Below, one piece after another: positions 1 through 64,000 of a stretch of DNA of 64,000 nt. A program made the translations under genes and the position numbers. Location: contig NZ_AKIZ01000022.1 of NCBI RefSeq assembly GCF_000282595.1, positions 310,001 to 374,000 of the forward strand, given 5' to 3'. The first letter of the stretch is position 1. Each line of letters begins with the position of its first letter. Source of the DNA: Phyllobacterium sp. YR531. Lineage in GTDB: Bacteria; Pseudomonadota; Alphaproteobacteria; Rhizobiales; Rhizobiaceae. The notes beneath the pieces are model-generated. The model was not told the origin of the DNA. It was given only the letters and a program-made list of their open reading frames with translations, and searched no databases.

Positions 1-23
1 GGCAAACACCCTTAGGGTGTTAA

Positions 24-55
24 CCAGGCGGCAGCTTTTGCGGGAGGCCGCCTGG
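24..55 (-). terminator. Stem-loop terminator of the 38-codon gene
   Basis: A 9-bp inverted repeat (CCAGGCGGC at 24-32 and GCCGCCTGG at 47-55) lies 17 bases past the stop codon of the small minus-strand gene. A second short palindrome (ACACCCT/AGGGTGT, 6-20) follows. There is no long T-run on the minus strand, so it is an imperfect intrinsic terminator. Confidence 0.5.
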
Positions 56-72
56 CTAGGATCATTTCGAAG

Positions 73-189
73 CTACTTTTTGGGCGGCTTTGGTTTGATC
101 GTTTCAACTACGTGAGTACTGGGCTTGTTTCGCGCCGTCGTAACCGTCGTGAAACGCCCAGTACTTGCGTTCCTTCCTACCTTACTCAT
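73..189 (-). CDS. 38-residue basic Thr-rich small protein
   Basis: A 38-codon reading frame begins with ATG at 187-189 and ends with TAG at 73-75. It is too short for ordinary gene calling, but it has the parts of a real gene: a near-perfect ribosome binding site (AAGGAGGTG at 196-204) six bases upstream, a TATAAT -10 hexamer at 235-240, a palindrome just upstream of that, and a terminator-like stem-loop after the stop. The product begins MSKVGRNASTGRF, has a Thr/Ala/Arg/Lys-rich middle and ends with KPKPPKK, so it is strongly basic and probably disordered at the C-terminus. No signal peptide or membrane segment is visible. I have seen similar small basic proteins in alphaproteobacteria but cannot name a family or function. 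Nucleic-acid binding is a guess from charge only. Confidence 0.65.
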   Translation of the reverse strand: MSKVGRNASTGRFTTVTTARNKPSTHVVETIKPKPPKK

Positions 190-195
190 TTGTGT

Positions 196-278
196 CACCT
201 CCTTTCTCTTCTTCTGTTCAATGAACCATATTACATTATATGGTGGACAATGTTATCGCAAACACTAAATGTAGTGTT
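196..278 (-). promoter_or_regulatory. Promoter, operator-like palindrome and Shine-Dalgarno of the 38-codon gene
   Basis: Read on the minus strand, there is an inverted repeat AACACTA-N4-TAGTGTT (261-278), then a TATAAT hexamer (235-240), then the Shine-Dalgarno sequence AAGGAGGTG (196-204). No good -35 hexamer is seen (TTGCGA at about 15 bp spacing is the best). The palindrome covers the -35 area, where a repressor or activator could act. Confidence 0.5.
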
Positions 279-679
279 ATGTGGGGGATTTTTCTGAGTC
301 AAATTTTATCACGATTCGTTCTCATTGCAGAAATATGCACTTTACCTCTCCTAACCAGTTGATTTTAAAGTTCAAATTTAGTTGTAATTTTGAACTTTTT
401 CTAAAGGTGGTTTACACAGAGACGTTAAGAAATGGTTATATTTCTGCTGAATAGATGTGGATAGTATGTGGATAAGTTGTATAAATTTAATGGTTTTGGA
501 TAGGGAGTTTATAATGGTTTTAATGGAAACTGTAGTTCCCCGATAACAGCCTTTAACTGCACATCTCATAGTAACTGACAAAGGAATATTCTGGGTTCTG
601 TTCATTTGTTCCCTTGAACACAACTTGACTCGTTTATTGCGCCGGGAAATTGTCCCTTGAATAAATTCCAAAAATCTCC
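279..679. other. AT-rich intergenic region with two tandem DnaA-box-like sites
   Basis: No convincing gene is seen here. The base composition is much richer in A and T than in the flanking genes. TGTGGATAG (456-464) and TGTGGATAA (467-475) lie 11 bp apart in the same orientation. The second is the exact complement of TTATCCACA, the strong E. coli DnaA box. The 97-codon minus-strand frame at 378-671 has no family resemblance and looks fortuitous. Confidence 0.4.
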
Positions 680-708
680 TTGCAATTACTAGACGACTGG
701 TCTATTAT
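680..708 (+). promoter_or_regulatory. Promoter with TetR operator inside the spacer
   Basis: TTGCAA (680-685) and TATTAT (703-708) are separated by 17 bp and make a good sigma-70 promoter. The dyad TAGAC-N5-GTCTA (690-704) sits in the spacer and reaches into the -10 box, the classical place for auto-repression by the TetR protein encoded directly downstream. Transcription would start within a few bases of the ATG at 715, so the message may be leaderless; no Shine-Dalgarno sequence precedes that ATG. Confidence 0.6.
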
Positions 709-714
709 TAGTCT

Positions 715-1311
715 ATGAGCAAGATTGATACACGAGCAGTTTTGATTGACGAAGGCCTGAAGGCGCTTATGTCCCATGGCTATGAGGGTGCTGGCATCGG
801 CCCGATCCTCAAGTCTGCGGGCGTGCCAAAGGGTTCGTTCTATCATTTCTTCGAAAGCAAGGAGGAGTTCGCCTCGGCGGTTCTCTCCACCTATTGCGGT
901 AACAATCAGAAGGTGCGCACGCGCCTTCTGCACGAAGATAAATCGAAGCCGCCCTTGCAGCGTTTGCGGGACTATTTCGATTATTACGAGGGAGTCTACA
1001 GCAGCGGTGATCCTGCTGCCTGTGCCTGCCTGCTGGGCAATCTGGCCCAGTCCATTGCGGCGCATAGCGAGGTGCTCCAGCGGGAGTTACATCGTTCATT
1101 CACTGCATGGCAGGAGGATTTCAAGGTAGTGTTGCGCGAGGCGCGCGACGCTGGAGATTTGCCGGAACATCTTGATCCGGACGAGACCGCCGCTTTCCTG
1201 ATCGATGCCTATGAAGGCGCTCTAGTCAGGATGAAGGCGGATGGAAGTATCAAACCACTGCAGCGGTTCCGGTCGATGACACTGGATGGTCTGCTGAAGA
1301 ATAAATCATAG
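715..1311 (+). CDS. TetR/AcrR family transcriptional regulator (NemR/AcuR-like)
   Basis: The 198-residue protein has a typical TetR N-terminal helix-turn-helix (about residues 8-52, with GIGPILKSAGVPKGSFYHFF as recognition region) and an all-helical C-terminal ligand domain that resembles the NemR/AcuR group. These regulators are homodimeric repressors released by small electrophiles or metabolites; the inducer cannot be read from sequence. The gene starts almost at its own predicted transcription start and is followed 11 bases later by a DUF1127 gene, so the two should be one transcript. The dyad in its promoter is repeated at the start of the DUF1127 gene, which points to self-regulation and control of that gene. 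A Cys-Ala-Cys motif (about residue 101) could be a redox or electrophile sensor, which is inference. Confidence 0.85.
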   Translation: MSKIDTRAVLIDEGLKALMSHGYEGAGIGPILKSAGVPKGSFYHFFESKEEFASAVLSTYCGNNQKVRTRLLHEDKSKPPLQRLRDYFDYYEGVYSSGDPAACACLLGNLAQSIAAHSEVLQRELHRSFTAWQEDFKVVLREARDAGDLPEHLDPDETAAFLIDAYEGALVRMKADGSIKPLQRFRSMTLDGLLKNKS

Positions 1312-1322
1312 GAGCATTTATT

Positions 1323-1583
1323 ATGGCTTATGCAGAGACGACTGGTCTACTAGAAATTGACCGCAACTACCGTTCCGGCCGCCGCTATTCATTCAGGAAT
1401 GCGGGTGGCGCAGGATTGCTGGAGCGTTTCATCGGCAGGGTGCGTGCTACTTTCGCTTCCGGGAGTGCTGTCAGCCCTGAAGATGCTCCGCTCGCACGCT
1501 TGAGCGATCGGATGCTTGAAGATATCGGTTTGACGAGAGCCGAGGCGATAGAGCTGGATAAGCGGGCAAGGTTAGTGCAGTGA
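1323..1583 (+). CDS. DUF1127 (YjiS-like) small protein
   Basis: An 86-residue basic protein whose C-terminal 30 residues (LARLSDRMLEDIGLTRAEA) match the short DUF1127 motif found in many alphaproteobacterial small proteins. In other bacteria such proteins have been linked to RNA binding and to phosphate or carbon physiology, but the function here is unknown. The N-terminal half is unconserved. A GGAG ribosome binding site precedes the ATG. It is co-directional with the TetR gene at a spacing of 11 bases. Its first codons contain a near copy of the TetR operator. Confidence 0.75.
   Translation: MAYAETTGLLEIDRNYRSGRRYSFRNAGGAGLLERFIGRVRATFASGSAVSPEDAPLARLSDRMLEDIGLTRAEAIELDKRARLVQ
1335..1349. 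promoter_or_regulatory. Second copy of the TetR operator inside the DUF1127 coding start
   Basis: Fourteen bases (AGACGACTGGTCTA, 1336-1349) are identical to 691-704 in the TetR promoter; only the outermost base at 1335 differs (G instead of T). The site lies in codons 5-9 of the DUF1127 gene. It could be an auxiliary operator for looping or an elongation roadblock. Confidence 0.55.
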
Positions 1584-1616
1584 TTTTGCAATTGAATAGT
1601 GCCAAGACCGTAGTGT

Positions 1617-2231
1617 TCAGGGCGACTGCGTTGAAACTGAAGAACTGGCAGACGGCCAGTTGGCGAGCGCTTGTTCGCCAACTGCTGTCAACATTTCGCG
1701 GCTGAAGCCCGCTTTGGCTTGTACGGCTATGCCATGAAGCACAGCCATCAGAAATGCAGCAAGTGTATCTGGATTGGCAGTTGAAGGCAGGTCTCCATCG
1801 GTCTTCGCCTGTTCAAATCGCTCACGAATCTGCCGTTCACCAGCCGCGCGGGCATCTATCAATGCCAATCGCACGGATTCTGCTTCGTCCGACCCGGCGA
1901 GAACCCCGTTGATGCCAAGACATCCCGTGTGTTCGGGGTAGCGTGTGTTCAACTCAATAGCATTGTGAAGAATGTATGCAGCAACGTCACGCGCTGTAGG
2001 AAGCAGAAGCGCCTCTGGAAGATAGTCCAGATAGCGGTCGTAATAGCGAGCCAGAGCCAGGCGGAAGAGCGCCTCTTTATTGCCAAATGCTGAATAGAGC
2101 GCTGGCCGCTCAACGCCAGTGGCTTCTGTCAGATCTGCGTAGGAAGCGCCTTCATAGCCCTTGCGCCAGAAAACGCATAGGGCGGAATCCAGTGCTTTTT
2201 CTACGTCGAACTCGCGATGGCGACCCATCAT
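1617..2231 (-). CDS. TetR/AcrR family transcriptional regulator
   Basis: A 204-residue protein with an N-terminal TetR helix-turn-helix (about residues 8-55, including LTEATGVERPALYSAFGNKE) and a helical C-terminal domain with CLGINGVLA, typical of the ComR/AcrR-like branch. It is divergent from the SDR oxidoreductase at 2386, and the 154-bp gap carries two related palindromes, so it probably represses itself and the SDR gene. The C-terminal tail (ASSSVSTQSP) is low-complexity. It converges on the DUF1127 gene. The inducer is unknown; an aldehyde or quinone substrate of the SDR would fit, as inference. Confidence 0.85.
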   Translation of the reverse strand: MMGRHREFDVEKALDSALCVFWRKGYEGASYADLTEATGVERPALYSAFGNKEALFRLALARYYDRYLDYLPEALLLPTARDVAAYILHNAIELNTRYPEHTGCLGINGVLAGSDEAESVRLALIDARAAGERQIRERFEQAKTDGDLPSTANPDTLAAFLMAVLHGIAVQAKAGFSREMLTAVGEQALANWPSASSSVSTQSP

Positions 2232-2248
2232 TTCACCTCAGATATTTT

Positions 2249-2324
2249 CGTAACGACCATTATTAAACCACTTGACAGCTGCTGTCTACATTTCATAACA
2301 ATCGTTATCGTAATGATCATTACG
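2249..2324. promoter_or_regulatory. Divergent promoter region with paired TetR operators
   Basis: CGTAATGATCATTACG (2309-2324) is a perfect 16-bp palindrome; CGTAACGACCATTATT (2249-2264) is a degenerate copy of it. Between them are TTGACA (2272-2277) and CATAAC (2294-2299), spaced 16 bp, a plausible plus-strand promoter for the SDR gene. The layout fits repression of both divergent genes by the adjacent TetR protein. Confidence 0.6.
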
Positions 2325-2385
2325 GAAAAATAGCGTTGTCACATATTGAAGTGACAGCGCTCCAATAAGCGTTGAAAGGATTCCC

Positions 2386-3141
2386 ATGTCTGACACATTG
2401 AAGGGTAAGGTTGCCCTAATTACCGGCGGCTCGCGCGGGTTAGGTGCTGCTGCTGCTGAGGCATTAGCCGATCAGGGCGCTGATGTGGCCATCAGTTATG
2501 TAGCGTCAGCGGAAAAGGCCGAAGCGGTGGTCGAGAAGCTCAAGGCGAAGGGTGTTCGTGCAATTGCGATCCAGAGCGATCAGGCTGACACGGCGGGCGC
2601 AAAGCCACTTGTCGACAAAGTGATGCAATATTTCGGCAAGCTAGACATACTCGTCAACAATGCAGCAATTGCTGTGCAAGGCAAAACTGTCGACGATCCA
2701 GATCTCGATACAGTTAATCTTGATCGCCAGTGGCAGGTCAATGTCATGGGTGTGGTAGCGACAACCCGCGCTGCCGCACAGGTACTGACGGATGGCGGGC
2801 GGATCATCTTCATTGGTTCGCTTTTAGGCAGTCGCGTTCCGTTCACCGGCGTTGCCGACTATTCGGGAACAAAAGCGGCGCTTGCCGGGTATGCGAGGGG
2901 CGTAGCCCGCGATCTTGGCGGACGCAATATCACGGTCAATATCGTCCAGCCCGGCATCATGCCAACCGACATGGCTGCAGAGGCTGCCGATAAACTGCCC
3001 GATGCGGTGATGGATCTGCATCCTATCCGCCGCATCGCCACGCTTGAAGAAGTGTCGGCCACCATTTGTTTTTTGGCGGGTCCGCATGGTGGCTATATCA
3101 CCGGCGGTATCATTGACATATCAGGCGGTCTGCAAGTCTGA
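2386..3141 (+). CDS. Short-chain dehydrogenase/reductase (SDR), NAD(P)-dependent
   Basis: A 251-residue classical SDR. The cofactor motif TGGSRGLG is at residues 13-20, the structural NNAA at 91-94, and the catalytic Ser145, Tyr159 and Lys163 (YSGTK) are all present. The C-terminus with ITGGIIDISGG is the usual family ending. Arg17 in the glycine motif suggests a preference for NADPH. Fabric-like 3-oxoacyl or quinone/carbonyl reductase activity is possible; the substrate is not readable. It is divergent from a TetR gene and preceded by a promoter with a palindrome, so expression is probably induced by the compound it reduces. Confidence 0.85.
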   Translation: MSDTLKGKVALITGGSRGLGAAAAEALADQGADVAISYVASAEKAEAVVEKLKAKGVRAIAIQSDQADTAGAKPLVDKVMQYFGKLDILVNNAAIAVQGKTVDDPDLDTVNLDRQWQVNVMGVVATTRAAAQVLTDGGRIIFIGSLLGSRVPFTGVADYSGTKAALAGYARGVARDLGGRNITVNIVQPGIMPTDMAAEAADKLPDAVMDLHPIRRIATLEEVSATICFLAGPHGGYITGGIIDISGGLQV

Positions 3142-3157
3142 TTGGAGCCTATGATAT

Positions 3158-4051
3158 TTAAGCGTCGGATGGCTGTTGCGCCTGTTCGCGCAGTCGTCCG
3201 ACCAGTCTTTCGACAGCGGAATATTGCGGACCGGGGCGTGTAACTATGTGGAAACGTTCACGGTTTTCAACTGTTGCCGGGTGAACCGGCACCAGCCCCA
3301 GCATATTGGAAAATTCAGTACCATATGGCTTTCGCAACAGGGCAATGCCCATGCCCGATGCTGCGGCCCGCAGGGCGAGATCATAGCCCGGAAAGATGCG
3401 GTCTTTTCCCTCAGCCTTATGGATCAGGTTTTGACCCTCCAGCCAGATTCGCCACCCCATCTGCGATGCATCGTGAATAAGCGGATATTGCAGTAAATCC
3501 CGGGCATCCGGACTTGGACCGAGATCGTCAGCGATACGTTGGCATGCGACCGGTTGCAGCATTTCATCAAACAATGGTTCAGAAACCGCATTCGGCCACC
3601 CACCCTGACCCAGCCTGATAGCTATCCTTGCATCGGAAAGGGTCATATGCCGGTGGTCGATCTCCAGTTCGATCCTCAGATCGGGCGGAAATCCTTCAAG
3701 TGTTGGAAGCTTTGGTACCAGCCAGAGACGCGCAAAGGACTGTACGACGCTCACACGGATCACATCAAGCTGGTGATCAGCCCGGTTGATGCCCTGGCTG
3801 TCCTGCAGCATCGCCATCGCAAGTTCAATGCGTGCGGTAAAGCGTTCTCCATCCAGTGTCAGCCGAACACCTCTTCCATGGCGCTCGAAAAGACGGATGC
3901 CAGACCAAAGTTCGGTTGCGCTTACGCGCCTGCTTACAGCGCCGTGGGTGATGCCGAGGGCATTGGCTGCTGACGAAAACGAGCCTAATCGTGCAGCCAG
4001 CAAAACCGCTTCCAAAGCTTCCAGCGGGGGTAAAGGGCTGCTGTGCGTCAT
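3158..4051 (-). CDS. LysR family transcriptional regulator (GcvA-like)
   Basis: The protein has an N-terminal winged helix-turn-helix (about residues 8-65: LEAVLLAARLGSFSSAANAL with HGAVSRRVSATE) followed by a periplasmic-binding-type effector domain of the GcvA/AmpR branch. The ATG at 4051 is used here; a GTG two codons upstream (4057) is also possible and neither has a clear ribosome binding site. It is divergent from an EamA transporter gene. The 63-bp gap has ATCTGAATGTAGAT (4058-4071), a T-N11-A type LysR box, so it probably controls the transporter and itself. The effector is unknown. Confidence 0.85.
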   Translation of the reverse strand: MTHSSPLPPLEALEAVLLAARLGSFSSAANALGITHGAVSRRVSATELWSGIRLFERHGRGVRLTLDGERFTARIELAMAMLQDSQGINRADHQLDVIRVSVVQSFARLWLVPKLPTLEGFPPDLRIELEIDHRHMTLSDARIAIRLGQGGWPNAVSEPLFDEMLQPVACQRIADDLGPSPDARDLLQYPLIHDASQMGWRIWLEGQNLIHKAEGKDRIFPGYDLALRAAASGMGIALLRKPYGTEFSNMLGLVPVHPATVENRERFHIVTRPGPQYSAVERLVGRLREQAQQPSDA

Positions 4052-4114
4052 ACGCACATCTGAATGTAGATTGCCATTCTATGTCAACAGATGTTTGTGT
4101 GTCACACATCTTGC

Positions 4115-5005
4115 ATGGAAAAAATCAGCACAAACTCATCCGCGACCATGCTTCTTCCGGCCCTCGCCATCGCGGGAACCGTTTTCACATGGTCTTCGTC
4201 ATTTGCGGCAATCGGCTACGCTCTTCGCGAGATCGCGCCGCTGCCCCTTGCATCAATCCGCTTTGCCATAGCGGCTGTCTTCGCACTTGCGTGGATAGCA
4301 TGGCGTAGACCACGCAGCTTTCTCCCGCGGGACTATTTCACACTGGCTCTTTGCGGCCTTCTCGGTATCGCGGGATATAATGTTTTCCTCAATTCCGGTC
4401 AGGCGACCGTTTCTGCTGGCGCTGCCGGTTTTATCGTCAATACGCAGCCGATCTTCATGGTGCTGATCGCCGTGCTTTTTCTAAAGGAAAAATTCAGCCG
4501 CTGGAGCTGGGTAGGCACCTTGCTCGGATTTGCTGGCGTCGCCGTCATCGCCGCCGGGCAACCGGGAGGCTTGGCATTCGGTACAGGGTCAACATTGATT
4601 GTGCTGGCGGCTGCCTGTGCTGCAGTCTATTCGGCATTGCAACGGCCCGTGTGTACCAGAGCAAAGCCACTTGATGTTACTGCATATGTCATAATTGCCG
4701 GAGCCATCGCGCTGATGCCATGGCTGCCTGCCGGAGTATCACAAGCGGTGAATGCGCGTCCGGATACGTGGCTTATGGTTCTGTTTCTGGCAATAGGGCC
4801 GGGGATCATCGGTCAGAGTTGCTGGACCTATGCCTTAAAAAACTTCGGTGCGGCAAGGGCTGGGCAGTTCCTCTATCTGATCCCCACCTGCTCGATTGGA
4901 ATAGCATGGCTGTTGCTGGGCGAAATCCCGCAGGGCAATACGATAATCGGCGGTGTATTGGCGCTTGGCGGTGTGATTGTTGTAAACAGCTGGGGTCGTC
5001 GTTGA
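4115..5005 (+). CDS. EamA-family (DMT superfamily) transporter
   Basis: About 296 residues with ten predicted membrane segments in two EamA halves, for example FIVNTQPIFMVLIAVLFLKE at the end of the first half and the matching region near the C-terminus. Proteins of this superfamily are exporters or exchangers of amino acids and other metabolites in the inner membrane. An upstream in-frame ATG at 4091 would add eight residues (MFVCHTSC) before the start used here (MEKIST); the later start fits the family better. It is divergent from the LysR gene, a common arrangement in which the regulator controls export of its own effector. The substrate cannot be predicted. Confidence 0.85.
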   Translation: MEKISTNSSATMLLPALAIAGTVFTWSSSFAAIGYALREIAPLPLASIRFAIAAVFALAWIAWRRPRSFLPRDYFTLALCGLLGIAGYNVFLNSGQATVSAGAAGFIVNTQPIFMVLIAVLFLKEKFSRWSWVGTLLGFAGVAVIAAGQPGGLAFGTGSTLIVLAAACAAVYSALQRPVCTRAKPLDVTAYVIIAGAIALMPWLPAGVSQAVNARPDTWLMVLFLAIGPGIIGQSCWTYALKNFGAARAGQFLYLIPTCSIGIAWLLLGEIPQGNTIIGGVLALGGVIVVNSWGRR

Positions 5006-5077
5006 CGGGCGAGCAGTTGATGATGCGTACCAGGAAAACCAGTTTCACCGGAAGGGTCGGGGATACTGGCCTCCGCC

Positions 5078-5230
5078 TCAAGCTCCGCACTGATTTATCA
5101 ATTCGACGATCATGACGGCAAGCGCGAAGCCCAGAGCGACGACAGTCAGATATCGTATCGGACATGAGTGACAGTGCCACGCTGCCTCATCATCATCGCT
5201 CAGATCATCGTAAATTGGGATATCGTTCAT
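5078..5230 (-). CDS. 50-residue single-span membrane protein downstream of cysK
   Basis: A 50-codon frame starts with ATG at 5228-5230, preceded by GGAGGG (5240-5245) at good spacing, and ends with TGA. It begins 16 bases after the cysteine synthase stop codon, so it should be on the same transcript. The N-terminal 25 residues are acidic with a run of Asp (DDLSDDDEAAWHCHSC, containing two Cys and two His). This is followed by one hydrophobic segment (about residues 28-45, LTVVALGFALAVMIVELI). The acidic Cys/His head could bind metal or a partner protein. No family is recognised. A longer open frame upstream overlaps cysK and is not credible. Confidence 0.55.
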   Translation of the reverse strand: MNDIPIYDDLSDDDEAAWHCHSCPIRYLTVVALGFALAVMIVELINQCGA

Positions 5231-5246
5231 GCGCGACTTCCCTCCA

Positions 5247-6209
5247 TCAAGCACCGGGAAGACTATCCGCGGCAGAAAGGTATCGTTCACCGCTATCGGG
5301 CAAAATCGCCACGATAAGTTTGCCTGCGTTCTCCGGCCTGATTGCGAGTTTGGTTGCCGCCCAGAGAATTGCGCCCGATGATGTGCCGGCAAAGATGCCT
5401 TCTTCTGCCGCCAGTGCTGACGCTGTTCTTTTGGCGTCACTTGTCTCCAATGCGATCACTTCATCAACAACGGATGCATCGTAGTTGCGTGGAAGCTGTT
5501 CCGGTTCAGCATCGGTAACCTTATGCACGCCATCGATTTCTTCGGGGTAGGGGTTATCCTCAGTGGGCAATGAGCCTTCGCCGGGTTCCGCAACTACAAT
5601 TTGTACGGAGCTCTTCTTGGATTTGAGAAAACGCCCAATACCGGAAACGGAACCTCCAGTACCCACGCCGGAGACAAAGATGTCCACCTACCCATCGGTA
5701 TCGCGCCATATCTCGGGACCTGTGGTTTCAAAGTGCGTCTTCGGATTCTCGGGGTTGGCGAGTTGGTCGGCAAAGAAAGCCTCAGGGTTTTCTTCCTGGA
5801 TCAGCGCCGAGATTTTCTCCAGAGCTGCCGGGTCGAGAAAGAACTCATTTTTCACGATCACCACTTCGGCACCATAGCTGCGCAGGATGGTTACTTTGGT
5901 AGGGCTGATATTATCGCTTACGTAGAATTTGGAGCGATAACCTCGCGAAGCAGCAATTGCGGCGAGGCTTATTCCGGTATTGCCGCTGGTGACATCGACA
6001 ATAAGGTCACCGGGTTTGAGTTTGTTCGCCGCTTCGGCAGCACGCAATATGGCGAGAGCGGCGCGGTCCTTAACGCTGCCGGTTGGGTTGAGATATTCTA
6101 CCTTGGCAATGACACGCGCCAGCAATCCACGATTTTTACTATAGCGGTGAAGCTCGATAAGCGGCGTATTCCCCGTGAGTTCAGAGAAGTGGTCATAGAT
6201 CTTTGCCAA
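5247..6209 (-). pseudogene. cysK: Cysteine synthase A (CysK) with an in-frame amber codon
   Basis: Two adjacent open frames are in the same phase and together make a full 320-residue O-acetylserine sulfhydrylase. The first (codons 1-173) has the PLP lysine (Lys47 in GSVKDRA) and the TSGNTG loop (74-79). Codon 174 is TAG (5688-5690). The second resumes at once with VDIFVSGVGTGGSVSG, the glycine-rich phosphate loop, and runs to a normal C-terminus (LPDSGERYLS). Homologues have Gln at this place, so a single C-to-T change (CAG to TAG) explains it. The start is TTG (6207-6209), after AGGA. Reinitiation at the GTG after the stop could give a fragment lacking the active-site Lys. Unless an amber suppressor exists or this is a sequencing error, the enzyme is inactive, so another cysteine synthase would be needed elsewhere. 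Confidence 0.8.
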
Positions 6210-6350
6210 ATGAATATTCCTTCAAGCTTCGATATGACGAGGATAGTTTTGATTGGAAGGATCACAACGCAGGCAGTTCCTTCGAACCGGCAAAGGTCGC
6301 GATAATTGTTTCAAAGATCAGCGCTTACCCGCAGCCATTTTCTACAGAGG

Positions 6351-6455
6351 TCATTTACGGTTCGATGGGGATGGAAGGCGCGGAAGTGCGTCTAGCAGTT
6401 TGCGCGTGTATTCCGACCGGGGAGCATCAAATATGTGCTGACGCTGCCGCTTCAT
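6351..6455 (-). pseudogene. C-terminal scrap of an oligopeptide ABC transporter ATPase
   Basis: In the gap between the MFS gene and cysK, a 34-codon minus-strand stretch reads FDAPRSEYTRKLLDALPRL and then a short tail and TGA. This is the characteristic end of DppD/DppF/OppF-type ATPases (IF..P.H.YT..LL.A.P). Nothing upstream resembles the rest of such a protein, so it is a leftover of a deletion that removed most of the gene. It lies 29 bases downstream of the MFS stop codon. Confidence 0.5.
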
Positions 6456-6484
6456 ATCGAGGCTTTTTCGGCAAGTGCAGAACG

Positions 6485-7678
6485 TTAACTCTCATTTTCG
6501 GGTGCCGTTGCCGGACGCAGTTTTATCCAGACCAGAGTTGCGGCATAGCCTGTCATCAGAAGCGTTATGATGATGATCGCACCGTGTCCGCCTGCGGTTT
6601 CTAGGGTTGCACCGGAGATCATTGGACCAATGACGCTGCCGAATGTATAGGCGGAAGCGACCATAGCCATGCCTATGCCTGAAAGGGATGACGGCAGCGT
6701 AGACCCTGCTTCAATGACGGCGAGAGTATTGAGACCGCCGATGCAGCCACCCCAGAAAAACAGCGAAACGAGTATTATCCCGGGAACGCCGATTGCCGTA
6801 ATAAGAAGCAACGCGCCTGCAATAATCACGCTGATGCACAATGCCTGCGCTGCCCGGAACCCGTATTTGTCCGCGATCCAGCCGATTGGAACCTGCAGGA
6901 GTGTTCCGCCGAGCCCGAAGACACTCAAGGCAATCAATGCATTGTACTGCGGATAATCGAAGGAAATCAGATAGAGCGGCAGCAGAGACACCATGGATGT
7001 TTCAATATATCCGGCGGCAATTGTGGCAATCAAAGCCAGTGCCAGAAGCCGGACCAGTCTAGTCAGATGCTTTGTATGACTCACATCCTCTTCGGGTTTT
7101 TCGACAGACGATCCGAAACTGAAGGCTATTACAGAAAGGATGAGCAGGGCCGCATAGCCATAGAGTGAAGTCTGCTCATTGCCGGATGCAAAGATCAACA
7201 GAACCGGACCGACCGCGATGCCAAGTCCCATAAGCGTCTCGTGAATGCCGATTGCCCGGCCGCGTGTACCTTCAGGGCTGGCATGTACGATCCACGTATC
7301 GCAAGCGACCCAGCGGATTGTCAGTCCAAATCCCATCAAGAGTGACGACAGAACGAGGGCAGGCAGTGCATGGGAAACTGCAGCAAAGATGAGGGACAAT
7401 ATCGATATGGCGCTGCCTAGCTGACTGGCAAACTTCACACCGGTGCGCTTGAGGATGTAGGGTGTTGCGTGCGCGGCAAACAGCACGACGACCCATTGAA
7501 AAGAAAGAACTGTTCCGATCAGCCAGCCGGAATAGTTGATCTTGTCGAGGAGGAGTGCGAGCATAGTCGGATAGCCGCCCACTTGAACGATCTGCGCAAA
7601 CAACGACCCCGCATTGATCCAGGCTATGCCGCTTTTATCTATTCGCGTCGGGATGGCGTCTGTTTCTGCGCTGCTCAT
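6485..7678 (-). CDS. Major facilitator superfamily transporter
   Basis: A 397-residue protein with about twelve hydrophobic segments and a central cytoplasmic loop near residues 195-210 (SSVEKPEEDVSHTKH). The repeated family motifs are present in both halves (for example DKYGFRAAQA in the second half). It resembles the YcaD/QuxA-like small-molecule exporters of the inner membrane, but the substrate is unknown. It stands alone on the minus strand, with a 183-bp upstream gap towards the AAA_14 gene and an ABC-ATPase remnant just behind it. Confidence 0.8.
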   Translation of the reverse strand: MSSAETDAIPTRIDKSGIAWINAGSLFAQIVQVGGYPTMLALLLDKINYSGWLIGTVLSFQWVVVLFAAHATPYILKRTGVKFASQLGSAISILSLIFAAVSHALPALVLSSLLMGFGLTIRWVACDTWIVHASPEGTRGRAIGIHETLMGLGIAVGPVLLIFASGNEQTSLYGYAALLILSVIAFSFGSSVEKPEEDVSHTKHLTRLVRLLALALIATIAAGYIETSMVSLLPLYLISFDYPQYNALIALSVFGLGGTLLQVPIGWIADKYGFRAAQALCISVIIAGALLLITAIGVPGIILVSLFFWGGCIGGLNTLAVIEAGSTLPSSLSGIGMAMVASAYTFGSVIGPMISGATLETAGGHGAIIIITLLMTGYAATLVWIKLRPATAPENES

Positions 7679-7861
7679 GCAAGCTTCCTCAATGACAGCA
7701 AAATTGCGATCCGGTGTGCATGTTAAGCTTTGCCGTATGGTGTGCCAGCGTGGCTATTATTATTGGCGGACACATCGGGAATTATTTTCCTGAATTCGGC
7801 GCCGGTTGAGCAAGGGCCCTCTCAGCCTGACGGGCGGAACTATTTTTGGAAGGCCAGATCG

Positions 7862-9055
7862 TCAGCTAATAGCCAGTAATGCCGCACCGGCAGCGCTCAG
7901 TGGTATGACGTTTACATCGTCCTTTAGCGGAAACGTCTCGCTGCCGGGATAGACCACAATGCGCCGTGCGGGCTGGAGATCTTCGCATGCCTGATAGAAG
8001 CCGCGCTCCAGCTTTGGGCTGAGGCTGCGTTTGATTTCGATTGCCCAGAGATTCTGACCGGGAAGCGTGAGCAGCAGGTCGATCTCGGCTCCGACCGCAG
8101 TCCGGTAAAAATTCGCCTGCGTGCCATGCGGCGCGGCAGCCAGCAGGGTTTCAATGACAAAGCTTTCCCAGCTTGCACCCGCCACCGGATGACCCAGAAT
8201 ATCTTCAAGAGTGCTGAGGCCGAGAAGTGCATGGGTAAGGCCACTGTCGCGCACATAGACGCGCGGGGATTTCACCAGCCGCTTGCCCATATTTGCATGC
8301 CAGGGTTCAAGCCTGCGCACCAGCAACAGGTCAACCAGCAGATCAAGATAGGACGCTACCGTTTTGCCATCGACGCCAAGCGCGCGGGCAAAGTCCGCAG
8401 CGTTGAGCAGGCTGGATTGATGGTGGGCCAGCATGGTCCAGAAGCGCCGCAAGGTTTCTGCCGGAATGCGTGGTCCAAGCAGGGGAATATCACGCTCCAG
8501 ATAGGTGCGGATGAAATCCTGCCGCCAGCGCTGGCTTGCGCGGTCGCTTGCCGCCAGAAAACTGTCCGGAAAACCGCCGCGCACCCACAATCTGTTCATA
8601 TCCTGCGGTGGAACTTCCAGCCCGTCTATCGGCTGCATTTCCAGATAGGCGATACGGCCTGCAAGTGTCTCGCCCGATTGTTTCAGCAGGTCGATGGAGG
8701 CGGAGCCAAGAAGCAGAAAACGCCCCGTCTTGCGGCCATTGCGTCTGCCGCGATCAATTAGCCCGCGCAGGTTCTGAAACAGGTTTGGCAGGCGATGCAC
8801 CTCGTCGAGGATAACCAACCTGTCTTCGTGTTCGGCAAGATATAGCTCCGGCTCGGCAAGCTTTGCCCTGTCCGCGTCGGATTCCAGATCAAGATAGATT
8901 GAAGGGCGCTGCTCCGCGACTTCCAGCGCAAGCGTAGTTTTGCCCACCTGCCTTGGCCCGATCAGGGCAACAGCAGGAGAAGTATCCAGAAGTTCGAAGA
9001 GTTCAGCAGTGATGCGACGCTCAATCATCCTTGTAATTATGGAGTGTAATTCCAT
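7862..9055 (-). CDS. AAA_14 / DUF4143 ATPase
   Basis: A 397-residue protein. The N-terminal AAA_14 domain has Walker A GPRQVGKTT (residues 33-41) and Walker B LVILDEV. The C-terminal DUF4143 domain has a restriction-endonuclease-like core with AEIDLLL...WAIEIKRS (a D-ExK-like arrangement). Such proteins are widespread in bacteria and archaea, often horizontally moved and of unproven function; roles in defence or as stand-alone toxins have been suggested. ATG at 9055 has no clear ribosome binding site; an internal ATG at 9028 (MIERRI) follows AAGG and is an alternative. No partner gene is next to it. Confidence 0.85.
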   Translation of the reverse strand: MELHSIITRMIERRITAELFELLDTSPAVALIGPRQVGKTTLALEVAEQRPSIYLDLESDADRAKLAEPELYLAEHEDRLVILDEVHRLPNLFQNLRGLIDRGRRNGRKTGRFLLLGSASIDLLKQSGETLAGRIAYLEMQPIDGLEVPPQDMNRLWVRGGFPDSFLAASDRASQRWRQDFIRTYLERDIPLLGPRIPAETLRRFWTMLAHHQSSLLNAADFARALGVDGKTVASYLDLLVDLLLVRRLEPWHANMGKRLVKSPRVYVRDSGLTHALLGLSTLEDILGHPVAGASWESFVIETLLAAAPHGTQANFYRTAVGAEIDLLLTLPGQNLWAIEIKRSLSPKLERGFYQACEDLQPARRIVVYPGSETFPLKDDVNVIPLSAAGAALLAIS

Positions 9056-9151
9056 AAATGCAAGGATAAACTGCTTGTTTTTGGCTTAAAAGAAGAATGA
9101 TTGATTAGTAGAGTCAGCAATACGGGCAATTGCTGGCATAATCCCTGCACT

Positions 9152-9676
9152 TCATGGAGTCCAGTTGATAGCCGGCCACTCCTGTGTTGTTTCCGCTTGT
9201 ACGGGTCGCTCAAGATATGTCGACAGGACCACATAGCTTCGTGTCGCCTTGACGCCGGGGGCGGCATAGAGCTGTGCCAAGAGATGCTCCAAGGCCTGCG
9301 TTCCGCTGGTGCGCACTTTCAGCAGCATGCAGGCATCGCCCGCGACCGAATGTATCTCTTCCACTTCAGGATATTGGCGGATTGCCAGGAAAGCCGGTGT
9401 CTTCCCCCAGCCTGCCGTATCAACATGGACAAAGGCCAGCAGCGGCTTGTCCACGCTGACTGGATCTATCAAGGTCGAGACAGTTTTGATCGCGCCGCGC
9501 TGGCGAAGGCGCTTGACGCGTTCATGGGCCGCAGGAGCAGAAAGCCCGACTCTCTTGCCAAGTTCAGTGTAGCTCAGCGTCGCATCCTCGACCAATTGGC
9601 CTAACAGCTTTCGGTCCATCGGGTCGGCGGCAGGTGCCCGGTTGCTGTCCTGCGGAATGCCATCTGTTTTTTTCAT
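9152..9676 (-). CDS. Lrp/AsnC family transcriptional regulator
   Basis: A 174-residue protein with an N-terminal winged helix-turn-helix (about residues 20-65, DRKLLGQLVEDATLSYTELG) and a C-terminal RAM/AsnC ligand domain. Lrp-type proteins assemble into octamers and sense amino acids. The N-terminal 17 residues are longer than usual and of low complexity. It is divergent from the MFS exporter at 9728 with a 51-bp gap, the classical arrangement of an Lrp-type regulator that controls an amino-acid exporter. Confidence 0.88.
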   Translation of the reverse strand: MKKTDGIPQDSNRAPAADPMDRKLLGQLVEDATLSYTELGKRVGLSAPAAHERVKRLRQRGAIKTVSTLIDPVSVDKPLLAFVHVDTAGWGKTPAFLAIRQYPEVEEIHSVAGDACMLLKVRTSGTQALEHLLAQLYAAPGVKATRSYVVLSTYLERPVQAETTQEWPAINWTP

Positions 9677-9727
9677 GCTTTTACATTCCTCTATTGAGAC
9701 TGAATATCATTAGGTTATTCTAACTTC

Positions 9728-10930
9728 ATGCAGAATAATATAAAGCAAAAAAATAAATCCTTGACATCACCCTTCCCATTGATCGTGTGGATGCTGACGG
9801 GATGTATCGGGCTAATCGGCTCAAACTCGCTTGCGTTGGGACCGATTGCCCCGACTATTGCCGCCAGTTTCGGCTCCGAAGTTCAACAGGTCATGCTGGC
9901 GTCTGCCGCTTTCGGGCTGGGTACCGCTCTCGGCGCACTTGCTTTGGGGCAGGTGATTGACCGGGTCGGCCCACGCAGAACGCTGGCCTATGTCATGTTG
10001 ATCATGGCTTTAGGCTTTTTCGGCTGCGGCATTGCAAATGGCGCAATGGTTCTCGTTGCATCACAATTTCTCGTGGGCCTGTCGGCAGGCGTCGCCCTGC
10101 CTGCCATCTATACGCTGGCGGCAGTCGTTGCATTGCCCGGGCATGAAGGACGGACGATCGGCGTGGTTCTGACCGGCTGGACGATAAGCATGGTGGCTGG
10201 TGTACCGCTTTCGACGCTGATTGCCGATGGTTTCGGCTGGCGTATGTTTTATTTCACGATTGCAGTTGCGGCACTTGCTGCAGGTGCGGGCATGTTGCTC
10301 AATGGGCGGAAACAGGAGGAGCGCGCAGGGTCAGCAGCGGGTAGCCCGATTACAGCCTTGGCGATCAAGGGAGTCTTGCCGCTACTGGCCGCTTGCGCAT
10401 GCTTCATGGCCGCTTTTTATGGCGTCTATGCCTATGTGGGCAATCATTTGCATATCAATCTTGGCTATCCCGTTCGGGCCAATGGGCTGGCAGCAGTGTT
10501 CTATGGTCTCGGTTTTGGCAGTGCGGTTTTTCTGGACCGCCATATGGATGCGCATAGTGGTCGCCGTATTCTGCTGCCTGTACTCTTTCTCGCCGTCGCA
10601 CTGGTCTTTGTCCTGATGGCGCTTTTGTCCGGCAGCTATATCGGCATGCTTGTGGTAATGGCGATCTGGGGCCTTGCCAACCATTTCGGGCTGAATGTGC
10701 TCATCATGCGCCTGACCGCGCTTGAACCAACGCAACGCGGGGCAATCATGGGCCTGAACAGTGCTGTGACATATCTTGCCCTGTTTGCGGGAACCATTGC
10801 AATGGGCAAGGTCTATGCGGCGGAGGGCTTCATTTCCCTTGCCCTTTGCGGTGCTGTGCTCAGCCTGTTGGCGTGCGCCTTTGCCCTGTTTGCTGTCAGG
10901 GCAAAGACAGTACAGAGGGCTTCGGCCTGA
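9728..10930 (+). CDS. MFS transporter, AraJ/PbuE-like exporter
   Basis: A 400-residue protein with twelve predicted membrane segments and the DRVGPRR loop motif between segments 2 and 3. The N-terminus is short and Asn/Lys-rich. Members of this branch export sugars, purines, arabinose-like compounds or amino acids from the cytoplasm. The divergent Lrp/AsnC gene, only 51 bp away, suggests regulation by an amino acid and perhaps an amino-acid or related substrate. It converges on the PfkB kinase gene with a six-base gap. Confidence 0.83.
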   Translation: MQNNIKQKNKSLTSPFPLIVWMLTGCIGLIGSNSLALGPIAPTIAASFGSEVQQVMLASAAFGLGTALGALALGQVIDRVGPRRTLAYVMLIMALGFFGCGIANGAMVLVASQFLVGLSAGVALPAIYTLAAVVALPGHEGRTIGVVLTGWTISMVAGVPLSTLIADGFGWRMFYFTIAVAALAAGAGMLLNGRKQEERAGSAAGSPITALAIKGVLPLLAACACFMAAFYGVYAYVGNHLHINLGYPVRANGLAAVFYGLGFGSAVFLDRHMDAHSGRRILLPVLFLAVALVFVLMALLSGSYIGMLVVMAIWGLANHFGLNVLIMRLTALEPTQRGAIMGLNSAVTYLALFAGTIAMGKVYAAEGFISLALCGAVLSLLACAFALFAVRAKTVQRASA

Positions 10931-10936
10931 GAGGCT

Positions 10937-11872
10937 TCAGCCCAGCTCACTCCGCCATGGCGGGTTGGCTCCGGCACGGGAAACCGTAACAGCTGCTGCC
11001 TTCGCGCCAAGTGTAAGCGCGGCGCTGATCTGCGCTGCTGTCAGTGATGGCAGCGCTTCTTTTGATAACAGTCCGGCTTCCTGCAGGGAGGCCAGCACAC
11101 CTGCCGTGAAAGTATCGCCTGCACCGACAGTATCGACAACCTCAACCCGCTGCGCATCGACATGCACAGTCTGATCCTGCGTATAGCCGGTCACGCCATC
11201 GGCGCCATGAGTTACGAGGATCAGTTTTGGTCCCTGTTCGCCTGCCGGGACAATCCAGCGCTTTGCGATCTCAGGGATTGTGCCAGCTTCGCCGAACCAA
11301 CGCAGATCCTCGTCCGAAATCTTGACGATATCAGTCATGGCAATCATGCGGCGCATACGGGCAAGGTGTTTTTCCTTGTCTTGTATAAAGCCGGGGCGGA
11401 TATTCGGATCAAGCACGATCACGCGCTTTTCATGTTCGCGCGCCATCAGTGCTTCGTAGGTTGCACCGCATGGCTCGGGGATCAGGCTGATCGCTCCGAA
11501 TTGCACTGTGGTGACATTATCGTCCAGTACCGGCAGATGATCCGTTGTCAGGGAGCGTCCCGCACTGTTCTCATCGTAGAAAATATAACTCGCCTGTCCG
11601 TCAACGAGGCGCACAAACGCAAGCGTTGTCGGCTGCGGTGAAATATGCGCATAGCGCGTACCAACATGGTTTTGCGCCAGGCTGTCCCGCAACATCTGGC
11701 CGAAGAAATCGGAAGAAATTCCCGAAAAGAATTCGGTCGGCACACCAAGCCGTCCAAGGGCGATTGCCGTATTGAAAACAGCGCCGCCGACATAGGGTGC
11801 AAAGGCAGCTTCTCCGGCACCGGTCTGGCGCGGCAGCATGTCGATCAGGGCTTCACCACAACATAAAATCAT
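10937..11872 (-). CDS. PfkB-family carbohydrate kinase (fructokinase-like)
   Basis: A 311-residue ribokinase/PfkB kinase. Two signatures are visible: an N-terminal GG motif (YVGGAVFNTA, about 28-37) and the catalytic DTVGAGDTF loop with Asp253. Short length and a starting CGEALIDMLP point to the fructokinase group. It transfers phosphate from ATP to a sugar in the cytoplasm. It is the last gene of a minus-strand operon with a ROK regulator and a FucU-type mutarotase (gap to the latter 17 bases). Together with the divergent frc transport operon it can phosphorylate imported fructose or a related hexose. Confidence 0.85.
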   Translation of the reverse strand: MILCCGEALIDMLPRQTGAGEAAFAPYVGGAVFNTAIALGRLGVPTEFFSGISSDFFGQMLRDSLAQNHVGTRYAHISPQPTTLAFVRLVDGQASYIFYDENSAGRSLTTDHLPVLDDNVTTVQFGAISLIPEPCGATYEALMAREHEKRVIVLDPNIRPGFIQDKEKHLARMRRMIAMTDIVKISDEDLRWFGEAGTIPEIAKRWIVPAGEQGPKLILVTHGADGVTGYTQDQTVHVDAQRVEVVDTVGAGDTFTAGVLASLQEAGLLSKEALPSLTAAQISAALTLGAKAAAVTVSRAGANPPWRSELG

Positions 11873-11889
11873 CGAATATCTCTCTGGAG

Positions 11890-12327
11890 TCAGGACTTAT
11901 CAGGATAGATCACACCCTTGCGGATGATGATATTGGCATAAAGTCGGAGTTCACCTGTCGCAACGATTGTGTGAGCCCTTTTGATACGCGCATAAAGCGC
12001 ATCACCATCAAGCGCAACCAGCTCAAACCCCGGCGCGCGTTTGGCGCAGATTGCCTGCATTTCGTCATGGACAGGATCGGCACGGGCAGGATCACCCATT
12101 ACAGAAGCGCGAAACAGCGCCTGCGGTACAAATCTATCGACCGGCAGCACCTGCAGGATTGCGTCGAGCAGCGGGATTAGCCGTAGTCCGTCGGCACGGA
12201 TCAGGCGGCGAGCATCTTCCTGCGCAGGGTAATTGCCATCGACGAGTGCGATCTCGTCGCCATGTCCCATGGCGCGCAACGTGGCCAACAGTTCCGGCCC
12301 CAGCATGGGGGGAATTCCAATCAGCAT
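11890..12327 (-). CDS. RbsD/FucU-family sugar mutarotase
   Basis: A 145-residue protein matching FucU/RbsD over its whole length. The expected catalytic His22 (MGHGDEIALVDGNYPA) and the C-terminal YANIIIRKGV are present. These decameric enzymes interconvert ring forms of monosaccharides such as fucose or ribose, making the form used by kinases and isomerases. It lies between the ROK regulator (two-base gap) and the PfkB kinase. The context of a fructose/mannose/ribose-type transporter suggests a hexose or pentose substrate. Confidence 0.85.
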   Translation of the reverse strand: MLIGIPPMLGPELLATLRAMGHGDEIALVDGNYPAQEDARRLIRADGLRLIPLLDAILQVLPVDRFVPQALFRASVMGDPARADPVHDEMQAICAKRAPGFELVALDGDALYARIKRAHTIVATGELRLYANIIIRKGVIYPDKS

Positions 12328-12329
12328 TT

Positions 12330-13550
12330 CTAGATTTCTTTCCTGAAGAGCTTTTGTCCCAGAAGGAAGCGGTCAGCCAGCGGCAGGCTTGCGGCTCCCA
12401 GTGAGCGGGCGTGAATGCCGACAGTTCCTGCAAGAATGGCGGGAAGCGCAATTCCTTCCAGCCGGAATGTCCCTATATGCTTCTGGACGGATTCCACCAC
12501 GCGAGCGCGGACATCTTCCGGCATCCAGCCATCGATGATGGCGGCCTCGAAATCGACAACCGACGCCGATGCCACAACCGCCTGCGCTATGGCCTTTCCT
12601 GCCGTATCGATCCATTCGTCGAGTTCCGGACCCATCGGGCCCCAATCATAAGGCGAAGCCCATAGCGGGGAGGGGTCGCGGCCAAGTGCGGTGACGACCT
12701 TTTCCAATCCGGTGATCGACGCCATATCGATCAGCTGCCGTGTTTTGCCGTCCGTGCCGGTAACAGGCATCGAGCCCAAGGCGCCCGCATTGCCGCTGCG
12801 TCCGGGATAAAGGCTGCCATTGATGACAATGCCGCCACCGATGAAGGAGCCAATATAAAAATAGACGAAATCATTCAGGTCCTTGGTTTGACCGAAGACC
12901 AGTTCTGCACCGCAGGCAGCGCTCATGTCGTTCTGCAGATAGGCCGGGAATGGACAAAGCTCCTGAACGCGCGCACGGATATCGCAGTCGCGCCACTGAT
13001 CCAGAACTTCCTGCGGCGCGCCAATCGTATCGGCCCATTTCCACAGTTCGAAGGGCGCTGCAATTCCGATGCCGGCGATCTTTTCGCGCTGCTTTGGTGT
13101 CAGTTCGGCCATCATCTCATTCATGCCATCTGCCGCTATGCGGAAGATGGGCTCAGGCGCAAGGTAATCATAGGGGACATGCCGCATGGAGCGGATGCGA
13201 CCGACGAAATCGATCAGCACAAGATCGGCGCTGCGCCGTCCGATCTTGAAACCGAAGAAGAATGCACCTTCAGGATTGAGCGCCATCGGGATCATCGGCT
13301 GGCCGATACGGCCGCGCAAGGGCTCTTCGCGGATCAGCAACTCGTCGGCTTCAAGCATGCGCATGATGATCGAGCTTGTCTGTGCCGAAAGCCCGCTCAT
13401 GCGTGCAATAGCTGTCTTGGCAAGGCTGCCATGCTGACGCAACAACGAAAGCACCACACGCTCATTGTGATCGCGCATGCCGCTCTGGTTCGTACCGTGA
13501 TGATGCGACGGCCTTGCAGCAGCACTTCGCTCCGATACTCGAATGCTCAA
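12330..13550 (-). CDS. ROK family transcriptional repressor of the sugar locus
   Basis: A 406-residue NagC/XylR-type protein. The N-terminal winged helix-turn-helix covers about residues 30-85 (HGSLAKTAIARMSGLSAQT) and is followed by an actin-like ROK sugar-binding domain with FIGGGIVINGSLYPGRSGNAG. The region usually occupied by the CXCGXXGC zinc motif reads SMPVTGTDGKT, so zinc ligands appear lost. It heads the operon with the FucU and PfkB genes and is divergent from frcB. The 38-bp dyad in the gap is the probable operator. It very likely represses both directions until the transported sugar or its phosphate binds. Confidence 0.87.
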   Translation of the reverse strand: MSIRVSERSAAARPSHHHGTNQSGMRDHNERVVLSLLRQHGSLAKTAIARMSGLSAQTSSIIMRMLEADELLIREEPLRGRIGQPMIPMALNPEGAFFFGFKIGRRSADLVLIDFVGRIRSMRHVPYDYLAPEPIFRIAADGMNEMMAELTPKQREKIAGIGIAAPFELWKWADTIGAPQEVLDQWRDCDIRARVQELCPFPAYLQNDMSAACGAELVFGQTKDLNDFVYFYIGSFIGGGIVINGSLYPGRSGNAGALGSMPVTGTDGKTRQLIDMASITGLEKVVTALGRDPSPLWASPYDWGPMGPELDEWIDTAGKAIAQAVVASASVVDFEAAIIDGWMPEDVRARVVESVQKHIGTFRLEGIALPAILAGTVGIHARSLGAASLPLADRFLLGQKLFRKEI

Positions 13551-13597
13551 CGAATTCCTCCCGATTTCAAATTGACAATGAAGCCGCTACTGTCTCA

Positions 13598-13635
13598 TGT
13601 CAATATTAAATCACAGTGATTTATTAATGTTGACA
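13598..13635. promoter_or_regulatory. Long imperfect dyad, probable ROK operator
   Basis: An inverted repeat spans 13598-13635. Its core is AAATCAC-A-GTGATTT and the outer arms read TGTCAA and TTGACA, with matching ATTAA blocks in between. It sits in the 230-bp gap between the divergent ROK gene and frcB, where a repressor dimer would shut off both. The centre is AT-rich, as in known NagC/Mlc-type sites. Confidence 0.6.
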
Positions 13636-13780
13636 GGCTGCGGAGAGTGGTATTTGCTTATGCGAGCACTTGGCCGGGAGGATAACTGTCCGAGGTGTTT
13701 GGAGAATTAACCAAGAGACCGGTGGAACATCGGCTCAACGCGGACGCGCATGTGCTTGCCGCGCTACAGGAGGAAGTTGC

Positions 13781-14815
13781 ATGGCTAGAAATCTGTATTT
13801 GAAATCCACTGTTTTCGGAGCTGCTGCGGTCGCTCTGGCTGCTTTTGCCGCTCCAGCGCAGGCCGCGGATGTCAGCGCGTGCCTGATCACCAAGACAGAC
13901 ACCAACCCGTTCTTCGTCAAGATGAAGGAAGGTGCACAAGCTAAGGCCAAGGAACTCGGCGTTGAGCTGAAATCCTATGCCGGCAAGATTGATGGCGATA
14001 GTGAAAGCCAGGTTGCAGCCATTGAAACCTGCATTGCCGATGGCGCCAAAGGCATCCTGATCACCGCTTCCGATACGGCAGGTATTGTTTCGTCGGTCAA
14101 GCAGGCACGCGATGCCGGTCTTCTGGTTATCGCTCTCGATACCCCGCTCGATCCGGTCGATGCTGCTGATGCCACCTTTGCGACAGATAACCTTCTGGCC
14201 GGTGAGTTGATCGGCAAGTGGGCCGCTGGCACTCTTGGCGACAAGGCCAAGGACGCGAAGATTGCATTCCTCGACCTGACACCATCACAGCCATCGGTCG
14301 ACGTTCTGCGCGATCAGGGCTTCATGAAGGGCTTTGGCATTGACGTCGTGGACATCAACAAGATTGGCGATGAAACAGACCCGCGCATCGTTGGTCACGA
14401 TATTACCAACGGCAATGAAGAAGGCGGCCGCAAGGCAATGGAAAGCCTTCTGCAGAAAGACCCGAGCATCAATGTCGTGCACACGATCAACGAGCCTGCT
14501 GCTGCCGGTGCTTACGAAGCACTGAAAGCTGTCGGCAAGGAAAAGGATGTCTTGATTGTCTCCATCGACGGCGGTTGCCCGGGCGTGAAGAATGTTGAGG
14601 CTGGTGTTATCGGCGCAACCTCGCAGCAGTACCCGCTGGCCATGGCTGCTCTCGGCATCGAGGCGATCAAGAAGTTCGCTGATAGCGGCGAAAAGCCAAA
14701 GCCAACCGAAGGCAAAGCCTTCTTTGACACCGGCGTTTCACTCGTCACCGACAAGCCGGTTTCAGGTGTTGAATCCATCAGCGTCAAGGATGGTCTGGCC
14801 AAGTGCTGGGGCTGA
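13781..14815 (+). CDS. frcB: Fructose-type ABC transporter, periplasmic binding protein
   Basis: A 344-residue protein with a Sec signal peptide (residues 1-28, ending APAQA-AD) and a mature Peripla_BP_4 fold ([15 protein letters not shown]). It corresponds to FrcB of rhizobia, which binds fructose and, more weakly, mannose and ribose. The start used is the ATG at 13781, directly after CAGGAGGAA; a longer frame upstream is open but has no ribosome binding site and would put the signal peptide inside. First gene of frcBCA-lyxI-frcK. It is separated from frcC by 255 bp with a large folded repeat, so a binding-protein-only transcript is likely. Confidence 0.9.
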
Positions 14816-14848
14816 TTTAGAGCGAAGACATTAAAAGTGATGGCGCCT

Positions 14849-15028
14849 ATCTCCCCCCTTGTGGGGGAGAAAGGGTTTTCCTGAGTTTAGCCTCTTTGCT
14901 AAACTCTTGGAAAATCCAAGAGAGGGGATCTTCAAGCATATCAGAGGTCCCCCCTCTCTTGCGATTTCTAGCACTTAGCCAAGAAGCTAAGATGCTGAAA
15001 TCGCTTTCTCTCCCGCAAGGGGAGAGAT
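14849..15028. repeat. 180-bp folded repeat element between frcB and frcC
   Basis: The outer arms (about 25 bp, 14849-14873 and 15004-15028) are near-perfect inverted repeats built on CTCCCC-TTG-GGGGAG. Inside are three further stem-loops: GAGTTTAGC/GCTAAACTC (14883-14906), CAAGAGAGGGG/CCCCTCTCTTG (about 14917-14961) and AGCACTTAGC/GCTAAGATGCT (14970-14996). It looks like an interspersed palindromic element of the kind common in Rhizobiales. A piece of the same motif is found behind frcA. In RNA it would protect the frcB message from decay. Confidence 0.65.
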
Positions 15029-15070
15029 AAGGCGGCATCCGAAACGGATTATCCTTCCGGAGGTCACATT

Positions 15071-16156
15071 ATGACAGACACAGAGCGAACGCCGCATAAA
15101 AGCCAGGAGTTCGAGAGCGTGCTGACGCAGAGCGCGTCGACCGTTGCCAGTTTTGACAGCGACGATAAAAGCACGCTGGAAAAGATACGCCATTTCCTGC
15201 ATTCAAGTCCCGCCGCAGTTCCGCTGATCGTTCTGTTCCTGTCCTTGCTGATCTTCGCCGTTCTCGTCGGTTCGAAGTTCTTCACGCCGTTCGCCCTGAC
15301 GCTGATCCTGCAGCAGGTGGCGATTGTCGGCATTGTCGGCGCGGCGCAAACCCTCGTCATCCTTACCGCCGGTATCGATCTTTCCGTCGGCGCGATCATG
15401 GTTCTGACCTCGGTGGTCATGGGCCAGTTTACGTTCCGCTACGGATTGCCGGTGGAGGTGGCAGTTGCCTGCGGTCTGGCGCTTGGTGCCTTCTGCGGCT
15501 TCATCAATGGTGTGCTGGTTTCCTATGTGAAGCTGCCGCCATTTATCGTCACGCTCGGCACATGGCAGATATTCCTTGCCACGACCTATATCTATTCCAA
15601 CAATGAGACGATCCGTGCGCAGGAGATTGAGCAAAGTGCGCCGCTGCTGCAGTTCTTTGGCCAGAAGATCAATCTGGGCGGAGGGGCGCTGTTCACTTAT
15701 GGCGTTTTCGCCATGATCCTGCTGATCGCGCTTCTATGGTACGTGCTCAACTATACCGCGTGGGGGCGACATCTCTATGCCATTGGTGATGATCCGGAGG
15801 CGGCGCAGCTTTCCGGTGTTCGCACCAAGCGTGTATTGATCTCCGTCTATGTACTGGCAGGCCTCATCTGTGGCTTGGCAGGCTGGGCGCAGATTGGCCG
15901 TAATGGTTCGGTCTCTCCGCAGATCGGCCAGTTTGCCAATATTGAATCCATCACGGCTGTGGTCATCGGCGGCATGTCGCTGTTCGGTGGGCGCGGCTCC
16001 ATTCTCGGTATGCTCTTCGGGGCGCTCATCGTCGGCGTCTTCTCCTTCGGTATGCGCATGTACGGCACGGATGTGCAGTGGACCTATATGATGATCGGTG
16101 TCCTGATCATTGCCGCTGTTGCAGTCGACCAATGGATCAGAAAGGCGGCAAGCTGA
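15071..16156 (+). CDS. frcC: Fructose-type ABC transporter permease
   Basis: A 361-residue inner-membrane permease of the RbsC/BPD_transp_2 family. The N-terminal cytoplasmic extension (about 45 residues, polar) is followed by roughly ten hydrophobic segments. The family motif GIDLSVGAIM and the cytoplasmic loop around GDDPEAAQLSGVRTKR, which contacts the ATPase, are present. GGAGG precedes the ATG. Its stop codon overlaps the frcA start (TGATG). Confidence 0.9.
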   Translation: MTDTERTPHKSQEFESVLTQSASTVASFDSDDKSTLEKIRHFLHSSPAAVPLIVLFLSLLIFAVLVGSKFFTPFALTLILQQVAIVGIVGAAQTLVILTAGIDLSVGAIMVLTSVVMGQFTFRYGLPVEVAVACGLALGAFCGFINGVLVSYVKLPPFIVTLGTWQIFLATTYIYSNNETIRAQEIEQSAPLLQFFGQKINLGGGALFTYGVFAMILLIALLWYVLNYTAWGRHLYAIGDDPEAAQLSGVRTKRVLISVYVLAGLICGLAGWAQIGRNGSVSPQIGQFANIESITAVVIGGMSLFGGRGSILGMLFGALIVGVFSFGMRMYGTDVQWTYMMIGVLIIAAVAVDQWIRKAAS

Positions 16157-16947
16157 TGAGTATGACACAAACTTCCGCAGCCCCGCTTTTGACCGCACGC
16201 GGTCTTGTCAAGCGCTATGGCCGCGTCACGGCGCTCGACCATGCTGATTTCGACCTTTACCCCGGTGAGGTACTCGCCGTTATTGGCGACAATGGTGCCG
16301 GAAAATCCTCGCTGATCAAGGCGATTTCCGGCGCTGTTCATCCTGACGAGGGCGAGATTAAACTGGATGGCAAGGTCATCAATTTCCGCTCGCCAATGGA
16401 AGCACGCGATGCGGGTATCGAGACGGTCTATCAGAACCTTGCCTTATCTCCGGCGCTTTCGATTGCTGACAACATGTTTCTTGGCCGCGAGCTTCGCAAA
16501 CCCGGGATTGCGGGAAGCCTGTTCCGCATGCTCGATCGCAAGGCAATGGAAAAGATGGCGCGCGACAAGCTTACCGAGCTTGGACTCATGACCATCCAGA
16601 ATATCAGCCAGACGGTGGAAACACTTTCGGGCGGTCAGCGTCAGGGTGTTGCCGTGGCCCGTGCAGCGGCATTCGGTTCGAAAGTCATCATCATGGATGA
16701 GCCAACGGCAGCGCTCGGCGTCAAGGAATCACGCCGCGTTCTCGAACTCATTCAGGACGTAAAAAAACGCGGCCTACCGATTGTGCTGATCTCGCATAAT
16801 ATGCCACATGTTTTCGAAGTGGCAGACCGTATCCACATCCACCGGCTGGGAAAACGCCTTACCGTGATCGACCCGAAGGAATATACGATGTCGGATGCTG
16901 TCGCCTTTATGACCGGAGCGAAAACACCTCCGGCACAGGCAAACTGA
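16156..16947 (+). CDS. frcA: Fructose-type ABC transporter ATP-binding protein
   Basis: A 263-residue single-domain ATPase: Walker A GDNGAGKS (44-51), signature LSGGQRQGVAVARA and Walker B VIIMDEPTAALG. Unlike RbsA or XylG it has one nucleotide-binding domain, as in rhizobial FrcA. The start used is the ATG overlapping the frcC stop; an upstream frame inside frcC is not credible. It is followed by a small inverted repeat and the D-lyxose isomerase gene. Confidence 0.9.
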   Translation: MSMTQTSAAPLLTARGLVKRYGRVTALDHADFDLYPGEVLAVIGDNGAGKSSLIKAISGAVHPDEGEIKLDGKVINFRSPMEARDAGIETVYQNLALSPALSIADNMFLGRELRKPGIAGSLFRMLDRKAMEKMARDKLTELGLMTIQNISQTVETLSGGQRQGVAVARAAAFGSKVIIMDEPTAALGVKESRRVLELIQDVKKRGLPIVLISHNMPHVFEVADRIHIHRLGKRLTVIDPKEYTMSDAVAFMTGAKTPPAQAN

Positions 16948-16975
16948 GCGAGAACAAGTGGACGAAAAACGATCA

Positions 16976-17014
16976 TGCCGATTGTCTCTCCCCTTGCGGG
17001 AAAGATAATCGGCA
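16976..17014. repeat. Short stem-loop related to the frcB-frcC repeat
   Basis: TGCCGATT (16976-16983) pairs with AATCGGCA (17007-17014). The interior carries TCTCTCCCCTTGCGGGA, the same motif as the outer arm of the 180-bp element at 14849-15028. It sits between frcA and the isomerase gene and may separate their expression. Confidence 0.5.
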
Positions 17015-17056
17015 ACTACCAATTAAACCATTGCAGTTACAAGGATATTTTTGAGA

Positions 17057-17746
17057 ATGAAGCGTTCCGAAATCAATGCGATTATCCGCGAGAGTGACAA
17101 GTTCATCCGCTCGTTCGGCTATGTCATGCCGCCCTTCGCCTACTGGTCGCCGGAAGAGTTGAAGGCGCGCACGTCGAGCGATGCCAAGGCTATTCTGGAT
17201 GCGCGTCTCGGCTGGGACATTACCGATTATGGTCAGGGCAAGTTCGATGAACTCGGATTGTTTCTCTTCACCACCCGCAATGGCAATCAGGAAGACCTGA
17301 AAAAGGGCGGCGGCATGCTTTATGCCGAAAAAATCATGATCAGCCGCGAGAAGCAGCTGTCGCCAATGCACCGCCATATCGTCAAGGCGGAAGACATCAT
17401 CAATCGTGGTGGTGGCACGCTGGTGCTGGAGCTGTTCAATTCGAAGGAAGACGGCAGCGTCGACGAAAACACAGAGGTTGAAGTTGCCACCGATGGCCGC
17501 ATTGTTCGCCAGAAGGCTGGCGGCCTGCTCAAGCTGCAGCCGGGCGAAAGCGTTACCCTGCTGCCGGGTAACTGGCACGCATTCTGGGGCGAAGGCGGCG
17601 ATGTGCTGATCGGTGAAGTGTCGACAGTCAATGACGACCTGACTGACAATATCTTCCGCGAGCCGATTGGCCGTTTCTCCAACATCGAGGAAGATGAAGC
17701 GCCACTACATCTTCTCGTTTCCGACTACGACAAATGGCTGGCCTGA
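17057..17746 (+). CDS. D-lyxose isomerase family protein (cupin)
   Basis: A 229-residue protein of the DUF1498/D-lyxose ketol-isomerase family. Its cupin core has the metal-ligand block SPMHRHIVKAEDI and the later GNWHAFWGEGG and LIGEVST strands. These enzymes need a divalent metal and interconvert D-lyxose with D-xylulose and D-mannose with D-fructose. ATG at 17057 follows AAGGAT; the TTG six bases upstream is less likely. It lies between frcA and frcK and overlaps frcK by 13 bases, so translation is coupled. The gene would let the cell route imported mannose or lyxose into fructose or xylulose, which is inference from family and place. Confidence 0.8.
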   Translation: MKRSEINAIIRESDKFIRSFGYVMPPFAYWSPEELKARTSSDAKAILDARLGWDITDYGQGKFDELGLFLFTTRNGNQEDLKKGGGMLYAEKIMISREKQLSPMHRHIVKAEDIINRGGGTLVLELFNSKEDGSVDENTEVEVATDGRIVRQKAGGLLKLQPGESVTLLPGNWHAFWGEGGDVLIGEVSTVNDDLTDNIFREPIGRFSNIEEDEAPLHLLVSDYDKWLA

Positions 17747-18390
17747 TCACTTTGGACCGCGGGCAGGAAGTAACCGTCGACGAACTCGTTGCGGTCATTC
17801 TTGCCCGGGCAACCGATAGCAAGCGGCTTGTCGTGGCCATTGCCGGCCCTCCGGGTGCCGGCAAGTCTACCGTTGCCGCCTCGCTTTGCTCGGCCATCAA
17901 CGAGCGCGATCCGGCAGCAGCCGTCGTCGTGCCGATGGATGGCTTTCATCTCGACAATGCCATTCTTGATGCAAGAGACATGCGCAAACGCAAAGGTTCT
18001 CCACCCACCTTTGACTGCGAAGGCTTCGAGGTCATGTTGAAGCGTTTGCGGGCTGGCGGCGAGGATATTGTCATTCCGCTTTTTGACCGCAAGCTGGATC
18101 TGGCGCGTGCTGGGGCAGATATCGTCAAGGCGGATCAGCACATCCTGCTGGTAGAGGGCAATTATCTGCTGCTCGATCAGTCGCCATGGAACCGGCTGGA
18201 GCCATTGTTCGATCTGACAGTGTTTCTCGATGTTGATCGCCTCGAACTGGAAAACCGTCTGGTGCAACGCTGGCTGGGCTTTGGCTATAATGTCGGCTCG
18301 GCACAGATAAGGGCGCTGTCCAACGATATGCCAAATGCCGATCTGGTGCTTGAACACTCCCGTCCGGCAGATTTTATCGTCAAGAACTGA
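17734..18390 (+). CDS. frcK: P-loop sugar/nucleoside kinase of the frc operon
   Basis: A 218-residue uridine kinase/phosphoribulokinase-like protein with Walker A GPPGAGKST, a substrate loop VVPMDGFHLDN and a lid with GFGYN. It corresponds to FrcK, the fourth gene of the rhizobial fructose operon, where it is annotated as a kinase whose own substrate is not firmly established. Here the isomerase gene is inserted in front of it. It is the last gene of the operon; the following Sel1 gene has its own context. Confidence 0.82.
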   Translation: MAGLITLDRGQEVTVDELVAVILARATDSKRLVVAIAGPPGAGKSTVAASLCSAINERDPAAAVVVPMDGFHLDNAILDARDMRKRKGSPPTFDCEGFEVMLKRLRAGGEDIVIPLFDRKLDLARAGADIVKADQHILLVEGNYLLLDQSPWNRLEPLFDLTVFLDVDRLELENRLVQRWLGFGYNVGSAQIRALSNDMPNADLVLEHSRPADFIVKN

Positions 18391-18461
18391 GCTTCGGGCT
18401 TGCGTTGCGCAGTGCCGCGCCATAGCACTATCGCGGTAAATCGGTGCGCGGGGGTGCAAGC

Positions 18462-19508
18462 GTGAATCTCAAGAGTATTTTTCTGACCTTCAGCCTGCTG
18501 TTGGCGGTTTCATCGGGCAGCTATGCCGATGAAGCTCAGACAGCATATGAAAATAAAGATTACGCGACTGCATTGAAGCTTTGGCAGCCGCTTGCCGATA
18601 AGGGTGATCCGGTTGCGCAGTACGGCATCGGAAGTATCTATCTTAACGGCTATACTGGTGAAGAGGACTATGCCAAGGCCCGCGACCTCTTGAACAAATC
18701 GGCGGATCAGAATTATGCACGCGCGCAAAATGCCATAGGCGACATGTATCGCATGGGGCTTGGCACGGAAGAAGATGCAGCCGAGTCTGCAATCTGGTAC
18801 CGCAAAGCGGCAGAGCAGGGGCTGGCACGCGCACAGCGCAATCTCGGATTTCTCTACTCCAACGGCATAGGCGTTGATGAAGACGATGCACAGGCCCTTA
18901 TCTGGCTAACCAAAGGAGCCGATCAGGGCGACGATCAGGCGCAATATTACCTCGGCAATGTCTATTCCAATGGTTTCGGTGTGGAAGTGGACAAGGCAGC
19001 GGCTGCCGCCCTCTACCGCAAATCGGCCGAACAGGGCAATGTGGACTCGCAGAACTATCTGGCACTGGCCTATGAGAACGGCGAAGGCGTCGAGCAGAGC
19101 GACAAGGACGCCGTTCTCTGGTACACAAAAGCCGCTGAACAGGGTGCCTATCTGTCTCAGATGAGCCTCGGCAATATGTATCTGGAAGGACGTGGTGGTT
19201 TACCGAAAGACCCGAAAAAGGCCGTCGAGCTTTACCAGCTCTCAGCCGATCAGGGTTACACGGTCGCGATGGATAATCTGGCCCTGCAATATGTCTCGGG
19301 CACCGGCGTTGAACAGGATTACAAGAAGGCCATGGAACTGTTTCAACTGGCTGCGGAACAGGGCTATGCTCCGGCCCAATATAATATCGGCGTTCTTTAC
19401 AATTTGGGACAGGGTGTCAAAAAAGATATGAAGCAGGCCAGGTATTGGTGGCAGCTTGCGGCAGATCAGGGCAATGAGTCTGCCGTGGCGGCGCTTAAAG
19501 CCAATTGA
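18462..19508 (+). CDS. Secreted Sel1-repeat protein
   Basis: A 348-residue protein made of a signal peptide (about 1-22, LTFSLLLAVSSGSYA-DE) and eight Sel1-like repeats of about 36 residues plus a partial one. Typical repeat cores are AQYGIGSIYLNG, AQNAIGDMYRMG, AQRNLGFLYSNG, AQYYLGNVYSNG, SQNYLALAYENG, SQMSLGNMYLEG, AMDNLALQYVSG and AQYNIGVLYNLG. Such alpha/alpha solenoids bind proteins in the periplasm or at the surface and can modulate signalling or host interaction. GTG at 18462 is chosen because it places the signal peptide at the N-terminus; GTG at 18444 is an alternative. It is not clearly part of the frc operon. Confidence 0.82.
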   Translation: MNLKSIFLTFSLLLAVSSGSYADEAQTAYENKDYATALKLWQPLADKGDPVAQYGIGSIYLNGYTGEEDYAKARDLLNKSADQNYARAQNAIGDMYRMGLGTEEDAAESAIWYRKAAEQGLARAQRNLGFLYSNGIGVDEDDAQALIWLTKGADQGDDQAQYYLGNVYSNGFGVEVDKAAAAALYRKSAEQGNVDSQNYLALAYENGEGVEQSDKDAVLWYTKAAEQGAYLSQMSLGNMYLEGRGGLPKDPKKAVELYQLSADQGYTVAMDNLALQYVSGTGVEQDYKKAMELFQLAAEQGYAPAQYNIGVLYNLGQGVKKDMKQARYWWQLAADQGNESAVAALKAN

Positions 19509-19564
19509 TATGCAAATGCGCGCGGCAGTGATGCTCGCGCGCATTTGGGAACAGACTGGGCAGC

Positions 19565-20365
19565 TCAGGCCTTGCTTACCTTGAAGAATGCCTGCTTGCC
19601 CTGCACGCCAGCGATGTTTGCCGAGTGGCCTTCCTTGGTGCAGAAGGCAATGGCCTCCATGTATCGCATGGCCAGAGGCTGCGTCAGGGCAGGGTTCGGG
19701 TTCATCAGGAACGGCACAGCTTTCCAGTTGTAGAAGCTGATCGCCATCATGTTATGGGTTTTGGGTATCAACGTCTTTGGGTCATCAAAGAGATTTTTGA
19801 TGAAGTTGAATATGCCGATGGATTCCTTGCTCGGCGTCATCAGCGTACCCGTTGTTATGCCGACCGCCCCGGAAAACTGATCGATCCCCTCCGATTCATC
19901 CCAATAGGGGCCCTTGAAAATCGGCACACCGATTTCCCCGTCGATGACTTGCGTCCAAGGCGCGTTGCCGATGGATTCGCCCGTTGGTACGCGCTTGGCC
20001 GCTTCACTGACACTCTTGACCTTGAAGCCTTTCATCTTGACTGAAAGCACGCCGACACCGGCAGTTATGCCGACCGTGCCGCCGAGACCGCCGCCGGTGA
20101 ATGTCTGTACCTCGCCGGTTTTCCGGTTGCGGAGCGGTAGAGTTATCTTGCCGATACTGACACCGAGCTTGGCAACCGGGGTGCTGACCGAGACACCATC
20201 TTCACTGGCGTCGGTGAGATTCCAGCCGGTGCGACTCTTCTCGATAGAGGCAGCATATTGCGAACTTGCTTCACGCTCCTGCAGGTACTTGTCCCGCTGT
20301 CTGTAAGCTTCTTGCATAAGGCCGGAGGCGGCAGCCGGTGAAAAACCGAAGTCGGAAGGTCCCAT
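19565..20365 (-). CDS. Uncharacterised 266-residue protein
   Basis: No family is recognised. The ATG at 20365 has a ribosome binding site (GGAGAGATC directly upstream), giving 266 residues beginning MGPSDFGFSPAAASG; an upstream start at 20392 would add nine. Residues 15-45 are a charged helix (QEAYRQRDKYLQEREASSQY). The middle is Gly/Val-rich with short beta-type repeats (TFTGGGLGGTVGITAGVGVL), and the C-terminal half has a single FNFIKNLFDD segment and FYNWKAVPFLM. There is no signal peptide or membrane helix. It converges on the Sel1 gene with a 56-bp gap. The Gly-rich central part suggests a beta-barrel or lipid-contacting protein, but this is weak. Confidence 0.6.
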   Translation of the reverse strand: MGPSDFGFSPAAASGLMQEAYRQRDKYLQEREASSQYAASIEKSRTGWNLTDASEDGVSVSTPVAKLGVSIGKITLPLRNRKTGEVQTFTGGGLGGTVGITAGVGVLSVKMKGFKVKSVSEAAKRVPTGESIGNAPWTQVIDGEIGVPIFKGPYWDESEGIDQFSGAVGITTGTLMTPSKESIGIFNFIKNLFDDPKTLIPKTHNMMAISFYNWKAVPFLMNPNPALTQPLAMRYMEAIAFCTKEGHSANIAGVQGKQAFFKVSKA

Positions 20366-20500
20366 GATCTCTCCTACAATGTCAGATCTCAAGAATAGGT
20401 CTGGCAGGCGACAAATCTATGAAACACAACCTAGAATATATGTAAACCGCAAAGGTGGTTGTATCTATATCCATTGCACCAAGATTGTTTGTTAAAAACA

Positions 20501-20527
20501 AAAGCCCTCCCGGTTGGGGAGGGCTTT
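20501..20527 (-). terminator. Intrinsic terminator of the autotransporter gene
   Basis: AAAGCCCTCC (20501-20510) and GGAGGGCTTT (20518-20527) form a strong stem-loop. On the minus strand it is followed by GTTTTT, so it ends the autotransporter transcript 21 bases past its stop codon. Confidence 0.85.
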
Positions 20528-20547
20528 CTCTTGTTTGCTGTGACGTC

Positions 20548-23500
20548 TTAGAACTTCACGGTCAGGTCGGCTTTTACTGCATTGTCTCTGGTGTCGCCGG
20601 AGAACTGGCCGGTATAGGCAAGGCCAAGCGTTGTGCGCTTACCGATGCCGACATCAAAACCGGCTTCCACGGCGAAGGCGTTCTTGGCAATTGGCAGGCC
20701 CTCGATGGAGAAGGGGGCACCGCCTGCAAAGGCAAGGCTACGCTCCGGCGTTACATCGCCGAAAGCGTGGTTCCAGCCAACCATGCCGCGTGCCGTCAGC
20801 GTGGTTGTCTCGCTGAGCGCAAAGTCACGCGACAGGCGAAGTCCGAGCGTTGTGGTGGTGACATCGCTGGAGCCGGAACGGCCGGTCAATGCGCCATCGC
20901 CACCATCTTCCTGGAAGCTGTCGGTTTTCAGGTGGGTGTAGCGGGCAGCGGCAAAGGGTTCAAGCGCAGCATATTGCGTGCTGATCTTGTAACCGAGTTC
21001 ACCGAAGACCTGCACGGTCTGAGCATCGTAGGATGCATTCTGGCCGTTTGTCACACCGCCAAGCACGACATCGCGATCCGTGTCGATCTCATGATGGCCA
21101 ATATTGGCACCAAGGCGCAGTCCAAGTGCATCCCACTGCGTACCGGCATAAACACCGACCTGATAGCTGTCGACATCGGCCTTCGCTCCACCACTGTGCA
21201 GCGAGGTATTGCCATAGCTTGCCAGAAGGCCGAAGCGCCATGTTTCGGCGATCACACCGTCAAGACCGGTGACGAACCCGCCGGTATCGCGGCTGTAGCC
21301 GGAGGCATTGCCGTCACTGTCCGCATGCGCCCATGCACCATAGGCTTGCGCCCACAGGGCAGGGGAAAGATCAGCCGGAGCCACAGCAGCGAAAGCTTCG
21401 CCGCCATTGCCCTTGCCATCCGGACCATAGGCCAGCGGGTTGATCGTCGCCTGCTGGGTGACAGCCACGCCGTCAAAGGCAGCGCGCAGACGTTCCGTTG
21501 CTGCCTGACTGATGAAGTGGCCATCCTCGATCAGAACACCATCAAGCGTTGCATGGATTTCGCCGGAAAGTGACCGGTAGGTCCCTGCAATGCCGTCGAA
21601 AACAGTGCTGGTTTCGATAGTGTCATAGAGGTTGTTGCCCGCTCCAAGGTCTTCAATGGCGTTGGCTACGGCCTCCTGATTGTCTGTTTCGGCAAAATCA
21701 CCGAAGCCGAGTTTGTTGCGCTTGATTGAAAGGTCGATTTTGTTTGGATCGTAAGCAAGGCTTGTGTCGTAGAACGCATAGGTTGGTACAACATCTTCAA
21801 ACTTCCCTGTGATGCCGCCGGTCGACGTCACGATCGTATAGGTCTTGTCGTTAAGGGCAGCCCGCAATTGCGTTGCGGTGACCTTTGCGTCGCCTTTGGC
21901 TTCCGGCGTTACCATGACAATACCGCCGAGCAGCGTTGTCTTGCCTGCAACGACAAGCTTGTCAGCCTCGCTGCCATTAACCTCGATGTGCAGCACCGAA
22001 CCCTTGTTGAAGGTGGCATTGCCATCCGCAGTCAATGTCCCGACAGAATTGCCGGGAGCAACCGTACCGCCCTTGTTGACGACGAGCGAACCAGCATCCG
22101 GATTGGCCGCATCAAGATGGCCGACATGGCCGGTACCGCCAAGGGTACCGCCTGCATTGACAATGGTCTTTGACGTAATCGAACCATCGACTGAAAGCAG
22201 GCCGCCATTGATAAGCGTGTCGCCCCTGTAGGTGCTGTCACCAGTCAGCCGTAGACTGCCTGTACCGCTTTTCGTCAACCCGCCAATATAATTGTTCGGA
22301 TCGCCCAATTTCTTGGTCAATGTTGGAACGAGCGCTTCATAAGCGGTGAACTCTTTCAGCGCTCCTGCAATGCGATCATCGGTAATGGTGGTGCGGATTG
22401 TTCCAATGCTTGCCGCGGGTGTGTCCTTGAAGGCAACAAACTGCGGCGCGCGGGGAATGCTAGTATTTGGGGCAGTTGCCACGAATGCGTTCCACAATGC
22501 AGTGGCAGCCGGATTTGCCAGCATGGCGGCATCGGCTTTTTCAAATGCAGCATTGGCCGCATCGAACTCTTCTTGAGTCAAAGGAGGGGTTTGCGGAAGC
22601 GCAACAATATCAAGTTTCGCATAGCGATCCCTGACCAGCTCAATGGCTGCCGGATAGTCGGATTCCGGAAAGTCCGTTATGACCTGCTGACGGATTTTTT
22701 CCTTGCTGGCTTCGGTTATGCCATTCTGCCAGCCTTCGGAAACCTTTTTGGCTTCCCAGTCATCAATGGTCTGACGGTCTTCAACTTTGCGCTGGTCAAG
22801 TGCGGCCTGCGAGATATCGTTTTTCCAGACCTCTTCATTTGCGCCGCGATAGGCACCCGGCAGGTTCGCGTTAACCCGGCTGAGAAACTGGCCGGGTCCG
22901 TCCATCGCCTTTTCGAGATTGATCAGACCCCAGCCGAATACATCATCCACACCGGCTTCGCCGAGATCGGTTGATGTCGTCTTGAGGATTTCGTTGACAT
23001 CGCCATTGGAAAGATAGGGGAAGCGCTGCCTCAGTACCATGAAGGCACCGGTTGCAGCCGGACCTGCCATGGAAGTACCGCTCAGCTCTTCATAGCCGGA
23101 CGTTAATTTGCTGTCATCGATGACGTCACCGGGGTTGAGGCCCGTAATGTCGCCAACCGGCACGCCGCTGTTGATGTTGGTGCCGGGAGCGGCCACGCAG
23201 TGATATTTGGAATAGCCGCAAATGCTCGAAAAGCCGCTGCGTGAATAGCCATCCGGATTTGCCTCATCAGCAACGACGCTCATCGTTGTCAGCCAGTTTT
23301 TCTCCAATTCCGGGCGGAAGGTTGCAAGACCGGCAAGGGCGTCTGGTTCCAGACCGCCATCATTGCCTGCCGAGAATTCCACGACAATGCCGCTTTCGGC
23401 AGCTTTGATTGCGCCATTATAGGCGCCGCCTTCCGGCGTGCCGAGAATTTTCTCGATTTCCTGATATTGCCCGTACGCTTCCGCATAGGTCCAGGATGAA

Positions 23501-24201
23501 CTGGAAAGGCCGATGCCCCAACTGTCTGTAATAATCGAAACGCCGCTATTGATCATGGCGTCCCATGCTGCGCCGTAAACCGCGCCGTCATTGCCCAGTA
23601 CAACACCGTCTTCAGGACCGGCATCATAATTGCTTGCGGCAAAAATGGCGGCACCGAAGCCAACGCCCATCATTCCCTTGCCATCGCGGTTTGCGGCTGC
23701 AATGCCGGCGACATGTGTGCCGTGGCTGGAGATTTCATTGTAGCCATCGATATACTGGCGGCCATCAGCGACGAAACGGTCACCGGCCTTCACAGGAAGA
23801 TAAGGGTCGGTATAAAGCCGGGTGCCCTCGGTCTTGACGAAAGTCATTTTGCCATCACCGGCAAATTCCGAATGTCCAGCATAGACAGGCTGATCGATAA
23901 CACCGAGCTTGGTATCCTTGCCGGTAAAGCCCATTGCATAGGCCGCATCGGAATTAAATGCTTTCAACACGTCATTGCCGTTGAATTCGGCATCATCGCG
24001 CCAGCTCTTCTTGGCGGCTTCGAAATCATTGGTTCGGGTGCCGTCGGCATTGTAATATTTGGGTTGCTGCTGGGCTATTGCACCTGCCGTTGCGGCAGTA
24101 AGCAGGACGCTGGTGAAGACTGTTGTAACGAGATGTTTGCGGAACGTTTTGAGACGGTTTTTATGGGCGGAAGCTCCCGCACCAGAAATATAAAAAGACA
24201 T
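20548..24201 (-). CDS. Subtilisin-like serine protease autotransporter (type Va)
   Basis: A 1217-residue classical autotransporter. The N-terminus is an extended signal peptide (about residues 1-43, ending TAGAIA). A subtilase S8 domain follows, with the full triad Asp103 (GVID), His160 (SSHGTHVAG), oxyanion Asn280 (SAGND) and Ser377 (LSGTSMAG). The middle (about 550-850) holds a passenger-associated beta-helix repeat (GSGTGSLRLTGDSTYRGDTL-like). The last 270 residues are the outer-membrane beta-barrel, beginning ALWAQAYGAW and ending with Phe (TVKF). Relatives process other surface proteins or host proteins; whether the passenger is released is unknown. CGGAGGAATTT precedes the ATG. It stands alone with its own terminator. 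No Brucella gene name is assigned. Confidence 0.9.
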   Translation of the reverse strand: MSFYISGAGASAHKNRLKTFRKHLVTTVFTSVLLTAATAGAIAQQQPKYYNADGTRTNDFEAAKKSWRDDAEFNGNDVLKAFNSDAAYAMGFTGKDTKLGVIDQPVYAGHSEFAGDGKMTFVKTEGTRLYTDPYLPVKAGDRFVADGRQYIDGYNEISSHGTHVAGIAAANRDGKGMMGVGFGAAIFAASNYDAGPEDGVVLGNDGAVYGAAWDAMINSGVSIITDSWGIGLSSSSWTYAEAYGQYQEIEKILGTPEGGAYNGAIKAAESGIVVEFSAGNDGGLEPDALAGLATFRPELEKNWLTTMSVVADEANPDGYSRSGFSSICGYSKYHCVAAPGTNINSGVPVGDITGLNPGDVIDDSKLTSGYEELSGTSMAGPAATGAFMVLRQRFPYLSNGDVNEILKTTSTDLGEAGVDDVFGWGLINLEKAMDGPGQFLSRVNANLPGAYRGANEEVWKNDISQAALDQRKVEDRQTIDDWEAKKVSEGWQNGITEASKEKIRQQVITDFPESDYPAAIELVRDRYAKLDIVALPQTPPLTQEEFDAANAAFEKADAAMLANPAATALWNAFVATAPNTSIPRAPQFVAFKDTPAASIGTIRTTITDDRIAGALKEFTAYEALVPTLTKKLGDPNNYIGGLTKSGTGSLRLTGDSTYRGDTLINGGLLSVDGSITSKTIVNAGGTLGGTGHVGHLDAANPDAGSLVVNKGGTVAPGNSVGTLTADGNATFNKGSVLHIEVNGSEADKLVVAGKTTLLGGIVMVTPEAKGDAKVTATQLRAALNDKTYTIVTSTGGITGKFEDVVPTYAFYDTSLAYDPNKIDLSIKRNKLGFGDFAETDNQEAVANAIEDLGAGNNLYDTIETSTVFDGIAGTYRSLSGEIHATLDGVLIEDGHFISQAATERLRAAFDGVAVTQQATINPLAYGPDGKGNGGEAFAAVAPADLSPALWAQAYGAWAHADSDGNASGYSRDTGGFVTGLDGVIAETWRFGLLASYGNTSLHSGGAKADVDSYQVGVYAGTQWDALGLRLGANIGHHEIDTDRDVVLGGVTNGQNASYDAQTVQVFGELGYKISTQYAALEPFAAARYTHLKTDSFQEDGGDGALTGRSGSSDVTTTTLGLRLSRDFALSETTTLTARGMVGWNHAFGDVTPERSLAFAGGAPFSIEGLPIAKNAFAVEAGFDVGIGKRTTLGLAYTGQFSGDTRDNAVKADLTVKF

Positions 24202-24343
24202 ACAAAATTCCTCCGATAATCGGATCTACTAATCCGAACGAACTAGAAGATTGAAATTTATCGGCGGGTTTGGTCAACCCAAGATTGTACAATTGTGGAA
24301 ACTTTGTGGTAACATTTTGATTTCAATGACAGAATTTTGACGA

Positions 24344-24362
24344 GTGATCACGTTTTGATCAC
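24344..24362 (-). terminator. Stem-loop behind the IclR gene
   Basis: GTGATCA (24344-24350) and TGATCAC (24356-24362) form a seven-base-pair stem 29 bp past the IclR stop codon. On the minus strand a T-containing tract follows. The same sequence is in the upstream region of the autotransporter gene and could instead be an operator. Confidence 0.4.
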
Positions 24363-24391
24363 AAAATATTTTATTTAAAAATTACAAGTAC

Positions 24392-25180
24392 TTAGCTGCG
24401 AGGCGCTAATTGAGATGTCATGGCGGATGTGATCGCAGAGGCCGTATTACGGGTAATTTCAGCCCATGAAACAAGCATTTCGGGCGTTACACGATAGGCT
24501 GGGCCGGTTACAGAGACGCTGGCTGTGAACAACCGGTCCGTGTGTGATAGAATCGGCGCGGCAACGCAGGTAATTCCCGTTTCGTGCTCTTCCCGGTCAT
24601 AGGCATTTCCGGTGCGCCGAATGGTATCGATTTCGGCCAGAAGTGCGGCGGCCGTGGTCAGCGTGTTGGGCGTGTAGCGGCGGAATTCAATGTTGCTGAT
24701 CCGCTTGTGCAATTCATTGTCGGGGAGGGCGGAAAGTGCTGCCTTGCCCACCCCCGTGCAAAAGGCCGGAGCCGTGTTACCAATTTGCGAGACCATTCGG
24801 ATATTCTGGCGGCTCTCGATCTTGTCAAGGTAAATGACCTCGATGCCCTTGAGGACGCCGAGGTGTACTGTCTCACCAGTCGCCTCATGCAACTGTTGGA
24901 TGTGCGCTGCTGCTACGCCGCGGAATTCATTGCCCGCCCACGCCTTGGATGCAAATTGCAGCAACCGCAACCCTAACGCGTAGGAGTTATCCCTGTTAAC
25001 GGTGATAAGTCCTTCTTCGATGAGATTGGAAATTTGCCGATGGAGGGTGCCGCGCGGTTGATCGGAAAATTTGAGTACATCCGTAAAACGGAGCGGCATG
25101 GATGAATTGGCGATGATGTCAAGAACGCTGATTGCTTTGCCGAGCGTGCCGGTTCCCGATCCGTCATCAGACTTGTTCAT
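24392..25180 (-). CDS. IclR family transcriptional regulator of the galactose-oxidation operon
   Basis: A 262-residue IclR-type protein: an N-terminal winged helix-turn-helix (about 20-75, FTDVLKFSDQPRGTLHRQIS) and a C-terminal effector domain with GKAALSALPDNEL and the late DREEHETGITCVAAPI. The start used is ATG at 25180 (MNKSDD), which gives the family length; an open frame continues 86 codons upstream but has atypical residues and no homology. It is divergent from an operon for sugar-acid breakdown, and the gap has two perfect dyads, so it should control that operon, probably with KDGal or a similar acid as effector. Confidence 0.85.
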   Translation of the reverse strand: MNKSDDGSGTGTLGKAISVLDIIANSSMPLRFTDVLKFSDQPRGTLHRQISNLIEEGLITVNRDNSYALGLRLLQFASKAWAGNEFRGVAAAHIQQLHEATGETVHLGVLKGIEVIYLDKIESRQNIRMVSQIGNTAPAFCTGVGKAALSALPDNELHKRISNIEFRRYTPNTLTTAAALLAEIDTIRRTGNAYDREEHETGITCVAAPILSHTDRLFTASVSVTGPAYRVTPEMLVSWAEITRNTASAITSAMTSQLAPRS

Positions 25181-25407
25181 GTCGTCCGGAATGGCGTTTA
25201 GCTGTGAGTTTGGCGGTTTGCTCAATGTTGCACGGCCTCGAATGATATCTGAGCCGGTTTTACAGCTCTCTTGCAGGAAAAAATCAAAAAAGGCGAGCAA
25301 ATCTCGCGAAATTGGGAGCAGAATTGCAATTCCCAATAGAAATTTTGGTGTGCATAGTTGAGATCGCCGCGCATGCTCATTCCTCTTGACTTCTGGCACC
25401 ATAAAGT

Positions 25408-25448
25408 GACTATTCAATATAGTCAAACAGGGTTCCAAATAATGGAAC
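25408..25448. promoter_or_regulatory. Two perfect 6-5-6 dyads, probable IclR operators
   Basis: GACTAT-N5-ATAGTC (25408-25424) and GTTCCA-N5-TGGAAC (25432-25448) follow each other directly in front of the SDR gene start at 25472. The second resembles the TGGAA-type half-sites reported for IclR-family regulators. Both lie where the promoter of the galactose operon must be. Confidence 0.6.
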
Positions 25449-25471
25449 TAGATGCCTGAAAGAACGCTGCC

Positions 25472-26239
25472 ATGATGCCCTCCGCGATTTTCCCCGATCT
25501 CAAAAACCGGTCTGTCCTTATTACTGGCGGAGGGTCCGGTATCGGCGCGTCACTTACGGAAGGCTTTGTACGTCAGGGCGCTCGTGTTGCCTTTATTGAC
25601 ATTGCTGATGAGCCTTCCAATGCATTGGTCGAGCAGATGGAAGGTCAGTATGGAAACCGACCGCTTTACATCAAAGCGGATCTTTCTGATGTTTACGCCT
25701 TGCGGGCTGCTGTTGCGCAAGCCACTGAAAGAATTGGTTTAATCACCGTTCTGGTTAACAATGCAGCTTGGGATGATCGTCACGATATCGATGATGTTAC
25801 TCCCGAATATTGGGACGCGAACCAGTCCATCAATCTGCGTCCGCAGTTCTTTGCGGCACAGGCTGTCGTGCCGGGAATGCGCCAGTCCGGCGGTGGATCG
25901 ATCATCAACTTCACCTCCACCTCTTTCATGATCAATCATGGTGAAATGCCGTCCTACACGGCGGCAAAAGCCGGAATCATCGGTCTTACCAAGGGGTTAG
26001 CAGGTAGGCTCGGACCGGAGAAAATCCGCGTTAATGCTATCGCACCGGGTTGGGTCATCACCGAGCGTCAGCGGAAATTGTGGGTCTCGGGGGATCGTCT
26101 CCAACACCATATTGACCGGCAGGTGCTGCGTGAGGAAATTCAACCGGGCGACATGGTCGGCCCCTGTTTATTTCTTGCTTCCGATGCGGCGCGAATGCTG
26201 AGTGCGCAGACCCTTATTGTCGATGGAGGTTACCTGTGA
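25472..26239 (+). CDS. SDR dehydrogenase, probable aldose (galactose) 1-dehydrogenase
   Basis: A 255-residue classical SDR: TGGGSGIG (residues 18-25), VNNAAW, catalytic Ser149, Tyr162 and Lys166 (YTAAK), and the C-terminal DGGYL. Asp43 after the second strand (FIDIAD) predicts preference for NAD. As first gene of an operon with KDGal kinase, KDPGal aldolase and an SMP-30 lactonase, it most likely oxidises D-galactose (or L-arabinose/D-fucose) to the lactone. It overlaps the next gene by four bases. A second in-frame ATG is three bases downstream. Confidence 0.82.
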   Translation: MMPSAIFPDLKNRSVLITGGGSGIGASLTEGFVRQGARVAFIDIADEPSNALVEQMEGQYGNRPLYIKADLSDVYALRAAVAQATERIGLITVLVNNAAWDDRHDIDDVTPEYWDANQSINLRPQFFAAQAVVPGMRQSGGGSIINFTSTSFMINHGEMPSYTAAKAGIIGLTKGLAGRLGPEKIRVNAIAPGWVITERQRKLWVSGDRLQHHIDRQVLREEIQPGDMVGPCLFLASDAARMLSAQTLIVDGGYL

Positions 26240-27165
26240 GCCAGGCACCGGTCTATGCTCTAAGTGATTGGGGAACAACACGTTTCAGGCTTTGGCTTGT
26301 CGATGCTGCAGGTCATGTCCTTGGCGAAAAACGCGCCGATGACGGGCTTGATGTTTCGCGTGTGAAGGGCTTTGCATCGGTGCTCGAAGGTCATCTCGCC
26401 AGTCTTGGTGCGCCTTCAAATTTGCCCGTGGTTATATGCGGAATGGCTGGCTCAAGGCAGGGTTGGATTGAAGCGAACTACGTGCCGGTCCCAGCTGATT
26501 TGAATGCCATTCTCTCCGGCTCCGTAAAGCTGCCAGACATGGCGCGGGATGTGCGGATCATTCCCGGCCTTTGCCAAACTGGCGATGCGCCAAATGTAAT
26601 GCGCGGCGAGGAAACCCAGCTTCTTGGCGCTATTCTGGATCGAAATTTGTCCAATGGAATCATAGCAATGCCCGGCACCCACTCGAAATGGGTGGAGCTG
26701 GAGCAAGGAAGGGCAAAGGCATTTGCGACCTATATGACCGGCGAGCTTTATGCACTCATGAGCCAGCAATCGATCCTGCGTCATTCCGTTCAGGACGCGA
26801 CGGAACTGGCATCGCCAGATCATCCGCAATTTATTGCCGCACTCAAATCAATGCTGGCTGGTGGCTCACTTCTCGGGCAGTTTTTCAGTATCCGTGCCGC
26901 CATGCTTCTGAATGATTTGAAACCCGAGGGCGCGGCTTCGCGGCTGTCAGGTCTGCTCATTGGGGCAGAGATTGCCGGCACAAAACTCATATCAAACAAC
27001 AAGATAACACTTGTTGCCTCGGGCGCGATGGCCACTCTATACGGCAAGGCGTTTGAGATTGCCGGTCTTGCTTTCGATCTGGTCGATGCCGATGAAGCCG
27101 TGCGCAAAGGATTATTTGTTGCCGCATCGGGAATTTGGCCGCTTACTCAAGGAACCTCTTCATGA
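26236..27165 (+). CDS. dgoK: 2-dehydro-3-deoxygalactonokinase
   Basis: A 309-residue DgoK-family kinase. The N-terminal LSDWGTTRFRLW is the typical phosphate-binding start of this ASKHA-fold family; further family blocks are VVICGMAGSRQGW, MRGEETQLLG and MPGTHSKWVELEQG. It phosphorylates 2-keto-3-deoxygalactonate to KDPGal with ATP in the cytoplasm. It starts with GTG overlapping the SDR stop codon and ends by overlapping the aldolase start (ATGA), so the operon is translationally coupled. Confidence 0.9.
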   Translation: MSQAPVYALSDWGTTRFRLWLVDAAGHVLGEKRADDGLDVSRVKGFASVLEGHLASLGAPSNLPVVICGMAGSRQGWIEANYVPVPADLNAILSGSVKLPDMARDVRIIPGLCQTGDAPNVMRGEETQLLGAILDRNLSNGIIAMPGTHSKWVELEQGRAKAFATYMTGELYALMSQQSILRHSVQDATELASPDHPQFIAALKSMLAGGSLLGQFFSIRAAMLLNDLKPEGAASRLSGLLIGAEIAGTKLISNNKITLVASGAMATLYGKAFEIAGLAFDLVDADEAVRKGLFVAASGIWPLTQGTSS

Positions 27166-27803
27166 CCCAATCTTCCGCCTCTTGGCCAAAGCTCAAACGT
27201 GATCTGATCGCAATTCTGCGCGGCGTCCGTCCGGACGAAGTTCTGGCGATTGGCGAAGAACTCGCCAATGCTGGTATTGACGTTATCGAAGTGCCGCTGA
27301 ATTCGCCAAATCCGTTTCAATCTATTGAAATTCTTGCAAAAAACCTCTCGCCCCATGTGCTTGTCGGGGCAGGGACAGTGCTTGATGCGGCCGATGTGAA
27401 GCGGCTTGGCGATGTGGGTGGGCGTCTTGTTATTTCGCCAAATGTTGATCCTTCGGTGCTAGCCGCCGCTTCCAAAGCGGGCATGGTATCAATGCCCGGC
27501 GTGTTTACGCCAACTGAAGCGCTTGCTGCTTTGAAAGCCGGGGCGTCCGGCCTGAAGTTCTTTCCTGCCAGTGTTCTCGGCCCGGATGGTATAAAGGCCA
27601 TAAGCGCCATTCTGCCGAAGGAGACGGTCATAGGAGCTGTTGGCGGCGTTGATGAAAACGGCTTTGCAGCTTATGCAAAGGTGGGCGTTCGGACATTTGG
27701 ACTTGGGTCCAGCCTTTACAAGATTGGTGCTGGCGCAGCCGAAGTTGGTGAAAGGGCTCGGCTGACAGTTGCAGCATATGATCGGGTTTTCAGCGAAGTT
27801 TGA
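27162..27803 (+). CDS. dgoA: 2-dehydro-3-deoxy-6-phosphogalactonate aldolase
   Basis: A 213-residue class I KDPG/KDPGal aldolase with a TIM barrel: IAILRGVRPDE, the catalytic Glu43 (IEVPLNSP) and the Schiff-base Lys132 (GLKFFPAS). It splits KDPGal to pyruvate and glyceraldehyde 3-phosphate. The ATG overlapping the dgoK stop is chosen over a start nine codons upstream. Together with DgoK it makes the last two steps of the De Ley-Doudoroff galactose pathway. Confidence 0.9.
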   Translation: MTQSSASWPKLKRDLIAILRGVRPDEVLAIGEELANAGIDVIEVPLNSPNPFQSIEILAKNLSPHVLVGAGTVLDAADVKRLGDVGGRLVISPNVDPSVLAAASKAGMVSMPGVFTPTEALAALKAGASGLKFFPASVLGPDGIKAISAILPKETVIGAVGGVDENGFAAYAKVGVRTFGLGSSLYKIGAGAAEVGERARLTVAAYDRVFSEV

Positions 27804-27805
27804 TA

Positions 27806-28681
27806 ATGAATCAGCCTAAAATCAGCATTTTTTACGATGTTCCGTGCCAATTGGGCGAGGGGCCGGGTTATGATCCGTTGACGAAAAATGCCTGGTGGTT
27901 TGACATAGTTACCGGACGCCTGTTTGAAAAACCTGTGGCTGGTGGCGGCGTCCAGATAACTCAGCTCGGTGAGATGGCGAGTGCCCTTGCAGTTGTTGAT
28001 GCGCGTCATCACCTGATCGCCACGGAAACCGGTCTCGTGCTCCGCAACAGGCTGACCGGCCAAATGGATATGCATCATCCGATCGAGGCTGATAATCCGG
28101 CAACCCGCTCCAATGACGGACGTGTGCATCCTTCCGGTGCCTTCTGGATTGGAACCATGGGAAAAAAAGCTGAAGCAGGGGCGGGCTCGATTTATTGGTA
28201 TCGCAGAGGCGAATTACGTAGATTATTCAATAATATATCCATTACCAACTCCATATGTTTTTCGCCCGATGGCGGCATTGCCTACTTTGCGGACACCCGC
28301 AAGAACATTATTTGGCGCGTCGATACGGAGCGCGAGACAGGACTGCCCATTGGCGAGCCTGCTGAATTTTATCGCCACCACGAAAAGGGGGGCGTTGACG
28401 GTTCCGTAGTCGACGGCGATGGTAATCTATGGAACGCTTGCTGGGGCCGCTCAGCGATTGATATCTATGCGCCTTCCGGCAACCGCATTCATTCAATCCG
28501 AATGCCCGTCAAACAGCCTTCGTGTCCGGCATTTGTCAGCGAAGACACGGCAAGTATGATCGTGACCACTGCCTATCACGATATGAGTGAAGCCTATCAC
28601 AAGACCGATCCTGACGCGGGTAAAACCTACCTGTTGGAAATGCCCGGAAAAGGGCGTTTCGACCCACCAGTGCTTTTGTAA
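27806..28681 (+). CDS. SMP-30/gluconolactonase family lactonase
   Basis: A 291-residue six-bladed propeller protein of the SMP-30/LRE family. Glu18 (CQLGEGPGYD), the Asn in ITNSICFSPDGG and the Asp in VDGSVVDGDGNLWNACW are the usual divalent-metal ligands. It would hydrolyse the sugar lactone made by the SDR dehydrogenase. The ATG at 27806 is three bases after the dgoA stop; the TTG at 27800 is less likely. It is the last gene of the operon. A galactonate dehydratase, required between lactonase and kinase, is absent from the window. Confidence 0.85.
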   Translation: MNQPKISIFYDVPCQLGEGPGYDPLTKNAWWFDIVTGRLFEKPVAGGGVQITQLGEMASALAVVDARHHLIATETGLVLRNRLTGQMDMHHPIEADNPATRSNDGRVHPSGAFWIGTMGKKAEAGAGSIYWYRRGELRRLFNNISITNSICFSPDGGIAYFADTRKNIIWRVDTERETGLPIGEPAEFYRHHEKGGVDGSVVDGDGNLWNACWGRSAIDIYAPSGNRIHSIRMPVKQPSCPAFVSEDTASMIVTTAYHDMSEAYHKTDPDAGKTYLLEMPGKGRFDPPVLL

Positions 28682-28804
28682 CAGCGTTGGCAGGAACCAT
28701 TGTTCAACGCTTTCGTTATTTCCCTGTAACCGAAACATCAGCGACTCCAACGTCAGCCGTGTGGCTGCGTAAGGCTGTCCGCATGCCAATCAGGGAGAAT
28801 TGAG

Positions 28805-29308
28805 ATGGGATTTTTTTCTAAGGATATCAAAACGATGGATGACCTTTTCGTGCATACGCTTCGCGATATCTATTATGCCGAAAACCAGATTGTAAAAGCC
28901 CTGCCGGAAATGATCGACAAGGCCACGGATCAAGCTCTCAAAGACAGTTTTGAGAAGCATCTTCAGGAAACCCATGTCCAGATCGAACGTCTTGAGCAGG
29001 TTTTTGCACAGCATGGTGTGGATGTCAGCGGCGTAAACTGTCCGGCCATTGACGGCATTCTTGAAGAGACGGACGATATTGCTGGCGAGGTGGATGATGA
29101 CCGGGTGCTTGACGCAGCGCTGATTGCTGCCGCGCAGGCTGTCGAACACTACGAGATTACCCGCTACGGCACGCTTGTCGCGTGGGCGAAACAGCTGGGC
29201 CGTCCCGATTGTGCTGCCCTGCTACAGCAAAACCTTGATGAGGAAATGAAGACGGACAAGGGTTTGACTGTCATGGCTGAAAATCACATCAATGCTGCCG
29301 CAGCTTAG
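28805..29308 (+). CDS. DUF892/YciF-type ferritin-like protein
   Basis: A 167-residue four-helix protein of the DUF892 family with TMDDLFVHTLRDIYYAENQIVK at the N-terminus and conserved Glu/His residues (EKHLQETHVQIERLE, VEHYEI) that would make a di-iron-type centre. YciF-like proteins are induced by stress and often sit next to catalases or membrane stress proteins. The molecular role is not established. A stem-loop follows the stop codon; the next gene codes for a small membrane peptide. Confidence 0.85.
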   Translation: MGFFSKDIKTMDDLFVHTLRDIYYAENQIVKALPEMIDKATDQALKDSFEKHLQETHVQIERLEQVFAQHGVDVSGVNCPAIDGILEETDDIAGEVDDDRVLDAALIAAAQAVEHYEITRYGTLVAWAKQLGRPDCAALLQQNLDEEMKTDKGLTVMAENHINAAAA

Positions 29309-29317
29309 ATGACTGGT

Positions 29318-29348
29318 GTAACCAGCCTGTCACAGCGCGGCTGGTTAC
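29318..29348 (+). terminator. Stem-loop after the DUF892 gene
   Basis: GTAACCAGCC (29318-29327) and GGCTGGTTAC (29339-29348) make a perfect ten-base-pair stem ten bases past the stop codon. There is no T-run after it, so it may act with Rho or as an RNA-stability hairpin. Confidence 0.5.
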
Positions 29349-29423
29349 ATAATCTGGCATGCACATTGGAACGATAGTAAGGCTTCATCGTTGACTCCGA
29401 ACCGTAATGAATGAGGAAATACA

Positions 29424-29570
29424 ATGGCCAAGAGGATTGACGCGCAAGACGCAAAGCAGGGCAAACAAGGCTATCCGGTGTTGGTAGTATTGACTGTATC
29501 GCTTGGACTTGCTGCACTGATCTGGCTGGGAGTCGAAGTTTACGGCCAGTTCATTGCTCACGGAGGTTAG
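29424..29570 (+). CDS. 48-residue single-span membrane peptide
   Basis: ATG at 29424 is preceded by GAGGAAA at good spacing; the frame ends with TAG at 29568-29570. The N-terminal 16 residues are basic (MAKRIDAQDAKQGKQG) and one hydrophobic segment follows (YPVLVVLTVSLGLAALIW), then a short tail GQFIAHGG. It looks like a small inner-membrane stress peptide next to a DUF892 gene. No family is recognised. Composition and ribosome binding site support it as a real gene. Confidence 0.6.
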   Translation: MAKRIDAQDAKQGKQGYPVLVVLTVSLGLAALIWLGVEVYGQFIAHGG

Positions 29571-29669
29571 TACTGAGCAAAAGAGAATGCTCGCAACTTG
29601 CGGATCATGGTTGCGACGAGCTAACAAGGCTGCGTAGTCTACCGCACACTCTCAGGAGCGCAGTCACAA

Positions 29670-30821
29670 ATGGATCAAGGAAAAACTTCCGGGATTAAGT
29701 CGAGCTGGGCCGTCGGTCTGATGACTGGAACCGTGCTTGATGGCTTTATCGACATCGCCATGATTCGCAGTGACGGCGAGACCATTGATGATTTCGGCCC
29801 TTGGGAACTCGCGCCATATCCAACTGATATTCGGGCACTTTTGGCAGAAACGCTGGACGTGGCGCGCGAATGGAAGTTCAAAGGTCCCGACCCGGAAATC
29901 TTCCGTAAAGCCGAAATTGCATTGACCGAAGCGCAGTCAGAAGCGGTGAATCTGTTTCTTCAAAAGCACGGCTTCAGATCGTCGGAAATTGCAGCTGTTG
30001 GCTTTCATGGCCAGACTGTTCTTCACATGGCACCCCAAGGTGGCAAGCGTGGCTTTACACGTCAGCTTGGTGATGGTGCAATCATGTCAAGGATCGTCGG
30101 AGCGGATGTTGTGTTCGATTTTCGCTCGGCGGATGTTGAAGCAGGCGGGCAAGGCGCACCTCTTTCGGCGATCTATCATAAGGCCATGCTTCAGAAGATT
30201 GGGGCCGGCGCGGATGCCGCAATACTGAATTTGGGTGGTGTCGCCAATATTACGTGGTGCGGGGCAAATGATATGATTGCCTTTGACACTGGCCCGGCAA
30301 ACGCTCCGGTCAATGATTGGATACGGGCAAGGACTGGTCAGGAAATGGACCGCGACGGCAAGATCGCTGCGAGTGGCAAAGTGGATGAAGAGCGCCTGGA
30401 AAAGCTTTTGCGTCACCCGTTTCTACACGCATCATATCCCAAATCGCTGGACCGTTTTGACTTCCCGGCATCCATGGCAGACGGGCTTGATTTGAATGAT
30501 GGCGCTGCAACCTTGACTGCCTTCACGGCAGGAGCAGTCGGAAAAGCGCTCGACCTTTTACCAGAGAGGCCAAAAAATATCGTCGTATGTGGCGGTGGAC
30601 GCAAGAACCCGCTGATGATGAAGGAAATAGAAAAGCGCGCGGGAGTGAAGGTGACTACAGCCGATGATGCCGGACTGCGCGGAGACGCTGTGGAAGCTGA
30701 ATGCTTCGCTTACCTTGCAATGCGCTCGCTCCAGGGATTGCCCCTTAGTTTTCCCCACACCACAGGCGTCGCCAAGCCTATGACCGGCGGCAGAATAGCC
30801 CGATCGAGTGGAGTCAAGTAG
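29670..30821 (+). CDS. anmK: Anhydro-N-acetylmuramic acid kinase
   Basis: A 383-residue AnmK-family kinase with the N-terminal [15 protein letters not shown] phosphate loop (the family form is SGTSxDG; the variant here is usual in alphaproteobacteria as far as I recall), [27 protein letters not shown] and VCGGGRKNP. It cleaves the 1,6-anhydro ring of anhydro-MurNAc and phosphorylates it to MurNAc-6-phosphate during recycling of the cell wall in the cytoplasm. A MurNAc-6-P etherase (murQ) is not adjacent. Confidence 0.9.
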
Positions 30822-30929
30822 TTCCATAAGATAGATTACGCGATAAGTGCGAAGAGAGTGGGGTGCATTCAAGGGTGAAGCGCGACTTGCGATAGATAAC
30901 GATGGCTTATCGCTTGCAAGGAGTTGCCC

Positions 30930-31040
30930 ATGAAACGCACCTACTCCCGGATTGACATAGATGAGCGCCGTTAGATCGCTCGCTGGCGAACGACAGGTAC
31001 CGCCGGGAATACTTGCTCAGATGTGGGTGAAATTTGCATC
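30930..31040 (+). pseudogene. N-terminal scrap of an IS30-type transposase
   Basis: After a GGAG ribosome binding site an ATG (30930) opens MKRTYSRIDIDERR, then TAG (30972-30974), then IARWR in the same frame. IS30-family transposases begin with the like of a tyrosine/Leu-Asp-Glu-Arg-Arg stretch followed by (K)IARWR. After about 20 codons similarity fades. Only the first part of a transposase remains, with an in-frame stop and no terminal repeats found. Confidence 0.4.
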
Positions 31041-31198
31041 GAGAATCCGGTAACGGATAAGCTGATGACCATTATGCTGGTATCGTCGAGCTAGCGTCGA
31101 TGTATTTCTAGCGATCACTTTGCTCGCTGCCAAGATTTGTTGAAAGGGTATTGTGTGCCCTTTCAACTTGGAGGTTCGCTGACTGTTTAACCCGCTGA
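30975..31198. other. Intergenic region after anmK with a stem-loop
   Basis: Apart from the IS30 scrap nothing is coding in 30822-31198. TTGAAAGGG (31140-31148) and CCCTTTCAA (31158-31166) form a perfect nine-base-pair stem. It lies 33 bases past the stop of the minus-strand binding-protein gene at 31199 and can end that operon, although no T-run follows on either strand. Confidence 0.4.
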
Positions 31199-32134
31199 TC
31201 AGCTGTTAGGAAGACCCGGTGGATTTGTTGCAGCCTTGTCGATTGCTTCCGAGCCGAGATTCCAACGGTCGAGAACCTGTTTGTACTTTCCGTTGGCAAT
31301 AAGGTCATTTAACGCCTGCGTGATGCCTTCTGCGGCACCACTGCCTTTGCGGGTTGTCACCGCAACTTCGGCAGTAATTGGCCAGCCACCACTTACAGTG
31401 CCAACCAGCTTGGTTTTCCCGTTGACCTTCGCCTTATATGCCTGAGTAGCGTTCACGCTGAACACGGCATCTGCCCTGCCCGATTCAACTGCGAGATATT
31501 TTACGGCCTCATCGTCGTAATACTGCACTTCAATCGGCTTCAGGCCATTGCCGACATTCTGTTTATCCCAAGCCAGCAGAATTTTTTCCTGGTTGGTGCC
31601 CGGATCGGTAATGATTTTGAGACCGGCAATATCCTTCGGTTCCTTGATCGAAGTAATGGATCCGGCGGCCTTCACGTAAAACCCAAGCTCATCCTTGCGA
31701 TAGGTCGAAAAGTCAAACTTCTCCTTGCGTTGTTCCGTCACCGTCACATTGGAAATGACCGCATCGAACTTTCCGGACTGCAGACCGAGCGGCCAATCTG
31801 CCCAAGCAACTGGTACAAGAACAAGTTCACGCCCAAGGCTGTCGGCAACAAGCTGCGCAAGGTCTACGTCATATCCGACAACGGTCTTTGCGTCGGTTGC
31901 GTAGGTGCTTAATGGAGGATTGCCCGGTGCAAGACCAATCGTCAGCTTTGTGTCATCGATAAATTTGAAACTCTTCGAAACCGCTTCTATGGCGGGTGCG
32001 CTTTTCTCGGCCCTTATTCTGTCTTTCTGCTCCGGGCTAAGATCAAATCCGCCATCGGCAGCGTGGCTCACTCCTGCCAAGACAGTTAGAAATATGCCTG
32101 CGAATGCAGCGGATAACCCCGTTTTCCGTATCAT
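31199..32134 (-). CDS. Polar amino-acid ABC transporter binding protein (second copy)
   Basis: A 311-residue periplasmic SBP_bac_3 protein: signal peptide (about 1-25, TVLAGVSHA-AD), then a ligand fold with KLTIGLAPGNPPLSTYATDA, GYDVDLAQLVADSLGREL and FDAVISNVTVTEQRKEKFDF. It aligns end to end with the product of the gene at 33213 (shared ATDAKTVVGYD, VPVAWADWPLGLQSGKFDAV, SIKEPKDIAGLKI). It overlaps the flavin oxidoreductase gene by four bases (ATGA) and is the last gene of the long minus-strand series. The substrate is probably an amino acid or a modified cysteine. Confidence 0.87.
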   Translation of the reverse strand: MIRKTGLSAAFAGIFLTVLAGVSHAADGGFDLSPEQKDRIRAEKSAPAIEAVSKSFKFIDDTKLTIGLAPGNPPLSTYATDAKTVVGYDVDLAQLVADSLGRELVLVPVAWADWPLGLQSGKFDAVISNVTVTEQRKEKFDFSTYRKDELGFYVKAAGSITSIKEPKDIAGLKIITDPGTNQEKILLAWDKQNVGNGLKPIEVQYYDDEAVKYLAVESGRADAVFSVNATQAYKAKVNGKTKLVGTVSGGWPITAEVAVTTRKGSGAAEGITQALNDLIANGKYKQVLDRWNLGSEAIDKAATNPPGLPNS

Positions 32135-33192
32135 GCCTGACCCCTTTGTAAGTGTGTTGAGTGTTGATTACTTTTGGAAGTATTTTTCCAACCGAGTTCC
32201 GGTGCGATATGTGCAACGAAGTCGGAAAGAATCTGCTCGTACTCATGCGGTTTGAATTCGTAGGGTAGTTCGAGACGCAGCTCTCCGACCCCGGCAACTA
32301 CCGGGTCGTTAAACAGGTGCTCAAGAATTTGCTCCGACGTTCCCACCAGATCTTGCGGAAAAAGCGTTCGCCTGTCGCCTTGTGGCTTAAGCGTCCTCTC
32401 ATGCCTGCTTGAAGCATAATTCAGGTATTTCTCTTTCGTTTTGGCATCGGCGCTATCCGTCGGCACAATGACGCGCCCAAGAGAAACGCGTTGCTTATGG
32501 GGATGCGCTGCATTGGTTTTAAAACTGTCCAATTGGCGGAATTGCGCTTCAAAAAAGTTATCCGTCCCCTCCCCCACAACCACATTGCTGAGCATGAGGT
32601 TAAAGCCATTTTGACCCGCCCACTTGCTGGAGCGCAGGGACCCTCCGCCATACCAAAGCCGATCTATCAGTCCCTTGGCGTAGGGCTGGAGCCGTGGCCG
32701 CTGACGCCCGAAAGGTGTCGCTATGAAGGTATCCTCTGGGCCAAGGAAATCGCCACGGAGGTGGTTTGCGAAACGTCTCACCCGCTCATGCGAAAGGTCG
32801 TAATCTTTCCAGTCACCATCGAATACCAAGGGACCCAGCAAATCTGCATGAGCCGGAGCGCCAGCGCTCACGCCGACATTGAGGCGTCCTTGTGATAGAA
32901 CATCGACGGTAGAGAGATCTTCAGCCAACCGGTACGGGCTTTCATACCCAATCTGAATAACGGCTGTTCCGATCTGAATGCGGTGTGTCCTCTGACTGGC
33001 TGCTGCCAGAAATATGCCTGCAGAAGAGATGCCATGTTCAAGATGGCGTTGACGCACCCAAGTGCTATCAAAACCCAACTCTTCACCAAAGACCAGAAGC
33101 TTCAGCGTAGCTTCCAATCCCGGATAGGGATTGTTGTCATCGTAATTTCCCGGTGTAAGAAATCCGATATGATTTATTGCAGTTTTCGACAT
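32131..33192 (-). CDS. LLM-class flavin-dependent monooxygenase
   Basis: A 353-residue bacterial luciferase-like protein beginning MSKTAINHIGFLTPGNYDD; the TIM-barrel features FGEELGFDSTWVRQRH, TAVIQIGYESPYRLAEDLSTVD and LNVGVSAGAP are visible. Such enzymes use reduced FMN from a partner reductase to oxygenate small molecules. The upstream frame extends 29 codons into the preceding binding-protein gene, so ATG at 33192 (20 bases after that gene) is used. It is wedged between two paralogous binding-protein genes. The substrate should be what they bring in. Confidence 0.85.
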   Translation of the reverse strand: MSKTAINHIGFLTPGNYDDNNPYPGLEATLKLLVFGEELGFDSTWVRQRHLEHGISSAGIFLAAASQRTHRIQIGTAVIQIGYESPYRLAEDLSTVDVLSQGRLNVGVSAGAPAHADLLGPLVFDGDWKDYDLSHERVRRFANHLRGDFLGPEDTFIATPFGRQRPRLQPYAKGLIDRLWYGGGSLRSSKWAGQNGFNLMLSNVVVGEGTDNFFEAQFRQLDSFKTNAAHPHKQRVSLGRVIVPTDSADAKTKEKYLNYASSRHERTLKPQGDRRTLFPQDLVGTSEQILEHLFNDPVVAGVGELRLELPYEFKPHEYEQILSDFVAHIAPELGWKNTSKSNQHSTHLQRGQA

Positions 33193-33212
33193 GACACTAT
33201 TCCCGATGCGAT

Positions 33213-34145
33213 TCAGATTTTCGGCAAACCGGGAGGATTTGTGCGCGATCGCTTGAGCGCTTCGGGCGTCAACTGCCAACGCTCCAATAGCTGCGCATAT
33301 TTTCCATTATCAATCAGCTCGTTGATGGCTGCGGTCAGGCTATCCGCTATTCCGCTTCCCTTGCGTGTCGTCACGGCGACGTCGGCAATCAGCGGCCAGC
33401 CTGCATTGACCGTACCCACTAGTTTGATCTTGCCTTCGCTGGCTGCGCGGAAGGCTTGTGTCGCATTTGGATTGAATTCCGCATCGGCGCGGCCGGACTG
33501 TATGGCAAGCGCGCTCACAGCTTCGTCGTCGTAATATTGCAAGGTCGAAGGCTTAAATCCCTTGGCGACGTTCTGCTTGTCCCACTCCAGGAGAATCTTC
33601 TCCTGTATGGTGCCTGAACTTGTGATAATCCTGAGCCCAGCAATATCCTTCGGTTCTTTTATGGACGCAATCGGGCTATCGGATTTGACGTAAAATCCAT
33701 GCAGGCCCTGCCGATACGTCGAGAAGTCGAATTTCTCCTTCCGCTGTTCGGTCACACCTACATTCGAGATTACGGCATCGAATTTCCCTGACTGCAGTCC
33801 AAGAGGCCAATCGGCCCATGCCACCGGAACCAGATCCAGCTTTCTCCCCAGCGTATCGGACACCAGCAGAGCAATATCCGGGTCATAGCCAACAACAGTC
33901 TTTGCATCAGTCGCGTAGGTGGCAAGTGGCGGATTGTCCACTGCAATGCCTACTGTAAAGATGCCGTCCTCAACGAATTTGAAGGATGCGGGTATCGTGG
34001 CAACGACCTTTTCGCTCTTCTCTGTTCGTAGCCGACCTGGTTGTTCAGCGCTGAGATCAAGTGCCTCTGCACCGGTAGACAAGCTGATTGCCAAGATGAA
34101 AGTTGGCAACATGATTTGGGGTAAAAAGTTAAGATACTGCTTCAT
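33213..34145 (-). CDS. Polar amino-acid ABC transporter binding protein (first copy)
   Basis: A 310-residue SBP_bac_3 protein with signal peptide (about 1-29, ending TGAEA-LD) and the same blocks as the gene at 31199, including WADWPLGLQSGKFDAVISN and FDFSTYRQ. It follows the permease-ATPase fusion by 15 bases. Two binding proteins served by one membrane unit would widen the ligand range, for example to the acetylated and free form of the same compound (inference). Confidence 0.87.
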   Translation of the reverse strand: MKQYLNFLPQIMLPTFILAISLSTGAEALDLSAEQPGRLRTEKSEKVVATIPASFKFVEDGIFTVGIAVDNPPLATYATDAKTVVGYDPDIALLVSDTLGRKLDLVPVAWADWPLGLQSGKFDAVISNVGVTEQRKEKFDFSTYRQGLHGFYVKSDSPIASIKEPKDIAGLRIITSSGTIQEKILLEWDKQNVAKGFKPSTLQYYDDEAVSALAIQSGRADAEFNPNATQAFRAASEGKIKLVGTVNAGWPLIADVAVTTRKGSGIADSLTAAINELIDNGKYAQLLERWQLTPEALKRSRTNPPGLPKI

Positions 34146-34160
34146 ATCGAGAATTCCTGA

Positions 34161-35966
34161 TTAGAGAACTTTTGCGAGGAACTCGGCAGTCCGCGGATTT
34201 GCCGGTCGGTTAAGCACTTGCTCAGGCGATCCGGTTTCGACGATTTTCCCGGCGTCCATGAAGATCACGGTATCTGCAACTTCGCGCGCAAAGCCGATTT
34301 CATGCGTGACGATGATAAGTGTCGTGCCCGAGCGTGCGAGTTCCTTGATGACATCCAGAACCTCCCCGACAAGTTCAGGGTCGAGGGCTGATGTGGGTTC
34401 ATCAAAGAGCAACACTTTGGGGCGCAACGCAAGCGCTCTTGCAATAGCAACACGCTGCTGTTGTCCGCCGGACAGTTGTCTTGGATACGCATTGATCTTG
34501 TCACTGAGGCCAACGCGTACAAGCAGATCGCGTGCAAGATTGATCGCTTCCGGTCGGGTCAGGCGATTGAGCGATACGGGTGCTTCGATGATGTTTTCAA
34601 GCACAGTCAGATGCGGGAATAAATTGAAGCTTTGGAACACCATGCCGATATCAGCTCGGCGCTTCAGAATGTCTTTCTCCTTAAGCTCGTAAAGTGTCCG
34701 TCCGCTTTTGCGATAACCGACAAGCTCATTATCGACAGTAATGAAACCGTCATCGACACGTTCCAGATGGTTGATTGTTCGCAGGAGCGTCGACTTGCCG
34801 GAACCGGAAGGCCCGAGAATGGCGGTGACGCTGCCTGCCTTTATGTCCAGCCGTACATTGTCGAGCACTTTCAACTGGCCGAAGCTTTTTGATACGCCGT
34901 GTATTCTGACTGCTCCCGGCGCACGCCATTGTGTGAACGATTCCCGTGGTGCCTCTGTTTTCGAGACGGGCTTCAGGCTGTTGGGGGAAACCGTGGGAAA
35001 AGCAGGGCGCGCAAGAATTGGCGCTCCAAAAAGCCGATGCAGCAATGGCCCGAACAGTGGCGCGGGTGCGTTGCGTAGTGCGCCTTTGGAGAAGTGCCGT
35101 TCGATGTAGTATTGTGCGACAGAAAGCACCGTCATGATGATCAGATACCAGACGGTAGCAACCATGAGCAGTGGCACGACTTCCAGATTACGACGATAAA
35201 TAACCTGCACCGTATAGAACAGTTCCGGCAAAGCGAGGACGTAGACCATTGATGTCCCCTTGGCCAAGCCGATGATCTCATTAAACCCAGTGGGAAGGAT
35301 CGTGCGCATGGCTTGCGGGAGGACGATGCGGAATGCCTGTCGCCGACGCGGAAGGCCAAGCGCTGCAGCCGCTTCATGTTGTCCCTGATCGACGGAAAGG
35401 ATGCCGCCGCGAATGATCTCTGACGAGAACGCCGCCTGGTTGAGGCTGAGCCCGATAAGTGCCGCCGCGAAAGGACTCAAGACCGAAACCATCGGATATT
35501 CGGCGAAGTTGATGTCCGTGTACGGAATACCAATTCGCACGGTTTCATAAAGGTAGCCGAGGTTGTTAAGGATCAGCAGCAGTACAATGAGCGGAATGGA
35601 TCGCAGCAGCCAGATATAGGCCCAGGAAAGGCCTGAAAGCAGAGGTGATTTGGATACGCGCGCCAAGGCGAGCGCGGTGCCAAGTGCAAAGCCGAGAACC
35701 GATGCCAGTGCAGTCAACAGCAATGTTCGTGCCAGACCCGCAAGCACCGGTTCGGCAAAGAACCATTCAGCGAAAACGTCCCATCCCCATTTTGAGTTGG
35801 TCAATATCGACTGCAACATCGCAATAATAACGAATGCTGCAAAAAGTGTTCCAAAGAAACGAGTGGGATATTTCGCTTTGACGATCTTGTAATGAGTGTA
35901 ATCCTCGTTGGAACTAGGAGTTACCTTCAGTGAATGAGCGCTCGAATAGTCTGTCGCGATCGCCAT
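34161..35966 (-). CDS. Fused amino-acid ABC transporter permease and ATP-binding protein
   Basis: A 601-residue single polypeptide. Residues 35-290 are a HisM/GlnP-type permease (five or so membrane segments, EAA loop GQHEAAAALGL at about 196-204). Residues 291-350 are a proline-rich linker. Residues 351-601 are a complete GlnQ-type ATPase: Walker A GPSGSGKST (385-393), LSGGQQQRVAIARALAL, LLFDEPTSALDPE. Normally these are two genes; the fusion means a homodimer could be the whole membrane unit. A GAGGAA ribosome binding site precedes the ATG. It is followed by two binding-protein genes and a monooxygenase gene. The long polar N-terminus (about 34 residues) is cytoplasmic. Confidence 0.88.
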   Translation of the reverse strand: MAIATDYSSAHSLKVTPSSNEDYTHYKIVKAKYPTRFFGTLFAAFVIIAMLQSILTNSKWGWDVFAEWFFAEPVLAGLARTLLLTALASVLGFALGTALALARVSKSPLLSGLSWAYIWLLRSIPLIVLLLILNNLGYLYETVRIGIPYTDINFAEYPMVSVLSPFAAALIGLSLNQAAFSSEIIRGGILSVDQGQHEAAAALGLPRRRQAFRIVLPQAMRTILPTGFNEIIGLAKGTSMVYVLALPELFYTVQVIYRRNLEVVPLLMVATVWYLIIMTVLSVAQYYIERHFSKGALRNAPAPLFGPLLHRLFGAPILARPAFPTVSPNSLKPVSKTEAPRESFTQWRAPGAVRIHGVSKSFGQLKVLDNVRLDIKAGSVTAILGPSGSGKSTLLRTINHLERVDDGFITVDNELVGYRKSGRTLYELKEKDILKRRADIGMVFQSFNLFPHLTVLENIIEAPVSLNRLTRPEAINLARDLLVRVGLSDKINAYPRQLSGGQQQRVAIARALALRPKVLLFDEPTSALDPELVGEVLDVIKELARSGTTLIIVTHEIGFAREVADTVIFMDAGKIVETGSPEQVLNRPANPRTAEFLAKVL

Positions 35967-36193
35967 ACGATTACATTCCTCTTCAAACCACTTTGCCGAA
36001 TTTCAACACCCAGAAATAATATTCTGATGTAGGTAATTTTACTCGACTGATTTAGTAGTTTTTAAAGAGCCTCGTCAAAGATGGATGCTGCGTATGGAGT
36101 GTCGAATGAGAAGCATTGTTGCAAAGTTTTCTGCTTCTTTAGTATGAAATCCCATTATCGTATCGCGCACAGGTCGGGGGCTCAGGACTGCCG

Positions 36194-36736
36194 TCAGGCC
36201 GCCTGTGTTTTGTTATTGGCTTCCTCGCGGGCTAGCGGCACACCGTCGGTCAGCAGATGGCTGATGTCTTTCTCAAAAGCGAGATGGCGATAGATTTCCG
36301 GATCGACATTCACATCAAACAGTGCTGTGTAGCCTGATCTCAAATAGAGCTGCGTGGCTTCCGGTTGCCGGAATCCGGTTGTGAGATAGATACGCGTATA
36401 GCCTTGCCGAAATGCCTGCGCTTCAAGTTCATAGACGACCTTTCGTGCCAACCCCTGCTGGCGCAGGCGGGAGTGAGTCCAGATGCGCTTCAGCTCGGCT
36501 GTGCGTTCGTCATACCGCTTGAAAGCCCCTCCGCCAATCGTCTCTCCATCTCGGATCAGCAGCAGAAACGCCCCGTCCGGTTGCGCAAAATATGAAGCTG
36601 GATAGCGGCTGAGTTCATTGCGTGCGGGTTCGCCGAAATAGTCCCCATAGCGCCCTTCATATTCCTCAATGAGCGCTTCTATCAGTGGCTGGGAACGTTC
36701 ATCGTCCGGAGTGGTATAAACAAACACGTCAGTCAT
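36194..36736 (-). CDS. GNAT family N-acetyltransferase
   Basis: A 180-residue acetyltransferase: the acetyl-CoA loop is RLRQQGLARKVVYELE (RxxGxA motif A), preceded by LKRIWTHS and followed by YLTTGFRQPEATQLYLRSGY (motif B). It acetylates an amino group in the cytoplasm. It lies 25 bases after the M20 amidohydrolase gene, with a ribosome binding site AAGGAC. A pair of an N-acetyltransferase and an M20 deacetylase around a flavin monooxygenase is the hallmark of the Bacillus ytm/yxe cysteine-adduct salvage operons, so an S-substituted cysteine is a sensible substrate (inference). Confidence 0.83.
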   Translation of the reverse strand: MTDVFVYTTPDDERSQPLIEALIEEYEGRYGDYFGEPARNELSRYPASYFAQPDGAFLLLIRDGETIGGGAFKRYDERTAELKRIWTHSRLRQQGLARKVVYELEAQAFRQGYTRIYLTTGFRQPEATQLYLRSGYTALFDVNVDPEIYRHLAFEKDISHLLTDGVPLAREEANNKTQAA

Positions 36737-36761
36737 GCCTGGTTCGCGTCCTTTCGCAAAT

Positions 36762-37952
36762 TCAGGATGGGTTCTTGCCGAGATAATCTTCAGTCAGCTT
36801 CACCCAATAACGGGAAGCCGGACCGATAATCTCGTCATTGAAGTTGTAGTTCGGGCTGTGAAGCGGGGCGCTGTCGCCATTGCCGATGAAGAGATAGCTA
36901 CCGGGTCGCGCTTCGAGCATGAAGGCAAAATCTTCGCTTGCCGAAATCGGGCGGAAGTTGCTCTCAACCTTTTCAGCACCGAAATGGGTGATTGCCGTCT
37001 GTCGGGCAAACTCTGTCTCCGCCGGATGGTTGACTAGAACCGGGTAGCCCCGCGGGTAATCCACTTCGGCAGACGCGCCATAACTTTCTGCCTGTGATCG
37101 TGCCAATGCCGTGATTCGCTCTTTAATCTTTTCCCGCACCTCAGAGCGAAACGTCCGCACAGTCAGCTCAAGCTGCACGCTGTCGGGGATCACGTTCGGC
37201 GCTATGCCTGCATGGATGGTGCCGACAGTGATAACCGCCGCGTCGAGTGGGTCGATGTTACGCGACACGATACTTTGCAGGGCGAGAATGAACGACGCGC
37301 TGGCGACCACGGGATCGATTGTTTCCTGCGGCCTTGCGCCATGCCCACCCTTACCCGTGATGCGTACTCTGACCAGATCCACCGAGGCCATGGCAGGCCC
37401 TGATATAAAGCCAAACTGCCCTGCCGCGACACCTGGCCAATTGTGAAGACCAAAAACGGCGTCGCAGGGGAAACGGTCAAACAAACCATCTTTGATCATA
37501 CGGCGAGCGCCAGCGCCACCTTCTTCGGCAGGCTGAAAAATGACATTCAGTGTGCCAGAGAAGTTACGTGTTTCTGCCAGATGACGGGCGCTGTGAAGGA
37601 GTATGGTCGTGTGCCCGTCATGGCCGCAAGCATGCATCTTGCCCTTTATCGTACTGGCATAGGGCAGGCCCGTGGCTTCTTCAATCGGCAGTGCGTCCAT
37701 GTCAGCACGGATGCCAACCTTCTTTGGTCCGTTGCCATTCTGCAGTTTCCCGACAACGCCGGTACCCCCTATACCGGTTGTGACATCGTAGCCCCAAGCA
37801 CGGAGTTTATCGGCCACCAACTCGCTGGTACGGTGTTCATCATAGGCGAGTTCCGGATGGCGATGCAGATCATGGCGTAAAGCCACAGCCTCGCCGAGGG
37901 TTCGCTCGATGGACTCCTGAACTGTATCGGGAGTTGCAGTCATTCTAGGCAT
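36762..37952 (-). CDS. M20 family amidohydrolase (N-acyl amino acid deacetylase)
   Basis: A 396-residue M20D peptidase/hippurate-hydrolase-like protein. The metal site is visible in [17 protein letters not shown] (Cys109, His111) and [11 protein letters not shown] (Glu143/Glu144), followed by GKGGHGARP of the dimerisation domain and a late SEDFAFM. It removes acyl groups from amino acids. Its start overlaps the NtaA-type monooxygenase by eight bases, so both are coupled. Bacillus relatives (YxeP, YtnL) deacetylate N-acetylcysteine derivatives. Confidence 0.87.
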
Positions 37953-39300
37953 TTTCCTTTACGACCGAGCGATTGGATGGGCCTGCCGCGGCTTTGGTGT
38001 AACGGCTTTCGCGGAACGGCAGGCCAAGATTATCGCGCAAGGTCGTACCCTGCAGGGTGGGACGGTGATAGCCGCGAGCTTCCAGAATAGGCAGAACTTC
38101 GCGGGCAAAATCATCAAGCCCTGCAGCGAGAATCTGGAAGCCCAGAATAAAGCCGTCAGCCGCATCATTGTCTATCCAGCGGATTAGCTCGTCGGCAATC
38201 TTGTCCGGTGTTCCTGTGAAGCCATTGCGCGGCGTGGTGACTTCGAGTGCTACCTCGCGCAAGGTCTGACCTTTTACCTTGGCATCGCGCTTTATCCGGT
38301 CGGTGGTTGAACGGAAATTATTCTTTCCGATATCACCGAGTTCCGGGAATGGCTTGTCGAGCGGATACGCACTGAAATCGTGGTGATCGAAAAAGCGGCC
38401 AAGATAGGCCAGCGCTTCCTCTATCGTCACAAGATCACGGATCTCCCGATATTTCGCTTCAGCTTCGGCCTCGGTGGAACCGACAATTGGAGCAATACCG
38501 GGGAAAATCAGAATTTCATCAGCATTGCGGCCATTCGCGACTGCACTTTTTTTCAACTGCCGGTAAAGAACTTGCGCATCCTCAATCGGTACAAGATTTG
38601 TGAAAACGCCATCCGCATGTTTTCCAGCCAATTTGATGCCGTCGTCGGAAGCCCCGGCCTGAAAGACAACCGGCTGCCCCTGTTGCGAACGCCCAATGTT
38701 CAATGGTCCTTCCGAATTGAAGAAGCGTCCGTGATGGTTCAACTTGTGTAATTTGGCGGGGTCGAAAAACTGTCCGTTTACCCGGTCGCGTGTAAATGCA
38801 TCATCATCCCAGGAATCCCATAGCCCCTTGACCACATCAAGATGCTCTTCAGCTATCTCGTAGCGCAGGGCATGGTCGGGATGATCGCGTCCATAATTCT
38901 TTCCGGACCCTTCCAGTGGAGATGTAACCGCGTTCCAGCCGGCGCGCCCGTTACTGATCTTGTCAATGGAGCCGAACTGTCGCGCAACGGTAAATGGATC
39001 ACTGTAAGAGGTTGACAATGTGCCAACGAGACCAAGTTTCGATGTGGTCGCTGCCAGTGCTGAAAGAATGGCAATGGGTTCGAACCGATTGAGAAAATGC
39101 GGAATTGATTTTTCGTTGATATAGAGCCCGTCTGCGATGAAAGCGAAGGCAATGCCCGCACTTTCGGCTTTCCGGGCCTGTTCGAGATAGAAAGGGAAAT
39201 TGATGCTGGCATCCGGCGGCGAGCTCGGGTGTTTCCATGAATTCATGTGGCCGCCGGGGCCTTGCAGCATGATTCCAAAGTGGATTGGTTTTTTACTCAT
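37945..39300 (-). CDS. NtaA/SnaA/DszA-family flavin monooxygenase
   Basis: A 451-residue protein of the nitrilotriacetate monooxygenase subgroup of luciferase-like enzymes. It begins [20 protein letters not shown] and carries [40 protein letters not shown] and the family C-terminus. These enzymes oxidise C-N or C-S bonds with FMNH2 and O2. YtnJ/YxeK of Bacillus belong here and attack S-substituted N-acetylcysteines. It ends inside the start of the M20 gene and follows the smaller LLM gene by 15 bases. A flavin reductase is not seen nearby. Confidence 0.88.
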
Positions 39301-39315
39301 TGTAATTCTCCACGG

Positions 39316-40344
39316 TCACGCGGCGAGTGCATGTTGTGCTTGAGCCAGCAACTGGATTGATGAAAGGCGCTTGGCGGCATCCCGGATCGGTGTGTCTATG
39401 ACAAACTCGCCAATACCAAAACGCTTGTGCAGTCGATCAAGCTCGCAGAGAACCTTGCGCGCCGAACCGCGGATGACATTTGGTGTTTTCTTTTCGATCC
39501 GATAGCTGCTCGCACCGGCCTGCCGCGCATATTCTTCTGCCTGTTCGACACTGCCGACAGTTACGCTCTGGCCGCCTTCCACATGCACTTTGAAATGCTG
39601 AATATCGCCAACAAGCTGCTCAGCTTCACTATCGGTTTCTGCCGCAACGACGCCGACGGCGAGCAGTGGTTTTTGCCCCTGCGATTTTCCAGTGTAGATA
39701 TCCAGGGTCTGTTTGAGAACTTCTTCGTCGCCATTCAAATGACTGGCAAAGACAAAATTCCAACCCTGCGTGGCTGCAAGAATTGCACTGTCCGGGCTTG
39801 CTCCCAGCAGAAACCTCTCCGCCGCAGCGGCAGGCAGCGGGGTTGCCCGCACGCTTGCCAAAGGATGACTCACCGGCAAGCCATCGTCGAGAAAAGCGCC
39901 GAGCTGTTCGAGTTGCGCTGCAAAATCCTGCTTCTCTGCTCGCGGCAACAAGCCCTGTAAGGCTCGTGTGGAGAAAGGAAGACCGCCGGGTGCCTTGCCG
40001 ACACCAAGATCAATACGGCCCGGTGCAAGGCTTGCCAGAACATTGAAATTCTCTGCGACCTTATACGGGCTGTAGTGCTGCAGCATCACGCCGCCCGAAC
40101 CGATACGGATGGTAGAAGTATGCGCAGCAATGAACGCAATGAGGACTTCCGGTGAAGAACTGGCTACGTCGGGCGTATCATGATGTTCAGCAACCCAGAA
40201 CCTGTGAAATCCCCATTCTTCAGCCTGTCTGGCCAAAGCGACTGAGCGCTTCAAGGCAGCATGGGCTGTCTCACCATTAAAAACCGGACTTTTATCAAGC
40301 AGACTGAGTGCATAGCCCATTTTTGAAAATGGCCTCCATTGCAT
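39316..40344 (-). CDS. LLM-class flavin-dependent oxidoreductase
   Basis: A luciferase-like protein of about 342 residues with GYALSLLDKSPVF at the N-terminus, WGFHRFWVAEHHDTPDVASS, IRIGSGGVMLQHYSPYKVAE and DLGVGKAPGG, the YtmO/CmoO-like type 1 family signature. The MQWRPF start at 40344 is preferred; MGYALS at 40320 is also possible, and the open frame goes up to 40419. It precedes the NtaA-type gene by 15 bases. A CmoO-like and a CmoJ-like enzyme together strengthen the comparison to the Bacillus ytm operon. Confidence 0.83.
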   Translation of the reverse strand: MQWRPFSKMGYALSLLDKSPVFNGETAHAALKRSVALARQAEEWGFHRFWVAEHHDTPDVASSSPEVLIAFIAAHTSTIRIGSGGVMLQHYSPYKVAENFNVLASLAPGRIDLGVGKAPGGLPFSTRALQGLLPRAEKQDFAAQLEQLGAFLDDGLPVSHPLASVRATPLPAAAAERFLLGASPDSAILAATQGWNFVFASHLNGDEEVLKQTLDIYTGKSQGQKPLLAVGVVAAETDSEAEQLVGDIQHFKVHVEGGQSVTVGSVEQAEEYARQAGASSYRIEKKTPNVIRGSARKVLCELDRLHKRFGIGEFVIDTPIRDAAKRLSSIQLLAQAQHALAA

Positions 40345-40475
40345 AAAGGCAACCTTCCGGCTCGGAAGATTGCAGTTTTCAGAGGCACCCAGATTTTCCT
40401 TTAACAAGCCAGTCGTCAAAGAACAGCTTGCTAAAAATTCAATGAACTACAGAATTACTATCTCTGCCGCATTTG

Positions 40476-41777
40476 TCAGAAATGCTCGTCGCTATCTGCC
40501 CGCTTACCAAGGACGACTGCCGCAATCAGACCAAGCGCCACGCCGAACATGACGTAATAGGTTGGAGCCATGGGCGATCCGGTTTTCTGGATCAACCATG
40601 TCACAATAAACTGCGCAAAGCCGCCAATAAGCATGACGGCGACGTTGTAGGAGATAGATAGCCCCAAAGACCTTACGCGTGTTGGAAAGAGCACGGCCAT
40701 AACCGTGCTGAACACGGCGAAGAATGCAGCTGCACACAGCCCCGTTGCCAATTGAACCACGATCAGTCTGCCGATCGTGGGGGCGGCTGTCAGCCATGAG
40801 TAAAGCGGAAACAATATGACCAGGTACAGCGCCAGCGAAGTAATAAGCAGCTTGCTGCGGCCGATCTTGTCCGAGAGAATGCCCATCAAGGGCGTCAGGA
40901 CGACGACCCAGAATGCGCCAAGCATCTGCACCTCAAAAGTTTTCTGAAGTGGTAACAGGAGTATCTTGGTTGCAAAGGTCACCAGATAGGTGAAAGTGAT
41001 GTAAACCGTAACCGTAGCAGCGGCCACAAGTCCGATTCCAAGAATAGTCTCACGCCACGAGTTCGCCAACAATTCACCGATGCTGATGTGCGTGCCTTTG
41101 ACAGCCTCCTCGCGCTTGGCATTGCGAAATACTTCTGTCTCGTCAAGGCGCTGGCGAATGTAGACGGCAACGGGAATAATGATCAGGCCGACAAAAAATG
41201 GAATGCGCCAGGCCCAAGCCTCGATTTGCTCCTGATTGAAATAGACAGTCATCAAGGTTCCGGCTGCAGCACCGATCAATAGTCCGATCATCTGGCCGGT
41301 CATTTGCCACGAACCGTAAAAGCCACGCTTTTCACGAGGTGCCATTTCGATGAGTAGTGCAGTTGCCGTGCCGAACTCACCCCCTGCCGAAAAGCCTTGT
41401 ACCAGGCGTGCAATGAGGATCAGCAGTGGTGCCAAAACACCGGCTGCCTGATAAGTCGGAGCAAATGTAATTATTGCCATCGACACGGCCATGAGCGACG
41501 TAATCAGCACCATGGCGGCCTTGCGACCATGTTTGTCACCGTAGAGTCCAAGGACAATGCCCCCGACCGGACGCATCAAAAACCCGACGCCAAAGATGGC
41601 GGTTGTCATGAGAATGGCGTTAAGGTCACTGCTGGATGCAGATGGATCGACCGGGAAAAACAAACGCGCAATGATGGGTGTCATAAAGGCGAAGACGAGA
41701 AAGTCGTACCATTCGAGTGCGTTGCCAATGACGGCGGCCGCGAGGTTACGCACCGGCACTTTATGAGGATTCTGCAT
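40476..41777 (-). CDS. MHS-family MFS metabolite:proton symporter
   Basis: A 433-residue protein with twelve membrane segments and the ProP/ShiA-type signatures NALEWYDFLVFAFM at the N-terminus, GDKHGRK in the loop between segments 2 and 3 and ARLVQGFSAGGEFG. This family takes up organic acids, amino-acid derivatives or compatible solutes with protons. AAGGATA precedes the ATG. It is the first gene of the minus-strand series, about 130 bp ahead of the LLM gene, and probably a second entry route for the substrate. Confidence 0.85.
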   Translation of the reverse strand: MQNPHKVPVRNLAAAVIGNALEWYDFLVFAFMTPIIARLFFPVDPSASSSDLNAILMTTAIFGVGFLMRPVGGIVLGLYGDKHGRKAAMVLITSLMAVSMAIITFAPTYQAAGVLAPLLILIARLVQGFSAGGEFGTATALLIEMAPREKRGFYGSWQMTGQMIGLLIGAAAGTLMTVYFNQEQIEAWAWRIPFFVGLIIIPVAVYIRQRLDETEVFRNAKREEAVKGTHISIGELLANSWRETILGIGLVAAATVTVYITFTYLVTFATKILLLPLQKTFEVQMLGAFWVVVLTPLMGILSDKIGRSKLLITSLALYLVILFPLYSWLTAAPTIGRLIVVQLATGLCAAAFFAVFSTVMAVLFPTRVRSLGLSISYNVAVMLIGGFAQFIVTWLIQKTGSPMAPTYYVMFGVALGLIAAVVLGKRADSDEHF

Positions 41778-41884
41778 GATGTATCCTTTCAGGGGGTGTT
41801 TCTCGTCAACGGAAGTTGTGGCCTGTCCGCACAGGGACTCGCATAAGGATCAGTTGATCCCCCAGTTCTGGATTGGTCCACCCC

Positions 41885-42931
41885 TCAAGAAATGTTTTCC
41901 CCATGAACCGCTGCTATCACGCCAAACCGCCTTCTATATTGAGCCGGGCTCAGGCCGGCCTGACGCTTGAAAATGCGCCGGAAAAAGGAAGGGTCTTCAT
42001 AACCTACTTCGGCTGCGATATCTTCGATGCCCTTGTCGGTTGTCTCCAGCATCTGTTTCGCCTCTTCTATGCGAAGCGCTTGAACATAATCGACAGGGGT
42101 ATATCCGGTCGCGATTTTGAAGCGTCGCTTGAAGCTGCGTTCAGGCAAGCCGGTTTGCTGTACCATACGTGTGACCGGCGCGGGCTCTGCGTAATGATCT
42201 GCAATCCATACCTGACATTGCGCGATTGCCATGTCTTCGTGTTGTCGAGGGCGGGTCATCGCCGCAAACGGCAATTGTCCATCGCTTCGGTCGCCGATGA
42301 CGAAAATCTTTGAGGCCCGCACTGCTTCAGCCGGTCCGCAGTAACGGCCGATCAGATAGAGAGCGAGATCCTGCCAGGATGAAGCTCCACCTGTCGTGAT
42401 CAACCGGCCATCGTGACCGCTGTCACATAGAATGCGCTCCGGTCGGAACTTCACGGCAGTGTAGCGATCGCGGAAAAGTTCGGACGCGCTCCAATGCGAC
42501 GTTGCATTCTGGCCGTCCAGCAACCCGGCCTCTGCCAGAAGAACTGAACCGCTGCATGTCGAGCAGACAACGGCTCCCCGTTTCACCTGCTCACGTACCC
42601 ATAAGATTTCACCCCGCCAACGCCCCTCAGGGCCGCCCTTTAACGGCAACTCAATGTCACAGACAATGATAACGTCCGGACGGTGGTCTGGTCCGATAAC
42701 CGCATGTGGAGTTATCGGGATGCCAATGGCCGACGTGAAGCCCTGTGATTGGCGAGCGACGATCTGCGGCTTTATTGACCGTACTTCCGTGACTTCCCCG
42801 GTCAGCAACGGCCAGATATTGCCGACAGACCCCAGGACTTCGAACAGACCGAAGACAGCCATTGGTGCTGTTTCAGGCAAAACGAGGATACTGACAGTCA
42901 ATGGCGCAGCGGGAAGTCTTTTAGGAAACAT
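41885..42931 (-). CDS. GlxA-type AraC family transcriptional regulator
   Basis: A 348-residue regulator with an N-terminal DJ-1/PfpI-like domain (TVSILVLPETAPMAVFG, CSTCSGSVLLAEAGLLDG with the nucleophile-elbow Cys) and a C-terminal AraC double helix-turn-helix (LPERSFKRRFKIATGYTPVDY, EVGYEDPSFFRRIFKRQAGLSP). The start at 42931 (MFPKRLP) gives the family length; the open frame continues to 43051 across the divergent promoter and is rejected. It is divergent from an SRPBCC/GST pair and also stands directly upstream of the MHS/monooxygenase series on the same strand. Confidence 0.86.
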   Translation of the reverse strand: MFPKRLPAAPLTVSILVLPETAPMAVFGLFEVLGSVGNIWPLLTGEVTEVRSIKPQIVARQSQGFTSAIGIPITPHAVIGPDHRPDVIIVCDIELPLKGGPEGRWRGEILWVREQVKRGAVVCSTCSGSVLLAEAGLLDGQNATSHWSASELFRDRYTAVKFRPERILCDSGHDGRLITTGGASSWQDLALYLIGRYCGPAEAVRASKIFVIGDRSDGQLPFAAMTRPRQHEDMAIAQCQVWIADHYAEPAPVTRMVQQTGLPERSFKRRFKIATGYTPVDYVQALRIEEAKQMLETTDKGIEDIAAEVGYEDPSFFRRIFKRQAGLSPAQYRRRFGVIAAVHGENIS

Positions 42932-43034
42932 AAGGCCAAAATGGCATGAATGCCCCGGTTTTGTCCATCTCGCCTCTAACCCGAGGTAGCTCGAACACGT
43001 AACCTCCTGCCAGTGCTTAATCAAGGAGGACGTG

Positions 43035-43526
43035 ATGCTCGACAAGACCATAGCCTATGCCACAGTAACAGCTGAACGCCGCATTAGAGCACATGTCAAC
43101 AATGTGTTTGCGGCCTGGGCAGATAAGGACGCCATTATGCAATGGAGTGCCCCGGGCGAAGCGTGGGAAATGTCCTATGATGAGTTCGATTTCCGGACAG
43201 GACATACGGATATCTGCACCTTCGGAGTAACCGGCACAGTGCCTTACATTAACACCGTTCGATATGAAGACATTCGAACCGATGAGCGTATCGTTTACAC
43301 CGCGACGATCTCGCATGCCGGTGCACTGATCTTTGTTGGAACCGTGATCATCACACTTAACGACAAAGGTCATGAAACGCTGTTGCAATTTACTGAATCA
43401 GGCTTTTACTTCGATGGCGCTGATACGCCGGAGGGACACGAGGCCGGATGGGAAGCGATGCTTGATGGCCTCGCGGCTTATGTTGAACTTAAAGCGGGCG
43501 CAACGCGTCAAATGGAGAGGGTTTAA
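43035..43526 (+). CDS. SRPBCC/AHSA1 domain protein
   Basis: A 163-residue START-like protein with VTAERRIRAHVNNVFAAWAD at the beginning and FTESGFYFDG...GHEAGWEAMLDGLAAYV at the end, the AHSA1 (activator of Hsp90 homologue-like) pattern common in small bacterial lipid- or aromatic-binding proteins. AAGGAGGA (43023-43030) stands before it; ATG at 43035 is preferred over GTG at 43032 because of spacing. It is followed two bases later by a GST-like gene and is divergent from the GlxA-type regulator. No reaction can be predicted. Confidence 0.82.
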   Translation: MLDKTIAYATVTAERRIRAHVNNVFAAWADKDAIMQWSAPGEAWEMSYDEFDFRTGHTDICTFGVTGTVPYINTVRYEDIRTDERIVYTATISHAGALIFVGTVIITLNDKGHETLLQFTESGFYFDGADTPEGHEAGWEAMLDGLAAYVELKAGATRQMERV

Positions 43527-43528
43527 TA

Positions 43529-44113
43529 ATGAGGTATTTCTATTCTCCCGACACCTGTGCTTTAGCCGGGCATATCGCCCTTGCCGAAGCAGGTCATGAA
43601 CCGGAACTTATCAAGGTCGATGTTTTCACCAGAACGATCAATGAGCCCGGGGACTACAATAACGTAAATCCCAAGGGTTATGTGCCTTTGCTGGAGTTTG
43701 ACGACGGCAGGAAACTTACAGAGAACGTTGCAATCCTTCGTTGGATTTCTAAAAATTCAGAACGCTTCTCAAAATCGCCACCGGACGATGACAGGCTTAC
43801 GGAAACGTTGGCTTTCATATCGAGTGAAATTCAAAAGCCGTTTGTCTTTTCCTTTTTTCTACCCGGCGATGAAGCGAAAAAAGACTTGAGTGAAATGGTC
43901 GCCGGACGGTTTGCCTATCTTACCCAAGTGCATGACAAAAAATTCCTGTTGGGCAATGACTTTAGTGTGGCTGACGCGTTTCTCTATGTGATGCTCCGCT
44001 GGGCCCGCATGGTGAACATGGAGGTGTCGACTCGGCTTCTGGAGTATCGGGACACAATTGAGCAATTGCCCTCGGTACAGCGGGCATTGCAGGAAGAAGG
44101 ATTGGCTACCTGA
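43529..44113 (+). CDS. Glutathione S-transferase-like protein
   Basis: A 194-residue GST fold protein: the thioredoxin-like N-terminus begins RYFYSPDTCALAGHIALAEAG with a Ser/Cys pair in the beta-class position (SPDTCALA), followed by KGYVPLLEFDDG and TENVAILRWI. The C-terminal helical domain has FLLGNDFSVADAFLYVML. It likely conjugates or reduces electrophiles with glutathione. It starts two bases after the SRPBCC gene, so the two act together. Confidence 0.85.
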   Translation: MRYFYSPDTCALAGHIALAEAGHEPELIKVDVFTRTINEPGDYNNVNPKGYVPLLEFDDGRKLTENVAILRWISKNSERFSKSPPDDDRLTETLAFISSEIQKPFVFSFFLPGDEAKKDLSEMVAGRFAYLTQVHDKKFLLGNDFSVADAFLYVMLRWARMVNMEVSTRLLEYRDTIEQLPSVQRALQEEGLAT

Positions 44114-44405
44114 TGAGATCGTGGTTCCGGCCTCTCTAAAACCCGATATGAGAGGTCAGGCCATAGTTCACAGAAGTTTCATCAGAATTCTTTTCAATAG
44201 CTGACGATTTTGTGGATGATATCTATCATAGGCAAAATCGTCGGTTTTGTCGGGTAAAACCTTAACCAATCAGGTGTTTTGATTGCGGGCAAAGATGATA
44301 TGAAACTCTTGTTGGCATTTGAACGTTTGTTTTTTTGTCCCGCTGACGAGGTTTCAAATACCGGGTGTTAAACCGGCTACGGGTTATGTGCGTGTTGAGA
44401 ATGAA

Positions 44406-45491
44406 ATGGATCTAAGCATACTGGCAACGGGGATTGTGCGGATACTCGGGGTAACCGCGCTCGTCATCCTTTCCTATTCGATAGTCATTCGCAATTTTCC
44501 GAAAGGTTGGAAAAAGGGCGCGGCGGTTGGCGTGCTTTTCGCTGTCGGTGCTATTTTGTCGATGAACGATCCGGTAACAATAGCGCCGGGCGTGTTCTTC
44601 GATGGACGCACAGCGCTGCTGGCGATTGTCTATCCTTACGGCGGACCAATCGGGACAGTGATCGCCGCAGTTTTGATAGCGGGTTATCGCATATGGCTTG
44701 GCGGAATTGGTGCAGTGCCCGGTCTGGCTTCAATCACGCTCCTCTGCATCATCAGCTATGCAATGACCCGTATTCCGGTCAGAAAGATTCCAATCGGCAT
44801 TGGGCGCTCTGTATTGACCGGACTTGCTGCCTCCATTTCGATAGTTTCGGTTCTTCTGCTGCCCGAGCAGGTCGTGGAAACAATTATCGGACCACCTTTG
44901 ATCGCGATCGTCGTGGCCAATATCCTCAATGTCGTCATCATCGTCGACTTCTTGGAGAGGGAAAAATCCCGCTTGAGAATAATTCGCGCCTTGGAGCACG
45001 AAGCTTCGGTTGACCCCTTGACCAAACTGCAAAACCGCCGGGCATTCGATAAAGCAGCGCTCAGGGCAATGAATGATAACCGCGCAAACTCGACCCATTG
45101 TTCGCTGATAATGATCGATATCGACCATTTTAAAACCATCAATGACAGGCTGGGGCATTATACGGGCGATACGGTACTGGCCGATGTTGCTGCTATAATC
45201 CAGAAGAATGTACGACTTACCGACGTCGTCGTGCGCTATGGCGGCGAGGAAATATTGCTCTTGCTCACTGATACAGAACAGGACGTTGCCAATGAACTGG
45301 CGGAACGTGTGAGAAGCGAGATTGAAAACACGGACTTCCTCACTGGGCAGGAAAGCGTTCACGTGACCGTAAGCGCGGGTGTAGCCAGTCTCGGTGATAA
45401 ATATGCAAGTATGGAAGCCTTGCTCAAGGCTGCCGACAAGGCGCTCTACCACGCAAAATTGAGTGGCCGAAATCGCGTGGAAGTAGCTTGA
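44406..45491 (+). CDS. Membrane diguanylate cyclase (5TM-LYT sensor plus GGDEF)
   Basis: A 361-residue protein. The N-terminal half has five to six hydrophobic segments with DPVTIAPGVFFDGRTALLAI and GGPIGTVIAAVLIAGYR, typical for the 5TMR-LYT sensor. The C-terminal 170 residues form a GGDEF domain: DPLTKLQNRRAFD, MIDIDHFKTINDRLGH, and the active-site sequence RYGGEEILLLL (GGEEI, an active-type variant). It makes cyclic di-GMP at the inner membrane. No RxxD inhibitory site is found in the usual place five residues before GGEEI (VRLTDVVVRYGGEE has RLTD, which fits an I-site). Start ATG 44406 gives the normal length; the frame is open from 44319. It is not linked to neighbours. Confidence 0.85.
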   Translation: MDLSILATGIVRILGVTALVILSYSIVIRNFPKGWKKGAAVGVLFAVGAILSMNDPVTIAPGVFFDGRTALLAIVYPYGGPIGTVIAAVLIAGYRIWLGGIGAVPGLASITLLCIISYAMTRIPVRKIPIGIGRSVLTGLAASISIVSVLLLPEQVVETIIGPPLIAIVVANILNVVIIVDFLEREKSRLRIIRALEHEASVDPLTKLQNRRAFDKAALRAMNDNRANSTHCSLIMIDIDHFKTINDRLGHYTGDTVLADVAAIIQKNVRLTDVVVRYGGEEILLLLTDTEQDVANELAERVRSEIENTDFLTGQESVHVTVSAGVASLGDKYASMEALLKAADKALYHAKLSGRNRVEVA

Positions 45492-45502
45492 GCGAAAGGG
45501 CT

Positions 45503-46276
45503 CTAAATGCCCTCACCATGCGTGTGCCCTTCATGGGTCAATGTTGCGATGAAACGCTTGGTGCGCTCCTGCTTCGGCTGAGTGAAGATATCACGCGAAG
45601 AGCCCGTTTCAACGATAACCCCGCCATCAAGTACGATCACTTCATTCGCAATGCGCGACGCCAGGCGCAAATCATGCGTGGCCATGACCATCGTCGTGCC
45701 TTCCCGTGCCAATTGGGCCAGCACGTCGACCACTTCACCGGATAGCTCAGGGTCAAGGGCTGAGGTTGGTTCGTCACAAAGAAGCACTTTCGGCGATGGC
45801 GCCAAAGCGCGGGCAATTGCCACGCGCTGTTGCTGTCCACCGGAAAGCGTTGAGGGCCAGACCTCGGCTTTATGAGCAAGGCCGACTTTTTCCAGAAGAG
45901 CTGTTGCGCGCTCCCTCGCTTTTTCCTTTGGCCATTTGAGAACGGTTGTCAGCCCCTCGGTGACGTTTTCGATAACTGTCCGGTGAGGAAAAAGCTGGAA
46001 GTTTTGAAACACCATCCCCGTATGACGCCGCAACAGTTGAATTTGCTTCATGGCAGGTCTGCTGCCCGCCTGGAATTCGAGTCGGTCTCCCGCAATTTCA
46101 ACACTGCCTGCGGTGGGTATTTCGAGAAGATTGATGCAGCGGAGCAAGGTGCTTTTGCCACCTCCCGATGGGCCGACGAGCGCCATTACTGCGCCTTCCG
46201 CAACATCTAAAGAAACGCTCTTGAGGACCTGAAGGTCGCCGAAGTTCTTTTCGATGTTCTTCAGTTGAATCATCAT
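45503..46276 (-). CDS. Amino-acid (cystine-type) ABC transporter ATP-binding protein
   Basis: A 257-residue GlnQ/TcyN-type ATPase: Walker A GPSGGGKST, Q-loop FQNFQLFPH, signature LSGGQQQRVAIARAL, Walker B LLCDEPTSALDPE. It is the last gene of a three-gene operon and overlaps the permease by four bases. The tail carries THEGHTHGEG, a His-rich end of unknown meaning. Confidence 0.88.
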   Translation of the reverse strand: MMIQLKNIEKNFGDLQVLKSVSLDVAEGAVMALVGPSGGGKSTLLRCINLLEIPTAGSVEIAGDRLEFQAGSRPAMKQIQLLRRHTGMVFQNFQLFPHRTVIENVTEGLTTVLKWPKEKARERATALLEKVGLAHKAEVWPSTLSGGQQQRVAIARALAPSPKVLLCDEPTSALDPELSGEVVDVLAQLAREGTTMVMATHDLRLASRIANEVIVLDGGVIVETGSSRDIFTQPKQERTKRFIATLTHEGHTHGEGI

Positions 46277-46953
46277 GACCGGGCCTCCAGAAAGCCACCA
46301 TAGCGATTGAGACGCGTTTCCAGCCTCGCCTGTAGCGATGAGAGTACGGAACTCAGGATCAGATAGATGATTGCAGCTTCTATATAGAGAATAAGAGGCT
46401 CATAGGTGGTAGCCACGATCCTCTGTGCCGCTTGGAAAAGCTCGGGCACGGTAATTGCGGCAGCGAGAGACGTGTCCTTCACGAGCGATATAAACGTATT
46501 CGACAAGGGTGGCACGGCAACGCGGGCAGCTTGTGGCAGGATCGTTCGCCGCATGGCTTGCGACCAGTTCATGCCAATCGAATAGGCCGCTTCCCACTGT
46601 CCCTTTGGGACGGAGGAAATGACGGCGCGAAGAATTTCTGAGGTATATGCGCCAATGTTCAACGTGAAGCCGATCAATGCAGCGGTAAAGGCATCCAGAA
46701 CGATCCCACCACTTGGCAGACCGTAAAAGATCAGGAAGAGCTGGACCAGAAGCGGGGTGCCGCGAATGATCCAGACGTAGAACTTGACGATGGCTGCAAA
46801 AGGCGCCGGCGCAAAAAGCCGGACAAGCGCGGCGATAAGACCCACAGTCAGCCCGAGCACGAAGGACAAAAGCGTCAGTGGAATAGTGAAGATCAAGCCG
46901 GCCCATAACAGCGACGGCAAAGATTCAAGCATCAAATTCAGCCAACCGGGCAC
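46273..46953 (-). CDS. Amino-acid (cystine-type) ABC transporter permease
   Basis: A permease of about 226 residues of the HisM/TcyL family with LLWAGLIFTIPLTLLSFVLG, RGTPLLVQLFLIFYGLP and the EAA loop PKGQWEAAYSIGM. The GTG at 46953 (PGWLNL) is preferred because GGGGAGAG lies just upstream and because the region further upstream is occupied by a stem-loop; an open frame reaches 46992. It transports an amino acid across the inner membrane with the flanking ATPase and binding protein. Confidence 0.86.
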   Translation of the reverse strand: MPGWLNLMLESLPSLLWAGLIFTIPLTLLSFVLGLTVGLIAALVRLFAPAPFAAIVKFYVWIIRGTPLLVQLFLIFYGLPSGGIVLDAFTAALIGFTLNIGAYTSEILRAVISSVPKGQWEAAYSIGMNWSQAMRRTILPQAARVAVPPLSNTFISLVKDTSLAAAITVPELFQAAQRIVATTYEPLILYIEAAIIYLILSSVLSSLQARLETRLNRYGGFLEARS

Positions 46954-46979
46954 GGACCTGCTCTCCCCTGAAAAACAAA

Positions 46980-47001
46980 GGCAGGGGAACAAACCCCTGC
47001 C
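46980..47001 (-). terminator. Attenuator-like stem-loop between binding-protein and permease genes
   Basis: GGCAGGGG (46980-46987) and CCCCTGCC (46994-47001) form an eight-base-pair stem in the gap between the binding-protein gene and the permease gene. It would lower permease expression or stabilise the binding-protein message. On the minus strand the bases beyond it are TTTGTTTTTCAGG, so it can act as a partial intrinsic terminator. Confidence 0.65.
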
Positions 47002-47038
47002 CTGTTAGAGCGTAAATTTCGTTCGCCGTAAACGATGA

Positions 47039-47809
47039 TTACTTGGAAACGTCCTGACCGAAATATTTGTCGGCAATCTGTTTGTAAGTGCCATCCGCCT
47101 TGATTTTCTCAAGCGATTTGTTGATTTGCGCCAGCAATTCAGGCTCGCCCTTGCGGATGATGATGCCCGAGAAGTCTGCATCCTTCTGCTCAGCTGCAAT
47201 TTTTACATTGGCATCCGGCTTGTGCTTCTTGAAATCGAGGAAGGAAAGACTGTCATTGACGGTGGCGTCTGCACGGCCACTGAGCAAAAGCTGAATGGAC
47301 TGGTCAAAACCATCTGTGCCAACGAGCTCTGCACCATTGCTCTGGGCAATCTTGCCAAAGTTGCTGGAAAGCGACTGAGCGGATTTCTTGCCCTTCAGGT
47401 CAGCAAAGTCTTTGATTTCTTCATTGTCACTCTTCACGATCAGCACTGCCTTGGAGGCGATGTAAGGCTCAGAGAAGTCATACTTTGCCTTGCGGGCTTC
47501 AGTAATTCCGACCTGATTAATAACCGTATCGTAGCGTTTTGCGTCAAGACCGGCAATCAAACCGTCCCACTTGCCTTCGAGGAACTCGGCCTTAACACCA
47601 AGGTCCTTGGCGATGGCCTCGCCAATCTCCACGTCGAAGCCTACAAGTTTGCCGGCGGCGTCATGATAGGTGAATGGCGCATAGGTGCCTTCGGTACCGA
47701 TCTTGAGAACGCCTGCCGATTTGATTTCTTCAAGGTTCGACCCTGCCAGTGCGTGTGCAGGTGCTATTGCGAGGGCGCCTACGACAACGATTGATTTCAG
47801 CCAGTTCAT
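47039..47809 (-). CDS. Amino-acid (cystine-type) ABC transporter binding protein
   Basis: A 256-residue SBP_bac_3 protein: signal peptide (about 1-22, APAHALA-GS), then VLKIGTEGTYAPFTYHDAAGKLVGFDVEIG, LEGKWDGLIAGLDAKRYDTVINQVGIT and the terminal ADGTYKQIADKYFGQDVS. This fits FliY/TcyA-like cystine or diaminopimelate binders. First gene of the operon; its separate position from the permease-ATPase fusion system shows a second, ordinary amino-acid importer in the same neighbourhood. Confidence 0.88.
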   Translation of the reverse strand: MNWLKSIVVVGALAIAPAHALAGSNLEEIKSAGVLKIGTEGTYAPFTYHDAAGKLVGFDVEIGEAIAKDLGVKAEFLEGKWDGLIAGLDAKRYDTVINQVGITEARKAKYDFSEPYIASKAVLIVKSDNEEIKDFADLKGKKSAQSLSSNFGKIAQSNGAELVGTDGFDQSIQLLLSGRADATVNDSLSFLDFKKHKPDANVKIAAEQKDADFSGIIIRKGEPELLAQINKSLEKIKADGTYKQIADKYFGQDVSK

Positions 47810-48006
47810 TTTGTTTCCATCCGATTTCTATGCCATGCGTTTGTTGTACGCATTTAGGCTAATGATTGGAAAATGTCACTTTCGAGATCGCCTGTATAGG
47901 CATTCATGCGTCTTGATTTCAACTTTATGCGAAACTGATACCACATTTTAGGTGATATCAGGAATATTATTTCTGCCCATGAAGTCGTTAGAACGAGGAA
48001 GTTCTT

Positions 48007-49077
48007 TTAAACAATACGCAGACCCGTAGTACCGTGGAAAAGGTGGGCATCTGCGGCCTTGATGCCAAGACCAATTGTATCTCCCGGCCCCCGATCTGTT
48101 CTGCCCATTGCGAATATGCAAGTCTGATGACCAGAAAGTTTCGTATAGAATTGTGTCGATAGCCCCAGTGGCTCGATCACTTCTATCTGTGCCTTCAGGC
48201 CGTTACCGCCGCCTACCTCGATGTTTTCCGGACGAATTCCAATAGTCACCCGTTCGCTGTCTTCGACTTTCAATTCAGGCAGCAAATCAATGGTCTGGCC
48301 GTCACTCAGTTCAGCCCAGGCTTTATCGCCTTGGCGACGCACAACAGCCGGCAGGAAATTCATACCCGGAGAGCCGATGAACCCGGCTACGAAAATATTG
48401 GCTGGGTGGTCATACAATTCCAGTGGAGTTCCGACTTGCTGGATGACACCGTCATGCATGACGACTATCCGGTCAGCCATGGTCATTGCTTCGATCTGAT
48501 CATGGGTTACATAGACCGAAGTCGTTTTCAATTGCTGGTGCAAAGCCTTGATTTCGGTGCGCATATGGACGCGAAGCTTTGCATCGAGATTGGATAGTGG
48601 CTCATCAAAAAGAAACACTTTGGGATCGCGCACAATGGCTCGGCCCATGGCAACACGCTGGCGCTGGCCGCCGGAAAGCTGGCGCGGAAGACGCTGTAAA
48701 AGCACGTCCAGCCCCAGCCGTTTGGCCGCACTGCTGACACGATCCAAAACCAGTTCCTTGGCGGTCTTCCGCAGCATCAGGCTGAAGCCCATGTTCGAAC
48801 CAACATCCATATGCGGATAGAGCGCATAGGATTGAAACACCATTGCAATGTCGCGATCCTTTGGTGCAACGTCATTGACGACGCGGTCACCGATTTTGAT
48901 CTCCCCTGCAGAGATTTCTTCAAGCCCGGCAATCATGCGCAGCAGGGTTGATTTTCCGCAGCCGGACGGGCCGACGAGCACGACAAACTCGCCATCGGGA
49001 ATATCAAGATCGACAGCCGAGAGCACATTCATCGCTCCATAACTTTTCTGAACGTTGGTAATTGTGACAGAAGCCAT
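48007..49077 (-). CDS. CUT1 sugar ABC transporter ATP-binding protein (MalK/UgpC type)
   Basis: A 356-residue ATPase: Walker A GPSGCGKST, signature LSGGQRQRVAMGRAI, Walker B VFLFDEPLSNLDAKL and a C-terminal TOBE/MalK regulatory domain (GIRPENIEVGGGNGL). It powers uptake of a sugar or glycerol-phosphate-like solute. Last gene of the operon that begins with a GntR regulator at about 54.2 kb; it follows the MalG-type permease by 15 bases. Confidence 0.9.
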   Translation of the reverse strand: MASVTITNVQKSYGAMNVLSAVDLDIPDGEFVVLVGPSGCGKSTLLRMIAGLEEISAGEIKIGDRVVNDVAPKDRDIAMVFQSYALYPHMDVGSNMGFSLMLRKTAKELVLDRVSSAAKRLGLDVLLQRLPRQLSGGQRQRVAMGRAIVRDPKVFLFDEPLSNLDAKLRVHMRTEIKALHQQLKTTSVYVTHDQIEAMTMADRIVVMHDGVIQQVGTPLELYDHPANIFVAGFIGSPGMNFLPAVVRRQGDKAWAELSDGQTIDLLPELKVEDSERVTIGIRPENIEVGGGNGLKAQIEVIEPLGLSTQFYTKLSGHQTCIFAMGRTDRGPGDTIGLGIKAADAHLFHGTTGLRIV

Positions 49078-49092
49078 ATCGTTAAGTCCCTA

Positions 49093-49941
49093 TTAGCCCT
49101 TCACCGCACCGGCCGTGAGGCCTGTGACGAGGTATCGTTGCAGGAAGGCGAAGAAGATACATGCGGGTATTAAAGCGAGCACCGAAGCAGCCATCATCTG
49201 ACCCCAGTCCACCGCGAACTTGCCGATGAATGTGAGCAGGCCCACGGCAAAGGTTTTCTGGCTGTCACTGCTGATAAGCATCAATGCGAAGAGCAACTCG
49301 CTCCATGCGGCAGTGAAAACGAACCCTAATGTGGCACCCATGCCCGGCAAGGTGAGAGGAATGATGACGCGGCGCAAAGCCTGACTGCGGTTGCAGCCAT
49401 CGATCATCGCTGCTTCTTCCAGATCTTTTGGAATGCCATCGAAGAATGACTGCATCAGGAATGTTGCGAAGGCGATGTTGAAGGCTGTGTAAATGATGAT
49501 GAGACCGGTCAGGCTATTCGTGAGCCCAAGTTGGCCCATAATGCGATAGATGGGTGGAATGACCATGACCAATGGAAAGGTTTGCGTCAGAAGCAGCGTA
49601 ACAGCCACAGTTGTTTTGCCGCGGAAAGAGAAGCGTGACATGGCATAGCCGGCTGCCGAGGCAATGATTGTAACAAGCACTGCAGTAATGACAGAGACGA
49701 TTACGCTGTTGACGAAATAGCGCGGAAAATCCGTAGCGCGCAAAACAGTCGTGTAATTCTCCCATGTTGCCGAAGAGGGCCAAAGTGTTATGCCTTCGGA
49801 ATAGAGAAGAGACTGCGGGGTAACCGAAATTTTAAGCGTCCAGAACAGTGGAAAGAGTGCAAAGATCACATAGGCAGCGACCGCACCATAAAGACCTATT
49901 CCGCCAAGAATCTTGGCTTTGCGTGAGCGACCGGCGATCAT
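49093..49941 (-). CDS. CUT1 ABC transporter permease (MalG type)
   Basis: A 282-residue permease with six membrane segments and the EAA loop DGIPKDLEEAAMIDGCNRSQALRRVIIPLT-like region (EEAAMIDG). It pairs with the MalF-type permease; the two genes overlap by one base (ATGA-type junction at 49941). Substrate is probably a sugar or sugar derivative. Confidence 0.89.
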   Translation of the reverse strand: MIAGRSRKAKILGGIGLYGAVAAYVIFALFPLFWTLKISVTPQSLLYSEGITLWPSSATWENYTTVLRATDFPRYFVNSVIVSVITAVLVTIIASAAGYAMSRFSFRGKTTVAVTLLLTQTFPLVMVIPPIYRIMGQLGLTNSLTGLIIIYTAFNIAFATFLMQSFFDGIPKDLEEAAMIDGCNRSQALRRVIIPLTLPGMGATLGFVFTAAWSELLFALMLISSDSQKTFAVGLLTFIGKFAVDWGQMMAASVLALIPACIFFAFLQRYLVTGLTAGAVKG

Positions 49942-50873
49942 CAGGAATACCTCACGAGAGATTTGCGGATGCGGATCAAGACGATCGCGTAGAGGATGAG
50001 AAGTGCAAGCAAAAGCACTGCAACGGCGGACGCGTAACCCTTGTCCAGCGTCTTGAAAGCACTGACGTAAATGTAGGTCGCGACGGTATTGGTTGACCCG
50101 GCAGGCCCGCCTTCAGTCATGACGTAGATCAGGTCGGCAAATGTGGCGATCCAGATCGTGCGCAGCATGACCGTAATGGCGATGGTCGGCGCAAGGAACG
50201 GGAGCGTCACTTTCATAAAGCGCTGCCATGGACTTGCGCCATCGATAGCAGCTGCTTCGTGCAACTCTCCCGGAATGGACTTCAAGGCAGCCAGCAACGT
50301 GATGGCGAAGAATGGCACGCCGAACCAGACATTTGCGATGATTGGGCCCCACATTGCGGTAGCTGGATCGGCAAGGATATTGGTGGGTTCGGACTTCAAT
50401 CCCAACGCAACAAGCCAGTGCGGCAATGGACCGACAATGGGATTGAAAAGCCATGCCCATGTGAGACCTGATAGGAAAGATGGCACTGCCCATGGCAGAA
50501 ATACAATCGCCTGAACGATTTTCTTGCCATAGAAATCCCGGTCAAGCAGGAGCGCCAATCCAAGGCCGAGAAAGAACTGCAGGACGAGGCTGGCAACTGT
50601 CCACCACAGCGTATTCATCAATGCCTGACCAAGATTGGCATCGTGTAGAAGCGCCTCATACTGTCCGAGACCGACAAACTCAGACTTGAACGCCGAAAAC
50701 TTGCGGAATGAATAGCTGATACCGAATATCAGCGGGACAACGAGCACAAGCAGAAGCAAAACAAGTGCGGGGCTCAGGTAGAGCCATGGTTCGAAAACAG
50801 TCGCGAAGCGGCGCTTGCCAACTTCCCGGCCATTTCCCTGCGGCAAGCCTGCCGCTGTTGATTGCATGACCAT
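49941..50873 (-). CDS. CUT1 ABC transporter permease (MalF type)
   Basis: A 310-residue permease: a cytoplasmic N-terminus of about 30 residues, then six membrane segments with YLSPALVLLLLVLVVPLIFG and the EAA loop PGELHEAAAIDGASPWQRF. It lies 65 bp after the binding-protein gene with a stem-loop in between. Partner of the MalG-type gene. Confidence 0.89.
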   Translation of the reverse strand: MVMQSTAAGLPQGNGREVGKRRFATVFEPWLYLSPALVLLLLVLVVPLIFGISYSFRKFSAFKSEFVGLGQYEALLHDANLGQALMNTLWWTVASLVLQFFLGLGLALLLDRDFYGKKIVQAIVFLPWAVPSFLSGLTWAWLFNPIVGPLPHWLVALGLKSEPTNILADPATAMWGPIIANVWFGVPFFAITLLAALKSIPGELHEAAAIDGASPWQRFMKVTLPFLAPTIAITVMLRTIWIATFADLIYVMTEGGPAGSTNTVATYIYVSAFKTLDKGYASAVAVLLLALLILYAIVLIRIRKSLVRYS

Positions 50874-50897
50874 GTATAGGGCCCCTCAATAATGGAA

Positions 50898-50924
50898 ATG
50901 CTCCGACACAGTGCGCCGGAGCAT
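50898..50924 (-). terminator. Stem-loop between binding-protein and permease genes
   Basis: ATGCTCCG (50898-50905) and CGGAGCAT (50917-50924) make a perfect eight-base-pair stem with an 11-base loop in the 65-bp gap between the CUT1 binding-protein gene and the MalF-type gene. No T-run follows, so RNA stabilisation or processing is likelier than full termination. Confidence 0.6.
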
Positions 50925-50938
50925 TCATTTAACTCAGA

Positions 50939-52222
50939 TTATTTCTTGTTTTTGGCCATCCAGGCTTGCTGCTGTTCGGTGAGGAAAGCGGCCCATTCGT
51001 CAGCAACAGTTTTTGGGGTTTTCTGTCCCAACAGAACTTCCTGGAAATTCTTGACTGAAACGGAGTCGTAGAAATTGCCAAGGTTTTCCAGATGGGTTGG
51101 CGGCGTAACAAGTTCGAAAGTCTTCGGATCGTTGATTTCTTCAAACCATCCTTTGAAAGCTTCCGCGCCGAAATATGGGTCCTTGTCCGCACCATTATGA
51201 ATAGGCAGGACGCCAACGTTCTTGGCAAACTCGATATTGTCCTCAGGTGAAAGCAAGGTGGCCATCAGCTTCCAGGCATCATCCTTGACTTCCGAATCTG
51301 CGAACATCGCCCAGCCCGCATAGCCCAGTGTTGGATAGGATTTGCCGTTTGGTCCGGTTGGCAAAGGAGCAACGCCGAAGTCTTCCGCCTTCATCTTTTC
51401 AGCAATACCGATGAGCGCATCGGGGTCCTGATCAAGCATTGCGCAGGTTCCGGAATAAAAACCGGTGACAATTTCATTGAATCCCCAGCTTACGCTGTCT
51501 TTTGGGGCGTAACCGTTTTTATAGATATCGGCCAGCATCTGAAGGCCTTTTACAGAGCCTTCTTCGTTGATCGTGGCGGTTCCGTCGGCATTGAAATAAC
51601 CGCCCTTGCCATTCGCAATATTCATGAACATCTGAACGCCATTGAAGCCGCCCGGACCTCCGCGAAGGCAATAACCGTACTTGCCTTGGATTGCAGAAAT
51701 CTTCTTGTTGGCTTCCATGAACTCGTCGAGCGTCTTCGGAGCTTCTTTAAGTCCGGCCTCGGCGAAGAGCTTCTTGTTCCAGAACATGGCGCGAATATAA
51801 TAGCCGTAAGGGATCATATATTGCTTGTTATCGACAACCGAGCCGAACTGCTTGGCGCGATCGCCGAGCGTTCCTGCATCTTTCCACTTGGCGAGATAGG
51901 GCCCAAGATCTTCAAGCTGGGCGTTATTGGCATAAAGGCCCATCCAGCGCTCCGGCATCTCGACAATATCCGGCGTGTCACCAGCCTGAACCATGGTCAG
52001 AAATTTTTCAAAAGCCTGCCCCCATGGAAGCGATACGAGTTCCACCTTGGTGCCAGGGTTGGCCTGTTCGAAGCTCGCAATCTGTTTCTTCAAGAGTTCC
52101 GTACGTGGGGGGCTGGTAATAACCTCCACCATCTTGATTGTCGTGTCGGCAAAGGCTGCCGATACGGTCATGGACAATGCGGCGATCGCACTGGCCAGAA
52201 ATGTTCCCATTTTCTTTTGCAT
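50939..52222 (-). CDS. CUT1 ABC transporter sugar-binding protein
   Basis: A 427-residue SBP_bac_1 protein. Signal peptide residues 1-25 (FLASAIAALSMTVSAAFA-DT), then the fold with ITSPPRTELLKKQIASFEQANPGTKVEL, QAGDTPDIVEMPERW and MIPYGYYIRAMFWNKKLFAEAG. The ATG at 52222 (MQKKMGTF) after GGAGC is used; the frame is open into the lyase gene. It is 25 bases behind the PLP lyase gene, in one transcript. Ligand: a saccharide or glycoside. Confidence 0.89.
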   Translation of the reverse strand: MQKKMGTFLASAIAALSMTVSAAFADTTIKMVEVITSPPRTELLKKQIASFEQANPGTKVELVSLPWGQAFEKFLTMVQAGDTPDIVEMPERWMGLYANNAQLEDLGPYLAKWKDAGTLGDRAKQFGSVVDNKQYMIPYGYYIRAMFWNKKLFAEAGLKEAPKTLDEFMEANKKISAIQGKYGYCLRGGPGGFNGVQMFMNIANGKGGYFNADGTATINEEGSVKGLQMLADIYKNGYAPKDSVSWGFNEIVTGFYSGTCAMLDQDPDALIGIAEKMKAEDFGVAPLPTGPNGKSYPTLGYAGWAMFADSEVKDDAWKLMATLLSPEDNIEFAKNVGVLPIHNGADKDPYFGAEAFKGWFEEINDPKTFELVTPPTHLENLGNFYDSVSVKNFQEVLLGQKTPKTVADEWAAFLTEQQQAWMAKNKK

Positions 52223-52247
52223 TTTATGCTCCCATTTTGTTTTAAGT

Positions 52248-53435
52248 TCAGCGTTTTGCCGAGGTGAATGCGTTAGCGAGGTCCGCCCAAAGCTCCTCAA
52301 CATTTTCAAGCCCGACATGCAGGCGGATCGTTCGGGGGCTTACGCCAAAGCGCCCGATCGAGTTTGCATCCGGCGTCTGCTGCAACGAAGCGAGCGCCGG
52401 AACCACAAGGCTTTCATGCCCGCCCCAGCTGACGCCGATGCGGAACAATTTGAGCGTATCGACGAAAGCGGGCACGTCGATATCGTCTGTAACCTCGAAT
52501 GAAAACAGTCCAGAATAACCGCTGAGCGTGGCTTTGCCGGGATGGTTGGAATAGACCGGATGCATGACGCGCTCGACATTGCCGTGGGCCTTCAACCGCT
52601 CTGCTATGGTAAGGCCGCTCTTCATGTGATGCGGCAGCCGCAACGTCAGCGTACGCAGACCGCGCAGCAGCAGCCAGGCTTCAAAAGGCGAAAGTTTTGC
52701 GCCGAGATAAGAGTAGGTGCGCCCATTGATACGGTCGATCATCTCGCGCGAGCCGGAAACAACACCTGCAACAGTATCGCTATGACCGCCAAGATATTTG
52801 GATGCGGAATGCATAACAAGATCAATGCCATGGCTGATCGGTTTCTGGAAAAGCGGCGTTGCCCAAGAATTGTCAATGGTCGTTACAACGCCATGCTGTT
52901 TGGCAAGACGCGCATAATGGGCGATGTCTTGCAGTTCAAACATCATCGAGCTTGGGCTCTCAAGATAGAGCAGCTTGGCACCCGGCAAAGCTGCCGCTAC
53001 CGCATCCGGGTCGGAGCCATCCACATAGTCAACCTTGATGCCAAGATGAGGCAATAAACGCTCAAACAGGCGGTAGGCATCACCGTAACAATTGCGGACC
53101 GAAACGATGCGATCCCCTGCTCCCACAAAGGCTAAAACCATTGCGCTGATAGCGCCCATGCCGCTGGAAAATGCCCTTGCAGCCTCAGCGCCTTCCAGCG
53201 CAGCAATCTTGTTTTCAAACTCCATAACGGTCGGATTATCGCCGCGGGAGTACATTGGTTGTTTTTTACGACCGGCAAAAGCGTCGGCCATTTCGGCGTA
53301 GTTTGAAAAGGTGAAAAGCGAGGTCTGATAGATCGGCGGTACAACCGAACCACCAGGAAAAGGATCATCATGCGCGAGAAGGGTTGCAGCTTGCGCCATC
53401 ATGTCTTGATCGTGGAAGTAAGGATTATCGCTCAT
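52248..53435 (-). CDS. Cys/Met-metabolism PLP enzyme (cystathionine gamma-synthase/lyase family)
   Basis: A 395-residue fold-type I PLP enzyme: YSRGDNPT (residues 62-69), SSGMGAISAM, the phosphate and ring contacts TIDNSWATP and the Schiff-base Lys213 (HSASKYLGGHSD). Family members cleave or make C-S bonds (cystathionine, methionine, alkylcysteine). It is two bases from the GntR gene and 25 bases from the CUT1 binding-protein gene, thus inside a sugar-transport operon, which is unusual. The exact reaction is open; beta-elimination on a sulfur-linked glycoside or amino acid is possible. Confidence 0.87.
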   Translation of the reverse strand: MSDNPYFHDQDMMAQAATLLAHDDPFPGGSVVPPIYQTSLFTFSNYAEMADAFAGRKKQPMYSRGDNPTVMEFENKIAALEGAEAARAFSSGMGAISAMVLAFVGAGDRIVSVRNCYGDAYRLFERLLPHLGIKVDYVDGSDPDAVAAALPGAKLLYLESPSSMMFELQDIAHYARLAKQHGVVTTIDNSWATPLFQKPISHGIDLVMHSASKYLGGHSDTVAGVVSGSREMIDRINGRTYSYLGAKLSPFEAWLLLRGLRTLTLRLPHHMKSGLTIAERLKAHGNVERVMHPVYSNHPGKATLSGYSGLFSFEVTDDIDVPAFVDTLKLFRIGVSWGGHESLVVPALASLQQTPDANSIGRFGVSPRTIRLHVGLENVEELWADLANAFTSAKR

Positions 53436-53436
53436 T

Positions 53437-54186
53437 CTACACTCGAACTCGGCTTTTCTGGGTTTGCTTTTTCAGGTTGGCTGCACCGCGCTTCAGATCG
53501 TCTTCGACCGTGGCGATGAGCTTCAATGCTTCGGCGCGGGCCGCGATAGGATCGCGCGCCGCAATCGCATTGTACAAGGTGCGATGATAAGGAAAGCTGG
53601 CGTGACCAAAGTCGCGCACGCCGAGCGGATGCTCCCAGAACCGGTGAAACATCTCATACATCGCAGCGATGATCTGCTCGAACAGTGGGTTACCAGAGGT
53701 GCGAAAAACAGCGAGGTGGAAGTCCCAATCTTCGTCAGCGGACATACCATGCCGCTCGTGAAAAGCTTCTTCCATCTTGATCAATTTCTGCTCGATCATC
53801 GCGATGTCATTATCGCTGACGCGTTCGGCAGACAGGGCCGCAGCCTCCGCCTCTAGACCCCTGCGGATTTCCAGAGTATGCATCAAGCTATTGAAATCAT
53901 TGCCGGATGCCAAGGTTAAAGGCATGTGCAGCATGTTGCGGGTGACGGCAGCTTTCAAGTAAGTGCCACTGCCTTGCCGCCGTTCCACAAGGCCCAGTTC
54001 CTGCCAGCGCGTAAGAGCTTCGCGCACGGTGGTTCTGCTTACTTTCAGACGTTCGGCAAGGACACGTTCAGTCGGCAATCTGTCGCCGGGAGCCAACCCT
54101 TCATCCGTCACAAATCCCACAAGCGCCTGCAGCACCGCGTCATCGCGCGAATGTGTATGCACTGGAGAAAGGATCGGACTGATCAA
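53437..54186 (-). CDS. GntR/FadR family transcriptional regulator
   Basis: A FadR-type repressor: winged helix-turn-helix (DEGLAPGDRLPTERVLAERLKVSRTTVREAL region) and a C-terminal helical FCD ligand domain (RRGLEAEAAALSAERVS, DWDFHLAVFRTSGNPLF). The start is uncertain. An open frame reaches 54372, but a FadR-type operator (54206-54216) sits inside that stretch, so a start behind it is preferred: TTG at 54186 or GTG at 54162, neither with a good ribosome binding site. First gene of the lyase/CUT1 operon. The metal-type FCD residues (Asp, His) suggest a carboxylic-acid effector. Confidence 0.82.
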   Translation of the reverse strand: MISPILSPVHTHSRDDAVLQALVGFVTDEGLAPGDRLPTERVLAERLKVSRTTVREALTRWQELGLVERRQGSGTYLKAAVTRNMLHMPLTLASGNDFNSLMHTLEIRRGLEAEAAALSAERVSDNDIAMIEQKLIKMEEAFHERHGMSADEDWDFHLAVFRTSGNPLFEQIIAAMYEMFHRFWEHPLGVRDFGHASFPYHRTLYNAIAARDPIAARAEALKLIATVEDDLKRGAANLKKQTQKSRVRV

Positions 54187-54205
54187 GTGAACACGCTTTC
54201 TAAAT

Positions 54206-54216
54206 TGGTTGGACCA
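54206..54216. promoter_or_regulatory. FadR-type operator
   Basis: TGGT-TGG-ACCA is an 11-bp dyad of the T.GGT-N3-ACC.A type recognised by FadR-subfamily GntR proteins. It lies just upstream of the likely regulator start and probably serves for autoregulation of the whole operon. Confidence 0.5.
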
Positions 54217-54372
54217 TTGTGCCAATTCAACACGAAACGAACAGGGAGTCAAACGGCAATATTGATTTAAACCGCGTTGGAAATTGTCTTTTTTCTTGAC
54301 CCGGGTGGTTGATAATGAAATGGCCTCCTGAGGCTGGTTCATGAATTTTTCGCATGACCGCGCTAACAACAA

Positions 54373-55272
54373 GAGGACGTATATGGAAATTCAGAAGGTC
54401 ATTTTTGAGTGACGACACACTCCTTGAAACCAGGGACTCAATCAGTGCAATTGAACGCTACACGCGCAAAAACGGGTCGTTTTGCAACTCACAACAACTA
54501 AAATACAGCCTGAGATTACAATTTTACTTCCAAATTTGGCTTGTTTGCTCCCCCAATCCGTTCATTTGCTCGCACCCATCTTAATATTGAGGGAAACCAA
54601 CTCGAAAAATCTGTTCTTGGCTCGCCATAGGAGGCAAACTTCATGTGGGCCACAACCGACCGTTGTGTCAGCGCGATACCCGCACCTTGAGGTGTGGTAA
54701 TGAACGCCCTCGGTATCGAGACACAACGCCCGATCAAACCAGAAGCAGTGGTCCCGATCGGTCGCTCCATCCAATGCAACAACGGGCTTGCACCCGGATG
54801 CTCAATTTTATCGTAAGGTGGAATATGCCCCCCGGCCTCGTCGGGTTGCTTACACCAGATTATGCATGTGAAAATTGTTGGGCGATTGGGGTCGAACCGC
54901 GACCCACCACGGCAACTTTTGTTGGCCGGAATTCGGAACGCCTTTGCGGTGCGTTCAATTGCAGACCTCTCTGACAATCGGAAATGGCGAGCGCCTTCGA
55001 CTAAGGTCTGGGTTATCCAATGGCTCACGCAAATATAGACTTCGGATGCGAGTAAGCGAAATTTCCACTCTTGAGCTGTTCTTCCGCGCGCGGATTGCCA
55101 ACCGAAATTGATACGGTGGAGCAGGCAGTGATCAGTTATTTGGTAGTTACTACAAATTCCTCGCCTATCAACCTGACACAGAATTGAAGCTCCACAACAC
55201 TTTAGGTCGAGACTTATTTTGGGGAGGCATTTCTATAATTGCCTGAAACCATATGCGGCTAGAACCTTGACG
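54373..55272. other. 900-bp decayed stretch without an intact gene
   Basis: Only broken reading frames are present between the GntR gene and the toxin-antitoxin promoter. Part of it (about 54590-54830) reads as a LysR C-terminus in two frames. No RNA gene is recognised. The composition is more AT-rich towards 54430-54600 and 55090-55270. Confidence 0.4.
54590..54830 (-). pseudogene. Remnant of a LysR-family regulator (C-terminus)
   Basis: One minus-strand frame reads MDGATDRDHCFWFDRALCL (from 54774), which has the look of the GcvA-type LysR stretch W....D.....F.D. A neighbouring frame reads QGAGIALTQRSVVAHMKFAS, which matches the following A.GQGIAL..RSLVA..L.SG block. The two parts only join with a frameshift near 54690. 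The DNA-binding half is missing. Confidence 0.4.
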
Positions 55273-55315
55273 AACCAAAATGGTTACACAATAATCTAAG
55301 TGAACCAAGGAGGTT
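55273..55315 (+). promoter_or_regulatory. Operator dyads and ribosome binding site of the toxin-antitoxin operon
   Basis: AACCA-AAA-TGGTT (55273-55285) is a perfect dyad and a further AACCA half-site follows at 55303-55307, giving repeated RHH-type half-sites. AAGGAGG (55307-55313) is a strong ribosome binding site for the antitoxin gene. This fits autoregulation by an antitoxin-toxin complex. Confidence 0.55.
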
Positions 55316-55321
55316 ATTCTC

Positions 55322-55567
55322 ATGACTGCTTTCACCGTTCGCGTACCAGATGAGACCGCGACCAAACTCGATCAGCTCGCGGAAAAACTTGACCGCTCAC
55401 GCTCATACATGGCTGCGCAGGCCATCGAGGACTACATAGCCCGCGAAGAATGGCAGCTTGCTGAAATTGAAGCTGGATTGATCGAGGCCAATCATGGAGA
55501 ATTCGCCAGCGCTGAAGATCTGGCGAAGGTAGTGAGGAAGTACGTGAAGTCTGCCCGTCAATCATGA
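55322..55567 (+). CDS. Ribbon-helix-helix antitoxin (CopG/ParD type)
   Basis: An 81-residue protein: the N-terminal FTVRVPDETATKLDQLAEKLDRSRSYM is a typical RHH DNA-binding domain. The C-terminal part (IEAGLIEANHGEFASAEDLAKV) would wrap the toxin. It represses its own promoter through the dyads upstream and neutralises the co-encoded ParE/RelE-type toxin. Its stop overlaps the toxin start (ATGA). Confidence 0.87.
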   Translation: MTAFTVRVPDETATKLDQLAEKLDRSRSYMAAQAIEDYIAREEWQLAEIEAGLIEANHGEFASAEDLAKVVRKYVKSARQS

Positions 55568-55854
55568 GTGGGATGAGAATCCGCTGGACGTTGAGGGCGC
55601 TGAGACGGCTCGATGAAATCGGCAGTTACATAGAGCAGGACAATCCCGATGCGGCAGCTCGCGTGGTCGCAAGGATCGTGGCGGCCGTGGATATTCTCGC
55701 GGAATTTCCGGCAAGCGGTCGGCCAGGTCGCATCAAAGGCACCCGCGAGATTGCTCTTGCGGATATTCCTTACATCATCCCGTATCGCATTAGTCGGGAC
55801 ATCGAGATTCTCACCATCATGCATGCTCATCAGCGCTGGCCGCAGACATTTTAA
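55564..55854 (+). CDS. RelE/ParE family toxin
   Basis: A 96-residue protein with IRWTLRALRRLDEIGSYIEQDNPDAA, FPASGRPGR and the C-terminal YIIPYRISRDIEILTIMHAHQRWP, characteristic of the RelE/ParE fold, more of the ParE type (gyrase poison) than of the mRNA-cleaving type, because the C-terminal HAHQRWP is typical of ParE/StbE-like toxins. Overlap with the antitoxin by four bases makes a compact type II module. Both genes are intact, while their neighbours are decayed. Confidence 0.87.
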   Translation: MSGMRIRWTLRALRRLDEIGSYIEQDNPDAAARVVARIVAAVDILAEFPASGRPGRIKGTREIALADIPYIIPYRISRDIEILTIMHAHQRWPQTF

Positions 55855-55929
55855 CCGTGTCCGGTTTCAATTTAACCAGGTAGTCGTTTCATCATTGAAC
55901 CCGATTGCCCTTTATCATTATGGGTCGGC

Positions 55930-56481
55930 ATGATGGATTTCAATATATCGTCTCAAACTTGGTTTCCGGTAGTCACGCTTGTTCTAGGTTTGGTCCTCAA
56001 AGGAGCATTCGACGCACTTACAGATCGTCGGACCCGCGAACGGGAGCGCAAGGCACGACGTGAACAACGTCGTGATGCAATCGTCTGCGGAGGGCTGAAT
56101 TCCAACGTGCTACGCTTTTGGAACTGAGAGAGGCGATTCCGCAACTAGGGCGAGCTACGGTCAGATTCATTATCACGATACCATCAATTCGCGAAAGTCC
56201 GGCGTATGGCATCGCAGTAAGTTGCCAGACGACATCAATGAAGGGTCGCTTGCAGCCACAATCAAGATTACCTTGTTGTGGGTGAGGGTGCGTGACAATA
56301 AATTGCGCGATCTAATTGGTACGTTCAAGGCAGCATGTACTGGTGTACTATTGCCAGTAACGAACTTGAGGCGATGGACAGTTTTCAAAATACCATGTCT
56401 GCATTAGAGGGGCTTGATGAAAGATTGGTCGTTATACTGAGATCGCTGGATGATGACGAAGATCATGTGACTGCAACTTAG
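55930..56481 (+). pseudogene. Hypothetical membrane-anchored protein broken by frameshifts
   Basis: The intact start (MMDFNISSQTWFPVVTLVLG) has one hydrophobic segment and a basic stretch (RRTRERERKARREQRRDA), then runs out of frame near 56095. Continuations in other frames are clear: EFQRATLLELREAIPQLGRA, then QIHYHDTINSRKSGVWHRSK and the long LPDDINEGSLAATIKITLLW stretch, and after a third shift NELEAMDSFQNTMSALEGL...RSLDDDEDHVTAT with TAG at 56479-56481. Joined, they give a protein of about 180 residues of a hypothetical family found in soil bacteria, with a single membrane helix and a cytoplasmic coiled domain. Function unknown. Confidence 0.65.
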
Positions 56482-56924
56482 GAAATTTGCTGCAACAAAA
56501 CCTGTACCACAGCGATCTTATTTGATTTCATGAGAGACGATGTGCCAGTTTCTGTGTGGGCTATTTCATGGCAAATAAATGTGGCGACAGCACTTACGTT
56601 TGGTGCTCTGTTTTATTGCACTCGAAGTGCGGCGCGGTCATAGCAATTTGTACTTTGACCCTGCCGGGAATGGCAGCGTTGCGCAGCTACACTTTGCCGG
56701 TTTAATGCCTGACACCACGCTGCTTGCTTCTGATTTGACGTTTTGGCGAAATGTTTTTGTAGATCCCGGCACTTTGATGCTTCCATGATCGGGCGCGCTG
56801 AATAGTATCGAGTTGCCAAGGCTATAAGTGTATTATGCTTGACGGCTCCGGACTTCTCAGCGAGCGAAAACTATACTATTAAGCGGCTGTGGATAGCGCG
56901 CGCGTCAGGCCTGCAATAAAAAAA
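56482..56924. other. 440-bp region with no recognisable gene
   Basis: Nothing with a family resemblance is seen on either strand. A 37-codon plus-strand frame at 56530-56643 lacks a ribosome binding site. The segment probably belongs to the decayed patch that starts at 54.4 kb. Confidence 0.4.
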
Positions 56925-56954
56925 GGGCGAGGCCCCGCGAAGGAGGACTCGCCC
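56925..56954 (-). terminator. Intrinsic terminator of the oligopeptide ABC operon
   Basis: GGGCGAG (56925-56931) and CTCGCCC (56948-56954) form a GC-rich stem; on the minus strand seven T residues follow directly. It lies 16 bases past the stop codon of the fused ATPase gene. Confidence 0.88.
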
Positions 56955-56970
56955 TTAACTGATGTAACAA

Positions 56971-58575
56971 TCAATCGAGATCGAACGCGGCGCCGATCAA
57001 TGTCTTTGTATATTCATGATGCGGATTATCGAATATGTCGTCCGTCTGACCCTCTTCAACAATCTTGCCGTTCTTCATCACAACCACATAGTCCGACATG
57101 GCTTTGATGACTGCCAGATCGTGACTGATGAAAATATAGGACAACCCATGCTTTGCCTGAAGATCACGCAACAGATCAATGACCTGTCCTTGCACCGAGC
57201 GATCCAATGCGGATGTCGGCTCATCGAGAATGATGACTTTAGGCTTTAGAATGACAGCACGGGCAATCGCGATACGTTGCCGTTGTCCGCCTGAAAACTC
57301 ATGCGGATAACGGTTACGGGAAGCAGGGTCCAGGTTCACCTCTTTCAAGGCAGCAATCGCCCGCTTGTCACGGTCTGCCCGAGTCAGCTGCGGTTCGTGG
57401 ATAAGCAGGCCTTCGGTGATAATTTCACCGACAGTCTGCCGCGGTGAAAGCGAGCCATAGGGGTCCTGAAACACGAGCTGCAATTGTTTGCGCAACGGGC
57501 GCATTGCAGAGCGGCCAAAACTCGAAATGTTCTTGTCGGCGAAATGGTAGTGCCCGCTACTCGGTAACAGACGCAAGAGCGCCCGCCCCAAGGTGGATTT
57601 GCCCGAACCGGACTCACCTACAATGCCGATAGTCTGGCCTTCCTGCAAACGGATGGTGACGCCATCGACAGCGCGGAAAAGCGTGTGCGCACTGGAGAAG
57701 AACCCGCCGCCAATCGCAAAATCGACTGAAACATTGCGCCCTTCCAGCACGACTGGAGCAGTATCGGCCGGTGGTTCCTTGCCGCCGCTTGGTTCGGCGG
57801 CCAACAGCATTTTTGTGTAGTCTTCCTGCGGGCGCTCAAAAATATCTTCCACAGTGCCTTTTTCAACCACTTCGCCCTTACGCATTACGACAACACGTTC
57901 GGCAAAGTGTTTGACCACGCCAAGGTCGTGGGTAATCAGGACGATGGCCATGCCGAAGCGCTTTTGCAGGTCGCGAAGCAAGTCCAATATCTGAGCCTGA
58001 ATGGTCACATCCAGCGCCGTGGTTGGCTCATCGGCAATCAGCAGATCCGGCTCGTTGGCAAGTGCCATGGCGATCATGACACGCTGACGCTGACCGCCAG
58101 ACAGCTCGTGCGGATAGCTGTTCATACGCCGCTCCGGTTCGGGAATGCCGACCAGTTTGAGCAGTTCCAGCACCCGCACTTTTGCCTGCTTGAAGCTGGT
58201 GCCTTTGTGATGAACGATGGGCTCGGCGATCTGTCGCCCGATCGTATAGAGAGGATCAAGCGAGGTCATGGGCTCCTGAAAGATCATGGTGATCTTTGAG
58301 CCGCGGACAGTATTGAGCGCTTTCAGCGGAAGCCCGATCAGTTGCTTGCCACGATATTCGGCAGAGCCGGTTACCTTGCCGTTGGAAGCAAGCAGACCCA
58401 TAATGCCCATCATGGTTTGGCTTTTGCCAGACCCGGATTCCCCGACAACAGCCAGCGTCTCACCGGGTTTCACATCGAGATCGATACCCTTTACGGCGTT
58501 CACGTCGCCGTCAGGGGTTGTGAAGTCTACTTTAAGCCCGCGTACGGACAGTACAGTTTCAATCTTGTCCGTCAT
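56971..58575 (-). CDS. Fused double ATPase of an oligopeptide ABC transporter (YejF/DppD-DppF type)
   Basis: A 534-residue protein with two full ATPase domains, each with Walker A GESGSGKS, an LSGGQRQR or FSGGQRQR signature and Walker B ADEPTTALD or LDEPTSALD. The first corresponds to DppD, the second to DppF; both end with the oligopeptide C-terminal block (IFERPQEDYTKMLL and IFDNPHHEYTKTLI). The start at 58575 (MTDKIETV) after AAGGAC is used; 13 extra codons are open upstream into the OppC gene. It powers peptide import together with the two permeases upstream. Last gene before the terminator. Confidence 0.9.
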   Translation of the reverse strand: MTDKIETVLSVRGLKVDFTTPDGDVNAVKGIDLDVKPGETLAVVGESGSGKSQTMMGIMGLLASNGKVTGSAEYRGKQLIGLPLKALNTVRGSKITMIFQEPMTSLDPLYTIGRQIAEPIVHHKGTSFKQAKVRVLELLKLVGIPEPERRMNSYPHELSGGQRQRVMIAMALANEPDLLIADEPTTALDVTIQAQILDLLRDLQKRFGMAIVLITHDLGVVKHFAERVVVMRKGEVVEKGTVEDIFERPQEDYTKMLLAAEPSGGKEPPADTAPVVLEGRNVSVDFAIGGGFFSSAHTLFRAVDGVTIRLQEGQTIGIVGESGSGKSTLGRALLRLLPSSGHYHFADKNISSFGRSAMRPLRKQLQLVFQDPYGSLSPRQTVGEIITEGLLIHEPQLTRADRDKRAIAALKEVNLDPASRNRYPHEFSGGQRQRIAIARAVILKPKVIILDEPTSALDRSVQGQVIDLLRDLQAKHGLSYIFISHDLAVIKAMSDYVVVMKNGKIVEEGQTDDIFDNPHHEYTKTLIGAAFDLD

Positions 58576-58576
58576 C

Positions 58577-59707
58577 TTAGCGGTCCTTTGGATCGAGTGC
58601 ATCGCGCAGTCCATCGCCGATGAAGTTCAGCGAGAACAGTGTGACGACAAAGAAGACAGCGGGGAAAATCAGCAGCCAGGGTGCAGATTGCATCTTGTTT
58701 GCTCCTTCCGAGATCAATGCTCCCCAGCTTGTCAAAGGCGCTTGGACGCCAAGCCCAAGGAACGACAGAAAGCTTTCCAGCAGAATTACCTTTGGCACCA
58801 CCACTGTCACGAACACGATGACCGGTCCAATCGTATTGGGAATGATGTGACGACGGATAATCTGCCAGTCAGTCAGTCCCAATGCCTGCGCTGCGCCTAT
58901 GAATTCCCGCCGTTTCAAAGCCAGTGTCTGACCACGCACGATACGGGCCATATCCAGCCATTCCACGGCACCGATGACAAGGAAGATCAGTATGAAACTT
59001 CGACCGAAGAACACAACGAGCACGACGACGAGGAACACGAATGGCAGCGAATAGAGAATTTCGATGAGACGCATCATCACGTTGTCAACACGCCCGCCGA
59101 GGTAACCCGATATTGCACCATAGGTCACGCCGACCGCCAGTGAAACGAGACTGGCGAGGAAGCCGACTGCAAGCGAAATCTGGCCGCCCAGCATGACGCG
59201 GGCGAGCATATCGCGGCCGTTATTATCCGTGCCGAATGGGAAATACTCACGATTGACGGTGCCGGTCAGTTTTAGTGTGGCACCATCCTCTTCGGTGGCT
59301 GTAACCTGCGTGTTGTCGAATTCATTGGCGCGGTCGAAGTAACGGGTCGAACGCGGATCAATGGGTTTGTCGGAATGGATTGTTGCGGTGAAAGTATTGC
59401 CGTCGACGGCAAACTCACGCAGCTCAACCCTTGCCCGGTCAGCAACGCCCTTCATGACATCGCCGAGACTGTCGGCTTTGGGAAGCGGTTCGATGCTTGG
59501 CGGAATGGCAACATAGGACGAGAACACCTGGTCATAGGTGTGGCTGATCACATAGGGGCCAAAGAACGAGAAAACCGTGATCAGGAAGAGCAGCACACTC
59601 CCCGTCATCGCTGCGCGGTTGCGGCGGAAGCGGATGGCGGCAAGCTGAAAAAGGCTGCGCCCTTTGGACTCTTCCGGTGGAATGATCGTTGCAGGAATAT
59701 CAGTCAT
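58577..59707 (-). CDS. Oligopeptide ABC transporter permease (OppC/DppC type)
   Basis: A 376-residue permease, longer than the usual 300 or so. After the N-terminal OppC_N segment there is a periplasmic insert of about 95 residues (around 75-170) between the first membrane helix and FGTDNNGRDMLARVMLGGQ. Such an insert is also known from YejE/OppC relatives. The EAA loop is REFIGAAQALGLTDW. It overlaps the OppB-type gene by eight bases. Confidence 0.89.
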   Translation of the reverse strand: MTDIPATIIPPEESKGRSLFQLAAIRFRRNRAAMTGSVLLFLITVFSFFGPYVISHTYDQVFSSYVAIPPSIEPLPKADSLGDVMKGVADRARVELREFAVDGNTFTATIHSDKPIDPRSTRYFDRANEFDNTQVTATEEDGATLKLTGTVNREYFPFGTDNNGRDMLARVMLGGQISLAVGFLASLVSLAVGVTYGAISGYLGGRVDNVMMRLIEILYSLPFVFLVVVLVVFFGRSFILIFLVIGAVEWLDMARIVRGQTLALKRREFIGAAQALGLTDWQIIRRHIIPNTIGPVIVFVTVVVPKVILLESFLSFLGLGVQAPLTSWGALISEGANKMQSAPWLLIFPAVFFVVTLFSLNFIGDGLRDALDPKDR

Positions 59708-60623
59708 GACGAACCCTCGGATCGAGAAGGCCGTAGAGAATATCGACCACTAGGTTGAAGACGATGACGAAAATGGCGACGAGAACAACAGTTCCCATGA
59801 CCAGTGTGTAGTCACGATTAATGGCGCCGAGGACGAAGTAACGTCCGACGCCGGGGATGGTGAAAATGCTTTCAACAACGGCGGAACCGGTGAGCAACGC
59901 TGCCGCGCATGGTGCGAGATATGAAACCACCGGTAGAAGAGCGCCGCGCATGGCATGGGTGATCACGACAGTACGTGAAGGCAAGCCGTAGGCCTTGGCC
60001 GTACGGATATGATCCGCGTGCAGGGCTTCAATCATCGAGCCGCGCGTCAGCCTGGCAAAAACCGCCAATTGCGGAAGCCCGAGCGTTATGACGGGCAGTA
60101 TGAGGAACGGCCATGAGCCATCTCCCCACCCTCCCCCGGGCAGAAGCGAAAATGTCAGTGAAAAGATCAGCAGAAGTACCGGCCCGACAACGAAGTTTGG
60201 AACGGTGACACCGGTGGTTGCGACAGACATGGTCAGAAAGTCAAAGAACGAATTCTGACGCAAGGCTGCAAGGGTTCCAACCAGAACGCCGCCAATGAGC
60301 GCGAACAGAAGTGCGAAACTTCCCAGCTTGACCGAATAGGGCAGACCCTTGCCGATAAGCTCGGCAATTGTATTGTCCTTATAGATATAGCTCGGTCCGA
60401 AATCGCCGGTGACGGCATTTTTCAGATAGTTGAGATACTGGTTCCATAAGGGCTGATCCAGATGGTAGGCCTTCATGAGGTTTTCCATCGTCGCCGGCGG
60501 CAATGGTCGCTCAAGATTGAAAGGCCCTCCGGGTGCAAAGCGCATCAGGAAAAACGAAATCGTGACGACAATAAACAATGTCGGCACAGCACTCGCCAGT
60601 CGGCGAAGGACAAAATGAAACAT
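59700..60623 (-). CDS. Oligopeptide ABC transporter permease (OppB/DppB type)
   Basis: A 307-residue permease with the N-terminal helix VPTLFIVVTISFFLMRFAPG, the segment PGGPFNLERPLPP, and the EAA-loop region SMIEALHADHIRTAKAYGLP. The length and order match OppB. It is the first membrane gene after the binding-protein genes, with a stem-loop in the 76-bp gap before it. Confidence 0.9.
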   Translation of the reverse strand: MFHFVLRRLASAVPTLFIVVTISFFLMRFAPGGPFNLERPLPPATMENLMKAYHLDQPLWNQYLNYLKNAVTGDFGPSYIYKDNTIAELIGKGLPYSVKLGSFALLFALIGGVLVGTLAALRQNSFFDFLTMSVATTGVTVPNFVVGPVLLLIFSLTFSLLPGGGWGDGSWPFLILPVITLGLPQLAVFARLTRGSMIEALHADHIRTAKAYGLPSRTVVITHAMRGALLPVVSYLAPCAAALLTGSAVVESIFTIPGVGRYFVLGAINRDYTLVMGTVVLVAIFVIVFNLVVDILYGLLDPRVRHD

Positions 60624-60643
60624 TGAGATATACTCTCTCTCCT

Positions 60644-60664
60644 GTGCAGCTTCAGCAGCTGCAC
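60644..60664 (-). terminator. Stem-loop between binding-protein and OppB genes
   Basis: GTGCAGCT (60644-60651) and AGCTGCAC (60657-60664) form a perfect eight-base-pair stem with a five-base loop in the gap of 76 bp between the binding-protein gene and the OppB-type permease gene. No T-run is present, so processing or stabilisation is more likely. Confidence 0.6.
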
Positions 60665-60699
60665 CTACTCACTCTATTGAACCGCTGCTTCCATCATAA

Positions 60700-62295
60700 T
60701 CATTCCGCAAGGCTCAGAAATTTGCTCAGATGCTCGTTGGGCGCATTATCAACCCAACCTTTGATTTTGCTCGACACAAGCCACTGATTGGCGCTGGTCA
60801 TCAGCGGTGCAACAGGGGTATCGCGTGCCAGCAGGGCTTCTGCCTGATGCAGAATTTTCGAGCGTGCTTCCGGATCGCGCTCATCATAGGATTTCTTCAT
60901 CAGGGCATCAAATTCGGGATTGTTGTAGTATCCGTAATTGAATGTCTTGTTGGTACTGATATTCAGCGCCAGAAACGTTTCGGCATCGGCGTAATCAGCG
61001 ATCCATCCTGCCCGCGCAACATTATATTTCCCGCCCTCCTGCAAATATGCGTAGTGGGACGAGACATCGAGATTGACCAGACTGGTATTGGCACCAAACG
61101 TTTTCTTCCACATATCGGCAACGGCTGTGGCGACGCGTTCGTGATTGGCACTGGTATTGTAACGGATTTCAATATTGAGCGGCTTGCCACCCGGGCCATA
61201 TCCGGCTTCAGCCATCAACTTGATGGCCTGATCCTCGCGGTCCAGCTGCGACAAGTCCGCATAGGCCGGTTTGGACGGTTCGCCGTAACTGGCTATGCCG
61301 GGCGGAACGAGCGAATAGCCCGGCAATTGCGCGCCATTGTAGATTTTATTGGCAAGGAAATCCCGGTCGATAGCCATGGACAGCGCATTGCGTACGCGCA
61401 CATCATCGAATGGTGCGTTGCGCGAGTCGAAGGCATAATAGTAGGTGCCGAGTTTGGGCGTAATATGCACTTCATCGCCAACGGATTTGCGCAAACGCTC
61501 TATCTGGTCGGCAGAGAAGTCATAGATCAGATTAAGCTCACGCGCTTCATAGCGCCGAACTGCCGCTGCCATATCTTCCAGAGGGTAGAAAACCACCTTG
61601 TCCAGCTTGACGTTGGCAGCGTCCCAATATTCGGGGTTTTTCCCAAGAGTCAGGTGATCGTTGGGAACATGTTCTACCAGCTTGAAAGCGCCATTGCTGA
61701 CCAGTTTGCCCGGTTTGACGAACTCGGCACCATTTTTCTCGAAGCTTGCCTTGTTCACTGGAAGCGCAGTCTGATGCGCCAAAAGCTCCAGAAAGAACGG
61801 GGTTGAACGTTCGAGCGTCACTTCAAATGTCTTGGCATCGACGGCCTTTACACCAAGCTGGTCAGCAGGCAACTCACCCTTGTTGATCTTTTCGGCATTT
61901 TTGATGGGGTAAAGCAGGTTGGCATATTTGGCTGCCGTTTTCGGGTCCTCAATACGGCGGTAAGAGAAGGCAAAGTCTTCTGCCGTTACCGGCGTACCGT
62001 CGGACCAGTTTGCCTTGTCACGTAGCTTGAAGGTGTAGACCGTGCCATCGTCGGATACTTTCCAGCTTTCTGCAGCGCCGGGAATAATTTTGCCGCTGGC
62101 ATCGTAGATTGTCAGACCCTCATAGAGGTCCTTGACGATGAAAGCCTCGATATCAATGGATGTCTGGGATTGGTCGAGCGTATTGGGTTCGCCGCTATTG
62201 CCGCGATGCAAAACAGCTTCTGCAAGAGCTGGACTTGCGGCAAGCATCAGCGTGCCAAGGAGTGCTGCGACCCGTAAATTGAATTTGGCAGACAT
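60700..62295 (-). CDS. Oligopeptide ABC transporter binding protein (OppA type, second copy)
   Basis: A 531-residue SBP_bac_5 protein: signal peptide (about 1-25, SPALA-EA), then LHRGNSGEPNTLDQSQTSID, KANWSDGTPVTAEDFAFSYRR, the usual peptide-binding fold, and the C-terminus VAPLMTSANQWLVSSKIKGW. It aligns over its whole length with the gene at 62356 (531 residues too). Both belong to the operon for peptide uptake. Position two in the operon, 60 bp behind the first copy. Confidence 0.9.
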   Translation of the reverse strand: MSAKFNLRVAALLGTLMLAASPALAEAVLHRGNSGEPNTLDQSQTSIDIEAFIVKDLYEGLTIYDASGKIIPGAAESWKVSDDGTVYTFKLRDKANWSDGTPVTAEDFAFSYRRIEDPKTAAKYANLLYPIKNAEKINKGELPADQLGVKAVDAKTFEVTLERSTPFFLELLAHQTALPVNKASFEKNGAEFVKPGKLVSNGAFKLVEHVPNDHLTLGKNPEYWDAANVKLDKVVFYPLEDMAAAVRRYEARELNLIYDFSADQIERLRKSVGDEVHITPKLGTYYYAFDSRNAPFDDVRVRNALSMAIDRDFLANKIYNGAQLPGYSLVPPGIASYGEPSKPAYADLSQLDREDQAIKLMAEAGYGPGGKPLNIEIRYNTSANHERVATAVADMWKKTFGANTSLVNLDVSSHYAYLQEGGKYNVARAGWIADYADAETFLALNISTNKTFNYGYYNNPEFDALMKKSYDERDPEARSKILHQAEALLARDTPVAPLMTSANQWLVSSKIKGWVDNAPNEHLSKFLSLAE

Positions 62296-62355
62296 AATTA
62301 TTGTCCTTTCTGTTCCTGTACGAACACGTTGCGCGGTGCGCAGCGGGCAGGCAAT

Positions 62356-63951
62356 TTACTCTTGAATGCTGAAATACTTGCTGAGGTGATCATTCGACCC
62401 GTTATCCACCCAGCCCTTGACCTTGTTTGACACAAGCCAGAGCTGGCCGAAATTCATCATCGGGGCGATAGGCTGATCCCGCAAAACCATTGCCTCTGCT
62501 TCATGCAGGAGTTTGGAACGAGCAGCCGGATCTTTCTCCGTGTAGGACTTTTCTACCAGAGCGTCATATTCGGGATTGTCATAGCGCCCGTAATTGAAGG
62601 TCGGATTCTTCTTCATGTTGATCGTCATGAAGTTTTCCGCATCGGCGTAATCCGCGGTCCAACCGGCGCGTGCCACGTTGAATTTTCCACCCTCTTTAAG
62701 ATAGGCGTAGTGAGCGCTGATATCGATTTGCGAAAGGGTGACCTTGGCACCGAAAACGGTCTTCCACATATCCGCAACAGCTGTCGCCACTGCTTCATGA
62801 TTGGGGTTGGTATTGTACCTGATTTCAATTTCAAGCGGCTTGGCATCTTTGCCATAACCGGCTTCCTTCATCAGCTCGACCGCCTTGTCTTCGCGATCAA
62901 TCTGGGTCCACGTGGCAAAATCCGGCTCTTCCGGCTTGCCATAATTGGTGATGCCAAGCGGCACCAATGAATAGGCCGGCAGCTGTGCGCCCTTGTAGAT
63001 TTCCTGTGAGAGGAAATCGCGGTCGATCGCCATGGAAAGCGCGCGCCGCACCCGCACATCGCTGAAGGGTTCAACGCGCGTATCGAAAGAATAGAAATAG
63101 GTTGAGAGAGCAGGATTCACGTGAACCTGATCGCCATGCGATGCACGCAGGCGCTCGATCTGATCGGCGGAAAAATTATAGACGAGCTGTATCTCGCCAG
63201 CTTCAAAACGGCGTACAGCGGCCGCCTGATCTTCGGCCGGATAGAAGATGACCTTATCAAGCTTCACATTGGCGGCGTCCCAGTAATCCGGGTTTTTGAC
63301 CGCAGTCAGGTGATCGTTCTGTACATGCTCAACCAGTTCGAAAGCGCCATTGGAGACGAGCTTGCCGGGCTTGATGAATTCCGCGCCGTTCTTTTCCAGG
63401 CTCACCCTGTTAACCGGCAAAGCAGTTTGATGCGCCAGCAATTGCAGGAAGAATGGTGTGGGGCGTTCGAGAGTTATTTCGAGGGTCTTGGCGTCAATGG
63501 CTTTCATGCCCAGCTCTTCAAGCTTGGCCTCGCCTTTGTTCACCTTCTCGGCATTTTTGATCGGGTAAAGAATATTGGAGTAGCCCGCAGCAGTCTTCGG
63601 GTCTTCAACACGGCGGAAGGAGAAGACAAAATCCTCAGCGGTAACGGGCGTACCGTCTGACCAATTGGCCTTGTCATTTATCTTGAAGGTGTAGACCGTA
63701 CCATCATCAGACAGGGTCCAGCTTTCGGCGGCACCGGGAACGATATTTCCTGCTGCGTCATAGGACGTAAGACCCTCATAAAGGTCCTTGAGGATGAAGG
63801 CTTCGATTTCCAGCGAGGTCTGGGACGGATCGAGGGTTTGCGGTTCGCCGCTATTGCCCCGGTGCAGGACCGCTTCGGCAAATGCCGGTGCAGCTCCCAG
63901 CAAGAGCGATCCGGCAAGTGCGGTTGATAGAGTGAACTTCGAAAAGAACAT
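62356..63951 (-). CDS. Oligopeptide ABC transporter binding protein (OppA type, first copy)
   Basis: A 531-residue SBP_bac_5 protein with signal peptide (about 1-25, APAFA-EA) and the same blocks as its neighbour (LHRGNSGEPQTLDPSQTS, SDGTPVTAEDFVFSFRRVED, APMMNFGQLWLVSNKVKGW). GGAGC precedes the ATG. Two tandem paralogues before one set of permeases suggest division of peptide specificities. It is the first gene of the operon as far as the window shows; the promoter is near or past 64000. Confidence 0.9.
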   Translation of the reverse strand: MFFSKFTLSTALAGSLLLGAAPAFAEAVLHRGNSGEPQTLDPSQTSLEIEAFILKDLYEGLTSYDAAGNIVPGAAESWTLSDDGTVYTFKINDKANWSDGTPVTAEDFVFSFRRVEDPKTAAGYSNILYPIKNAEKVNKGEAKLEELGMKAIDAKTLEITLERPTPFFLQLLAHQTALPVNRVSLEKNGAEFIKPGKLVSNGAFELVEHVQNDHLTAVKNPDYWDAANVKLDKVIFYPAEDQAAAVRRFEAGEIQLVYNFSADQIERLRASHGDQVHVNPALSTYFYSFDTRVEPFSDVRVRRALSMAIDRDFLSQEIYKGAQLPAYSLVPLGITNYGKPEEPDFATWTQIDREDKAVELMKEAGYGKDAKPLEIEIRYNTNPNHEAVATAVADMWKTVFGAKVTLSQIDISAHYAYLKEGGKFNVARAGWTADYADAENFMTINMKKNPTFNYGRYDNPEYDALVEKSYTEKDPAARSKLLHEAEAMVLRDQPIAPMMNFGQLWLVSNKVKGWVDNGSNDHLSKYFSIQE

Positions 63952-64000
63952 CGTGAACTAGCTCCTATTCTGATCGCATTCGACAACGGCTACCAAATCA

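Follow-up and report, generated by a model that had tools for sequence, protein, structure and literature searches.

What is the role of the nine genes at 31199..41777 in the window, the whole 64,000-nucleotide stretch of DNA from Phyllobacterium sp. YR531 analyzed here? The original prediction was that they encode a pathway that acetylates, oxidizes and deacetylates S-substituted cysteines, as a Gram-negative counterpart of the Bacillus subtilis ytm operon. All nine genes were recognized as open frames on the minus strand in the ORF listing of the window, and the families claimed for them were recovered with Pfam and NCBIfam profile scores: two family-3 solute-binding proteins (SBP_bac_3), three luciferase-like monooxygenases, a fused permease-ATPase, a GNAT acetyltransferase, an M20 deacetylase, and an MHS symporter. 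Eight of the nine constitute a conserved cassette, and the MHS symporter lies outside it. The eight proteins are designated as O, J, P, L, T, B1, X, and B2, following their order on the minus strand.

O (39316..40320) is a luciferase-like monooxygenase of the MsnO8 family (TIGR03558, 351 bits against a cut-off of 167) and is predicted to be a CmoO-type S-oxygenase from its family and its pairing with J. Its start is placed at 40320 instead of the called 40419, because this is where five plasmid relatives have their annotated starts in the alignment, and the called TTG falls within a conserved promoter element. J (37945..39300) belongs to the NtaA/DmoA family (TIGR03860, 500 bits against a cut-off of 280) and is predicted to be a CmoJ-type sulfoxide C-S monooxygenase. 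It shows 56% identity to B. subtilis YtnJ (CmoJ) over 423 aa. In a tree built without YxeK, J falls inside the CmoJ clade, which contains 13 rows including YtnJ (support 100/99), and the position of YtnJ within this clade is supported at 80/83 only. The yxe-like type of monooxygenase, which is encoded beside an MmgE/PrpD gene, forms a separate clade in the same tree without YxeK (support 100/100); we take this MmgE/PrpD gene to be a YxeQ-like partner. The view of the locus as a Gram-negative counterpart of ytm is supported by the identity of J to YtnJ and its place in the YtnJ clade. In PDB, the single best match of J is 3sdo (658 bits), and the scores with YtnJ and EDTA monooxygenase are 548 and 200 bits, respectively. 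The name of 3sdo, nitrilotriacetate monooxygenase, is the one assigned by its depositors.

Among the remaining proteins, P (36762..37952) matches PF01546 and TIGR01891, with YxeP (1ysj, 257 bits) as its best PDB match, and L (36194..36736) is a GNAT protein (PF00583, 60 bits). From their families, P is predicted to be an N-acetylcysteine deacetylase, and L an S-substituted-cysteine N-acetyltransferase. T (34161..35966) is a single 601-aa protein with BPD_transp_1 at residues 94-293 and ABC_tran at residues 368-526, corresponding to an importer of the polar-amino-acid type; the closest models for its ATPase half are EhuA, TcyN, and GlnQ, with scores under their cut-offs. B1 (33213..34145) and B2 (31199..32134), both matching PF00497, are 63% identical to each other and complete the amino-acid ABC importer set together with T. 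The best NCBIfam score of B2 is 96 bits for a cystine-binding model, below the cut-off of 312. X (32131..33192) is the third luciferase-like monooxygenase (PF00296) and represents a subfamily of its own. X probably starts at 33192, where the annotation of its closest relative places the start, and not at the called 33279.

The cassette was compared among 80 loci selected by similarity to J, of which 77 are distinct and, being selected in this way, related to one another without independence. The gene order of CmoO-like O, CmoJ-like J, M20, GNAT, fused permease-ATPase, binding proteins, and X repeats in both alpha- and betaproteobacteria. O, L, and T accompany J in 77 of the 77 distinct loci; M20 is present in 64 and missing beside the cassette in 13, and two or more solute-binding protein genes are found in 71. 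X was seen in 65 loci, in 62 of which a single frame exceeds 400 bits, and is missing in 12. Because the same gene set repeats in 77 distinct loci, even if selected by J similarity, it represents more than a chance assembly. The fused importer and the extra monooxygenase, expected to distinguish the locus from ytm, are borne out by these counts. The MHS-family symporter (40476..41777, minus strand; TIGR00883, 377 bits, below the cut-off of 443) had also been counted as a member of the system, but it was found in the window alone (1/77). It was rejected as a part of the system, as was the AraC regulator with a DJ-1/PfpI domain (41885..43051, minus strand; HTH_18 and DJ-1_PfpI), which is likewise seen in one locus of 77; both are local neighbors.

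Other genes recur beside the cassette. As raw counts, based on annotation of one representative per cluster, flavin reductases were found in 17 of 77 loci, a DsbA-fold protein in 16, and cystathionine beta-lyase and an Rrf2 regulator in 6 each. A scan of 20 window proteins encoded around the operon recognized neither a flavin reductase nor a DsbA-fold protein. In two loci, a PALP enzyme, presumably CysK-like, is encoded immediately downstream of the cassette. A yxe-like locus with an MmgE/PrpD gene adjoins the cassette in two loci, and a further genome of the genus has one at a different site.

It is likely that the eight genes form one operon with which the cell obtains sulfur from S-substituted (S-alkyl or S-benzyl-like) cysteines. 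The resemblance of J to YtnJ in both identity and phylogeny points to the CmoO-CmoJ route of S-alkylcysteines, whose chemistry on N-acetyl-S-alkylcysteines has been published for B. subtilis, as given in the available part of PMC10863075. S-substituted cysteine would be taken up by B1, B2, and the fused importer T, and the imported amino acid would be N-acetylated by L. O would convert the thioether to a sulfoxide with FMNH2 and O2, and J would catalyze CmoJ-type C-S cleavage of the N-acetyl sulfoxide, yielding N-acetylcysteine sulfenic acid together with an aldehyde. After reduction of the sulfenate, P would take off the acetyl group to leave cysteine. We infer each of these reactions and substrates, as well as induction of the operon in the genus of the window. 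The acetylate-oxidize-deacetylate logic of the original prediction is supported.

A dyad, TCTA-N9-TAGA, precedes O in 35 of the 77 loci, Rhizobium relatives among them, against 0.22 in shuffles. Genome-wide, the dyad in Rhizobium relatives also precedes cysH (adjoining an Rrf2 gene), ssuD, tauD, and the gene for an NlpA-type transporter, and its matches exceed those of the reversed-pattern control (12 versus 0 in 6 genomes, and 62 versus 13 in 14 genomes). In one Rhizobiaceae genome (L127), the dyad is found with a binding protein that resembles TIGR04028 (310 bits, below the cut-off of 469). In a wider motif search, 14 of the 28 loci examined adjoin genes with no clear sulfur role. These observations suggest that TCTA-N9-TAGA may be an operator of a Rhizobium sulfur regulon with an Rrf2-type regulator. 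The sulfur role proposed at the outset is supported by the dyad shared with cysH, ssuD, and tauD in Rhizobium relatives, and by the recurrent sulfur-type neighbors.

The dyad is absent from the promoter of the window and from five of the six other distinct loci titled Phyllobacterium; the sixth, L045, has it. Upstream of O in the window is a conserved element, TTAGCAA-N5-TCTTTGACG (40414..40434, minus strand), in which TTGACG fits a -35 box. With up to two mismatches, this element is found upstream of the operon in seven of the seven genomes of the genus searched, of which at least three (G000, G006, and G012) are not independent, since the window and three further Phyllobacterium loci were the source of the pattern. 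At this threshold the operon is the sole match in the genus genomes, with no other sulfur gene. As a regulon marker the element was rejected: at three mismatches there are 6 other matches, versus 10 in the reversed control. Given the absence of the dyad and an element of its own at no other sulfur gene, the sulfur link in Phyllobacterium rests on homology. A nifA gene lies near one copy of the cassette. Despite this, no NifA link is indicated, because no sigma-54 sites were found in the 77 stretches upstream of O (0.36 expected by shuffling). Two transcriptome studies of bacteroids in rhizobia (PMC3732241, PMC3973600) contain nothing on the operon in the passages available.

The same enzymes could serve mainly for detoxification of mercapturate-like cysteine conjugates that arise from glutathione adducts, and the recovery of sulfur would then be secondary. 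CmoO and CmoJ have been linked to catabolism of glutathione-derived S-conjugates (PMC10863075, available part), the window holds a GST gene at 43529-44113, and ggt or gamma-glutamylcyclotransferase genes lie within 10 kb of the Phyllobacterium zundukense and Rhizobium leguminosarum copies. The GST and GGT links are, however, single cases here, the dedicated binding-protein importer suggests external uptake, and the dyad ties the operon to sulfur assimilation genes; a mainly detoxifying role is thus considered unlikely. The gamma-glutamyl enzymes were seen near two annotated loci with the rest unsearched, and therefore do not count as evidence for the idea of gamma-glutamyl-S-methylcysteine from legumes.

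The original prediction laid stress on S-(2-succino)cysteine and the yxe operon. In a pathway of this yxe/scm type, the GNAT protein would acetylate S-(2-succino)cysteine, J would act as YxeK/ScmK and oxygenate the N-acetylated compound directly, and M20 would deacetylate the product. The enzyme classes are identical, the best PDB match of the M20 protein is YxeP as described above, and CmoJ and YxeK are homologous (PMC10863075, available text). Nevertheless, J groups with CmoJ apart from the PrpD-linked type in the tree without YxeK, neither a PrpD nor a lyase class I gene is present among the 20 window proteins scanned, the CmoO-like partner is constant in the 77 loci, and the yxe-like locus is a separate one. 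This pathway is accordingly judged quite improbable, the stress on it is not supported, and the breakdown of S-(2-succino)cysteine is probably not the role of the cassette. Degradation of a non-sulfur N-substituted amino acid or an aminopolycarboxylate (NTA/EDTA-like), as suggested by the NtaA/DmoA name of TIGR03860 and the depositors' name of 3sdo, is very improbable and was rejected, considering that J scores far lower with EDTA monooxygenase than with YtnJ, that the acetyltransferase and deacetylase would have no evident use, and that relatives carry the sulfur-regulon motif.

The salvage of sulfur from S-substituted cysteines is the preferred reading. X scores below the cut-off for all 23 NCBIfam models listed. 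In comparison with the TIGR04027/TIGR04028 families of luciferase-like monooxygenases and binding proteins (models named for KPN_01858/KPN_01854), it is nearest to TIGR04027, and its score of 94 bits against the cut-off of 413 indicates that it is no member of that family. Among 394 genomes, all 32 with X also hold J (Fisher 1.3e-40), and X is within 10 kb of J in 30 of the 32. This restriction to genomes with the CmoJ gene characterizes X as a real but accessory component, a flavin monooxygenase tied to the pathway and perhaps serving for a wider substrate range or for handling the released aldehyde. More tentatively, and as a possibility somewhat short of probable, X would provide S-substituted-cysteine salvage with a dedicated flavin-dependent step, its third, that is absent from the characterized pathways, and the cassette would be a plant-root sulfur module. 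X might, for example, oxidize the aldehyde released by CmoJ; alternatively, it might be a second S-oxygenase or a C-S-cleaving enzyme. If so, rhizobia and Burkholderiales may use plant-derived S-methyl- or S-aryl-cysteines closed to Bacillus, with a plant-root module that is sometimes plasmid-borne and, in Rhizobium, under an Rrf2-type sulfur regulator. No description of the cassette or of X was found in the literature search.

The proposed pathway implies that a sulfur-salvage pathway of Bacillus extends, in the form of a compact cassette, to many proteobacteria associated with soil and roots, and it predicts S-alkylcysteines as a natural sulfur source for rhizobia. It also exposes X, an uncharacterized flavin monooxygenase seen only with the CmoJ pathway in the genomes sampled. 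The presence of a Gram-negative counterpart alone is not new, since the available parts of the respective papers describe Gram-negative yxe loci in Dickeya dadantii (PMC9706529) and term the S-alkylcysteine salvage pathway widely distributed in soil bacteria (PMC10863075).

The cassette and the B. subtilis ytm operon (CmoO-CmoJ) are alike in the CmoJ-clade enzyme, a second luciferase-like monooxygenase, GNAT, M20, and an ABC importer of the polar-amino-acid type with two binding proteins. The ytm operon carries two solute-binding proteins, and CmoI, RibR, and YtnM are also encoded by ytm genes. The cassette differs in the fusion of permease and ATPase in T and in the X monooxygenase of 65/77 loci; no counterpart of CmoI, RibR, or YtnM was recognized in the window, and the regulation seems to differ. 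The yxe/scm operon of B. subtilis, the S-(2-succino)cysteine system according to the accessible text of PMC9706529 and PMC12757645, shares with the cassette the strategy to acetylate, break and deacetylate, as well as GNAT, M20, and the importer. In contrast to yxe/scm, the cassette has no PrpD-type gene, its monooxygenase clade is apart from the PrpD-linked yxe-like type, and its oxidation would proceed in two steps; yxe-like loci coexist with the cassette in some of the same genomes.

The nine minus-strand genes at 31199-41777 have open frames throughout, and their families are those named in the original prediction. In the order of transcription, they encode an MHS symporter, a CmoO-like monooxygenase of the MsnO8 type (O), a CmoJ-like monooxygenase of the NtaA/DmoA type (J), an M20 enzyme (P), a GNAT protein (L), a fused permease-ATPase (T), a binding protein (B1), a third luciferase-like monooxygenase (X), and a second binding protein (B2). 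The gene upstream of the symporter encodes an AraC regulator that also has a DJ-1/PfpI domain. With the minus-strand starts corrected (O to 40320 and X to near 33192), the genes from O to B2, the cassette, overlap or are separated by at most 25 bases, with the L-T gap of 227 bases as the single exception. Such tight spacing is the pattern expected of one operon. Elsewhere in the window, a plus-strand run at 25472-28681 encodes a short-chain dehydrogenase, a 2-keto-3-deoxy-galactonokinase, a KDPG-type aldolase and an SMP-30 lactonase, and is a sugar-acid (galactonate-like) catabolic cluster.

J scored above 850 bits in 12 of the 20 Phyllobacterium genomes searched. The family sample of 394 genomes has J in 39 and the class sample of 385 has it in 2, the genome of the window being counted each time. 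With these family and class counts, J is an accessory gene. For comparison of cassettes, the best 80 of at least 577 confirmed stretches with J from named bacterial genomes were combined with five plasmid loci and the window; these 86 loci were all selected for a close J, and 77 remained once copies sharing 97% or more identity in J had been dropped. O, L and T are present at 77/77 loci. Every locus but L057, a 7-kb contig, encodes at least one binding protein (76/77), and 71 encode two or more; X is present at 65 and the M20 enzyme at 64, and the full set occurs together at 54/77. The MHS symporter and the AraC regulator were each found at one locus of the 77, the window itself. The commonest gene order is O-J-P-L-T-B-B-X, from which the window differs by O-J-P-L-T-B-X-B.

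Among the best 80 of at least 577 stretches, record titles with the cassette include Phyllobacterium, Rhizobium, Sinorhizobium, Agrobacterium, Bosea, Methylobacterium, Microvirga, Acidovorax, Variovorax and Paraburkholderia. Five of the cassette copies examined are plasmid-borne, and in two genomes of the genus, G012 and G006, matches have the same coordinates as in the Phyllobacterium plasmid records NZ_CP050302.1 and NZ_CP017943.1, respectively. On a Phyllobacterium zundukense plasmid (L001, 4716-8048), genes of an ABC-three-component system are annotated directly downstream of the cassette. A record titled Mycobacterium sp. KBS0706, a title that may be wrong, contains a cassette in which the genes for GNAT, one binding protein and the importer are inverted (L050). 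Among the open-access papers listed in literature searches, none was on the cassette or on X.

Against the 23 NCBIfam models listed, X stays below every cut-off, and 24 aligned relatives show 51-75% identity. At analyst-set thresholds (1e-220 for J and 1e-100 for X, the best few candidates per genome being scored), X was found in 32 of the 394 family-sample genomes, all among the 39 with J (Fisher 1.3e-40, shared ancestry ignored), and J and X lie within 10 kb in 30 of these 32, the exceptions being genomes G615 and G717. X is a single frame above 400 bits in 62/65 loci; it is short or split in L003, L019 and L052, where the other cassette genes are present, and L028 has an extra fragment. Because X is missing from 12/77 cassettes, it is not essential to the core. 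Its best solved match, at 73 bits, is the alpha chain of an alkanal monooxygenase, a weak hint that X may act on aldehydes.

A TCTA-N9-TAGA dyad was found within 200 bases upstream of O in 35/77 loci, mostly of Rhizobium type (0.22 in mononucleotide shuffles), and spacers of 8 or 10 gave no match there among the 77. The sequence TCTACTGATTTTATAGA, allowing up to two mismatches, gave 12 matches in six genomes versus none in the reversed control: the cassette operon (2), cysH (2, with a divergent Rrf2 gene at one of them), a tauD-type gene (1), an SsuD-like monooxygenase (1; its 191 bits fall short of the SsuD cut-off), an NlpA-type transporter (1), SBP_bac_5 (1), an ABC ATPase (2) and unassigned (2). 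A wider dyad pattern gave 62 rows versus 13 control rows in 14 genomes, palindromic sites counting on both strands. The 28 loci examined include the cassette operon (7), ssuD with a divergent flavin-reductase-like gene (4; the one representative checked scored 610 over the SsuD equivalog cut-off of 518), cysH/Rrf2 (1), tauD (1) and a binding protein that resembles the cassette's in N-terminus and profile (1); 14 of the 28 are without a clear sulfur gene. Since the dyad also occurs elsewhere in these genomes at cysH, ssuD and tauD, the cassette operon probably belongs to a sulfur regulon in Rhizobium.

In one Rhizobiaceae genome (L129, 1501-2200, and L153), an Rrf2-type gene is divergent from cysH-cysD across the dyad GTCTACTAATTTGATAGAC. 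The Rrf2-type protein and this dyad are a candidate sulfur regulator and operator, and from the adjoining gene we infer that the Rrf2 protein binds the dyad. Rrf2 genes lie near 6/77 cassettes, at a median distance of about 2.3 kb. The variant GTCAATAAATTTTATAGAG lies between ssuD and the divergent flavin-reductase-like gene in four genomes (L145, L146, L158 and L159), and four more of the 14 genomes searched have it or a nearly identical site. The sulfur-type motif was also seen at L163 and L164, whose proteins match CrtR-type hydroxylases weakly (49 bits for L163, against a cut-off of 475), and a protein resembling these is encoded downstream of the cassette in the Rhizobium-type loci L019 and L026.

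TCTA-N9-TAGA was not found in the window; of the six other distinct loci titled Phyllobacterium, five lack the dyad and L045 has it. The Phyllobacterium loci without it have in common TTAGCAA-N5-TCTTTGACG, from which L006 differs by one base, and this element was found at the operon in 7/7 genomes searched. In the window it lies at 40414-40434, between the symporter and O, and thus the cassette operon probably has its own promoter.

PMC10863075, in which the names CmoJ and CmoO are used, describes acetylation, sulfoxidation by CmoO, C-S cleavage of the sulfoxide by CmoJ (yielding an aldehyde plus a sulfenic acid), reduction, and deacetylation. Deacetylation of N-acetylcysteine by the M20 enzymes ScmP, YhaA and YtnL is described in PMC12757645. 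According to PMC9706529, 102 genomes in a set of about 2000 have yxe loci, and Dickeya dadantii is a proteobacterial case. The best solved match of the window M20 enzyme is YxeP. For the binding proteins, the top model is cystine-binding or lysine/arginine/ornithine-binding, with scores below the cut-off. Clusters of neighbouring frames at the 77 loci were scanned with Pfam or NCBIfam through one representative each, and the counts are raw. DsbA-fold proteins lie near 16 loci, 13 of them directly downstream on the same strand, and might serve as the sulfenate reductant. Flavin_Reduct (10) and FMN_red (7) are found near 17 distinct loci, cystathionine beta-lyase near 6 (shortly behind and in the same orientation in 5), and a PALP enzyme, read as CysK-like, directly behind the cassette in 2. 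The biggest cluster (21 loci) is ABC-ATPase-like by sequence and unspecific.

J shows 56% identity over 423 residues to Bacillus subtilis YtnJ, which we take to be CmoJ, as we take YtmO to be CmoO. Among solved chains, the top score for J is 3sdo (658 bits), whose title "nitrilotriacetate monooxygenase" is the depositors' name only; YtnJ chains score 548, DszA 252, dimethyl-sulfide monooxygenase 209 and EDTA monooxygenase 200. J groups with seven close relatives, a second paralogue group, L114 and YtnJ in one 13-row clade (100/99) of a 37-row maximum-likelihood tree. The position of YtnJ within this clade is weakly settled (80/83), and several long branches leave the deeper order of the tree unsure. 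The genome of the window has a second related locus (L117, G000:C15:180001-200000), encoding a CmoO-like enzyme (505 bits), a second CmoJ-clade enzyme (634 bits), another luciferase-like monooxygenase, a GNAT protein and two binding proteins, one of the dipeptide-type SBP_bac_5 family and one of NMT1 type.

A separate clade (100/100) contains L038, L029, L098 and L115. The monooxygenases of L038 and L115 (region L174) adjoin an MmgE/PrpD gene, a binding protein and an ABC ATPase, and that of L029 adjoins MmgE/PrpD at the edge of the stretch examined. YxeQ is presumably PrpD-like, and the make-up of these three neighbourhoods, of the four rows in the clade, is as expected for yxe loci. In L038, the CmoJ frame at 9977-11347 is broken by one stop. 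In two genomes the cassette has a yxe-like locus next to it (L038, 2712-8590; L029, 18898-21317), and therefore both cysteine-adduct routes can be neighbours.
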